Of a stretch of 64,000 bases of DNA, positions 1 through 64,000 are shown piece by piece. The first letter of the stretch is position 1, and the number at the start of each line of letters is the position of its first letter. The DNA is taken from contig NC_073745.1 in NCBI RefSeq assembly GCF_029784135.1, forward strand, positions 159,167,335 through 159,231,334, written 5' to 3'. The notes beneath the pieces are model-generated. The model did no database searches. It saw nothing but the letters and a program-made list of their open reading frames with translations, and had not been told where the DNA came from. The DNA is from Toxorhynchites rutilus septentrionalis. Taxonomy: Eukaryota > Arthropoda > Insecta > Diptera > Culicidae. A program made the position numbers and the translations under genes.

Positions 1-937
1 GCACGTGCCAAGTCTTACAAGAAATCTAAATAAATCATTATCGCATATAATATCAATCAAAGTATGTATCGTGTATATTTGAAATCGCATGAAATGTAAA
101 AACTCGATTTTAAATACCATTATCAAATTAAGTCGCAATTCGGTATAATAAACATCAATTTTATGATGTACATTGTCGTAAAATAAATTTAATCCGCATT
201 ATATGCATATATTACGCTTATGCAGATTGTGTGTTGTATAAGCGTATAATTTAAATCGATTCAGTATTGTAGTGAATCGTGTTGCATGCTGAAGAAAATC
301 ATGAAACAGTGAATCGTATTAGATCCTAATAAAGAACATATTACATCATATTGAAATGTCAATGAAATGCTGATGCAATCGAAAGTTTTAACCGCTGTTG
401 AATTAAATTTCAGATAGCCGCGCGAGATAGCTGGTGGATGATAATCCAGACGACCGGAGTCCGAACCCACATCGGAGCAGTTTTCACCAAACATCAATCT
501 GTGCCATTTCAAACATTCATATTCCACTCCCAACACAAGTCAATCAAACAATTATTATTTCTACGAACATAAATACTCATATATAAAAATGGCGATTCGT
601 GAGGCTGTAATAAACATTTCACGAAAATATTTTGCGCCATTTGTTTTGTTTTCTATGTCTGTCATAAATCGTATATGAGTATGGCAAAAGTCGTATTTGG
701 TGCTTTGACAATTCATGAATATATTCATATTAGATCGCAATTCAATTTCAACATAATCGCTATTATAGCCGGTCAAAGTTGCATATTCATCCAAACTAAT
801 TCGGTAAGCATTTGCCATGTATGTATATGGTCTCCACTTTAGCATGCATATGCCAGTTAGGCGCATTATATGCCAACCAAATTTGAGGGCATATGATGTT
901 ATATATACGCTTGTTATGCGATTTAATGTTTGCTGGG
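1..937 (-). mobile_element. M2-type MITE, copy A (cut by window start)
   Basis: This is an AT-rich non-coding repeat ending at 937 in CGATTTAATGTTTGCTGGG. Its opposite end should lie about 30 bp before the window, judged by the full copies at 2238-3198 and 41868-42830. Small ORFs inside it recur in all copies but look like chance reading frames. It lacks a transposase, so it is non-autonomous. The superfamily is not identified. Confidence 0.75.
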
Positions 938-943
938 TACATA

Positions 944-1320
944 CCCAGCAAACATTAAGTCGTATGAATAGCTATAATTGGAGGCGATATACATACAACC
1001 AAGACACATTTGTATGATATATGATGCAGATAACTAGCATATACACACAAAAGTGGAGGCGATATATGTATATGCCATATTTTGTACGCATATAAAGCCG
1101 TATATAACGATATGCGATGCTTTTTGGACTGATATGCGATTTGATACGACAACGTTACCACTCAATCCATCGATGACATGGAAAATCGTGTTTTTGCATT
1201 TTATGCGATTTTAGATATATACGATCGATATTTTGATTGATATTTTATGCGATTGTGATTTGATACGAAATTATATGTGACTTATCATGTGCAAAGTTAT
1301 ACGATTTAATGTTTGCTGGG
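944..1320 (+). mobile_element. M1-type MITE, 377 bp, complete
   Basis: The element begins CCCAGCAAACATTAAGTCG and ends CGATTTAATGTTTGCTGGG, giving about 19-bp terminal inverted repeats. An equally long copy in inverse orientation is at 41485-41861. It shares its termini with the longer M2 family but has a different interior. It is separated from the M2 copy on its left by six bases (TACATA). Confidence 0.8.
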
Positions 1321-2231
1321 TATATACAACATCATATGCCCTAAATTTTGGTTGGCATATAATGCGCCTAACTGGCATATGCATGCAAAAGTGGAGACCA
1401 TATACATACATGGCAAATGCTTACCGAATTAGTTTGGATGAATATGCAACTTTGACCTGCTATAATAGCGATTATGTTGAAGTTGAATTGCGATCTGATA
1501 TGAATATATTCATGAATTGTCAAAGCACCCAACTTTTACCATACTCATATACGATTTATTACAGACATAGAAAAAAAACAAATGGCGCAAAATATTTTCA
1601 TGAAATGTTTATTATAGCCTCACGAATCGCCATTTTTATATATGAGTATTTATGTTTGTAGAAATAATAATTGTTTGATTGACTTGTGTTGTGAGTGGAA
1701 TATGAATGTTTGGTGAAAACTGCTCCGATGTGGGTTCCAACTCCGGTCGTCTGGATTATCATCCACCAGCTATCTCGCGCGGCTAGGCTAGGAAATTTAA
1801 TTCAACAGCGGTTAAAACTTTCGAGTGCATCAGCATTTCATTGACATTTCAATATGATGAAATATGTTCTTTATTAGGATCTAATATGATTTACTGTTTC
1901 ATGATTTTCTTCAGCATGCAACACGATTTACTACAATACTGAATCGATTTAAATTATATGCTTATACGACACACAAACTGCATCAGCGTAATATACGCAT
2001 ATGATGTGGATTAAGTATATTTTACGACAATGTTACGACATAAAATTGATGTTTATTATACCGAATTGCAACTTAATTTGATAATGGTATATAAAATCGA
2101 GTTTTTACATTTTATGCGATTACAAATATACACGATACATACTTTGATTGATATTATATGCGATTATGATTTATTCGGATTTCTTTTAAGACTAGGCACG
2201 TGCAAAATTATACGATTTAATGTTTGCTGGG
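1321..2231 (+). mobile_element. M2-type MITE, copy B, lacking its left terminus
   Basis: The interior matches the copy at 2238-3198 in the same orientation, and the right terminus (gtttgctggg) is present. The left terminal repeat is missing, and M1 abuts directly instead. Confidence 0.75.
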
Positions 2232-2237
2232 GATTTA

Positions 2238-3198
2238 CCCAGCAAACATTAAATCGCATAACAAGCGTATATATAACATCATATGCCCTAAAATTTGGTT
2301 GGCATATAATGCGCCTAACTGGCATATGCATGCAAAAGTGGAGGCCATATACATACATGGCAAATGCTTACCGAATTTGTTTGGATGAATATGCAACTTT
2401 AACCGGCTATAATAGCGATTATGTTGGAATTGAATTGCGATCTAATATGAATATATTCATGAATTGTCAAAGCACCAAATACGACTTTTGCCATACTCAT
2501 ATACGATTTATTACAGACATAGAAAAAAAAACAAATGGCGCAAAATATTTTCGTGAAATGTTTATTATAACCTCACGAATCGCCATTTTAATATATGAGT
2601 ATTTATGTTCGTACAAATAATAATTGATTGATTGACTTATGTGAGTGGAATATGAATGTTTAAAATGACACAGATTGATGTTTGGTGAAAACTGCTCTGA
2701 TGTGGGTTCGAACTCCGGTCGTCTGGATTATCATCCACCAGCTATCTCGCGCGGCTATCTGAAATTTAATTCAACAGCAGTTAAAACTTTCGAGTGCATC
2801 AGCATTTCATTGACATTTCAATATGATGTAATATGTTCTTTATTAGGATCTAATATGATTACTGTTTCATGATTTTCTTCAGCATGCAACACGATTTACT
2901 ACAGTACTGAATCGATTTAAATTAAACGCTTATACGACACATAAACTGCATCAGCGTAATATACGCATATGATGCGGATTAAATATATTTTACGACAATA
3001 TACATTATAAAATTGATGTTTCTTATACCGAATTGCGACTTAATTTGATAATGGTATATAAAATCGAGTTTTTACATTTTATGCAATTTCAAATATACAC
3101 GATACATACTTTGATTGATATTATATGCGATTCTGATTTATTCGGATTTCTTGTAAGACTTGGCACGTGCAAAATTATACGATTTAATGTTTGCTGGG
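2238..3198 (+). mobile_element. M2-type MITE, copy C, complete (961 bp)
   Basis: Both termini are present: CCCAGCAAACATTAAATCG on the left and its inverse complement on the right. It is the reference copy in this window. The inverse copy at 41868-42830 is 963 bp. No transposase is encoded. A GGTTCGAACTCC string inside resembles a pol III B box, but no tRNA fold surrounds it. Confidence 0.8.
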
Positions 3199-3487
3199 TG
3201 GGTACTACAGTACTGAATCGATTTAAATTATACGCTTATACGACACACAAACTGCATCAGCGTAATATACTCATATGATGCGGATTAAATATATTTTACG
3301 ATTGATGTTTATTATACCGAATTGCGACTCAATTTGATAATGGTATATAAAATCGAGTTCACACATTTTATGCGATTTCAAAAAAACACGATACATACTT
3401 TGATTGATATTATATGCGATTATGATTTATTCGGATTTCTTGTAAGGCTTGGCACGTGCAAAATTATACGATTTAATGTTTGCTGGG
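3199..3487 (+). mobile_element. M2-type MITE, copy D, 3' part only
   Basis: The sequence repeats the last third of copy C, from tactacagtactgaatcg to tttgctggg, with a small internal deletion. It is a truncated copy directly downstream of copy C. Confidence 0.7.
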
Positions 3488-3589
3488 TCCTTCCACCTTC
3501 GGGGTGGTGCTGCCATACAAACTAAACACAAGTTTCTGCATAACCCGAGAACTAATCAAGTAAATTTATCCAAATTTTAGGGTGCTCAT

Positions 3590-3775
3590 ACACTGTTTGA
3601 CCGAAGCCAAATATTTGACTATTTTTGACAGATAAAATTTGATCAACGTGTATTGGTCAAATATATTCGACGCAAACACGACGAGCAAACATTTAGTACT
3701 TGTTTGCTTAAACTTTTTTAGACCAATTTGGTAAACCATGTACTGACCAAGGCGCTTATATCAATGTATAACAGG
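3590..3775. repeat. MITE-like repeat, TIR near ACTGTTTGACCGAAG
   Basis: The sequence around gtcaaatatttgactattttttgacagat resembles 27215-27560, where a similar start and an inverted end (atctgtcaaaaagagtcaaatatttgg) flank an interior. It is probably a short non-autonomous DNA element. Nothing coding is seen between 3490 and 4190. Confidence 0.45.
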
Positions 3776-4118
3776 TGAAGCAACATCATCACTTCAATAA
3801 AAAGGGGATTACGGTTTGTGGAGCGGGGGTTGTTTGTTCTATTATCGCTAGGATACGTAATTTTTGCATTTTCACATGCGAGAGTAGTGGAAATGAGAAT
3901 GAAATTCTACAAAATCATCCCTTGTTTTTCACATAAATTCGCGAAAGCCGAATACAGTAAGCATCGTTCGAATAAGCGTCGTAGCAGTTTGTAGAGAGTC
4001 GCCTGCAGCGTTCTGTTGCTGTTTGTAAACAATGCCGACAGCAATTCCAATATGGCTGAAAGTGCATTTCATATGATTGTTTCACCTGGTATATATAGAG
4101 GCGCCTTGGTACTGACTT

Positions 4119-4158
4119 AAGGCTGATTTAGACGATACCAGTCAGCGCTCTAGTTCTA
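4119..4158 (+). repeat. Fragment of the AAGGCTGATTTAGACGATGCC repeat
   Basis: This terminal fragment of a MITE has fuller copies at 11575-11747 and, as a concatemer, at 37218-37617. Here only the end survives, next to element E3. Confidence 0.6.
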
Positions 4159-4846
4159 GGTAGTGCGGACTGAATCAAAACGGCTGTCAAAAACAGGAAG
4201 TGGGTTATATCTATGGTATAACCGCAAGAGTGACGTAGGACTATCGTTGATTTAGAGATCATTTGTTTGAAGTTGAATCTAAATCCATCCTGAATGAATG
4301 AATAAATAAATATTTGGGAGACTTCAAAAACGAGAGTGTTACTTTGAAGACTCAAGGTTTTATGCATCCAATATTGGATACAAAAAACCTTGTTCTGAAG
4401 AATAATCTTCAGAAGCTTTCCTGTTAACTGCACTTGATTGACAAATCACAAAACCAAATGTATGTGGTCGCAGTATTATATGGATAGAAAACATTAAAAT
4501 AAACTCGCTTGAATGTAATTTTCAATTCCAAGGGGAACTGGCAGATTATTTTTCAGCAACGATCATTTCTTTCCAGGTTTCCTCTCGATAACCAGCAAAC
4601 GAAAAGAGTTGCGTGTATGTGTGTGTGTGTGGCGGCTGCTTCTATGTCTTCCCGAGGAACCGTATTTCGATGCTGATACTCTCTTGGTCACCTTCTCTTC
4701 TCCTTCTGATCGATCGGCCTTTCTGCGCTCCCTCACAGTTAAAACAAACTGATTGCATTTCAGGTCAGGTCAAGCCAGGTAATGAATACCTCGATCCCTC
4801 GCCGTTCAGCTCGTTCAGTAACGATGTTGTCTTGTCGATGTCCTCA

Positions 4847-4996
4847 GGCGTCGTGCACAAATTACGTAACGCAAAAATCCGGATTTTGAACCTCCCCCCC
4901 CTTTCGTAACGCAATTTCCTATCTCTAATAAACAGAAAGTAACGCAACATCTAACCCCTCTCCCCATATCGCGTTACGTAATTTGTGCACGACGCC
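4847..4996. mobile_element. 150-bp MITE with 26-bp TIRs and TCA target duplication
   Basis: The left end is GGCGTCGTGCACAAATTACG and the right end is its inverse complement; the match runs about 26 bp. The element is flanked by TCA on both sides (4844-4846 and 4997-4999), i.e. a 3-bp target duplication such as PIF/Harbinger-type elements make. It interrupts a sequence continuous in related copies (gatgtcctca/cgaaaaatgaatg, compare 47960-47995 inverse), which confirms it is an insertion. Confidence 0.85.
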
Positions 4997-5530
4997 TCAC
5001 GAAAAATGAATGGGTTTCACCACCAGAATATCATTTCAGTATGCTTTTCGTGCGTGATTGAATCGAGAGAAGGTGTGGTTTACGATGGCAATTTGGAAGG
5101 CAAACTAGAGGAGAATGAACTCTCTGAGTATGAAAATTTCGGCAACTGAGCAATAATCGATTGAAAATTATATAATTTTGGCGATACGAAACATTTTCCG
5201 TTTTTCATGTTATGCATCCATTATTGGATACGAAAATATCCTACTGATGGGAAAGAATAATCTTCAGAAGCTTTCCAGCTAATTACACTTGATTGAAAAA
5301 TTACGAAATCAAATGTATTTGGTCGCTGTGTTCGCCATATAATTAGAAAACATTAAAATAAACTCTTTCGCATGGATGTATTCTTCAATTCCCAGGGAAC
5401 TGGCAGATTATTTTTCAGCAACGATTAGATCTTTCCGGAATTTTCTCGATGCTGTATGGCATCCAAACGAAAATTCTCATTTCAGTTTGGCCTGCAAAAA
5501 ACTTTTCTGAACTCTAATCCATCAAATTTG

Positions 5531-5998
5531 GAGCCCTGAAAAGGGCCGTTGATTATATGCTAAGCTAATACAGCACCCTCTCCTTGGATTCGACGGGCCA
5601 GCTGAATGTCCTTGGGCATGATGTGACGCGTTTTACGTGGATAGCACACAAATTTGTATCTTCGAATAAGCCTCCTGCAGCGTCATAACCGCGGAACTTT
5701 GGAAGCGCAAGTCGGTTTTGAAGTCCTGAGCAATTCCACGAACCAAAAGCTGCAAAGGTAGCTTGCGGATCAGCAATTCGGCCGACTTCCGATAGCGATG
5801 AATTTCACGCAAAGTTCCCGGTCGATAGCGATGTGGCTTCTTCACCTATCCTGCGGCTGGTGCGCTTATCCGAGCTGCTTTCGTGTGCCTTACCACTGAA
5901 AGACTAACCTGCTATCTGCTTGGTCCCAAACAAACGAGTCGTCACGGTGCGAGAGTAGAGTAAGAAATGAACGAAAGCAAAGGAAGCGTCATTTTATA
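5531..5998 (-). pseudogene. Histone H3 pseudogene, copy a (with TATA box and 3' stem-loop)
   Basis: Reading the minus strand, a TATAAAA box lies near 5993 and an H3-like N-terminus (TKQ context) near 5915. The long H3 core [10 protein letters not shown]...[19 protein letters not shown]...[17 protein letters not shown] follows between about 5845 and 5690. Residues that canonical H3 has after RPGT (VA) and after LQEA (roughly SEAYLVG) are missing; the second loss shifts the frame so that CAIH and the [10 protein letters not shown] region are read in another frame. The gene ends with the histone 3' stem-loop at 5531-5548 (ggcccttttcagggctc on the minus strand). The N-terminal third also contains a stop. 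It cannot make H3, but promoter, body and processing signal are all recognisable, so the copy came from genomic histone DNA and not from mRNA. Confidence 0.85.
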
Positions 5999-6419
5999 AC
6001 CTGTTTTCGAAGCTATCATTAAGCTATTGAAACAATTTTCCGACTCAATAAATAGCAATCATATAACTCTTGGACATTTTATCTTTTGTATGAAATGATT
6101 ATCACTGTTCCGTTGATCCGAAGCAGAATGAATCACGCTTAAAGAAGGAATGGATTTTTTCTTGGAATTTACTCAGCAAAAATAATGCCCTTTCCCAACA
6201 CTTAAAAACGACAAACGGTAAACAGTTTCATCAAAGTGATTTCTTCGATATGGGGATATATTCACTACATCATGTCATGTATTTCATATTCTTCATTATG
6301 AAATCCATATCCATGGCACCTATCGGTATCGAATTATCATCGACACCGCGATTTTCGCTAAATGCTCCTTTCAGTTCGGCCTGTAAAAAACTTTTCTGAA
6401 CTCTAATCCATCAAATTTG

Positions 6420-6886
6420 GAGCCCTGAAAAGGGCTGTTGATTATATGCTAAGCTAATATAGCACGCTCTCCTCGGATACGATGGGCCAGCTGGATGTCC
6501 TTGGGCATGATGTGACGCGTTTTGCATGGATAGCACACAAATTGGTATCATCGAATAAGCCTCTTGCAGCGTCATAACCGCGGAACTTTGGAAGCGCAAG
6601 TCGGTTTTGAAGTCCTGAGCAATTCCACGAACCAAATGCTGCAAAGGTAGCTTGCGGATCAGCAATTCGGTCGACTTCTGATAGCGACGAATTTCATGCG
6701 AAGTTCCCGGTCGATAGCGATGTGGCTTCTCCACCTATCCTGCTACTGGTGCGCTTATCCGAGCTGCTTTCGTGGTGCCTTACCACCGAAGGACTAACGA
6801 GCTGTCTGCTTAGTCCCGATGAAACGAGTCCTCACGGTGCGAGAGTAGAGTAAGAAATGAACGAAAGCAAGGGAAGTGTCATTTTA
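6420..6886 (-). pseudogene. Histone H3 pseudogene, copy b (with TATA box and 3' stem-loop)
   Basis: This is a second minus-strand H3 derivative about 86% or more like copy a by eye. It has a TATAAAA box near 6882, [20 protein letters not shown]...[28 protein letters not shown] at about 6734-6580, and the same deletion after LQEA. The stem-loop is at 6420-6436 (agcccttttcagggct). The [12 protein letters not shown] stretch is closer to canonical H3 than in copy a. It forms the left arm of a palindrome with copy c, and the two TATA boxes face each other about 110 bp apart. Confidence 0.85.
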
Positions 6887-6994
6887 TAAAACATAAAAGA
6901 ATCGAATGTAAACCCCACCCTCTTTATTGTATAAGCTTACTGTATACTCACGAATATAATAAGGGTGGGATTTAGATTCTATACTTTTATGGTT

Positions 6995-7463
6995 TATAAA
7001 ATGACGCTTCCTTTGCTTTCGTTCATTTCTTACTCTACTCTCGCACCGTGAGGACTCGAGCTCGTTAGTCTTTCGCAGACAGCTCGTTAGTCATTCGGTG
7101 GTAAGGCACACGAAGTCAGCTCGGATAAGCGCACCAGTAGCACGATAGGTGGAGAAGCCACATCGCTATCGACCGGGAACTTTGCGTGAAATTCATCGCT
7201 ATCAGAAGTCGACCGAATTGCTGATCCGCAGCTACCTTTGCAGCATTTGGATCGTGGAATTGCTCAGAACTTCAAAACCGACTTGCGCTTCCAAAGTTCC
7301 GCGGCTATGACGCTGCAGGAGGCTTATTCGAAGATACAAATTTGTGTGCTATCCACGTAAAACGGGTCACATCATGCCCAAGGACATTCAGCTGGCCCGT
7401 CGAATCCAAGGAGAGGGTGCTATATTAGCTTAGCATATAATCAACGGCCCTTTTCAGGGCTCC
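6995..7463 (+). pseudogene. Histone H3 pseudogene, copy c (with TATA box and 3' stem-loop)
   Basis: This plus-strand copy has TATAAA at 6995-7000 and a transcription-start-like region near 7020-7045. The H3 N-terminal part is degraded. KPHRYRPGT begins near 7150, followed by the reading of ELLIRS and frames leading to [19 protein letters not shown]. The same post-LQEA deletion as copies a and b is present, and the stem-loop is at 7445-7463 (cggcccttttcagggctcc). An extra base change breaks the frame after LLIR. The shared deletion shows that the three copies amplified from one defective ancestor and were not captured three times. Confidence 0.85.
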
Positions 7464-9539
7464 AAATTTGGTGGATTAGAGTACAGAAAAGTTTTTTACA
7501 GGCCGAACTGAAAGGAGCATTTAGCGAAAATCGTGGTTTCGATAATAATTCGTTACCGATAGGTGCCATGGATATGGATTTCTTAACGAAGAATATGAAA
7601 TACATGACATGATGTAGTGAATATATCCGAAGAAATCACTTTGGTGAAACTGCATTATAAAATTATTTGTGTACGAATGCCGCAATCGATAGTCGACTCT
7701 AATTTGCGCTGGGTAATTTCCTCGGAGGACTCGATTCCTCCTTTGAACATTAATAATCTAATAATCTCTTTCTGGCAAAACGATGTGGTATGAATCACAT
7801 TATTTGAATGATAGAATGAAGAAGTTTTCTGCCAATTTCCTTCAACCTCCAAACGTATCTTTCTCCCGTTTGTCGTTTTCGCGTTCGCTAATCCTTTCTC
7901 ACAACACCCATTTCTCGTTTGAGAAATTGTTGAGTAAACATTGTTTGCCAGTGCGCGTAGAGCGGGAATTCCTAAAGATTCATTGCACCTCTAATAAATT
8001 GCCGAAAGACATGGTCTTACGTTGATCGCACTTGATTGAAAAAATCCAAAACGAAATGTATTTGGTCGCAGCATTATATGAGTAGAAAGCAAATAATCGC
8101 TCGAAAATGACTTGATTTTCGCGATGTGAAACATTTTCCGTTTTTCATGTTATGCATCCAATATTGGATACGAAAATTTCCACTGATGGGGAAAACAAAT
8201 ATTCAGAAGCTTTCCTGTTAATTGCGATTGATTGAAAAATAACAAAACCAAATGTATTTGGTTGCAGTGTTATATGGATAGAAAACATTAAAATAAACTC
8301 TTTCGCATGAATGTATTTTTCAATTCCCAGGGGAACTGGCAGATTATTTTTCAGCAACGATGATAGCAACGAGAATTCCGCGCGTGTATGTGTGTGTGTG
8401 TGTGTGGCGGCTGCTCCGATGTTTCAAGCGGAACCGTGGCATCACTCTCCTCCTGATGGATTCCCTTTTGGCCTTAGGTGTACAAACAGGCTCTTGGTGA
8501 AACCGTTCATCAGCGTTTTCATGATAAACGAAATTAGCTTCACAACAACAGCGACAACATGCTCCAATCGCTGTTCAATCATAACTGAGTGGGTTTACGA
8601 GCGGCGCTCGCTTATATACCGATTGGTGATTTCAATAGCCTGTTTTGAAAGCAATTTTAAGACTATTGAAACAAGTTTTTGGATCAAAAAGTAACAAGTA
8701 TATGACGCGTAGACATTTTATCTTTCAAATGAAGTGTTTATCATACCATTTCGTTCAGTTGTTTAAGAGCTATTAACGCTCAAAATCTCGGTCTCCAGCG
8801 TAACGCTTTCGTTCTCGAAACTTTGGTTTTACACCCCGGTATAGAAATGAAAGACGTAGTCCTACGTCAAAAAGATCCAATTGAAATGTCAAAAGAGATC
8901 CAACGATCAGGAGTGTTATTTTTCTTATGATAATCAACACTATTGTATTGTTATCGAAGGCAAAAATAATTAAACTTATAAAATAAACGAACTTCATTTT
9001 TCCGCCAATTGTTTAGTTGGCCATTGCATCTCTGAAAGAGAATCTCATATTCCAAGGTTTCAGAACCTGACCGAATATCAACAAACTACAAATAACGCTT
9101 AGTTCACTCCAAGATTTTTTTGTGGGAGCGAAATTCGACATTGGCGAATTTTGATACGTACATATATAGTAAAAGTGAAATGTTTTGGGGACGTTTTTTA
9201 TACAATGTACATTGTTATAGTTTAAGCGTGTGTTGTGTTTTGTCTCCGATGAAACGAGTCCCTCAATCTGCCACAGTGATGTGAAATTCCAAGCGAATGG
9301 AAAATCCCCGCTGCATCACTGCAATGAAGGCAGTCTGCATCGCGCCCACGGAGGGAATTTTGTTTCTCACGCTGGACAATCCGCATAAAGGCTGCTTTGG
9401 TATCACGCAGCGGGATTAAGTAGCAGTTTTTACAGTCCACTGCATTAAGACGCTATAAAAATAATCCTGAAAATGTGTATGAGAGGTTTGCTACACTTTT
9501 GGTTTTCAATAATTCAAACATCGTACTTATTCCACAGAT

Positions 9540-9683
9540 ACGCGAATCCTTATACGGAACTAGTTTGTCGTCTCCGCAAAAATCGGCCCAGCGCGTCTGT
9601 AAATACGTTTCCGAAGGAATACGATAAAAGCTAACGCGAACATTTTCACTCGTATTCGGGCACTCTTTCACTGAGCAACGCAT
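9540..9683 (-). pseudogene. THAP zinc-finger domain fragment
   Basis: The minus-strand reading from the methionine at 9683 gives MRCSVKECPNTSENVRVSFY, a tryptophan (RWADFCG) and SRIC. This matches the order C-x4-C...W...C expected of the N-terminal THAP domain. The final Cys-x2-His pair and the AVPTIF-type end are not present, and the frame runs on into unrelated sequence. It may be the first exon of a degraded gene or of a THAP-bearing (P-like or other) transposon. No other exon is recognised in 8880-10460, which is otherwise unassigned, AT-rich DNA. Confidence 0.5.
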
Positions 9684-10469
9684 TTTTAATGTCCACTTTC
9701 CCTGATATAATATTTCCCCGAATGAAATAAAAACAAACGAAGTCACAGTCACGTAAATGTTTACTCCTGCGATTTGAAAACATTCGATGAAAAGTGGAAC
9801 GAAGAGTTGCCAGATGATTTTTAAAAAAAGTCTTTAAAAGTATGTGAAAATCTGTTAAAAATGTGGAAATGTCTGTAAAAGTGTGTGGATCTGTAGAAAT
9901 CTCTTTTAACGTTAATTTTTCCAGATTCATTGATACTTTGTACATCGCGATGCACGTGAGATTGTCTTTTGTATATTATTGTATATTTTGTATATGTACA
10001 TCTTTTATATATACAGCCATTTCATGCCAAACCGACATAGTGGTTCTCAGATTTCGATGAAAAGTGGTAGTTTTGTTCTTTATCGCAAAACATTAGACCC
10101 TTTTTTATTTTTTCATTAGGGTGATCATATAAATATTGAATGGATATATCATGATGTAATTTTCGGTCATATAGGAATTCATTTTTCCGAATTTTCCGAC
10201 ATTCCTTCTGAGTTTTCCGGAAACTTTCCGATTTTGCTCTCCACTATATTGACCTACGAGAAGAGACGAATACAACAAAATAAAGAAGGATAAAATCGGA
10301 TCATCCCTTTTTCGAGGCCCGTTTACGAACAAATCTATATTTTCATTTGTATAGATAGATATAGGCTAACAGTGCGAGGTTGAAGGGATGCTCAAGGGCT
10401 GGGATAAAACGGTCTCTGTTTTCGCTCGGATGTATTCAATCTTAATATTACTCAAAGATGTTCTATTAA

Positions 10470-10655
10470 CCTTTTCATTACGGCAGTGAGCTCCGTTGAA
10501 GTGCTATTCCTGTATGAAGCACTGCGCCGAAAAGTATGCACATCGCGCTGATGTGATCGAAGAGCAGTATGAATTTTATGTCGTCTAAAGACGACGCTCG
10601 TACACACAGCTCGTCGCGCGGATGTCGTCTATAGACTACGCTCGTAACGAAAGGG
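10470..10655. mobile_element. 186-bp piggyBac-type MITE with TTAA target duplication
   Basis: The element runs from CCTTTTCATTACG to CGTAACGAAAGGG, so the TIRs are about 13 bp with two mismatches. It is flanked by TTAA at 10466-10469 and 10656-10659. TTAA duplication is characteristic of piggyBac-family elements. No coding capacity. Confidence 0.75.
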
Positions 10656-10659
10656 TTAA

Positions 10660-22507: not shown

Positions 22508-23837
22508 CAGGGTGGGCCATTTAAAGTGGAAGCATCTGGCAACCCCATAACTTTTGACAGAGATGTCAGATTAACAAATGTCATACCGCGTTGGAAGCGT
22601 CATTTCAGTACAATTTTAACCATGGAACAATACACACCTAAACAACGCGCTGAAATGGTTCAGCTGTACATTCAAAATAACTTCTCAATTGTGTTAACTA
22701 AACGTGCGTGGAAAAATAAAAATAAAGTTAAAACATCGCCTGGAGACAACACTATACGTCGATTATATGCCAAATTTATATCGTCTGGTAGTGTTGGTAA
22801 TGCCAGTTATCTGTCCAGACAACGACCAAGACGTTTCGACGAGAATATTGATGCCGTTCGAGCCAGTGTTGCAGAGACTCCATCGACATCAGGTCGCCAT
22901 CGTTCGCAAGAGTTAGGCATCGCTCGAACCACTCTCCGACGCATAATTCGTGTTGATTTGAAAATGTTTCCGTATAAAATTCAAATGGCTCAACAACTTA
23001 ACCCATCTGACTTACCACGTCGACTTGATTTTGCGAAATGGACCATCGAAATGGCCCATCGAAATGGCCAAAAATGAACGTGGCTTTTGGCAAAAAATCA
23101 TAATGTCTGATGAGGCGCATTTCAACTTGAATGGAGGAGTGAATAAACAACATTGTCGGTTTTATGCTACTGAAAACCCTCAATTCATCGAAACGCAACC
23201 TCTTTACGAGCAAAAAGTTACTGTGTGGTGTGGCATTTATGCCGATAAAGTCGTCGGCCCGTACTTCTTTGAAAACGAAAATGGAGCAACGGTGACCGTG
23301 AATGGGGAGCGTTATCGGACAATGATAACCGATTTTTTATTGCCATTTGTTCGTGAAAATGAATTGGACAATTACTGGTTCCAACAGGACGGCGCTACAT
23401 GCCATACAGCGGCTGCCACGACCAAATTATTGCGCGAAATGTTCCCTGGAAGATTAATATCGAAAAACGGCGATTATGACTGGCCACCGAGATCACCTGA
23501 TTTGACGCCTCCTGACTTTTTTTTATGGGGATATTTAAAATCCAAGGTATACACTGGTAAACCAAGGACCCTGGCTGCGCTGAAAGACAATATCCGACAA
23601 GAAATTGCTGCCATATCGGCCGAAACATTGGGCAAAGTGATGGAAAATGCCGAAAAAAGGGCACATTTTGCGGTCAAGGCCAGAGGCGGTCATTTACGAG
23701 ATATCATAATCAAAAAGTAGTTAGAACAAATCTCCTTGGACCAAAATAAATTAATTTCAAATTTTTTTTTTTTAAATTCCACTTCTTTACTTTGCTATTG
23801 CAAAAACAAATCCTTCCACTTTAAATGGCCCACCCTG
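22508..23837 (+). mobile_element. rosa-like (DD41D) IS630-Tc1-mariner element, near-intact, 1330 bp
   Basis: The left end CAGGGTGGGCCATTTAAAGT continues to 25 bp that match the right end exactly in inverse. TA dinucleotides flank both sides (22506-22507 and 23838-23839). It contains one transposase gene. Both TIRs and most of the coding frame are preserved, so the insertion is relatively young. Confidence 0.9.
22622..23720 (+). pseudogene. DD41D (rosa-like) mariner transposase, one frame lesion
   Basis: The gene starts MEQYTPKQRAEMVQLYIQNN, the usual start of insect transposases of this group. It has N-terminal helix-turn-helix DNA-binding regions (about residues 1-120). The catalytic core follows with aspartates in MSDEAHFNLNGG, FQQDGATCHT and SPDLTPPDFFLWGY. 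Counting from the second Asp to the Asp of PPD gives 41 intervening residues, the DD41D signature of the rosa/Visitor group (known family feature). It ends GGHLRDIIIKK. The single lesion is a 13-bp tandem duplication of ccatcgaaatggc at about 23043-23070, which shifts the frame; the rest is open on both sides. It acts in the nucleus, cutting and pasting at TA sites. Confidence 0.88.
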
Positions 23838-24059
23838 TATGTGTTCGTTGCCGGCTGAACAATAACCCCGGCAACATTTGCATCGCTCGACATTTACACG
23901 ACAAATTTTGATTTTTTCGTATTTGAATCTAAACGTTTGAGTGTTTGCTGAGTGCTGAGGTTTTATTTTATCCTTTGATTTTTCTTCTGCAATTTTGTAC
24001 ATGAAAAGTTGGTCATTCTGGGATCTGTGCTCCATTATATTCGAATAATGGACACCCTT

Positions 24060-24120
24060 TGGTGTAGTCCTACTTCTCTCCGGTTATGTTCCCGACATTA
24101 CCCACCCGTCTTTTTTAATT
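24060..24120 (+). mobile_element. E10: 3' end fragment of a subfamily-2 Helentron-like element
   Basis: The sequence gtagtcctacttctctccggttatgttcccgacattacccacccgtctttttt reproduces the 3' module of E2 (58037-58090), with the hairpin CGGTTAT...ATTACCC. No 5' end belonging to it is seen. 24120-24720 beyond it holds an eroded copy of the repeat at 12830-13010 and nothing coding. Confidence 0.65.
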
Positions 24121-24762
24121 TGATAAACGAATCACCGAAAATTGCACAACGAGAATTATTTGCTAGTCCCAATCGTCATTCTGTGTTTTTCTCTGTGCAA
24201 TTTGGTTGGTTCAGGTCAATCACTAAGAGCAACTACGAAATGTACAGTCTACCCAAGCTCAAGCTCAAGCACTTCTTTTTTAATTTGATAAAACGCACTC
24301 CTATATCTTTTCTATTTATAAAAATGAAAATGGAATGGATAAGGGAAAAACTCGGGGGAGGAATTGTCTGATTTAGGGCTGTCTTTATTCTATCATATTT
24401 TCTGTATCAAACATATATTCCATGTAACGGAGAAACATGTTATTTGCAAGTGGTTGAAAAATTTTGAACTAGAATTGTGTCGGAAAATAATCTGATATTA
24501 TTATGACGAGTTTTGGTAGAAGTACTAGGAATTTTATAGTAGAAGGTAGTTTTGAAGGATCGATTAGAAGATCAATCAATGAACAGTTCTGCGATTGGAC
24601 CCTTGAACATTAGCTTAGTAAGAAAACGTGAATGGTTGAAGGTATTGAAGATAATTGATAATAAATTTTGGCCGGGACGAAGTTTGCCTAAACTATCAAG
24701 TTGCTAATGGATGACCCTTTTATAAGGCGCATGGAAAGTTTATACACTACTATTTTAATTTT

Positions 24763-24768
24763 TTTATT
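24763..24768 (-). terminator. Candidate poly(A) signal of the GNS-like gene
   Basis: AATAAA on the minus strand, about 105 bp beyond the stop codon of the sulfatase gene. Confidence 0.5.
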
Positions 24769-24872
24769 TTGTGTATAGAGAATAATTCTATTTTTTTTAA
24801 CACATAATTCATTACATCCACGAAATTAAAAACTCAATCAGTTATAGCGAAACAGTAAAAAAAAATCTTGTA

Positions 24873-26685
24873 TCAATATATTTGCCGACATGATTCTCCC
24901 ATACATTGGGTCAAATTGGTTAGTGCAAGACTGTACTTCGCTCGAGCAGACGGCAGGATTTCGAAAGCTACATTCTGAATCTGATATAAATCGTTTGTTA
25001 AATCGTAAGCTTCGGCAAAATGCTGAAAAAGATGGTATTATATAAATGAAATATTTTTAATTTCCGGATATACCTCATTATCCATGAATTCGCAGTAAAT
25101 AAAATCCACATCTTCAGCTAAATGTCTCACGCAATTATAGGTGTTGTTCCAGGAGTCTTGACAATGACATACTGCATCTAAGGTACAAAGCTGTCGAAGA
25201 ATCCATACTGTATAAAATGATTAGAGATATAACACACTGAACGTACATAGAGTTTGTCTTTTTTCTGCCACGGACATTCCGAATTATACGTATTGACATT
25301 GCCTTCTCCCCAGTATTCTATTAATATTTGCCGTTCTTTAATACTTGTTTGTAACAATTTGGGCATAATTGACTCGCCGTCCATTCGAGAAGGAATTTCT
25401 AATCCAGCCAAATCAAAAATGGTTGGCGCAATATCGAAAAGAGCAACTGGGGATGATATTAGACTTTTGGGGGCAATATTGGGACCTCTTATGAGAAAAG
25501 GAACTCGTATATCTGTTTCATAAGGCTGGCGCTTATCGTAGGGTTGACTGAATTGACCCAAATGGTATCCGTTGTCTGAAGTATAAATTACAAACGTATT
25601 TTGCAAGATATTCTTCCTCTCTAGGAGCATAGCTATTGCTTCCACCATTTCGTCCACTGCCATCAAAGATTGCCAACGTTTACGGTATATATCGTCTATA
25701 GATTCTAGTATGTTGTTAGGCAAGGGTGATGGCGGCATTGTGAGTAACCAATGTTTCTCTGCAAATATGTACTTATGTTATTGCCTTGTATTCGTTGATA
25801 ACTCTTATATTCGTACCTAGTGAGTTACAAGGAATGTTGAAATTTTTAGTTCTGGGCGCATATATTTCAGGAAACATATGCTGATGTCTCTGGGCTGCTG
25901 TATACGGAGCATGTGGTGCTGGCGGGGCCACCATGGCAAAAAATGGTTCGCTTGTTTCTGCGTTCGAAATGAAGTCAAGCGTTTTGTTCCTCTGTTGAGT
26001 ACTTTTGTATATATTTATTTGTCGCAGCTCGAATACAGTAATACTTACCAACAAATCGGTTAAGTATTCCTCAGAATATGACACAGAGCGGCCGTTTTCA
26101 TTCAAAGTGTAGTTATAGTAAATAGAATTTCCGTACAATCCATACCATTCGTTCCAACCTGGAGGAATTACTTTAGACATATATTGGTTGAGATATTTAC
26201 CAGCATAGAAAGTTTTATATCCGGCTTGTTGTAATTTCACTGGGAAATTTTGAGGTTCTACAGTGCTACGCCAGTAATCACCGTAACATCCTCCTGAATA
26301 AGAGTTATTGTGTGTTCTTGTATTATGTGTGTATTGTCCAGATAGGATGGAACTCCGAGATGGACAGCATATTGGGGAAGATGTAAACTATATTTCACAC
26401 CTTTAATTATTTATCACATTGGAACAACTTTTATTTAAGAACTTACCGCGTTGGTAAACGTAGCGCCTTCGTTCGCTATAAATTGTTGCGTTTTGACCAT
26501 GGGAGCCTGCAATCCAATTTTTTCTTGCAATACTATAGAATGAAAAAATGTATCATACAAACCAATCCTTTCAACGTAACATCCTGATCATCTGTTAAGA
26601 TCACAATTATATTGGGTGCAATTTGTTTGCCATATACATAGCCAAGAATATAAAACATAAGGAATGTTCTTATCGATGGTTCCAT
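24873..26685 (-). CDS. GNS: N-acetylglucosamine-6-sulfatase (glucosamine (N-acetyl)-6-sulfatase), 7 exons, 491 aa
   Basis: This lysosomal enzyme removes 6-O-sulfate from N-acetylglucosamine ends of heparan and keratan sulfate. Exons (minus strand): 26685-26563, 26506-26447, 26387-26049, 25991-25817, 25758-25247, 25190-25074, 25022-24873. All six introns are GT-AG, 51-59 bp, and the frame closes exactly. A signal peptide (about residues 1-21, FLMFYILGYVYG) precedes PNIIVILTDDQD, whose Asp pair (32, 33) binds calcium. The sulfatase signature CCPSRSS has Cys68 as the formylglycine position. Also seen are FYAGKYLNQY, APHAPYT (His201) and YTSDNGYH (Asp294, Asn295). The C-terminal exon (residues 443-491) has the paired Cys seen in GNS. 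Human GNS is 552 aa, so this is slightly short but complete. I chose MEPS as start; an in-frame Met six codons upstream is possible. The gene looks intact and functional. Confidence 0.93.
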
Positions 26686-26788
26686 TTTGCTAATCACAAA
26701 CATGACGATAGTGTGCAATATTTTTATTTCATTATACTCAAATAGAATTATGAACAAGAATTAATCTAATTGCTTAACTGGAGCCGAA

Positions 26789-27000
26789 CTAATGCGGAAT
26801 AGCCGGCATAAGCTCCAAGCCGATGCACTCTTTGGCAATTCGTACTCCCAGTATGAAGAGCGACGCACTTTTCACCACGGCCCTGCAATGCATGTGTACA
26901 TATGAAGGTTAGTATTGAAAAGATTCAGAACATACCATTTATATTCGTCGTAGTAGATGTTTTTGACAAATGCAACCAAACTATTCGACTTTTGAACCAT
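26789..27000 (-). CDS. Unrecognised 52-aa single-pass membrane microprotein, 2 exons
   Basis: I do not recognise this protein. Exon 1 (27000-26936) encodes MVQKSNSLVAFVKNIYYDEYK plus two bases; exon 2 (26882-26789) completes a Trp codon and encodes AVVKSASLFILGVRIAKECI, GLELMPAIPH and a stop. The 53-bp intron has GTATGT, a consensus branch site TACTAAC and TTGCAG, strong signs of a real gene. The product has a basic amphipathic start, one hydrophobic segment (about residues 23-37) and a short acidic/proline tail, a layout common among small mitochondrial membrane proteins; that location is inference. It lies 104 bp upstream of the GNS-like gene on the same strand, so the two may share a promoter or transcript. 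A longer upstream Met in frame exists but gives an unlikely AT-rich leader. Confidence 0.72.
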
Positions 27001-27214
27001 TTTTCCAATGAAATAGAAATAGAATTCAATATTTTCTCGAAAACGGAATGAGTGATCTGATAGAGAAAAGTATTGTTCGATAATTTGTGAAATATTGTAT
27101 AATGACATAAATTTGGTATAAACAGGGATGCCAGAGGGATCATTCCGATGCAGTGGCGTAGCGTGACCGGTGACACCTGGGGCGGGTTACTAGGGTATCA
27201 TCCCTCTATAATAC

Positions 27215-27560
27215 TTAAGGTGGCCGTACACTGTTTGCCCGGAGGTCAAATATTTGATATTTTTTGACAGATAATGTTTGATTTGATATTTGTACAAACA
27301 CTATTTTGTTTGCCACTCATCAATTTTAAACAGTAGTAAACAATATCAAACACCGAACATGGAAAAAAATCAACTGAAATATCCAAGGTAACCTAACCAT
27401 GTACCGACAGGTTCGAAGAACAGACTGAAAAAATATTTTAGGCATCCAATAATTGAATATTTGCTTGTCGTGTTTTGTGTAGAATATATTTGCTCAGTAC
27501 ACGTTGACCAAATTTTATCTGTCAAAAAGAGTCAAATATTTGGCAAACGAAAACACTTCA
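27215..27560. mobile_element. MITE with TIR around ACTGTTTGCCCGGAGGTCAA
   Basis: The left part gtacactgtttgcc...gtcaaatatttgatattttttgacagat is mirrored by atctgtcaaaaagagtcaaatatttggcaaac at the right. It is related to 3590-3775. Non-coding. Confidence 0.6.
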
Positions 27561-27640
27561 CGCCGGCGATATTTGTACTTCTTCGCTTCTCTCTTGGAAA
27601 TGTTAGTTTGTAGTAGTGACATAATTTAATTCTTTTTGTT

Positions 27641-28854
27641 TTTGACGTTGGATTACGTCTTTCGGGAACATATTGGGGTACAAATTGAAAATCGAAAATC
27701 GATTACATCGTGAAAATTGTCCAATTTCAAACGCTTATTGCTCAGTCATTTAATGATGGATTGATGACATTTTTGCGTCAATCGATTTCGGTACTCCATA
27801 ACAATTTTTTATATTGAAAAAAATAATCTCATCCCCTATCCTAACGGAAATACCCACTTCTGATTGGTCGAAATTGACGACACATGCGGCGAGTCCCTAA
27901 CAGAGACATCAAAACCATGCTGCATGGGGGAAATCGGTATTGCAAATACATTAAAGTAGGGGGAGCTTATGTTCCTATCGAAATGTGTTCACTAACAGAG
28001 ACATCAAAACCAAGGTGCTCGGGTAAATCGGCATTGCAAATATATGCAAGTCGGGGGTTGCTCCATGAAATTTCATATCAATGACCGATCGTTTATTGTG
28101 AAAAATTTAGCACAAGTGTAAGTGTAAAATTGTATATGGTAGCAGTTGTGCTAAGAATGACTTGATATATGAAACAATTTATTTTAATTTCCTAAAATTA
28201 AAAACCAAGGTGTGTTCCCGCTCGAGAACGGGTCGTTTAGTTTGAGCTGTCTGTTTTTTACGGCGAGAAAAATTGGAAAAGTGAAGAAATATTGGAAAAA
28301 GTGATTTCCCATATCCTCTCTATATAGTATTAGGTGTTGTTAGTCCGATTAAAATTGAATTGGGTTGAATAAACACTCAGAAAGTAAAAATTATAAAGAA
28401 AAGAATACCTTTTCCATTTCAAATATGTTTTCTCTATATTAAAGTAACATGTTTTTACTGATAAGGAAAAATTATAATTGTGTTCGGTATTGGTAATTGT
28501 CTTATGTTACATTGGTGAGTTTTTTTTCTTTATTTCATACATACATATCACAGGAGGCATCTCGTCTAGGATCACAGAGGGCGGTTTTCATCATATATCG
28601 TTCCACTTCGGTATCTTTTATCTGATACGCACCATCCAACGACTGTTTACCATCCTTCTGCCATCATCACTCGATAAACACTGGTGGAGTTAACATACAA
28701 TACCCAACAACCAAACAAAACGGGTCTTTTCAGGGCCACCATATCAAAGAGTTTAATGATGTAATTCTTCAAACATATCCAAAACCAACAGATAGTCTAA
28801 CGGAATCCTACGTCAACTATGCGGTCGTGTCTCGGACACAACCCTCATGTGACT
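27641..28854 (+). mobile_element. E8: Helentron-like element, subfamily 3 (1.2 kb)
   Basis: It starts TTTGACGTTGGATTACGTC tttcgggaac. It ends with the set-back inverted motif GGAATCCTACGTCAA, the hairpin GGTCGTGTC-TCG-GACACAACC, and a T-run. The interior has two 107-bp repeat units (27890-28070), a (aagtgt)n-like tract, and a histone-derived segment closing with a histone stem-loop. E9 is a second copy. Confidence 0.72.
28530..28737 (+). pseudogene. Probable histone H2B relic with 3' stem-loop
   Basis: A histone stem-loop GGGTCTTTTCAGGGCC lies at 28722-28737 with the usual CCACC-type flank. Upstream, one frame reads QEASRLGSQRA, like the EASRL of H2B. The nucleotides around ccaacgactgttt...ccttctgccat...aaacactggtggagt align by eye with the H2B C-terminal coding region (QTAVRLLLPGELAKHAVSE). 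Multiple indels destroy the frame. The stem-loop is certain; the H2B assignment is moderate. Confidence 0.55.
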
Positions 28855-29621
28855 TTTTTTTATTTTTTACGTTGTTCACCCTCCGAGTTTTTAGCCGGAT
28901 ACGTCCAACAATGTTGGAATATTTAAAAATAAACCAATTTTCATTCTTTTATTCAAAAACACACATTGACAATTTTCATAAAACACGCCGAAGACACGCC
29001 CTGGCACGGTGCAATGTGAGTGAATTAAAATATCGTGGCGAGAAGTGAACACACCCCGCTCACGCCACGTTGACGCCCCGCTGCAGTGAGAACATGGCCT
29101 AATTCATTCGAGTTTTCAAAATTGCCTTTCGATTTGCGATGATTGTTTATTGAATAATTCATCATCAAAGACGAAGAGGTAATTTTTCATTCAAACTGAA
29201 ATATCTCTGTGTGGGAAGATCCTATAGGAAAGTTCTTGGAATCAAGTGAAAACTAGTTGATAAGGTTAATTGGATTTGCTATTGAGTTAGTTAGCAAAAA
29301 AATATGTTAGTCCAGAATATTCTTGATAAAACAAAGAAAAATCGATTTTTCATTTCTTCCCGATATTGTTGCCCACTGCATCTACACACACCAAGGTAAA
29401 AATATGTACGTAAAATATTCTAATACCTGAAAGTTGTAGCTACAAAATGATGCGCATCCATCGATATGCGTTGATTTTTCACGAAGTTACAGTATATCAA
29501 AAATCACTTAAAATTTCCGATTTCGCACTCTGTTCCTCAAATTTTTTGTCGATTGTAGTTTGCTTTCGAAGCAGTTTTGAGCTATTGAAATATGTTTTTA
29601 TGGCCAATAAGTAAAAATCAT

Positions 29622-29995
29622 ATCTCGTTGGTTACACACGATTATCCCTAAGGTCTCGACGAGTGCTTGGTTTAAGGGATCGAATGTAGGTCGTGATTTC
29701 ATTCGCGTGATATCTCGGCTTATGTCCAATCACTACACCCTAAACGCGCATCTCTATCGCATCGGGCTCGCAGGAAACAATATTTGTGATTGTGGCGATG
29801 GCTACCACGACATCGAGCATATTGTCTGGTCGTGTATCCGGTTCCATGCTGCTCGCTCTCAGCTCTCTAGAGCGTTGAGAGCAAAAGGCAGACAATCGGA
29901 TATTCCCGTCCGGGATATCTTAGGTAGCCGTGATCCTGATCTTCTGCTTCATCTATGCCTGTTCCTCAGAAACGCCGATGTCAACGTTTAATGAT
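29622..29995 (+). pseudogene. C-terminal end of a LOA/R1-group LINE ORF2
   Basis: The reading frame gives HTIIPKVSTSAWFKGSNVGR, then RLMSNHYTLNAHLYRIGL, then a cysteine-histidine motif CDCGDGYHDIEHIVWSC and a hydrophilic end (VRDILGSRDPD). This is the typical C-terminus after the RNase H domain in insect LINEs of this group. Only this end is present; upstream 28855-29620 has no recognisable reverse transcriptase. The element's 3' untranslated region is interrupted by E4 at about 30064. Confidence 0.8.
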
Positions 29996-30063
29996 GTTTC
30001 CTTCGTTGTGTCCCTGTTTCATAGCCCTCCTATCCTATCTATAAACTTTTACTTATTCGCTAC

Positions 30064-31146
30064 AAAACAGGAAGTGGGTTATATCTATGGTATAACCGCA
30101 AAGGTGACGTAGGACTATCGTTGATTTAGAGATCATTTGTATGAAGTTGAATCTGAATTCATTCTGAATGAATGAATATTTGGAGAACTTCGAAAACGAG
30201 AGCGTTACGTTGGAGGCACAAGGTTTTATGCATCCAATATTGGATACGGAAATATCCTACTGATGGGGAAGAATAATCTTCAGAAGCTATCCTGTTGATT
30301 GCGATTGATTGAAAAATCACAAAACCTAATGTATTTGGTCACAGTGTTACATGGATAGAAAACATTAAAATAAACTCTTTCATATGAATGTAATTTTAAA
30401 TTCCCAGAGGAACTGGCAGATTATTTTCAGTAACGATTAGATATTTCCACATTTTCCTCGATACTGGAAGCCCACCAGTGGTTAATGCTAACTCGATAAC
30501 CATCTGTTAATTGATTGATTGAAACATATTTGGTCACAGTGTTACATGGATAGAAAACATTCAAATAAACTCTTTCACATGAATGTATTTTTAAATTCCT
30601 AGAGGAACTGGCAGATTATTTTCCGGATCTTTCTCGATCCAAACGGAAAGAATTCCGTGCGTGTATGTGTGTGTGTGTAGCGGATGCTTCGAGATCTTCC
30701 CGGGGAACCGTTTGTAGCATCACTCTCCTCCTGATGGATTCCCTTCTGGCCTAAGGTGCACAAACAGGCTCTTGGTGACACCGTTCATCCGCGCTTTCAT
30801 GATAAATGAAGAGCTTCACCACAACAGCGACAACATGCTCCAATCGCTGTTCAATTAGAACTGAGTGGATTTCCGAGCGGCGCTCGCTTATATACCGATT
30901 GGTGATTTCAATAGCCTATTTTGAAAGCAAATTTAAGACTATTGAAACAAGTTTTTGGATCAGAAAGTAACAAGTATAGAACGCGTAGACATTTTATCTT
31001 TCGAATGAAGTGTTTATCATACCATTTCGTTCAGTTGTTTAGGAGCTATTAACACTCAAAATCTCGGTCTCCGGCGTAACGCTTTCGTTTTCGAAACTTT
31101 GATTTTACATCCCGGTATAGAAATGTAAGACGTAGTCCTACGTCAA
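30064..31146 (-). mobile_element. E4: Helentron-like element, subfamily 1, short form (1.08 kb)
   Basis: On the minus strand it starts near 31146 with TTGACGTAGGACTACGTC (tacatttctataccggg) and ends near 30064 with TAGTCCTACGTCAC, the hairpin GGTTATA...TATAACC, and CCACTTCCTGTTTTG. The interior has the TATA-containing leader (tatataagcgagcggcgctc, about 30880-30900), microsatellite (gt)n, and two units related to the E5 satellite. It lacks the H3 segment of E3. Confidence 0.75.
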
Positions 31147-31585
31147 TACATACACACACTCTTTACAGATACACCGGCCAAAGGTTGTACCGTCCACTGA
31201 TCATTCAACAAGAGCCAAAGGTTGTACCGCTCATGACAACTCTACACGAGCTGATGTTTGTGCCGGATAGTGACCAAACTATCCTGGATTCCTCGAGTCG
31301 AGAAGATGCACCACGCTAGATATGGGGTACAGACTGGGGGGGGGGGTGGGTCGTTGCTGATTAATGGTCAGCTACATCCCAGTAGGAAGTATCCCGTGTC
31401 GGGCACACGTACAAAGCATTGGAGACAGCAACATCACAATCACGAAAACACTTGTAATACTAACTTCGAGCCAACCGCGAGTAATCGGTTACATATTACT
31501 AACATAGTTGTAAGGCAAACATTGTCGAAATATTGAACTCCCGGTCCCGTCAGGCCGAGTGAATGAGCCTTAATAAAAATATATA
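31147..31585 (+). mobile_element. Probable 3' untranslated region of the LOA-like LINE
   Basis: The unique-looking stretch after E4 (actatcctggattcctcgagtc ... ggtcccgtcaggccgagtg) ends in aatgagccttaataaaaat, like a LINE 3' end. Its place directly after E4, which itself follows a LINE ORF end, suggests one LINE split by E4. It contains G10 at about 31337-31346. Confidence 0.45.
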
Positions 31586-31594
31586 TTTTGGAAA

Positions 31595-31765
31595 AAAAAA
31601 TCTCTCGCAGATCTGTTATCTTTCGAATAATGTTATTTTCGTACCACTTCGTTCATCCGGTAGAGATATATTAACGTTCAAAACCTTGTATCTCGAACGT
31701 CACCCCCTCATTTTCAGAACTTTGAATTTACACCCCAGTACAGAAATGAAATATGTAGTATGACG
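31595..31765 (-). mobile_element. E11: eroded 5' end of a subfamily-1 Helentron-like element
   Basis: The sequence cgtaccacttcgttcatccgg...gttcaaaaccttgtatctcg...tttacaccccagtacagaaatgaaatatgtagta is a strongly diverged match to the 5' end of E3/E4/E5. No hairpin end is found, so it is a fragment. Confidence 0.55.
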
Positions 31766-31885
31766 AAATAATGAACATAGAAACCAAGAAATATTCTATT
31801 GTAATTACTGAATAAAACGACCGAATTTCTTTTGTATAGTTTTGTATAGTGTTTCAGATTTTTTCTTCTACACGGTGTACAGGTC

Positions 31886-32042
31886 TGAACACGAATGACC
31901 GTTATTTTCAGATACAAAATGGTTGTCAACACAGCTTCTTAAGGAACTAGCTGAAACGGAATACACACAAATCACATTAGACATGCAATAAATTGATACA
32001 CTCGGGAAATAAATTAGCTATCTGTCCTATAATTCTATTACA
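31886..32042 (-). repeat. Candidate 3' LTR (157 bp)
   Basis: It is nearly identical to 37200-37217 plus 37618-37761. On the minus strand it begins TG and ends CA. The two copies differ by a short indel (cacattagac versus cagaaatgcatgagac). Confidence 0.6.
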
Positions 32043-32228
32043 ACTCGGCCATACCTGACATCAGATCGACCCGATCATATAGCAACCACACATGTTAATT
32101 CACAAAAGGGTGATCGAAATTATCCCGCGGTCGACTCGGGAAGGTTATGTATAGGACACAAAAGAGGAAGTAAACACAAACACTGTTACAAACAAACACA
32201 GAGTATTGCCTTCTCAATATTAATTGAT

Positions 32229-33208
32229 TTACCCGGAATTTTCATTATCAGAACATCGCCAATCGACCCATGGATTCATCCTAGACGCTTCGATTATGCC
32301 ATCATAGGGTAACTGAGAGATCTGCCCATTTTCTATATCTCTTATGACGTATCTATCATTGGTCAACACCTTGTATTTCGGAATAAATTTCTTATTAGTT
32401 CCAATTGAAGTGTCAATATTCCGAATTACAACAAAATCTCCTTCAGAATAGGTCATGGGAGGTCTATGATTCTTTTCAAACTGGGCAGAATTTCGCTCTT
32501 GGGAAGTCCTTATATTTTCGGATGCTGATTCTCGTAATGAAACTAAATCCCTTGCAGAATCAAAAGGACGGATATCTTCCAGGAACAATGTATCTACTTC
32601 ACAACCTCGTTGATTCACACCGAATAACAGCATACTAGGTGTCTGACGAGAAGCGGAATGAATAGAATTATTTATCGCATATTCAACAGTTCAACATTCT
32701 TCGACCAATCGGAATGTTGAACAGGCTCGGATTGTTTAGCAAGCATTGACCTAATTACCCTGTTAACCCTTTCAACCTGTCCATTGGCTAGTGCGGAACC
32801 AATGGCAATTTTGACATGCTCGATATTGTTGTCCAACAAGTACGAACTAAATTCCAATGAAGTGAAGCACGTTCCACGATCGCTAATAATTCGCCTCGGT
32901 CGGCTATAATGCTCAAAATATTTATCAAGGCACGCTCTCACCTCCTTTGTGCTAGTCGAATTGACTGCATACAATTTTACATATTTCGTGAATGCGTCAA
33001 CAACAGCAAATATATGTTTTCTCTTAGATAATATCGACGGAAGAGGGTCAAAATGATCAACGTGTACTGTATCAAATGGGATAGGCTTCTTTGGAATATT
33101 GTGCAAATTACGAGCCGAACTATTGGATCCAGAATTCAAAACGCAACGTACACAATTCTGAATGTATCTAGTCACTTTATCCTTCATAAACGGAAACCAG
33201 TAATGCAT
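32229..33208 (-). pseudogene. Ty3/gypsy integrase (broken)
   Basis: The minus-strand frame from 33208 begins HYWFPFMKDKVTRYIQNCVR, part of the HHCC zinc domain (CVRC). The catalytic core follows with Asp in VDHFDPLP, Asp in ISDRGTCFTS and Glu in NGQVERVNR, i.e. a DDE core with the third residue about 35 residues after the second. The C-terminal part continues in another frame from 32633 to 32229 (LFGVNQRG, then YSEGDFVVIRN, a GPY-like region shortened to KYK-VLTNDRYVI). Frame breaks lie near 32640-32680 and at the junction with RNase H. Confidence 0.85.
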
Positions 33209-33210
33209 CT

Positions 33211-35577
33211 TTATTGATTAACGCATTTTTCCGTTCCCATATGACATACTTTCTCGTGGGCCAGGCGTTTTATATTGTTCTGCATTTCACACGGTACATA
33301 AAGTAAGGGTTTATCCGCATCAGACAGTCTATACACCAATCCATCCTCTAACGTAAAGTCCTTGACCGGACCATTCTCTAACTTATCACGTAACGTAATA
33401 ATATTGTCGTCCCGATTCTGGGTAATTTGCAACTGAAAAAGAATATCATCTGGGCTCACAACGGATATTATTTGATCAGAATTCTCAAAAGTTTGGACGG
33501 AAACTGAAGAATAGCGACTCAGAGCATCAACGTGGGTCATTAATTTACCACTACGATGTTGAATGGTATTATGATAGTTCTCTAATTCCAAAGCCCAACG
33601 GGCTTTCTTAGCATTAACGCTTTTACGATTTAAAGTCATAGTTAGGGAATTACAATCAGTTATGATTCTATATGGAATATCTTCAAGGTATATACGGAGT
33701 GAGTATATGATAGCCAAAGTTTCCAACTCAAAACTATGATAACGCGATTCAGCAAAAGAGGTACGCTTTGAAAAATACGCTACTGGGTGGCATTTCCCGT
33801 CTTCCTGTTTCTTTAGCATATACCACCGAAACCTTCGGCACTGGCATCACAATACAATGTTTCCTTATTAGGACAGTACAGAGCCAGAATCGGAAAAGAA
33901 ACCAATTTATCGCGGAGATATAGAAAAGCGTGCTTACACTTCTCATCGAAGACAAACTTTATACCAGGTTTGACCAAATTACGCAACGGTTGCGAAATAC
34001 TTGAAAAAGACGGGACGAACCGACGGAAATATGAAAACAGACCAAGACATTTGCTCATCTCTTTAGCGTCCGACGGAAACGGTAAACTTTTAATAGCCTC
34101 TAGGTGTGCATTATTGGGTCGTATACCTTTTTGGCTCACCGTAAAACCTAACAACTCAACCTCAGTATGACAGAACAAACACTTCTTAAGTTTTATTTCC
34201 AATCTGTATTCCGCCAAACGTCGTAAAACTCGACTTAGCAACTGAAGGTGTTCATTAACAGTATCAGTTGCCAGCGTCACATCGTCTAAATAAACCGTAA
34301 CGGACCCTTCTTTCAGAAAAGGATCGAGTACTCTATTAATAAATCGTTGAAATACCGCCGCATTACCGGGCATTACACAACCCAAACGGCATCTTAACAT
34401 ATTCGTATTGCCCACTGGGAGTCACGAAAGAAGTGTACGGAATGCACTCTTCAGAAGCCTTAACCTGATGGAACCCATGTTTCAAATCCAATACTGTAAA
34501 GTACTTCTTACCCTCCAACCGCTCCAAGCAATCATCAATAAGCGGAATCGGGAAACTGTCAAGCACTGTTATCTTGTTCAACGACCTATAATCAATACAT
34601 AATCGTTTTTCACCAGATTTCTTAGTTCTCAATACAATCGGAAATGAATAGGGAGAATCACTATGCCGTATTATGTTCTCCTTCAAAAGATCATCTACTA
34701 GGCAATCAACTTCCTTTTTGTCGGAATATGAAAGTCGACGAGGAGCATAGCTAATCGGGACACCGGAAGTCAACCTTAGCTTCATTTCGTAGTTATGCTT
34801 AACAGGTGGAATGGATTGCCAGCCCGAGTAGTTTCGCTCAATTATTCGACGGATCGCATCCCGTGTACGATAGTCCAACTTCGAATCAATGTTGTTTACC
34901 TCATCTATTGTATCACCTCATCTATTGTACCTCATCTATTGTATCAATTAGGAATATGTCGGGTACAGCACAATTTTGAATTTGCGGAAAAATTTTCCTT
35001 CTAGGAACTGAACAAGTATCGTTACGGAGCGGAGTGTAATTTGGTGTATCACGAAATCTTAACAATGGAGGACTATACTTTTGCGATTCCGAAACTGAAG
35101 AGTCTGAAGAAGGTCGAACAGGGCGTAATATTTCAAAAGTCGATATAGGCAATGGCGGACGTAGCGAGTAATTCACGATGGGCCGCGCAGTCGTTTCAGC
35201 CGAAAAATCGAACGCACAGTGTAACACTTTTCCATCGATTTTTTTCGATTTTTATGTGGTCCAATTTCAACATTTGTTTTTACTCTACTAACATTAACAT
35301 ATTTCGTATCATACAATGTTACTCCAATTTTCTCTAAGAATCTTCGTCCCAAAAGTAGTGGGACGCAAATGAAGTTATTTGGCACTACATATACTTTAAT
35401 CGATGTTCTTCGATTACGGAATGTCACAACTGCATTAACTATCCCGTAAGTGCATAGAGGGTGGTTGCCAATACTCTTATATCCGGAATCTGTCTTAGTT
35501 ATTAGGCCGTACAACGAAGGAACCACCAAACGACGGACGAAATTAATTGGACTGCCGGTATCAAACAAAGAGACCAC
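33211..35577 (-). pseudogene. Ty3/gypsy protease, reverse transcriptase and RNase H (broken)
   Basis: Protease: LFDTGSPINFV near 35560 with the active-site DTG, and LLGRRFLEKIG later. A spacer frame runs 35227-34922. Reverse transcriptase begins near 34878 (YSFPIVLRTKKSGEKRLCID, FTVLDLKHGFHQV). It breaks at about 34375 within PFGLCNA, where a GTAATGCC/GTAATGCG duplication shifts the frame. It resumes with VFQRFINRVLD and the polymerase motif VYLDDVTLAT. RNase H starts at LYCDASAEGFGG; a second frameshift at about 33815 separates it from YFSKRTSFAESRYHSFELE and DALSRYSS. At least three lesions make it inactive. Confidence 0.87.
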
Positions 35578-35589
35578 AGTGTTACACTG

Positions 35590-36477
35590 TCACGTATTTT
35601 TGTCTATTGAGAAAGCAATACTTACATCATCGAGTTCCGATAGTGTAGCTCCCGTTTCTTCGACAACAGGAGGTTCTCCGCTGGCACCTCGACGGAAATC
35701 ATCTGTTAAAGCCACCTGGTTACTGTTGCGTGGCGTTGGTCTGGTACACTCCTTCAGTCGATGTTGGGTTGATCCACAGCGGAAGCACGAGCCCTTGGGT
35801 CTCCTCGGCTCCTTACAATCAGCAGACAGATGTCCAATACCGGAACAGTTATAACATCTTACTGCATACACTTTTCCTTCTGGTTTTGGTTTCTGAACTG
35901 CTGCCGCAGGGTACATATCTCGCAGCTGCATATAGCGACGCGAAAGATGCTTCAGTTGTGCCAAATTCCTGGCCGGATAGAGTACGGAAATATTTGCAGA
36001 TCTGTCCCGGAATTCATAAATAATAAACTGGACAATCTGACTCTCCACAATGTTGGCTCTTGATGCTATCTCCTGCGTCTTAAGAATATATCCCGTAACA
36101 GACATTTTTGATCTCTCGAATGTGGTCTTGCGTAATATGTCAATAATTTCTGCTACTGAATAACGATATCCGAAGTTCTCTAAAAAACTCTCCCAGAATA
36201 CTTGAAAGTTATCGGAATTATCCAATCGGAGGAACAACTCGGTCTCTGTTCCTGGTTCCATCAGCTGGCGTATGCATCGAAGCTTGAATGCATCATGTGA
36301 ACTGTATGGGAAAGAACTGATTGAGAGTGAACTGTTTGGGAACGAACTGTTTGAGAACGAAGTGTTTGCGGGCGAACGAGTACAGCTGGACTGATTTGCG
36401 CTGGACGGAATGGACAAATATAACGAGAACGTTTGTAAGGAAAATAAAACGATATTGTCATGATGAGCAAAATGCAT
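35590..36477 (-). CDS. Ty3/gypsy Gag-like protein with two CCHC zinc knuckles
   Basis: The minus-strand frame gives a capsid-like region (about residues 75-195: LFLRLDNSDNFQVFWESFL, TGYILKTQEIASRANIVESQ) and two nucleocapsid knuckles, CYNCSGIGHLSADC and CFRCGSTQHRLKEC, both C-x2-C-x4-H-x4-C. The apparent N-terminus (residues 1-60) is a low-complexity stretch made by a (cagttcgttcccaa)-like minisatellite at 36300-36370 and is probably not the original start. The protease follows after a stop, in another frame. Confidence 0.75.
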   Translation of the reverse strand: MHFAHHDNIVLFSLQTFSLYLSIPSSANQSSCTRSPANTSFSNSSFPNSSLSISSFPYSSHDAFKLRCIRQLMEPGTETELFLRLDNSDNFQVFWESFLENFGYRYSVAEIIDILRKTTFERSKMSVTGYILKTQEIASRANIVESQIVQFIIYEFRDRSANISVLYPARNLAQLKHLSRRYMQLRDMYPAAAVQKPKPEGKVYAVRCYNCSGIGHLSADCKEPRRPKGSCFRCGSTQHRLKECTRPTPRNSNQVALTDDFRRGASGEPPVVEETGATLSELDDVSIAFSIDKNT

Positions 36478-36479
36478 CT

Positions 36480-37080
36480 AACGCAGGGTTTGTTTTGTTA
36501 ATGTATACTCAATTTTGTGTTAATAATTAAATTAGATTTTCGTAGTTTTAAAAGCAAAACTATATATTTCCAATTACATGTATTCTTTCAATTCCGCGTA
36601 ACATTCATATATTTCCTGATTATCAGAAAAAAAATCTGGGGGAAGCTGGGGCGATTCATGAATTAGGTAAACATAAAATCTTATAGTGAGGGCAAAGTTT
36701 TTTCGTTGCTTTCAATTCATTGTTTGGCCTATTGCGTATACGTGTTATCGTGATTGTTTGTATGATTTATTGTTAGTGAAAATCGCTGCTGATTTTTCCC
36801 CTGAATGAACATTATGAAATATGATCTTACATGGAACCTGTGTGTTGTCCAAAAAGAGAATATGAAAAATTGCACATATTTTGTGCACATCAAATTATTA
36901 CATAAACTTTTGTCGACCGACAAACATATTTTCACATACAGTTTGCGACTTTAAAAAAAGAAGCAGCTTATCTTTCCCCACTAAATTTCAAAAATATAAA
37001 TCCCATACGTACACTGTCCAATCCAACGATATCAATTAATAGCTGTCTATTGATGTTGGGTTCCAGCTAACATTCTATGT
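36480..37080. other. Leader region of the gypsy element, no gene
   Basis: AT-rich, without a recognisable ORF. On the minus strand TGGAACCCAACATC near 37055-37070 is a weak primer-binding-site candidate, but it is not adjacent to the proposed LTR. Confidence 0.3.
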
Positions 37081-37197
37081 TGTTCTTAATACCGCTGAAC
37101 GAAAGAGCGAAAGAACGGTTCAAAAGAACTGATTCACTTAGATGAACGGTTAATGAGTGAACCGTTCATCAAAGTGAACTGTTTTGCCCATCTCTAG
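37080..37197. mobile_element. hAT-like terminal fragment
   Basis: The sequence ends gttttgcccatctcta, the inverse of TAGAGATGGGCAAA, the terminus of the hAT-like element at 45262-49397. The interior has repeated gaacggtt/aaccgttc. The other end is missing. Confidence 0.5.
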
Positions 37198-37199
37198 TC

Positions 37200-37761
37200 T
37201 GAACACGAATGACCGTTAAGGCTGATTTAGACGATGCCAGTCAGCGCTCTAGTTGAAGTATCCAGTGAACAGAGAACAGACACTCTGTCAAGTTACTTGT
37301 ACCAGTATCGAAACAGCCTTTAAGGCTGATTTAGACGATGCCAGTCAGCGCTCTAGTTGAAGTATCCAGTGAACAGAGAACAGACACTCTGTCAAGTTAC
37401 TTGTACCAGTATCGAAACAGCCTTTAAGGCTGATTTAGACGATGCCAGTCAGCGCTCTAGTTGAAGTATCCAGTGAACAGAGAACAGACACTCTGTTTAA
37501 GATACTTGTACCAGTATCGAACAAGTAATTGACCTCTAACTTGAACAGAGTGTCTGTTCTCTGTTCACTGGATACTTCAACTAGAGCGCTGACTGGCATC
37601 GTCTAAATCAGCCTTTAATTACAGATACAAAATGGTTGTCAACACAGCTTCTTAAGGAACTAGCTGAAACGGAATACACACAAATCAGAAATGCATGAGA
37701 CATGCAATAAATAGATACATTCGGGAAATAAATTAGCTATCTGTCCTATAATTCTATTACA
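37200..37761 (-). repeat. Candidate 5' LTR interrupted by a MITE concatemer
   Basis: 37200-37217 and 37618-37761 together correspond to the 157-bp repeat at 31886-32042. The insertion is the array at 37218-37617. Confidence 0.58.
37218..37617. mobile_element. Concatemer of the AAGGCTGATTTAGACG MITE (104-bp tandem units plus an inverted unit)
   Basis: Two exact-phase direct units start at 37218 and 37322 (104 bp each). They are followed at 37426 by a full inverted-repeat copy ending ggcatcgtctaaatcagccttt. The joints read ...cctttaaggc..., so termini abut without spacers. Confidence 0.75.
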
Positions 37762-38122
37762 ATACAGTAGTTTACATTTAATGCGACATGCCGCGGTACC
37801 ACTCAGGCCATCTACACACTAGACAACCTAAGTTGGAAAGCAACTTAACGAGTGTCGCAAAAAAGTTGAGACCATAAGCCATATGAATAAAAATTAGCTT
37901 TTACTCACAAACTTGCTACTTTGAGCAAAGTAAACTGTTTGAGTGTTTACTCATATTGATATGAATAAAGATATGCTTTACTCGGAATAAGTTCGAATTC
38001 GAAAATAGCTTTCACTCTGTCAAAACGATCGGTTTGGTTTGTTGTCAATGGAGTTGTTTGTTTATTTTTGTAGCGTTGGAAATTTATTCTGCTTGTGGTG
38101 CCGTTCGTTGCGAAATAAAAGC

Positions 38123-38822
38123 ATGGATCTGGACGGTAACAACGATTTTGAAGAAATAAACGCCGAGTATATCGAGAGCGAATACGGTAAATTAGATTGA
38201 TTAGCATAAAGTCATTTATGATATATTTTTTCATATACATTCCAGATACTGACAAAGATGAAGATAAATCTCGCTGGGGAGCAAGTGAAACAAGCGGAGA
38301 TGAAATATTCGTCAGAGTTTTGAAACTTTATGGAAAGGTTCTTTTGGAGAAAAGTCAAGTTCCTGAAGTGAAACGTAAAAAGAAAACTGCGCTAAAAGTG
38401 GTAGAAGAACAGCTTCTGATTCAGTACGGGATTTCGATGTCTGGAAAACAGATAAGCAAGAAAGTGCAAAATTTGAAGGCGAGAATCAAAGAAAAGACGG
38501 ATACCAAAGCGACTGGAAACAAAAAAATCACATTAAAAAGTCACGAAACAGATTTTTTTAACATTATGGGTGGAATAGAAAATCCCAGCGTGTCCAAAAG
38601 ATGTTGTAAGTATGCTGCATAATTATACTTTTATGTAAATGATGAAAGTAACTTCTTTGTTTAGATGGCGTTTCATTTGGGTCGACAACTTCACTTGCTG
38701 GTCCGTCAATTTCTGAAGATTCTACATTATATGATGTCGAAAACATGGATGAAACGGATCCAATTCCAAGTACTGAGGAACATTTGAACGATACTCTGTC
38801 GACGAAGGTAATACATTTTTAA
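38123..38822 (+). CDS. Harbinger accessory protein (Myb/SANT- or MADF-like DNA-binding ORF), 3 exons
   Basis: PIF/Harbinger elements encode a second protein needed for nuclear import and terminal binding of the transposase. Exons: 38123-38186, 38246-38605, 38665-38822 (ending VIHF then TAA; alternatively a donor at 38808 leads to an unseen exon). Introns are GT-AG and 58-59 bp. The protein starts MDLDGNNDFEEINAEYIESE. Its centre is lysine-rich with a trihelix-like spacing (LKVVEEQLLIQYGISMSGKQ, then ISKKVQNLKARIKEK). The tail is acidic, low complexity (ISEDSTLYDVENMDETD). The frame is intact through all exons. The domain name is inferred from position and composition. Confidence 0.72.
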
Positions 38823-39240
38823 GAATTACTATTGTGTATCAAATGCACACGAGGGAACGTCCATTAATTACATTCCTATAAATCACCCATTGTAATCCCT
38901 CCTTCCCCAATTCGTCCTATGATACTTTTTGTATGGGTCTTTGGGAGCATTCAAATATCTCTATTCAATAGAGAGAGGAGCGGGATGTTGAGGGATACAC
39001 ATTACACTTGTTACGAATATCAAAAATACATGTTTATATTATAAAAACGAACGTAGTTAATACTATGTTATTCAATACTTAAGGTATTCATATATTCTTA
39101 AAGAAAAACTGAAAATATTTTAATTGCATAGTCTTCTGATGAAACATCGATAGAAATTTAAAGTTTCAATGATTTTACATGGTTTCCAATTGTAATCGAG
39201 TTACATTCCACAGTTATTACCGGTTTTTGTTTCTTACGCT

Positions 39241-40367
39241 CTAATTTCTGGCTAATAGAAACGAAGCTATAGCATCACGACGTTGTTTCTCACGTTGCAG
39301 TACTGTGTTTGCAGCCGTGTCAGAAATTTCGAACAAACTTTGATTTATTTCGCAATTGGTCGAATCTGAATATGGTTCGAAGTCAGTATCATTAACATAT
39401 TTTGCAACATTATGCAAAACGAAGCAAGCTGCAATCATTCTTGGAATACGCTCAGTGCTCACGCGTACCTTAGATTGCAGAATAGGGAATCTTTGTTTTA
39501 TTTGACCAAAACATCTTTCAATAATAACTCTTTCTTGAGTATGTATCTTATTGTACTGTTTTTGGCCAGCAGTTACTGGGTTTCGATACGGGGTCATCGT
39601 CCACGGTGCTAAAGGGTATGCTTCATCAGCCAACAGTAGAGCACCGGATCCGTTTTGCTGCATAATTTTCAATATTTCGGAGTTCCGCCATATACGAGCG
39701 TCATGAACGGAACCAGCCCATTTAAAAAAATCTCTTTGGCATTGCAAGTCGCTTGTACGTTGAAAGAATGGAGCCCCTTTCTATTAATGAACTCATCCTT
39801 GTAGATATTGGGTCTTTTTATCAGGATATGGGTACAATCTATAGCCCCGATTGCACCGGGCATTCGATGTTTGGACAACCAGACTTTCTTTTCATGTTCC
39901 AGTTCTTGTGTCGTCTGTGGAAAACGAATCCAATCGTTGGCTTTGATAACAATTGCCTTGCACACAGCCCATATAGTTTTGCATACCGTTGTTTGGTGGA
40001 TACCCAGATCCTCTCCAACTCCAACCTGAAACATATTTGGGTTTTAAAGATTAATGACAATAATTAATATCTTATCTATTATTTATAATTAGATTACCTG
40101 AAATCCGGGGTCTCCCAAGTAACGCAAGAAACATTTCATTCGCTGGATGTCCCCGAGAGCTCCACCTCTAGTTTCATTGTCGTTTCCTAAAAAAATTTGT
40201 GCTAAATGATCAACGTTTTCGCGGGAGAATCTGTATAGTTGCTTGAAATTGTCATCGTCACCTATGCGTCTCCCTTTGTATATTTTTGTTGCGCGATTTC
40301 TCGTATAAATACCATCAACATCGACAACTGGTTGAAATGGTAGATTAAAAAAATCCCCAGAGTACAT
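39241..40367 (-). pseudogene. HARBI1-like PIF/Harbinger transposase, one frameshift
   Basis: Exons on the minus strand are 40367-40098 (starting MYSGDFFNLPFQP, ending GDPGFQ) and 40025-39241. The 72-bp GT-AG intron lies at the position before VGVGEDLGIHQTTV, the helix-turn-helix region. The DDE catalytic residues are visible: Asp in GAIDCTHILI, Asp in GSVHDARIWR and Glu in VIIERCFGQIKQRFPIL. The frame breaks once, in a seven-base T-run (A-run on the plus strand, 39724-39730), between CNAKEIF and KWAGSVHD; one more T would close it. This may be a real lesion or a homopolymer sequencing error. A further short upstream frame (40459-40370) may hold the true N-terminus. Confidence 0.87.
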
Positions 40368-40637
40368 ATTGATGTATGCCTTATAAACTTAAATTTTACG
40401 TAATTCTCCAAACGATCCCTTGCGAAGTGCGGTCTGAGTCTGCTTAGAGGCACACTCAAAGTTTTCGGAGTGTTTACTTGACTGTTACGGTTTTATTCAT
40501 ACGAATTGTGATGTTCGAAAAGTAAACACTCAATTCTCGTTTTTTTATCATACGGATGTGAGTAAAAGCTTGAGTGAATGCTTTGACAGGCGAATTTGAG
40601 TGAAGTCAAGTAAAGCACTCATTTTATTCATATGACC

Positions 40638-40917
40638 TCATGTGTAATCAAATGAGAGCCTACAAACTAGGCAACTGGCAACTTCGGTCGGACCAACTTT
40701 TTCGATTCAACTCGGCATGTCAAGTCACGCGCGATGTCCGTCGCAAATCTTTTCGTTCAATTGTTGTTGACGTCTCGATTTTTGTGTTCGTTGAATTTCA
40801 GTATTCGTCAGTGATAATAACAAACAATGTTTTGAAGATTGACCCAGCTTATACAAACACGAACGAAATGTAAGTGTTTTGCTAATTTGATATAGAATTT
40901 CATATATTATCCATATT
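40638..40917. other. Right flank of the Harbinger insertion, no gene
   Basis: ctacaaactaggcaac just outside the right end resembles ctacacactagacaac outside the left end (37805-37835), suggesting the transposon entered, or mobilised with, an older repeat. Confidence 0.4.
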
Positions 40918-41199
40918 TTTGATGTAGGATTACGTCTTTCGGGAACATATTGGGGTACAAATTGAAAATCGAAAATCGAGTACATCGTGAAAATTGTCCA
41001 ATTTCAAACGCCTATTGCGCAGTCATTTAATGATGGATTGATAAAAATGCGTCAATCGATTTCGACACTCAATAACGATTTTTTATATTGAAGAAAATAA
41101 TATATGTCATGAACCTAACTAATGAACAATTGTAAAATCTCAACCCCTATCCCAACGGAAATACTCACTTCTGATTGCTCGAAATTGACGACACATGCG

Positions 41200-41475
41200 G
41201 CGGGTGCCTAACAGAGACATTAAAACCAAGCTGCCTGGGGGAAATTGGCATTGCAAATACATGAAAGTAGAGTGAACTTTTCTTCCTACCCAAATGTGTT
41301 CCCTAACAGAGACATCAAAACCAAGCTGCCTGGGTGAAATCGGCATTGCAAATACATAAAAGTAGGGGGGAACTTTTGTTCCTACCGAAATGTGTTCCCT
41401 ATCAGAGACATCAAAACCAAGCTGCCTGGAGGAAATTGGCATTGCAAATATATGCAAGCCGGAGGAATTTTCATA
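41200..41475. repeat. 107-bp-type tandem units in E9
   Basis: Three units of 'aacagagacatcaaaaccaa / gctgcctgggggaaat / tggcattgcaaatacatg / gttcctaccgaaatgtgttc'. They are the same family as 14370-14945. Confidence 0.7.
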
Positions 41476-41484
41476 TTGCAAGTA

Positions 41485-41861
41485 CCCAGCAAACATTAAA
41501 TCGTATAACTTTGCACATGATAAGTCACATATAATGTCGTATCAAATCACAATCGCATAAAATATCAATCAAAATATCGATCATATATATCTAAAATCGC
41601 ATAAAATGCAAAAACACGACTTTCCATGTCATCGATGGATTGAGTGGTAACGTTGTCGTATCAAATCGCATATCAGTCCAAAAAGCATCGCATATCGTTA
41701 TATACGGCTTTATATGCGTGCAAAATATGGCATATACGTATATCGCCTCCACTTTTGTGTGTATATGCTAGTTATCTGCATCATATATCATACAAATGTG
41801 TCTTGGTTGTATGTATATCGCCTCCAATTATAGCTATTCATACGACTTAATGTTTGCTGGG
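41485..41861 (-). mobile_element. M1-type MITE, 377 bp, second copy
   Basis: It is the inverse of 944-1320, equal in length, with both termini. It is separated from the following M2 copy by TATGGT. Confidence 0.8.
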
Positions 41862-41867
41862 TATGGT

Positions 41868-42830
41868 CCCAGCAAACATTAAATCGTATAATTTTGCACG
41901 TGCCAAGTCTTACAAGAAATCCGAATAAATCATAATCGCAAATAATATCAATCAAAGTATGTATCGTGTATATTTGAAATCGCATAAAATGTGAAAACTC
42001 GATTTTATATACCATTATCAAATTAAGTCGCAATTCGGTATAACAAACATCAATTTTATGATGTACATTGTCGTAACATATATTTAATCCGCATTATATG
42101 CGTATATTACGCTGATGCAGTTTGTGTGTCGTATAAGCGTATAATTTCAATCGATTCAATACTTTAGTAAATCGTGTTGCATGCTGAGGAGAATCATGAA
42201 ACAGTAAATCACATTAGATCCTAATAAAGAACATATTACATCATATTGAAATGTCAATGAAAAGCTGATACCCTCGAAAGTTTTAACCGCCGTTGAATTA
42301 AATTTCAGATAGCCGCGCGAGATAGCTGGTGGATGATAATCCAGACGACCGGAGTTCGAACCCACATCGGAGCAGTTTTCACCAAACATCAATCTGTGCC
42401 ATTTCAAACATTCATATTCCACTCCCAACACAAGTCAATCAAACAATTATTATTTCTACGAACATAAGTACTCATATATAAAAATGGCGATTCGTGAGGT
42501 TGTAATAAACATTTCACGAAAATATTTTGCGCCATTTGTTTTTTTCTATGTCTGTAATAAATCGTATAGGAGTATGGCGAAAGCCGTATTTGGTGCTTTG
42601 ACAATTCATGAATATATTCATATTAGATCGCAATTCAATTCCAACATAATCGCTATTATAGTCGGTCAAAGTTGCATATTCATCCAAACAAATTCGGTAA
42701 GCATTTGCCATGTATGTATATGGCCTCCACTTTTGCATGCATATGCCAGTTAGGCGCATTATATGCCAACCAAATTTTAGGGCATATGATGTTATATATA
42801 CGCTTGTTATGCGATTTAATGTTTGCTGGG
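41868..42830 (-). mobile_element. M2-type MITE, copy E, complete (963 bp)
   Basis: It has CCCAGCAAACATTAAATCG at the left and its inverse at the right. It is in the inverse orientation to 2238-3198. Confidence 0.8.
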
Positions 42831-43616
42831 GTGCGTGATACGATTAATTCTAGCAAATAAAATATAAATTTGGAACTTTAATGTTGGTTGCTTCGTGAAT
42901 TTCATATCAATGACGGATCGTGTATTGAGAATAATTTAGCACAAGTAAAGTGTAAGTGTAAGTGTAAGAGATAGCTGGTGGATGATAATCCAGACGACCG
43001 GAGTTCGAACCCACATCGGAGCAGTTTTCACCAAACATCAATCTGTGCCATTTCAAACATTCATATTCCACTCCCAACACAAGTCAATCAAACAATTATT
43101 ATTTCTACGAACATAAGTACTCATATATAAAAATGGCGATTCGTGAGGTTGTAATAAACATTTCACGAAAATATTTTGCGCCATTTGTTTTTTTCTATGT
43201 CTGTAATAAATCGTATAGGAGTATGGCGAAAGCCGTATTTGGTGCTTTGACAATTCATGAATATATTCATATTAGATCGCAATTCAATTCCAACATAATC
43301 GCTATTATAGTCGGTCAAAGTTGCATATTCATCCAAACAAATTCGGTAAGCATTTGCCATGTATGTATATGGCCTCCACTTTTGCATGCATATGCCAGTT
43401 AGGCGCATTATATGCCAACCAAATTTTAGGGCATATGATGTTATATATACGCTTGTTATGCGATTTAATGTTTGCTGGGGTGCGTGATACGATTAATTCT
43501 AGCAAATAAAATATAAATTTGGAACTTTAATGTTGGTTGCTTCGTGAATTTCATATCAATGACGGATCGTGTATTGAGAATAATTTAGCACAAGTAAAGT
43601 GTAAGTGTAAGTGTAA
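42319..43616 (+). repeat. Exact 649-bp tandem duplication
   Basis: 42319-42967 is repeated directly as 42968-43616 with no difference noticed. The unit joins most of an M2 element to part of E9 (gataatttagcacaagtaaagtg...), so its borders do not coincide with element ends. Confidence 0.88.
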
Positions 43617-44029
43617 AATTGTATATGGTAACAGTTGTGTTAAAAATGACTTGGTATATGAAACGATTTAATTCAATTTTCATAAATAAAAACCAAGTTG
43701 TGTTCCCGCTCGAGAACGAGTCGTTTGGTTTAAGCTGTCTGTAATGTTGTGTTCATTTTCACCCAAGGAATGTTTAACGGCGAGAAAAATTGGAAAAGTG
43801 AAGAAATAGTGATTTCCCATATGCTCTACATATAGTATTAGGCGCTGTTAGTCCAATTAAAATTCGCACTGGGTTAAATAATCACTCAGAAAGAAAAATT
43901 ATTAAAAAAATACCTTTCCCATTTCAAATATGTTTTCTCTATATTAAAGTAACATGTTTTACTGATGAGAAAAATTGATAATTGTGTTCAGTATTGGTAA
44001 TTATATTATATTCCATTGGTGAGTTTTTT

Positions 44030-44215
44030 TTTATTTATTTCATCCATACATATCACAGGAGGCATCTCGTCTAGGATCACAGAGGGCGGTTTTCATCATA
44101 TCTCGTTCCACTTCGGTATCTTTTATCTGATACGCACCTTCCAACGAGTGTTTCTCATCCTTCTGACAGCATCACTCGGTAAACACTGGTGGAGTGAACA
44201 AACACTACCCAACAA
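44030..44215 (+). pseudogene. Histone H2B-like relic in E9
   Basis: It matches the E8 segment (aggaggcatctcgtctagg ... cttctgacagcatcactcggtaaacactggtggagtgaac). The histone stem-loop that follows in E8 is deleted here. Confidence 0.45.
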
Positions 44216-44340
44216 CCAAACCAAATAATTATCAAAGAGTCTAACGATGTTCAAACATATCCAAAATCAACAGATAGCCTAACGGAATCCTACATCAAAT
44301 ATGCGGTCGTGTCTCAGACACAACCCTCCTGTGACTTTAT

Positions 44341-45253
44341 TCAAGTGAAGCGATCAGAAGAGTTGGAAGAGAACTCGAATGGAAAATATTCTACGTGGGA
44401 TCAGCTTTAATCAGATTTAATCAGGTTCTTGACACGATTTATGTTGGTCTGGTACCAGTGGGGAGACCCTACTCCAAGCAGACATTCCCGATGGGGCACG
44501 TACTCCGGAGCAAGACACAGTGACGATTGCTCTTCAAACATATTCATATTGTGGTCAACGATTCGTGCGAGCAGGTGCGAGCCAGTTACTTTACAAATTA
44601 TTAATACACAGAAATAGAGGGAGGGAATGAAATGACCACTGAGTACAATCCGGGTAATGCTAGAATTTATGTTGCTTTCAATACTGCCGGAATCATATCG
44701 GAACAGTTGAGAACAGTACGAAATTACTGAAAATTTAACAGAAATTCGAACTAGTTAGCGACGGAATATTGGACATGAGTCTAGTCAACAGACTTATTTG
44801 ATTTTCAATTGCTTAAGATTGATACGAAACTTAATAAAGTTTACTGCCAAATGGCAGCGGGTCATATTTTCTTGTCTTTTTCATGCGATCAGAAAATTTG
44901 TAGTGATGCTTGTTATCTGTTTCATGCAGTTGAAAGTGTATTGTATTAGAAGGCTGTTCGTTTTGATTTCATTGTAGCTTAAAAATATTGTTTTGTTTTT
45001 TCCTCTTTTCGCTAAAGATAAGAAAAAAAACTCAAGTAAAGTAATTCTTTTAGTCATTTTTAATAATTCGCCCTTCATATGATTTCCTTCAAAATTTGAA
45101 GAAATGACATCTTTGCCAGCGATTATGCAGTTGACGGATTAACGAATTCGTCACGAGTTGCCTCAATGTGCAGAGCTGAGTTAGAGATGCGATTGACATC
45201 GCCAACATAGATCGGGCCGCGGTTGTCCAATGTGTATAAGGCCTCAGCGTCGC
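44341..45253. other. Unassigned DNA between E9 and the hAT-like element
   Basis: No gene supported. 45140-45250 is more GC-rich and may be part of an old LINE. Confidence 0.35.
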
Positions 45254-45376
45254 ATTGGAGGTAGAGATGTGCCATCCCCTCATGAGCTGTTCATTCGAAT
45301 CGCTTCATCATAGTGAGCGGATTCGGATCGGCTCGCAATCAAAAAAACGCAGCTAATCAGCTCATTACGGAGCTGG

Positions 45377-45600
45377 AGCTGATGAGCTGTTGAGCTGTTG
45401 AGCTGATGAGCTGCTGAGCTGTTGAGCTGTTGAGCTGATGAGCTATTGAGCTGTTGAGCTGGTGAGCTGTTGAGCTGTTGAGCTGATGAGCTGTTGAGCT
45501 GTTGAGCTGAAGAGCTGTTGAGCTGTTGAGCTGTTGAGCTGTTGAGCTGTTGAGCTGTTGAGCTGTTGAGCTGCATAGCTGTTGAGCTGCATAGCTGTGG
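45377..45600 (+). repeat. Minisatellite (GAGCTGTTG)n
   Basis: About 25 units of the nonamer gagctgttg, with gat and ctg variants. It keeps a frame open on the minus strand (QLNSSTA repeats), which is an artefact of the repeat. Confidence 0.9.
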
Positions 45601-45742
45601 AGCGCAAAAGCTGCAGAGAGTGTGAATTGCGAGACGCGAAAGGATTTTTCGTCTCCCGCGCTTCATGGCATGACGTCAGTTTGTTTTCGTGTATCCCTCT
45701 TCGTATTTTAGCTTTAGCAGAGATGCCAGATAGGAAAAAAGG

Positions 45743-48690
45743 TTTTGACGTAGGACTACGTCTTTCATTTCTATACCGGGGTGTAAAATCAAAGTTTCGA
45801 AAACGAAAGCGTTACGCCGGAGACCGAGATTTTGAGCGTTAATAGCTCCTAAACAACTGAATGAAATGGTATAATAAACACTTCATTCGAAAGATAAAAT
45901 GTCTACGCGTTATATACTTGTTACTTTTTGATCCAAAAACTTGTTTCAATAGTCTTAAAATTGCTTTCAAAACAGGCTATTGAAATCACCAATCGGTATA
46001 TAAGCGAGCGGCGCTCGGAAATCCACTCAGTTCTAATTGAACAGCGATTGGAGCATGTTGTCGCTGTTGCGGTGAAGCTCTTTATTTATCATGAAAGCGC
46101 GGATGAACGGTGTCACCAAGAGCCTGTTTGTGCACCCTAGACCAGAAGGGAATCTATCAGGAGGAGAGTGATGCCACAAACGGTTCCCTGGGAAGACATC
46201 GCTACACACACATACACGCGCGGCTATTAACAGGTGGTTATCGAGTTGGCATTAAACACTGGTGGGCTTCCAGTATCGAGGAAAATGTGGAAATATCTAA
46301 TCGTTACTGAAAATAATCTGCCAGTTCCTCTGGGAATTTTCAAAATATATTCATGTGAAAGAGTTTAATTGAATGATTTCTATCCATGTTACACTGTGAC
46401 CAAATATGTTTCAATCAAGTGCTATTAACAGGTGGTTATCGAGTTGGCATTAACCACTGGTGGGCTTCCAGTATCGAGGAAAATGTGGAAATATCTAATC
46501 GTTACTGAAAATAATCTGCCAGTTCCTCTGGGAATTTTCTAAATATATTCATGTGAAAGAGTTTAATTGAATGTTTTCTATCCATGTAACACTGTGACCA
46601 AATACATTTGGTTTTGTGGTTTTTCAATCAATCGCAATTAACAGGATAGCTTCAGAAGATTATTCTTCCCCATCAGTAGGATATTTCCGTAACCAATATT
46701 GTATGCGCCCGCAATCGATTATTGCTCAGTCGCCGAAAGTTCCGAGCTCAGAGAGTTCATTCCCCTCTAGTTTGCCTCCCAAATTGCTATCGTAAACCAC
46801 ACCTTCTCTCGATTCAATCACACACAAAAAGCATACTTAAGCGATATTCTGGTGGTGAGACACATTCATTTTTCGTGAGGACATCGACAAGACAACATCG
46901 TTGCCTAACGTGCTGGAGGAGGTGGACGGCGAAGGATCGACACATACACGCGCCGAACTCTTTCCGTTAGGATGCCATTCAGCATCGAGAAAGTTCCGGA
47001 AAGATCTAATCATTGCTGGAAAATAATCTGCCAGTTCCTTTGGGAATTTTCAAAATATATTCATGTGAAAGAGTTTAATTGAATGTTTTCTATCCATGTA
47101 ACACTGTGACCAAATATGTTTCAATCAAGTGCTATTAACAGGTGGTTATCGAGTTGGTATTAACCACTGGTGGGCTTCCAGTATCGAGGAAAATGTGGAA
47201 ATAACTAATCGTTACTGAAAATAATCTGCCAGTTCCTCTGGGAATTTTCAAAATATATTCATGTGAAAGAGTTTAATTGAATGTTTTCTATCCATGTTAC
47301 ACTGTGACCAAATATGTTTCAATCAAGTGCTATTAACAGGTGGTTATCGAGGTGGCATTAACCACTGGTGGGCTTCCAGTATCGAGGAAAATGTGGAAAT
47401 ATCTAATCGTTACTGAAAATAATCTGCCAGTTTCTTTGGGAATTTTCAAAATATATTCATGTGAAAGAGTTTAATTGAATGTTTTCTATCCATGTTACAC
47501 TGTGACCAAATATGTTTCAATCAAGTGCTATTAACAGGTGGTTATCGAGTTGGCATTAACCACTGGTGGGCTTCCAGTATCGAGGAAAATGTGGAAATAT
47601 CTAATCGTTACTGAAAATAATCTGCCAGTTCCTTTGGGAATTTTCAAAATATATTCATGTGAAAGAGTTTAATTGAATGTTTTCTATCCATGTAACACTG
47701 TGACCAAATACATTTGGTTTTGTGGTTTTTCAATCAATCGCAATTAACAGGATAGCTTCAGAAGATTATTCTTCCCCATCAGTAGGATATTTCCGTAACC
47801 AATATTGTATGCGCCCGCAATCGATTATTGCTCAGTCGCCGAAAGTTCCGAGCTCAGAGAGTTCATTCCCCTCTAGTTTGCCTTCCAAATTGCCATCGTA
47901 AACCACACCTTCTCTCGATTCAATCACACACAAAAAGCATACTTAAGCGATATTCTGGTGGTGAGACACATTCATTTTTCGTGAGGACATCGACAAGACA
48001 ACATCGTTGCCTAACGTGCTGGAGGAGGTGGACGGCGAAGGATCGACACATACACGCGCAGAACTCTTTCCATTAGGATGCCATTCAGCATCGAGAAAGT
48101 TCCGGAAAGATCTAATCATTGCTGGAAAATAATCTGCCAGTTCCTTTGGGAATTTTCAAAATATATTCATGTGAAAGAGTTTAATTGAATGTTTTCTATC
48201 CATGTAACACTGTGACCAAATATGTTTCAATCAAGTGCTATTAACAGGTGGTTATCGAGTTGGTATTAACCACTGGTGGGCTTCCAATATCGAGGAAAAT
48301 GTGAAAATAACTAATCGTTACTGAAAATAATCTGCCAGTTCCTTTGGGAATTTTCAAAATATATTCATGTGAAAGAGTTTAATTGAATGTTTTCTATCCA
48401 TGTAACACTGTGACCAAATACATTTGGTTTTGTGGTTTTTCAATCAATCGCAATCAACAGGATAGCTTCTGAAGATTATTCTTCCCCATCAGTAGGATAT
48501 TTCCGTATCCAATATTGGATGCATAAAACCTTGTGCCTCCAACGTAACGCTCTCGTTTTCGAAGTTCTCCAAATATTCATTCATTCAGAATGAATTCAGA
48601 TTCAACTTCATACAAATGATCTATAAATCAACGATAGTCCTACGTCACCCTTGCGGTTATACCATAGATATAACCCACTTCCTGTTTTTT
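45743..48690 (+). mobile_element. E5: Helentron-like element, subfamily 1, expanded by satellite (2.95 kb)
   Basis: It starts TTTTGACGTAGGACTACGTC tttcatttctataccgggg. It ends TAGTCCTACGTCACCC, GGTTATACCATAGATATAACC and CACTTCCTGTTTTTT. A TATA-like leader (ggtatataagcgagcggcg, 45996-46014) with a gattgg motif lies near the 5' end, as in E3 and E4. Most of the interior is a repeat array. Confidence 0.77.
46405..48420 (+). repeat. 198-bp satellite organised in a 1106-bp higher-order repeat
   Basis: The unit (tttcaatcaagtgctattaa ... acactgtgaccaaata) starts near 46411, 47121, 47319, 47517 and 48227. Spacings are 710, 198, 198 and 710, giving a 1106-bp period made of 198-bp units plus a 710-bp variant. 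The 710-bp variant includes the gagagaaggtgtggtttac segment that E3 also carries. Copies 1106 bp apart (for example 46722-46970 and 47828-48076) are nearly identical. Confidence 0.85.
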
Positions 48691-48699
48691 GTTTTGAAG

Positions 48700-49260
48700 A
48701 TATTCAATCGTTCGATACTTCATTAAATTTTTCTTATATGGCCAAACAAAATAATACACATTATTATATGCTTGTAAATAAATTTAATATATTACATTGT
48801 TATTTAAACATTACTGTGGAAACACATACATTTATTTCCGCATGCTGAATCAAAACAATTAAGAAAACCACTCGGCATAAATGTTGATGATTGATGATCG
48901 GTCTGACTGGTCCTTTTGTTACCTTTGTGATCGCGAATAATTATTTCTCGTTGCACCTATTAGTGGATTTATTTTTATATCCTCGGATGCAAAAAAAAAT
49001 CTCGATGGTTTTTTTCAAAAAACGTTGTCTCAGCCAATATTCCTGGAGGCATTCTATTTGGCTACTGCTGGTTTTTCTGTTGTTTAAGTTCAGCATATCC
49101 TAAGCATCTTCTATGTTGGATTTCAGCAATAGGTATTTGTTGTATATTATATTATTAGAATTCATATCAGTTTTAGTTTTTGTACAATTACGAATTAAAT
49201 TCGTTTATTTTTTGCTTTCCGTCTATTAAAAAAATGCACACTATGCAATGTCCCATGGTG
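48700..49260. other. Right interior of the hAT-like element, no gene
   Basis: AT-rich and without a supported ORF. Confidence 0.35.
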
Positions 49261-49822
49261 ATTACGTTTCATATGCAATTGTGTGGACAACTGCAAAATT
49301 CAACTGAGCTGAAGAGCTGTTCCAAATGAGCAGCTCACTTGTATGAGCTGAACGGCTCTGAGCCGCTCACCATGATGAGCTGATTTGCCCATCTCTAATT
49401 GGAGGCAATTGTAATTGGACATTGACGTTGAGAGTGGTACAGTGTCGACGTCTGGCGGCGTCTTTTAATTTGGGGCCAATATTTGGGCCCCGAACTCAAT
49501 GTTTACTGGTCCAGCAAGCGAAAAAAATACCTGTCTTGTTTTTTTGAAAATTATGCTTAGAAAATATTTTAATATGTTTAATTTTGGTTTTATTTCAAGT
49601 TCAATTTTTATGTAAACATTTTCTGTGAAATGATTTGGAAATATCCACTGCCGTCGATACAGAGGTGAACATGCCCCGGAGGCTGAAAGCCTCCTAAATA
49701 AAGAACATATAATGTGCATGATCGGGTATTGTAATCTATTTTCACGAACCAATATATCGAATAATATTATGTATACTCAATTCACCTCCGATACACGATT
49801 ACGGGATCCACGTTTACGTTGG

Positions 49823-50186
49823 TGTAGAGTACAGAGCTCGATTGTTGGTTGTCCGGATGAACTTCGATGTCCGTTGCTACTGCTGCTCCTGTTGCTGCTG
49901 CTATTGAAGCAGGCCGATGCGACACCTAGCTTGATTATCGGCTGCTCAGGTTAGCTCCGTTGTTCGCTGCTGCCACTGCTGCTAGTTTTCCTTCCAGATG
50001 TTGCTCGTATCACGTCCGTTGTCAGAATGCCGGCTGCGCGGAATGGCTCGCGCTTTTATAGCCTGGCTCATATTTTCCTTTCATCTGATTGGTCTATAGT
50101 TTTCATGGCATGTTTCTCATGCTTTTTTTATTATTATTATTATTACTATTATTTCATTTGGTATTATGTCAGCTCTGTACTCTACA
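49823..50186. mobile_element. Solo LTR, 364 bp, with 5-bp target duplication
   Basis: It begins TGTAGAGTACAGAGCT and ends AGCTCTGTACTCTACA, so it has TG...CA ends with 16-bp inverted termini. GTTGG flanks both sides (49818-49822 and 50187-50191). A TTTATAG promoter-like box is at about 50054-50060 and a (ta/tt)n run follows. The internal region has been lost by LTR-LTR recombination. The family (BEL/Pao or gypsy) cannot be told. Confidence 0.85.
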
Positions 50187-50236
50187 GTTGGGTGTTCAAA
50201 TATTGTGACATATTGCCCTTAATTCTGCGCCGCACC

Positions 50237-50572
50237 CTAAAAGGCACCCAAATTGCATGGTTCTTTAGAAACAACTAAAGATGATTCATCCCTGCACTCA
50301 ATGTTTTCCTTTTTTGTGCTGCATTTCAAGCAAGTGGCAAAACTTGTGGAGCGTAAATTGGACCAACAAAAACGTGGTATTTTGCGCAACAGAAAATCAA
50401 GCTCCAAGCGCATATTTCCAGTACGGGAATGATTCTTATTTCTATAGAGTGCTAATGTACTGAATGAGCCACGGGAGAACACAGATTGCTTGTTCCAATT
50501 AACCAATCTGAACGCGGGATTTTCGCCTGTACAATACTTGACATTATGCAATTGTTCGATAGTTAGTTTCAT
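50237..50572 (-). CDS. Unrecognised 111-aa ORF, divergent from HscB
   Basis: I do not recognise this ORF. It starts MKLTIEQLHNVKYCTGENPA, contains basic and aromatic stretches (FRLVNWNKQSVFSRG, RFCWSNLRSTSFATCLKC) and ends EPCNLGAF. Composition is protein-like, with no low complexity. Its start lies 255 bp from the HscB start on the opposite strand, a head-to-head arrangement that could share a promoter. It could also be the first exon of a longer gene, though no strong splice donor is seen, or a chance frame next to the solo LTR. Confidence 0.4.
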   Translation of the reverse strand: MKLTIEQLHNVKYCTGENPAFRLVNWNKQSVFSRGSFSTLALYRNKNHSRTGNMRLELDFLLRKIPRFCWSNLRSTSFATCLKCSTKKENIECRDESSLVVSKEPCNLGAF

Positions 50573-50827
50573 AAAATATATAATTTACAAATAAGCACGA
50601 TTGTTAGGGAGTGTACAAATCGATTAAAACAAAAATTCATGAAATTTGGAACAAAATATTCTGGTTGGTGTAGATAATTTCGTGTACGATACAAAAATCC
50701 TAGCAAACCTGTAGAAAATGGAAAACTTTTTGAAGTTGGCCCACCATCTTATTCAGTAGAATTTGATACTGTCAGTATGTTCGTAAGCACCGGCTATGTT
50801 GATATTCTTTGTTGTGTAATTTAAAAA

Positions 50828-51665
50828 ATGAGACGAGCGTTGAAAAACAGTAATTTTGCTCAAGTTTTTAATTCGATTGGCAGATCGGGAAATGAAATAA
50901 AAAATAAAATGGAATATTGTTCGATTCCAAATATATGCTGGAGTTGTAATAAGCAATTAATGAAACAGAACAGTTGTTTTTGCACCGGTTGTGGCTCCCT
51001 ACAAAAAGTTGGATATGAGGTAACATTGAATAACAAGCTACGCGATTCAGTGTGAGAATCAAAACATAAACTTTTCCCCTATATTTGTATGAAATTTGTG
51101 GTTTCACAATCATTGTTGTATTCATAATTGAATTTTGCGTTTTAATAATGTTTTCCTGATGTGATTTTAGGATTACTTCAAATTGCTCGATGTACCCAGT
51201 ACGTTTAATTTGGATTCCTCGACTTTAACTTCCAATTTTCGACGACTTCAAAGTCAGCTCCACCCAGATAAGTTCAGTCAGAAATCGATCGTAGAGAGGA
51301 ATAACTCGCTAGAATGGAGTTCGCTTGTGAATAAGGCATACAAAACGTTGAGTTTACCGTTGGAGAGAGGGAAGTATATACTGCAGCAAAACGGGATTAG
51401 AATATCTGAAGACAATACATCCGTCGATTCTGAGTTCCTTATGGATATGATGGAGAGGAACGAACAAGTGGAGGAAGCTGTAGAACGTGCGGATTTGGAA
51501 AACATAGCGCGAGACTTGCGATTAGATATTAATAATTTATATGATGAGTTGAACGTATGTTTCGCAAATAATAATCTTGAAGGTGCAAAAATAGCTGTGA
51601 TAAGGTTAAAATATTTATTGAACATAGAGGCTATTGTAAAAGAAAAGATGTTGAAATACATGTAA
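50828..51665 (+). CDS. HSCB: Iron-sulfur cluster co-chaperone HscB (HSC20), 2 exons, 228 aa
   Basis: This J-domain co-chaperone passes iron-sulfur clusters from the ISCU scaffold to the mitochondrial Hsp70. Exon 1 (50828-51019) starts MRRALKNSNFAQVFNSIGRS and holds the metazoan HscB zinc-binding domain, CWSC...CFCTGC (residues about 38-56). The 151-bp intron is GTAACA...TTTTAG, phase 0. Exon 2 (51171-51665) opens DYFKLLDVPSTFNLDSSTLT. The J-domain HPD is in LHPDKFS (near residue 94), and the three-helix ISCU-binding domain follows, with LMDMMERNEQVEEA and a C-terminal hydrophobic helix (IAVIRLKYLLNIEAIVKEK). Length and order match animal HscB. The N-terminus is basic, consistent with a mitochondrial presequence. 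It appears intact. Confidence 0.95.
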
Positions 51666-51669
51666 CGTT

Positions 51670-52075
51670 TGGATAAAAAACAATGTTTGAAGTATTTTTG
51701 GCAAAGTATTTAACGCTAGGATTGTATTGTATTTAGCTCAGTTATATATTACATGAATAGTATTATCAAGTTTCTTCTACCTTCTACTATGCATTCTAAG
51801 AGCCCTATGTTTCGTATTCATATATTATATTCGCCTTCTAAAGCACTGCCAATTTAGGATCTGTACGGTTTTAATCGGATATATTTCTAAGAATCGGATT
51901 TGGAAGAAAATTTTATTAGAAGAAAAATGTTCTACATGTAGGTATAGGTAGTTTAAAGATACAATATAGGGTTTGGGATTTTTAATCCTTTCAAATGAAG
52001 ATTGAAACTCTGAGCTTTATACATACCATTCAGTTTAAACTTCTGGTCAACCTCATCTGCTGTATTTTTCCAGTA
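51670..52075. other. 3' flank of HscB, no gene
   Basis: AT-rich without supported features. A 22-bp stub of a pogo-like terminus (cagtagaaccccgatcatc) is at 52077-52096. Confidence 0.4.
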
Positions 52076-52096
52076 CAGTAGAACCCCGATCATCAT

Positions 52097-52402
52097 GTTT
52101 CTTCGAGAGCGTGGTTCAAAGGCTTGGACGTAAGTCGTGACTTCATTCGTGTAATGAATGAGTAGACTTATGTCCAACCACTACCCGCTAGATGTGCATG
52201 TCCACAGAATGAATCTTGTTCAAAGCAATGTCTGTCGGTGTGGAAACGGTTACGATGACATTGATCACGCAGTTTGGCAATGTACGGATAGCTACGCAGC
52301 CAGAGTGTACATTTTGAATGTCCTTGGGCCCAAGGAAGACATCCCTATGTTCCTGTTAGAGACGTGTTGGGATCTTGCGACATCTGCTATATGCAGTTGA
52401 TC
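52097..52402 (+). pseudogene. C-terminal end of a LOA/R1-group LINE ORF2, second copy
   Basis: Frames give RAWFKGLDVSRDFIRV, then after a stop/frameshift RLMSNHYPLDVHVHRMNL and CRCGNGYDDIDHAVWQC. It is related to 29622-29995 but more decayed, with a frame lesion near 52150 and a deletion after NVLGP. Element E2 begins about 50 bp downstream. Confidence 0.75.
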
Positions 52403-52992
52403 TATATGTTTGTGAAACGGTCTAGTATAAGAATTTAATGCTTTTGTGTTTTTGACGTAGGACTACGTCTAACCGGAAGATATAGGGGGTGAAATGGAAA
52501 TCTAGGCACTGAACAAGTAGGAAAAAATGCAAGATTTGGAACGTTTATAACTCGAGCATTTCTCAATAGATCGCAAAGGTTTTTGCATCAATTGATAGGA
52601 AATATATCTACGCATCTATCATAACGAATAACATTTCATTTTTCTTGAGATAAATAATTGAATAATTGTGAAATATCAAGCATTGTCCAAATGCACTATG
52701 TGCCCATTTTCGATTGGTCCATTTTGTGCTCCTCAAATCGTACCGACCAAAACGGGCAACCAGAGCAGCAGCGAAATAGAATGAAGCACGATTGGAAAGG
52801 AAAAAGAAAAAAAAAGTCGGGTGGGTAATGTCGGGGACATAACCGGAGTGACGTAGGACTATACAAAGGGGACAGCTTTTGTTAAATATATATTTTAAAT
52901 ATATTGTTTTATTTCCTTCTCCTACGTGAATACCTACCTATCTACCTGAAAAATGGATTAGTTTACTGTTTACTCTTTATGAATATGTTGAT

Positions 52993-53554
52993 GGTTCTGA
53001 AAAGAACCTTTGGTGTTGTGTTTTTGTTATCACTCGATATTCCCATCTTGTTCGGTTAAACCTTCCTGTTTAGCTATTGCGTTTGCCACTCGCCACAGCT
53101 TTCACAGTTGGAAAATTTATTCCCATCCAGCTTGTGACATATTGTTCAGTAAATTACATTTAATGCGACGTGCCGGAGAAACACTTTGCCACTCACTGAA
53201 ACTAATTGTTGCCTTGATGAGCGCCGAACCGAAGCTGCTCTGTTCTTGATGCGGGTTTTCTGATTGTCGTGAGCAGCTTTGCAAGCCAACTCGAGCACTC
53301 CGACGACCGAAACTCTATAATCGCTGTTAGGTATACTGGTGCTCCGGCACCAATCCGTTCGGCCTAGTTACCCTTGCGGAGCAATCAGTGAATGCGACCA
53401 ACAGGGAACTGGAGACCTGCACGGTTCGAGTGAGACTTTGCCTTTCCTTAACTTGTCCTCCTTTGTTACGTCCACGATGCCGATGCCGTACAACCACACG
53501 GGTTTACGGTTTGAAAGAAAATAAGATATTTTTTTGGGGTCCGCGTGTTTTATA
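52993..53554 (-). pseudogene. Histone H2A pseudogene i (E1), with TATA box and stem-loop
   Basis: Minus strand: TATAAA at 53554-53549, a TCAAACCGTAAAC leader motif, then an H2A-like body. The nucleotides encode, across shifted frames, the GKGG-VKGKAKS-SNRAGLQFPVGRIH, LLRKGN, AERVGAGAPVYL and VLELA segments of H2A (53470-53260). The C-terminal third is replaced by unrelated sequence. The 3' end has a perfect histone stem-loop, GGTTCTTTTCAGAACC, at 52993-53008. Confidence 0.82.
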
Positions 53555-53713
53555 CTCTAGCGGTACACACTCACAGGATAGAGACAAATCGGCAGACTCA
53601 GCCAGAGGGGCGAGTCCAACGAGACGAACGAATGAGCGTTAAAAGGGAGCGATTGCAAAAAATACATTTATTACGATTTGTTCGCTCGTTGGATTCACAT
53701 GCAGGCTAAAAAG

Positions 53714-53729
53714 GGTCCTTTTCAGGATC
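53714..53729 (+). terminator. Histone-type 3' stem-loop without recognisable gene
   Basis: GGTCCTTTTCAGGATC on the plus strand, opposite in direction to the H2A copies in E1. The mirrored copy in E2 is at 56512-56527 (minus). The DNA upstream (53590-53712) is not recognisably a histone. Confidence 0.7.
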
Positions 53730-53759
53730 ACAAAATTATCTTCAATCTAAAGAGTTTAT

Positions 53760-54310
53760 TGTTTTGTTATCACTCGATATCCCCATCTTGTTCGGCTAAA
53801 CCTTCCTGTTAAGCGATTTGTTGCCACTCGCCACAGCTTTCACAGTTGGAAAATTTCTTCCCATCCAGTTTTGTGACATGTTGTACAGTAAATTACATTC
53901 AATGCGACGTGCCGAAGCGCCACTCAGTGACGCATTGGAGGCGATTTTAACCTGTAATTGAACATTTGCGATGACAGTGGACAGTGTCGACTTTCAATGT
54001 GGGGTCATAATTTGGATCTCTATGTACACAAATGTCCAACTAAATAAGTCGCATTACATGTCCGTCCAATTAGCTAAATGTCGAACTAATTGTAAATTAC
54101 TGTACTTTCAATCTGGAAACAATTTAAGAATTGGTGAAAATTGAATAATCAGGAAAGTCCCCAACTATCAATAAGCTCAGAACAACTGCCAAATTCACAT
54201 ACTCGTCAGATCCTGGCAAACAAATTAAGAAAAAATCAATTTGTGTTTTATTATTATTTTGGATAATGTTTTAGAAAGCATTGAACTGTATTCCCTAAAC
54301 TCTTTTTTGG
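53760..54310. other. E1 spacer, no gene
   Basis: It is the mirror of 55925-56480 in E2. It holds repeats of gcgacatg..., gtaaattac... and no coding frame. Confidence 0.5.
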
Positions 54311-54320
54311 AAGGTTTAAT

Positions 54321-54840
54321 GGCCCTGAAAAGCGCCTTGTTTTATGGAATGGTTCCAATTTAGAAAACTTTGTACTCGTGGTTTTGAAAAAAAACCATTT
54401 CGAACGCCCTCGATGCCGCCTTGTTCTGGATTTGCCACCAAAGCAGATTGTATAAAGAACAAACTATTTTCTTCTGCTACCAGCTGCCGTTTTGCGATTG
54501 CGTTTGCCATTCACCACTCGTTGCAACTGCCTGTTGACTTGATGTCCACCGAACCGAATGTGTTCTGTTCCGAATGCGGGTTTTCTTATCGTCGCGAGCA
54601 GCTTTGCCAGCCAACTCGATCACTTCGGCGGCCGAAACTATATAACGCCGACTAGGTGGACTGGTGCACTGGTACTAACGCGCTCGGCCTAGCTACCCTT
54701 GCGGGGAACTCCAGATCAACACGGTTCGAGCGGGATTTTGCCTTTCCCTTCACTTTTCCTCCTTTACCATGTCCAGACATGGCTGCTTGGGTTGGTTTGT
54801 TGATGTGTTGTGATGCGAACCGATGTGGTGTACGGTTTGA
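54321..54840 (-). pseudogene. Histone H2A pseudogene ii (E1), with stem-loop
   Basis: Minus strand: the H2A N-terminus is almost perfect, GHGKGGKVKGKAKSRSNR, near 54785-54725. The stretch that encodes VGRIHRLL is deleted, and LEFP joins RKG- and AER-like sequence in another frame. The VIELA-like helix follows (54640-54600). The stem-loop GGCGCTTTTCAGGGCC is at 54336-54321. Upstream is the same TCAAACCGTACAC motif as in copy i, but the TATA box is less clear (CTTAAAAATCC). Confidence 0.85.
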
Positions 54841-55449
54841 ATGAGAATGATCGTTGCGGCAGCGGAGCGGGGATTTTTAAGCTGACTGGCTGGCTCGAGA
54901 ATTACGCATGTGTGAGACTGCGACCAATGTTTCGTTCATTTTTTTCTTTTTCCTTTCCAATCGTGCTTCATTCTATTTCGCTGCTGCTCTGGTTGCCCGT
55001 TTTGGTCGGTACGATTTGAGGAGCACAAAATGGACCAATCAAAAATGGGCACATAGTGCATTTTGACAATGCTTGATATTTCACAATTATTTAATTATTT
55101 ATCTCAAGAAAAATGAAATGTTATTCGTTATGATAGATGCATAGATATATTTCCTATCAATTGATGCAAAAACCTTTGCGATCTATTGAGAAATGCTCGA
55201 GTAATAAGCGTTCCAAATCTTGCATTTTTTCCTACTTGTTCAGTGCCTAGATTTCCATTTCACCCCCTATATCTTCCGGTTAGACGTAGTCCTACGTCAA
55301 AAGAACGAAACATTGGTCGCAGTCTCACACATGCGTAATTCTCGAGCCAGTCAGTCAGCTTAAAAATCCCCGCTCCGCTGCCGTAACGATCATTCTCATT
55401 CAAACCGTACACCACATCAGTTCGCATCACAACACATCAACAAACCAAA

Positions 55450-55917
55450 CCAAGCAGCCAAATCTGGACATGGCAAAGGAGGAAAAATTAAGGGAAAGGC
55501 AAAACCCGCTCGAATCGTGTCGGTCTGGAGTTCCCCGCAAGGGTAGCTAGGCCGAGCGCATTAGTACCAGTGCACCAGTCCACCAAGCCGGCGTTATATA
55601 GTTTCGGCCGCCGAAGTGATCGAGTTAGCTGCCAAAGCTGCTCGCGCCGAAAACAAAACCCGCATTCGGAACAGAACACATTCGGTTCGGTGGACATCAA
55701 GTCAACAGGCAGTTGCAACGAGTGGTGAATGGCAAACGCAATCGCAAAACGGCAGCTGGTAGCAGAAGAAAATAGTTTGTTCTTTATACAATCTGCTTTG
55801 GTGGCAAATCCAGAACAAGGCGGCATCGAGGGCGTTCGAAATGGTTTTTTTCAAAACCACGAGTACAAAGTTTTCTTAATTGGAACCATTCCATAAAACA
55901 AGGCGCTTATCAGGGCC
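55450..55917 (+). pseudogene. Histone H2A pseudogene iii (E2), with stem-loop
   Basis: This is the plus-strand counterpart of copy ii in E2. It reads GKGGKIKGKAKP near 55467, has the same deletion before RKG, and then AAEVIELAAKAARAENKTRI (55612-55665), like [20 protein letters not shown] of H2A. The stem-loop GGCGCTTATCAGGGCC is at 55902-55917, with one loop change. Sharing the deletion with copy ii shows that the capture predates the split of E1 and E2. Confidence 0.82.
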
Positions 55918-56511
55918 ATTAAACCTTTCAAAAAAGAGTTTACGAAATATAGTTCAATGCTTTCTAAAATAATATCCAAAATAATAATAAAAAACAATTT
56001 GATTTTTTCATAATTTGTTTGCCAGGATCTGCTGAGTATGTGAATTTGGCAGTTGTTCTGAGCTTATTGATAGTTGGGGACTTTCCTGATTATTCAATTT
56101 ACACCAATTCTTAAATTGTTTCCAGATTGAAAGTACAGTAATTTACAATTAGTTCGACATTTAGCTAATTAGACGGACATGTAATGCGACATAATTAGTT
56201 GGACATTTTTGTAAACATAGAGATCCAAATTATGACCCCACATTGAAAGTCGACACTGTACCACTGTCATCGCAAATGTTCAATTACAGGTTAAAATCGC
56301 CTCCAATGCGACACTGAGTGGTGCTTCGGCACGTCGCATTGAATGTAATTTACTGTACAACATGTCACAAAGCTGGATGGGAAGAAATTTTCCAACTGTG
56401 AAAGCTGTGGCGAGTGGCAACAAATCGCTTAACAGGAAGGTTTAGCCGAACAAGATGGGGATATCGAGTGATAACAAAACAATAAACTCTTTAGATTGAA
56501 GATAATTTTGT

Positions 56512-56527
56512 GATCCTGAAAAGGACC
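56512..56527 (-). terminator. Histone-type 3' stem-loop without recognisable gene (E2)
   Basis: GGTCCTTTTCAGGATC on the minus strand, mirror of 53714-53729. Confidence 0.7.
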
Positions 56528-56687
56528 CTTTTTAGCCTGCATGTGAATCCAACGAGCGAACAAATCGTAATGAATGTATTTTTTTGCCATCGCTGCCTTT
56601 TAACGCTCATTCGTTCGTCTCGTTGGACTCGTCCCTTTGGCTGAGTCTGCCGATTTGTCTCTATCCTGTGAGCGTGTACCGCTAGAG

Positions 56688-57213
56688 TATAAAGCGCGCG
56701 GATCCAAAAAAAAATATCTCATTTTCTTTCAAACCGTAAACCGGTGTGGTTGTACGGCATCGTTTAGCATCGCATCGCATCACATCATAAAAAGAAAACA
56801 AGCAGCAACGTGGACGTGTTGACGTAACAAAGGAGGACAAGTTAAGGGAAAGGCAAAGTCTCACTCGAACCGTGCATGTTTCCAGTTCCCTGTTGGTCGC
56901 ATTCATTGATTGCTCCGCAAGGGTAACTAGGCCGAACGGATTGGTGCCGGAGCACCAGTATACCTAACAGCGGTTATAGAGTTTCGACCGTCGGAGTGCT
57001 CGAGTTGGCTTGCAAAGCTGCTCACGACAATCAGAAAACACGCATCAAGAACAGAGCAGCTTCGGTTCGGCGCTCGTCAAGGCAACAACTAGTTTCAGCG
57101 AGTGGCAAACGCAATCGCAAAACGGCAGCAGGTAGAAGAAAGAAAAAGTTTGTTTATACAGACCGCTTTGGTGGCAAAACCAGCCACCGTAAAACACGGC
57201 GCTTTACAGGGCC
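56688..57213 (+). pseudogene. Histone H2A pseudogene iv (E2), with TATA box and stem-loop
   Basis: TATAAA is at 56688-56693, then caaaccgtaaacc, and an H2A body from about 56825. The nucleotides encode GKAKS-SNRA, FQFPVGRIH (in frame near 56880), a stop in place of Arg, LLRKGN, then AERIGAGAPVYLTAV (56930-56975). After that the frame shifts, and LELACKAAHDNQKTRI appears from 56996. The part after RI is not H2A-like but reads open to PLNHSKKSY. The stem-loop GGCGCTTTACAGGGCC is at 57198-57213. It is the least eroded copy in the VGRIH-AGAPVYL core. Confidence 0.85.
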
Positions 57214-57901
57214 ATTAAATCATTCAAAAAAGAGTTATTAAAAGTTTTTCACAATACCAATGCATTCTAAAGTGACATAATATGACATATAATATAAACT
57301 GTTTTGTTTTGATTATGCTTGTTCTTGAACTGGTTGGGGTTTTTTAAATTGATCATTCAGTTTTCACAAACCCATGTATAGTTTCCGAATTAAAAGTGGC
57401 TTCAAATTACAACACATTGTATGCAGGATGGCATTAACGAATTTTCTCGGTAGCAAGAACTGCTTTCTTTGGTTGACTGACTGACGTTACATCTGCATTG
57501 TATAGGAAAATAACTAAGGAGCAACATGATGAGCTATGTATTTCCTGCTGCTCTGTTCTTATTTTAAGTTCTTATAGTTCGTTTATTTTTCAACAGATCG
57601 TCTCCAAAACCTCAGTTCTTTTTTATTTTTATTTACTTTGTTTACGGATACTACAAATCTTACAATTCATTCGTCTCCGAAACTACAGTTTAAGGTACGG
57701 TAATGTGCTCAATAATGAAATATATGATAGTGAATGAGTTGATGACTACCTATGCATTCCCTATCACAGCCATCATTTTGATTGTACGATATATGCATAC
57801 GCCGAAAGATGCCCGGCGTTGAGCATTTAATAAGTACAAAGCCTTTAGAAAAAAATCAAGAATCAAGTTTGTAAAAAAAAACGCAAAAACACAACACCAA
57901 A

Positions 57902-57917
57902 GGTTCTTTTCAAAACC
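57902..57917 (+). terminator. Histone-type stem-loop near the E2 3' end
   Basis: GGTTCTTTTCAAAACC, the counterpart of the perfect stem-loop of H2A copy i in E1; here it is separated from copy iv by about 690 bp of AT-rich DNA (57240-57890) that has no gene. Confidence 0.65.
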
Positions 57918-58090
57918 CCCAACATGTTCATAAAAAGTAAACAGTAAAGTAATTCATTTTTCAGGTAGATAGGTAGGTAGAAGAAAATAAAACAATATAA
58001 TTAAAATATATATTTAGCAAAAGCTGTCCCCTTTGTATAGTCCTACGTCACTCCGGTTATGTCCCCGACATTACCCACCCGTCTTTTTCT

Positions 58091-58394
58091 TTTACGTTAT
58101 TAGTTTGTTTGTCTTGTTCCCTCATCTCACCGTTGCCCACCCTCGATAGATAGTCGAACGCCAGATGCTATCCCTGGTCATTATGCACAACGCTACAGTG
58201 CGTACGGCAACTTTCGGTTGAGACAACGATACCTCATATCCATATCCCTTACCTGACCTCGAGTAAATCGCGAGTAAACGGTCGAAACCTACTAAACATT
58301 GATTTAAGTTGAAATTCTGTATAAACAAATCATGAATTAGTGGCTCCGCAAAGATCATGCGATTGAGCTTTACAAATAAATGAATTGGAAAAAA
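58091..58394. other. Unassigned DNA
   Basis: No gene or repeat recognised. Confidence 0.35.
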
Positions 58395-59253
58395 AAACCC
58401 CCGATCGTCCGTGGAATAGTCTGGCAAGTACACCGCGAATAACGAAAAACGTGGATAACGCAATGAAGGAAACTAAAAAAAAGATACATATTTCAGCATG
58501 AAAACTATCAATGCAGAAATCATTAAACTATTCATCTACAAGGTCGTGTACACCAGTGATTAGATAACGTGAAAAATATGGCTCCGATGGCTTAGTGGTA
58601 AGCATTGCGCTTGCTAAGATGGTGGGGGCTTCGGGTTCGATTCCCGTTCGGATCTGAAATTATAATCGTCATAGATCGTTTTTCTGGCTTGCACTTTCAG
58701 GGGAACTGTCTAGGGTGTGTGTGGCCCGGAAACAGCTCATCTATACGAATTGACGCCTCTATTAGCGTCTTTGCCCAGTCCTGGTGGTACTCGGGATGTA
58801 AAGCAGCAGGTCCTCCCGCGAGATAGTGGGGTTGGTTGCAGGCTTTGCAAGCCGCACCACTAAAAAACCAAGCAACGAACGATACACAAGAGGATTTGAA
58901 CCGGACTAATCGACACATACCCAGGCGATGAAAACGGACTAACGTTTGAAAACTCGGGACGAGAAATTGACGATCTCTCAGTTCCACCGGAAGTACTCGT
59001 GTTCTTTCCGAACTATTGAGATCACGGAGTGCCCGCGGAATTGGGGAGAGATAGCCACGGACCGAGTTAATTGGAGAAAAATTGTGAATCAGGCCATGTT
59101 GTTAGCCAAAATAAATAAATAAAATGGCCAAAACAAAAGATCATAAGCCTACCTCTCAATGACAAATTTCGGAAAGTAGATTTACTATGGAACTCGCTGT
59201 CGCGAATAATCCGCGGATCATCCGCTCGTGGATAATCGTGGTTCCACTGTAGC
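58395..59253 (+). mobile_element. pogo/Tigger-like MITE, copy C, split by a SINE
   Basis: The left part cgtggaatagtctggcaagtacaccgcgaataac and the right part cgcgaataatccgcggatcatccgctcgtggataatcgtggttccactg match copies A and B. The SINE at 58583-59120 is inserted between ggtcgtgtacaccagtg... and aaaacaaaagatca..., which are close together in copy B. Confidence 0.72.
58583..59120 (+). mobile_element. tRNA-derived SINE (538 bp) with A and B boxes
   Basis: An A box TGGCTTAGTGG (58588-58598) and a B box GGTTCGATTCC (58634-58644) are spaced as in a tRNA gene. A D-arm GCTT/AAGC, a T-arm CGGG/CCCG and a partial acceptor stem TCCGA/TCGGA can be drawn. The anticodon arm does not pair well, so this is not a working tRNA. 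A long non-tRNA body follows and ends in an (AAAT)n tail. Flanks aaaatatggc (left) and aaaatggc (right) look like a target duplication. Transcription by RNA polymerase III is expected from the boxes. Confidence 0.8.
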
Positions 59254-59273
59254 AATTTAGCAATTCTTCACTA

Positions 59274-60445
59274 AAGGGTGTACCGTTTAAAATCTGCACA
59301 CAAAATTCATTCTCAAAATTTGAGTTTTTATTCAATTATCACCGAATTTTCAGGGAATAAAAAGAAACAATTGCAGTTAGTTTTGGCATTATTAATTTAT
59401 AGCGAATTCGTTTTTGAAACTAAGTTAGTGCCAAACTGACTATGTAATAAAAAAACGTTTTCAGTTTCACGAACGCGGTGGTTTGTTGGTGTGCGTTATA
59501 TAGTCTGATTTGTTTATATTTGCGACGACAAATGTACAGTGTCTGATGGCGATATTAGTGCTTGGGAGTTAAATAACTCTATCAGATCAGAAGGGCCAAG
59601 TGCAGTGTTAAAATTATAAATGTTTGAATGAAAATTTTTACTTCATATTGTTTGAACACCTGTTTTGTAGGCCTGACACTCACTTAACCATTTGTCGATG
59701 TATTTCCTGTTTGTTCCACAAATAATTACTATTATAATAAAAAAATCATCATTAGACACAGTTTTCGTTCAATATGTTTCTGGGATATCGATAAAAAACC
59801 TCTTATTTCATCACATAAAATAAATATTTGATACGTTTAAGTAAATTTTCATGCATATTTTTGATTTTAAAGCATGTTTATTCCACCTGAATATCCATCA
59901 TTATTTTCGCCTCCCAATGAAAGCACACGAAGCGTAATGCCGTCTATGCGAATATACTCTTCAAAATTAGAATCCGAATTCAATAATACAAATGCAAAAG
60001 CAGCATATATTTTCTGAAAAATGAACGAATTATTGATTTCTCGGTCTGGCAGAGCAATGCGCGAGTATAGAAGTGTTAAAACTATATTTCATAGTTATCC
60101 CGTTTTATTTGCCGCATTCGCGAGTCCTTCCGCCGTAACACTTTAAACCCCAGTCATAAGTTTCTGCACGACCTGAAAATCGATAGTTTTTTGCATATTA
60201 GCCCATGCTTTCTTAATTTCTTCTACATTCTTCAGCACTTTAGGTCCTTTTAAGAAGGTCCAGTATTTTTCTATTGGGTGCAGTTCCGGAGTGTTTGGCG
60301 GTTTAGATCTTTCGGCACGAAATCTACATCATTCGCCTTATACCAGTCTAGTCATTCGAGTAGTGGCACGACGCCAAATCCGGCCAGAAGATCGCCTGAC
60401 CGTCGATAGCCTTCAGAAGAGGGAGAAGTTGATTTTGGAGACGCT
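59274..60445 (-). mobile_element. ITmD37E-type element, old copy, one end lost
   Basis: The terminus AAGGGTGTACCGTTTAAAATC follows TA at 59272-59273, in the style of the other two DD37E copies. The transposase relic lies on the minus strand. A matching second terminus is not found. Confidence 0.6.
60130..60440 (-). pseudogene. DD37E transposase relic (C-terminal part)
   Basis: Minus strand, in broken frames: IFWPDLASCHYSN with the second catalytic Asp, then codons for PPNTPELHPIEKYW with the Glu, and a C-terminal helix ending VQKLMTGV before a stop. Several single-base deletions break it. Confidence 0.78.
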
Positions 60446-60590
60446 CTTTTATTTTATTTATTTGCCAACAGATACAATAATTATCCCAATGACATGAAAA
60501 TTACGACTTAAACTACACATATTAATTAGAAACTCCATGGAAACAAATCTTATTTATACAACGCGAAACATTAAAGTCAAACACATCGTA

Positions 60591-61746
60591 AAGGGCGAAC
60601 ACGAAATTATTGCGACACATTCAACAGGGCATAACTTTTTTACAATTGGGTAAAAATCAACCAAATTTTGCACACTTTCTCATTGATGTGTATTGTCTAC
60701 ATGCTGTCAAACTCGAAGTCGTGTTTTTCGATTCAACGAAAATGGAGGTGAACCAACGCGAGTCGAGAGAACAAATTCTTTCCAAACACCTGGAATTTCC
60801 TGACCTGTCGCACCGGCAGCTGGAAAAATGTTGAACATTCACCATTCAACCGTCTCCCGAGTGTTGAAGCGGTTCCAGGAGTGGTTGACGTTGGACCACG
60901 GCAAAGGAGCTGGAAGAAAACCGGGACCGGAGAACAAAAAGACGGAGGGAAAGGTGAAGCGGATGATTAAAGAAAATTCCAACGTCTCAAGCCGTGATTT
61001 GGCTAAAAAGATCGGCATGTCGCAGAGCTACGTCCTGAATGCAAAGAAGAGAGCTGGACTACATACATACAAGGTACAGAACTTCCCAAACCGCGATGAG
61101 CGGCAACAATAGACGGCTAAAACTCGGGCACGTAAGCTCTACGAGAAGATGCTGACAAAATATGGCTGCTGTGTGATGGACGACGAAACGTATATAAAAT
61201 CTGAGTGTGAGCCTTCGTGACAAAGTGCACAGTAAATGGCGAGATCTGCAAATCTGAGTGCCTCGAGAAGCGCCTTTTGCCGTTCTTGCAGCAGCACAAC
61301 GAAGCTCAGCTATTTTGGCCAGATTTGGCATCATGCCACTATTCTAAAAGAGTCCTGGAGTGGTATGAGGCCAATTCTATCCATTTTGTTACAAAGGACA
61401 TGAACCCGCCAAACCGTCCGGAGCTGCGCCCGGTGGAGCAGTACTGGGCAATAATGAAGCGGGAACTTCTGAAGAGCAAGAAGACAGTCAAAGACGAGAA
61501 GGACATGTTAAGAAAATGGAAAAAAACTGAGAAACTGGTACCGAATGACACTGTAAAGACTTTGATGGAGGGCATCAAGCGAAAATGCGTTCAATTTTAC
61601 ACTCAAGGCTCCATCGATTAACTTTTCTTTTGATTTTCGAAGTAAATATATGTATAAAACTACCCTAAAATTTTGGTTTGATTCTAAACATTATAAGAAA
61701 ATTGGCATGACATTCTCGGTGTCGCAATAATTTCGTGTTCGCCCTT
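60591..61746 (+). mobile_element. ITmD37E element, degenerate, 1156 bp, perfect 28-bp TIRs
   Basis: AAGGGCGAACACGAAATTAT and eight further bases at the left are repeated exactly in inverse at the right. TA flanks both sides (60589-60590, 61747-61748). The transposase inside has an internal deletion, so this is a non-autonomous derivative with intact ends. Confidence 0.9.
60741..61621 (+). pseudogene. DD37E (ITmD37E) transposase, internally deleted
   Basis: The start is MEVNQRESREQILSKHLEFP, then a frameshift. The paired helix-turn-helix DNA-binding region follows (60828-61112: STVSRVLKRFQEW, then RDLAKKIGMSQSYVLNAKKR) and ends at a stop. The first catalytic Asp is in MDDETYIK (about 61178), after which some 70 residues are missing. 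The frame from 61217 has WPDLASCHYSKRVLEWYEAN and PELRPVEQYW; 37 residues separate Asp from Glu. The C-terminus is normal (IKRKCVQFYTQGSID). Confidence 0.88.
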
Positions 61747-61749
61747 TAG

Positions 61750-62105
61750 TACCTGTTGAAGACACGGTACATCCTTCGCATGGACTCGTTAAATCCGTAA
61801 TTTGTTCGTGAGGGTTGGACGCAAAAGAAAACATGCGAGCGTAAATTACGGCGGCGGATGTTTATATTAAGACAGCTTAACAGCGAAGTACAGTTGATGT
61901 TACCTTGAAGTAGGTCCCCAATGAACCATGCCATCGTGATGTTACGTCTCGCCTCAAGTGATTTCAAGTGTATTAACATATAGCGACTTTTGTAGCTGGG
62001 CAAGTTGTGGACATCATCTTGGTAGTTGTCGAGTGCTTGGACATGAAACCATGCTGGTCCACCGAAATGCAGTGGGCGAAGTTTTGAACCAATTCTTCGA
62101 GAATA
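61750..62105 (-). pseudogene. jockey-like LINE, part of RT and C-terminus
   Basis: Minus strand: from 62105 the reverse-transcriptase segment LVQNFAHCISVDQHGFMSKH continues the fragment at 63405-63929. A large deletion then joins it to the C-terminal LKSLEARRNITMAWFIGDLL and RTNYGFNESMRRMYRVFN, which resembles the end of jockey-group ORF2. The ITmD37E at 62106 splits it. Confidence 0.78.
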
Positions 62106-63404
62106 AAGGGTGTGTCACATCAAATTGCATCACGGAAAAAACGCTGTAGAAATTTAATTTTTAGGAATTATATCTTCAGCTTTCGCTTATAATCAGATAA
62201 GAGTGTATAGATCACGTTGGCCATGCTTCACTGTCAATTTTTCGTAAATTTGGAAAAATGTCGTCGAACGAAAAAGAGCGTCGTGAATTAATCCTGTGCG
62301 CTCATTTCGAGAATCCGGAATTGTCACATCGGGACATCGGTAAGATGCTGGGAATCGTCCAATCCACGGTCAGCAGAGTACTAAAACGATACTTCGAGAA
62401 CCTAACCATCGACCGGAAGGTGAAGAACGGCAAAAATGGATGCTCCGTCAGTGAAAAAGATCACAAGCGCGTAGTTAAGCAGTTTAGACGTGATCCGAGA
62501 AGTTCGGTCCGGGATGTCGCCAATAAGCTGAATTTGTCAAGTTCATTCGTCCAGCGGACCAAGCAGCGGGAGGGCCTGCGTACATACAAGGTTCAGAAGG
62601 CTCCTAACTGCGACGAAAGGCAAAACATGGTGGGGAAGACGCGAGCCCGGAGGCTGTACACCGAAATGCTGACGAAGCCGCATTGCCTGGTAATGGACGA
62701 CGAAACCTACGTCAAAGTGGACTTTCGTCAGCTGCCGGGCCTGTTGTTCTTCTCCGCAGATGACAAATTCAGCGTTCCGGAGGAGATTCACAAGCAGAAA
62801 CTATCCAAGTTTGCCAAAAAGTACATGGTGTGGCAAGCGATCTGCTCTTGCGGAAAGCGGAGCGCCGCCTTCGTGATGACCGGCACGGTAAACGGGCAGG
62901 TTTACCTTAAGGAGTGCCTACAGAAGCGCTTACTACCACTATTGAAGCAGCACGAGGGCCCGACCATCTTCTGGCCGGATCTCGCTTCGTGTCACTATTC
63001 AAAGGACGTGTTGGAGTGGTACGAAGCCAACGGGGTCACCTTCGTGCCAAAGGAAATGAACCCGCCCAACGCGCCGGAGCTTCGCCTAATAGAGAAATAT
63101 TGGGCGATTATGAAGCAGGCCCTCCGGAAGAACCCAAAAGTTGTCAAATCGGAGGCGGACTTCAAGAGAAAATGGATTTATGTTCAAAAAAAAACTACAA
63201 CCTGACGTTGTACAGAACCTTATGGACGGGGTAAAGAGGAAGGTGCGAGCATACGGGCTTGGGCTCGAAGTATGAATAAAAAGAAAATGCCAAAAGTTGT
63301 TTAATAGTTTTTATTTTACTGTCTAAAATTTTCAAAAGGATCGGTCTACTGGGCGAATTTCTACAGCGTTTTTTCCGTGATGCAATTTGATGTGACACAC
63401 CCTT
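62106..63404 (+). mobile_element. ITmD37E element, near-intact, 1299 bp
   Basis: Termini AAGGGTGTGTCACATCAAAT... and the inverse at the right match for about 45 bp. TA flanks at 62104-62105 and 63405-63406. It is inserted in the jockey-like LINE. Confidence 0.92.
62258..63275 (+). pseudogene. DD37E (ITmD37E) transposase, single frameshift near the C-terminus
   Basis: About 338 residues are encoded. MSSNEKERRELILCAHFENP opens a paired-like helix-turn-helix domain (ELSHRDIGKMLGIVQSTVSR; second helix-turn-helix SSVRDVANKLNLSSSFVQRT). The catalytic core has Asp in VMDDETYVK, Asp in FWPDLASCHYSK and Glu in LIEKYW, with 37 residues between the last two (DD37E). The frame is open to WIYVQKK. A nine-A run (63186-63194) then shifts it; with one A fewer it would continue to LMDGVKRKVRAYGLGLEV and the stop at 63273-63275. 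The enzyme would cut and paste its element at TA sites in the nucleus. Confidence 0.92.
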
Positions 63405-64000
63405 TAATTAGCTCGAGAAGCTTCGACATAGCACTTAAAGCAGCTATTCCACGATAGTTCGAAGCAGTCCTTTTGCAACTCTTCTTGTGAATTGGAAAAA
63501 CGTGAGATTCCTTCCAGCAGGATGAGAAGTCACCCGACCTCTGGAAGAGATTGAAAGTATTGGCTAGAGGTGTTGCTAGAGCAGACAAGCAGCGTTTCAG
63601 AACCAAGGACGGAATACCATCAGGACCGGAACCTCTCGAACTTTTCAGTTGACTCCCGGCTGAGTTAACCATTTCTCTGGTATAGCAAACGGTCCACTCG
63701 AGAAGGCTGAGAAAGGAACGTGGCGAGATGCAGCTGCTACGTCCTGACTGTTTGTTCGTTCGTTACTGAAAACGCAGCTGAACTGTTTACGAAATAGTCC
63801 TGCAATATCCGGAATGGTGGCAGCGGTTGAGGGGAGTCCTGTTTTCTTCCTTTGAGTATTCCCGTGCTGCCAGAACCCCTTAGGGTTGGATTTCAGACAG
63901 TGATGGGGACGGGGGACTAACTTCGACAAGTAGACGGGGTTTAAACTGGTAACTTCGCGGTTACGCGATTCGAAATCCTTTTCTTCGAACCGGATTTCCG
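63405..64000 (-). pseudogene. jockey-like LINE ORF2, linker and start of reverse transcriptase (continues past the window)
   Basis: Minus strand: a linker region (CLKSNPKGFWQHGNTQRKK, IPDIAGLFRKQFSCVF at about 63900-63790), then SSRGSGPDGIPSLVLKRCLS, the first reverse-transcriptase block. VFPIHKKSCKRTASNYRGIA and LSAMSKLLELI follow up to the ITmD37E insertion. A frame change near 63660-63690 separates the two parts. Confidence 0.85.

What the first reader, a model, noticed from the sequence alone, without database searches (positions are those of the whole stretch)
4190..8872. Mobile elements that carry whole histone gene units (promoter, body and 3' stem-loop)
Seen: three H3-derived units in E3 and four H2A-derived units in E1/E2. 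Most have a TATA box, all have part of the coding body, and all have the histone 3' stem-loop; E8 has a probable H2B unit with a stem-loop. Each lies between the same kind of element ends. Known: replication-dependent histone mRNAs end at this stem-loop and are not polyadenylated, so they are rarely retroposed; capture of genomic gene pieces with promoters is a known habit of Helitrons and some MULEs. Inference: one element lineage has captured different core histone genes in different subfamilies and amplified them. The retained promoters and stem-loops could make S-phase transcripts from the element, or provide homology for recombination with the histone cluster.
Basis: partly seen in the sequence, partly recalled or inferred. 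Interest (0 to 1): 0.93.

Follow-up and report, generated by a model that had tools for sequence, protein, structure and literature searches.

The report
Histone-carrying rolling-circle transposons in elephant mosquito
A family of jumping DNA in a mosquito has picked up pieces of histone genes, including their on-switches and their special end signal, and in the complete copies read those pieces flank the gene that makes it jump, so it may be expressed like a histone gene.

Summary
Three H3-derived units (4190-8872) and four H2A-derived units (52.4-58.1 kb) lie inside mobile elements. These are non-autonomous Helentrons (HINEs): 16-nt palindromic subTIR at the 5' end, matching subTIR plus palindrome near the 3' end, insertion in T-runs without target duplication. 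The host is probably Toxorhynchites rutilus (99% over a sulfatase gene). E3 is dispersed: 26 full-length copies (window's own included) at 97-100% among 32 scored of 5,753 candidates. The histone pieces are genomic DNA, not retrocopies: promoter, DNA beyond the stem-loop, and a divergent H2B-H2A pair with the H2B body deleted. Most match one of two host array types best; the H3 was broken before dispersal. Prior art: a Culex Helentron with two histone fragments (2014). New: in autonomous Helentrons the probable first transposase exon starts about 170 nt past a captured H2A promoter (2 of 2 copies of one family), and a histone stem-loop plus AAAGAG lies 288-472 nt past the stop, in sense (3 of 3 loci, two families). 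The window's H2A elements are related by deletion. Histone-like, S-phase expression of the transposase is inferred, not shown; 8 E3 copies show no extra constraint on promoter or stem-loop.

The parts
4190..8870 (-). E3: non-autonomous Helentron (HINE) with one H1 piece and three H3 units; 5' end at 8870, 3' end at 4190
   Evidence: ends and T-run flanks in 8 copies, this one included; 26 full-length copies of 32 scored
8853..8868 (-). 5' palindromic subTIR GACGTAGGACTACGTC
4203..4223 (-). 3' palindrome GGTTATACCATAGATATAACC; 3' subTIR at 4232-4243
5471..5999 (-). H3 unit 1 (TATA, broken body, stem-loop 5532-5547)
6360..6889 (-). H3 unit 2 (stem-loop 6421-6436)
6994..7522 (+). H3 unit 3, inverted relative to unit 2 (stem-loop 7446-7461)
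8479..8547 (-). H1 coding piece, 81% over 69 bp to host type II H1
30064..31146 (-). HINE of the E3 type with H1 piece 30757-30823
45745..48689 (+). HINE of the E3 type with H1 piece 46085-46134 and 198-bp tandem repeats
52452..58085 (+). H2A/H2B-bearing HINE (element 8), interrupted by element 9; shares leader and 3' end with the autonomous Helentron
52815..55300 (-). H2A/H2B-bearing HINE (element 9) nested in element 8 at an A/T run
56431..56532 (-). H2B 3' end: stem-loop plus about 80 bp downstream of it, 89% to host type II H2B
56542..56585 (-). piece upstream of H2B, 86% to host type II
56594..57047 (+). H2A promoter and body (unit 2), 78% to host type II H2A; stem-loop 57198-57213
55389..55665 (+). 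H2A unit 1 of element 8 (stem-loop 55902-55917)
53247..53646 (-). H2A unit 2 of element 9, 80% to host type II H2A, without its own stem-loop
53709..53810 (+). H2B 3' end in element 9 (antisense to the element)
54574..54851 (-). H2A unit 1 of element 9 (stem-loop 54321-54336)
57738..57855 (+). leader piece of the autonomous Helentron (between H2A promoter and transposase ATG), 86%
57876..58088 (+). 3' end of the autonomous Helentron, 91%; degenerate histone stem-loop 57902-57917
52815..53026 (-). 3' end of element 9, 97% to autonomous Helentron L042 8126-8337, with intact stem-loop 52993-53008 (Rfam 41 bits) and AAAGAG
27642..28850 (+). HINE of a third type; stem-loop 28722-28737 plus AAAGAG near its 3' end, in sense
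13876..15220 (-). HINE with 95-bp tandem repeats; no histone body found
40919..44340 (+). HINE related to 27642-28850, with a 2.2-kb insert; stem-loop deleted
19300..24110 (+). tentative pair of HINE ends enclosing other repeats
   Evidence: ends only

Best explanation
The elements are non-autonomous Helentrons (rolling-circle transposons). Autonomous partners hold histone-gene DNA taken from host histone arrays: an H2A promoter and H2A/H2B pieces upstream of the transposase gene in one family, and histone 3' ends (stem-loop plus AAAGAG) downstream of it in both families examined. HINEs lost the transposase gene, kept histone pieces in varying mixtures, duplicated them inside the element (E3: three H3 units) and spread into T-runs by copying. 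Shown by sequence: element class, ends, T-run insertion, genomic-DNA origin of the pieces, one clade of H3 pieces beside host type II H3, common lesions before dispersal, shared leader and 3' end of element 8 and the autonomous copies, H2A promoter and stem-loop around the transposase gene. Inferred: capture through Helentrons sitting in the arrays (read-through past a 3' end, or joint transposition of two flanking elements); use of promoter and stem-loop for transposase expression.
For: Ends and flanks: nine 5' ends and nine 3' ends in the window; 8 of 8 full E3 copies (the window's own included) start after T-runs and end before T-runs, with unrelated flanks. Nested insertions give empty sites without duplication: element 9 in element 8, and an E3 copy (L007) in an element-8/9 copy. 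Genomic-DNA capture: H2B 3' flank + H2B upstream + H2A promoter + H2A body in native divergent order, H2B body deleted. Origin: 9 HINE H3 bodies form one clade, 99/97, beside host type II H3 (100/100); 6 H2A units split from 5 host rows, 96/93. Helentrons inside host arrays: one between H1 and H2B of the C3 unit read, H2A-bearing ones in the C2 array with a 5' end 128 bp from an H4 stem-loop, and a 57-bp remnant of a 3' end beside 2 of 4 H4 genes read on C113 and in 9 of 12 host loci. Autonomous element: L042 frame of 1,674 aa with Helitron_like_N, PIF1 and Exo_endo_phos and the Helentron sign RGSPH; its 3' 212 bp are 97% identical to element 9; stem-loop 40.5 bits in both copies. H2A promoter block 170-171 nt before an ATG exon homologous to N-termini of Aedes albopictus Helentron proteins (best E 7e-20 among 120 N-termini).
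Against: The 5' terminus of the autonomous copies was not reached: no 5' subTIR in 4.6 kb (copy 1) and 7 kb (copy 2) before the main frame. For family 2 no histone DNA was found in the 3 kb before its Rep domain. Other Rep families were not examined. Family 1 has AATAAA 113 nt before the stem-loop and another after it. The stem-loop lies 288-472 nt past the stop, against 21-41 nt in five host genes. In 8 E3 copies stem-loop and TATA regions are no less variable than the rest (4/78 and 9/199 variable sites; spacer 77/2173, H3 bodies 76/1083, whole 213/4683). Element 8 has an H2A body between promoter and leader that the two autonomous copies lack, so the derivation is not a simple deletion of the present autonomous copies. 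E3's stem-loop flank is closest to type I H2B, not to type II H3, so the units are mosaic or their donor is lost.
Confidence: 0.82

Rival explanations
1. Passive baggage: histone arrays are multi-copy and hold Helentrons, so histone DNA is captured often; promoter and stem-loop do nothing for the element.
For: The HINE histone bodies read are broken; no extra constraint on TATA or stem-loop in 8 E3 copies; Helentrons sit inside the arrays; AATAAA signals exist in family 1.
Against: In 2 of 2 copies of family 1 the captured promoter lies directly before the probable transposase exon 1; 3 of 3 autonomous 3' ends (two copies of family 1, one of family 2) have the stem-loop plus AAAGAG in sense, at 40.5 bits in family 1, close to the best host gene at 41.3; family 2 shows no AATAAA or ATTAAA between stop and 3' end.
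Confidence: 0.55
2. Capture by repair: histone DNA entered as filler when a break inside a Helentron was repaired, not by rolling-circle read-through or joint transposition.
For: The captured pieces are internal and related elements keep the same 3' end.
Against: Helentrons lie beside several histone genes in the arrays, which suits joint transposition. No call separates the two.
Confidence: 0.35
3. Escaped array units (orphons): the ends are part of the host histone repeat and the copies are dispersed array DNA.
For: Helentron ends occur in host arrays.
Against: Ends occur at independent T-runs with unrelated flanks in 8 of 8 E3 copies and on elements with only an H1 piece or none found; none was seen in the 20 kb read of array C470.
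Confidence: 0.03
4. Retroposed histone transcripts inside a TIR transposon or MITE.
For: Inverted repeats at both ends; dispersed broken copies.
Against: Promoter DNA, about 80 bp past the stem-loop, antisense H2B pieces beside sense H2A; palindrome near one end, no target duplication; Rep/PIF1/endonuclease partner.
Confidence: 0.02

Closest known systems
Helentron-Cq-32A of Culex quinquefasciatus (Thomas, Vadnagara and Pritham 2014, PMC4067079; outline, passages, and sections 4 part 1, 8, 15, 17, 27 seen)
   Same: Helentron with broken fragments of two histone genes, 8 copies; palindromic subTIRs, 3' stem-loop, TT insertion. One fragment is called 'H4 superfamily', but its parent is 408 bp, the length of an H3 frame, so it is probably H3; the other is H15 (H1 type).
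   Different: What I saw reports coding fragments only: no promoter, no histone mRNA stem-loop, no H2A/H2B, no position relative to the transposase start. That these are absent there is not shown.
HINE / DINE-1 elements (same paper)
   Same: Non-autonomous elements with subTIRs, palindrome, T-run insertion, tandem repeats in some copies.
   Different: No histone cargo is reported for HINEs in what I saw; here subfamilies carry H1, H3, H2A, H2B pieces.
hAT transposon with histone H3 in Pseudocercospora and relatives (Dhillon et al. 2019, PMC6710886; outline with abstract, and passages seen)
   Same: A DNA transposon spread hundreds of broken H3 copies.
   Different: TIR transposon with target duplications; captured an intron-free H3, taken by the authors as transcript or retrocopy; no promoter reported.
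Replication-dependent histone genes of the host
   Same: Promoter, short intronless body, stem-loop and AAAGAG in the captured units.
   Different: Bodies broken; in the autonomous element the transposase gene, with a probable intron, stands between promoter and stem-loop.

Membership tests
Helentron/HINE | 12-15 bp palindromic subTIR 2-4 nt from the 5' end | tested here: met
   16-nt GACGTAGGACTACGTC (14 of 16 self-complementary, read from the letters) right after the T-run; 9 in window with up to 2 substitutions
Helentron/HINE | second subTIR 38-60 bp from the 3' end | tested here: met
   TAGTCCTACGTC 38 nt plus Ts before the end in E3; 34 nt plus Ts in elements 8/9, at the lower edge (counted)
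Helentron/HINE | palindrome 8-35 bp from the 3' end | tested here: met
   GGTTATACCATAGATATAACC, 9 nt from the end; element-8 type 8 nt
Helentron/HINE | insertion in T-rich sequence, no target duplication | tested here: met
   8 of 8 E3 copies; two nested empty sites
Helentron/HINE | autonomous partner with Rep, PIF1 helicase and endonuclease, sharing the 3' end | tested here: met
   L042 domains; 3' 212 bp 97% identical to element 9; E3-type 3' end 81-83% in L046
Helentron/HINE | partner shares the 5' end too | tested here: inconclusive
   5' terminus of the autonomous copies not reached
Helitron (canonical; features recalled) | 5' TC, 3' CTRR, insertion between A and T | tested here: not met
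   T-run flanks and 3' ...CCTG or ...CCCGTC
TIR DNA transposon / MULE (features recalled) | inverted repeats at both very ends with target duplication | tested here: not met
   one repeat lies inside a palindrome-bearing end; no duplication
Helentron-Cq-32A of Culex | same subTIR sequence and orthologous histone capture | not testable with these tools
Functional replication-dependent histone gene | intact coding frame | tested here: not met
   H3: shared deletions and lost ATG; H2A: stops

The most novel reading that the evidence does not exclude
Mosquito Helentrons express their transposase as a pseudo-histone mRNA: started at a captured histone promoter and ended at a captured histone stem-loop by SLBP and U7, without a poly(A) tail. 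That would tie rolling-circle transposition to S phase. A hint from a second genus: a Culex quinquefasciatus gene model of a Helentron protein (P0256, 2,066 aa) has H2B residues at 136-190, near its N-terminus (62% over 55 residues, E 6e-17 among 120 proteins; best of 20 shuffled sets 0.002). The arrangement may be an old or a repeated trait.
Probability: 0.3. Interest if true: 0.9.

Novelty: new variant of a known kind. Interest (0 to 1): 0.72.

Why it matters
How rolling-circle transposons time their replication in animals is, as far as I know, open. A transposase gene between a histone promoter and a histone 3' end makes S-phase coupling directly testable. The elements also scatter many histone-like sequences (83 non-canonical H3 matches among 150 scored; 10,446 first-look candidates, mostly unscored and including real genes), which matters for H3-based markers and gene annotation, and possibly for recombination or small RNAs aimed at histone arrays. 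The host arrays themselves hold Helentrons.

Tried and rejected
Histone-cluster reading of 52-58 kb: rejected, the bodies are broken. H2B unit in 'E8': not found. 55843-55858 and 54380-54395 as real stem-loops: no AAAGAG follows; treated as chance. Gene conversion among E3's three units: 31 of 103 minor alleles shared with another unit against 16 expected under a uniform model; too weak to claim. A Culex protein (P0254) with an H3-like 12-mer: E 0.19 (0.008 with short-query settings), at the level of shuffled controls; not used. Genomic tally of copies by terminus, and a count of H2A elements: those searches did not complete. Viral contigs: 0 hits for the 5' end. The listings of my 10 paper searches showed no transposon with a histone promoter or histone stem-loop around its transposase gene; the library holds open-licence papers only.


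Full report
Host and frame. The window lies in a 902.6-Mb assembly. The window's N-acetylglucosamine-6-sulfatase gene, exons joined by hand, is 99% identical over its whole length to the Toxorhynchites rutilus septentrionalis protein; the next named hit is Topomyia yanbarensis at 71%. I therefore take the host to be T. rutilus.

Observation. Self-comparison shows E3's three H3 units as 530-bp repeats at 92-93%, the third inverted, and the two H2A elements as 93-97% copies in opposite orientation. Rfam's histone stem-loop model lists 12 matches in the window at E up to 10, one above the gathering score. AAAGAG, the core that pairs with U7 RNA (recalled), starts 9-20 nt past 7 of 13 stem-loop-like sites; chance for a 45-nt stretch is 0.017. 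The other six lack it, among them the three E3 sites (they read TTAGAG) and the degenerate 3' site of element 8.

What the elements are. Nine 5' ends (TTGACGTAGGACTACGTCT, up to 2 substitutions) and nine 3' ends (seven by pattern, two of another type read by eye) occur in the window. The 3' end has the reverse of the same 12-mer followed by a palindrome, 8-9 nt before a T-run. In 8 of 8 full-length E3 copies, the window's own included, the 5' flank ends in Ts and the 3' flank starts with Ts, and flanks are unrelated. Element 9 is nested in element 8, and an E3 copy (L007) sits at the same T-run of an element-8/9 copy; neither shows a target duplication. These are the features of Helentron-associated elements (HINEs) in Thomas et al. 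2014, PMC4067079: palindromic subTIRs, 3' palindrome, insertion in Ts without duplication, tandem repeats in some copies. Element 45745-48689 has 198-bp tandem repeats.

Spread. Searching E3 in its genome scored 32 of 5,753 first-look candidates: 26, the window's own included, span the query (97-100%), and all 32 cover the H3 units. Because the query carries H3, this says nothing about copies without H3. Eight full copies differ by 0.3-1.8%, so the burst is recent. An H3 protein search scored 150 of 10,446 candidates: 67 frames without stops at 93-100% over all or nearly all of H3, and 83 others. I fetched 8 of those 83, chosen by hand; 7 lie in DNA of these elements (in L036 the ends recognised belong to a nested element), one (L035) is an intron-bearing H3 gene. 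Two of the 7 (L037, L040) are 1.4-1.8-kb elements with a single H3 unit, so E3 looks like a composite of an H1-bearing and an H3-bearing HINE with later unit duplication; that is inference.

Origin of the histone DNA. The host has at least two array types. Type I (C113, C2, C470) has divergent H2A/H2B and H3/H4 pairs. Type II (C3, 24.2-kb unit) has genes far apart. The captured H3 bodies form one clade (99/97) beside type II H3 (100/100), at 83-89% identity against 74-78% for type I. The 7 units that reach the place share a 16-nt deletion and lack the host's start codon, and all 9 share a 1-nt deletion; so the H3 was broken before it dispersed. Six H2A units also separate from 5 host rows (96/93). 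Element 8 carries, in order, the H2B 3' flank and stem-loop (102 bp, 89%), a piece upstream of H2B (44 bp, 86%), and the H2A promoter and body (456 bp, 78%). That is a divergent H2B-H2A pair with the H2B body deleted, and it includes about 80 bp beyond the stem-loop. Retroposition does not give this. H1 pieces (50-69 bp, 81-86%) lie in E3 and the elements at 30064 and 45745; the reversed-sequence control gave no hit. E3's stem-loop flank is closest to type I H2B (53 bp, 85%), which no single donor explains.

Helentrons in the arrays. A Helentron 99-100% identical to the window's element at 13876 lies between H1 and H2B of the type II unit read; H2A-bearing HINEs lie in the C2 array, one with its 5' end 128 bp from an H4 stem-loop; a 57-bp remnant of a 3' end lies about 370 bp past the H4 stem-loop beside 2 of 4 H4 genes read on C113, and in 9 of 12 host loci. 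The 20 kb read of C470 shows none. So the donors of histone DNA are also targets. Joint transposition or read-through from such insertions is the most likely capture route in my view; repair capture is not excluded.

The autonomous element. PF14214 gave 132 matches in the genome (150 of 1,313 candidates scored); several have long open frames. I examined two families; the others were not read. L042 holds a 1,674-aa frame with Rep, PIF1 and endonuclease domains and the Helentron signature. Its 3' 212 bp are 97% identical to the 3' end of element 9 and include a canonical stem-loop, 40.5 bits, with AAAGAG, in sense, 472 nt past the stop; the second copy has the same. Nine host stem-loops score 24-41 bits. 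Upstream, both copies carry H2A/H2B pieces like element 8, and then an H2A promoter block (91% to host positions -188 to -88, with the TATA-like TACAAAA) that ends 170-171 nt before an ATG. The frame from that ATG is homologous to the N-termini of annotated Aedes albopictus Helentron proteins (E 7e-20 and 8e-18 for the best two of 120 N-termini), so it is the probable first exon of the transposase; the main frame starts 3.3 kb on, which implies an intron that I did not map. In a second family, L046 starts 3.2 kb past the Rep match and in phase with it (the middle was not fetched); its frame ends in the same endonuclease motif, followed by a stem-loop with AAAGAG, 22.9 bits and below the gathering score, 288 nt past the stop, by no AATAAA or ATTAAA, and by an E3-type 3' end. 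In 3 kb before its Rep domain no histone DNA was found. A third 3' end type (window 28722) has the stem-loop too, but its relative at 40919-44340 has lost it. Element 8 joins the leader of the autonomous element (57738-57855) to its 3' end (57876-58088), the transposase gene being absent between; unlike the autonomous copies it still has an H2A body between promoter and leader, so in those copies the promoter seems to have been brought next to the leader by a deletion.

Mechanism and doubts. The simplest account is that histone promoter and 3' end were taken up by autonomous Helentrons, and HINEs inherit, shuffle and multiply them. Use for transposase expression is an inference. For: position in 2 of 2 promoters and 3 of 3 3' ends, intact stem-loop in family 1, no poly(A) signal in family 2, and H2B residues near the N-terminus of a Culex Helentron gene model. 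Against: AATAAA before and after the stem-loop in family 1, a long distance from stop to stem-loop (five host genes: 21-41 nt), no constraint seen among E3 copies, and passive capture from arrays that hold Helentrons. Gene models can fuse neighbours by mistake.

Known and new. Histone fragments in a Culex Helentron are published; [quoted passage not shown] A fungal hAT with H3 is published. In the searches listed under Tried and rejected I found no report of a transposase gene with a histone promoter or histone stem-loop. The name SMART 00428 = H3 and the roles of SLBP and U7 are from general knowledge, not from a call.

Noticed in passing
window 24876-26760 (-): Host N-acetylglucosamine-6-sulfatase gene with short introns; used to name the host.
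   Followed up: yes
window 32229-36477 (-): Frames of an interrupted LTR retrotransposon; one was scanned and has an integrase core, the others look like pol and gag by eye.
   Followed up: partly
window 62258-63205 (+): Uninterrupted 315-aa Tc1/mariner-type transposase frame (DDE_3, HTH); resembles mosquito ITmD37E (recalled).
   Followed up: partly
window 39241-40367 (-): Transposase pieces; the one scanned (39241-39663) has DDE_Tnp_4, as in PIF/Harbinger elements (recalled).
   Followed up: partly
window 42319-43616: Exact 649-bp tandem duplication inside a repeat shared with 1-3490; may be real or an assembly artefact.
   Followed up: no
window 37216-37618 and 11581-11746: 104-bp tandem repeat starting TTAA, with inverted copies; looks like a TTAA element family.
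   Followed up: no
window 45376-45589: 8-bp tandem repeat GAGCTGTT, about 27 copies, some 150 bp before the element at 45745.
   Followed up: no
window 6890-6993: About 105-bp near-palindromic spacer between the head-to-head H3 units 2 and 3; may be a small nested element.
   Followed up: no
L029-L031 (C3:233.55-233.58M): Second type of host histone array with widely spaced genes and an inserted HINE; its H3 is 100% identical in protein but 82-83% in DNA to type I.
   Followed up: partly
L035 (C1:172.747M): H3 gene with a 58-bp interruption, probably an intron-bearing H3.3-type gene.
   Followed up: no
protein P0256 (Culex quinquefasciatus): Gene model that fuses 55 residues of H2B to a Helentron protein.
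   Followed up: partly
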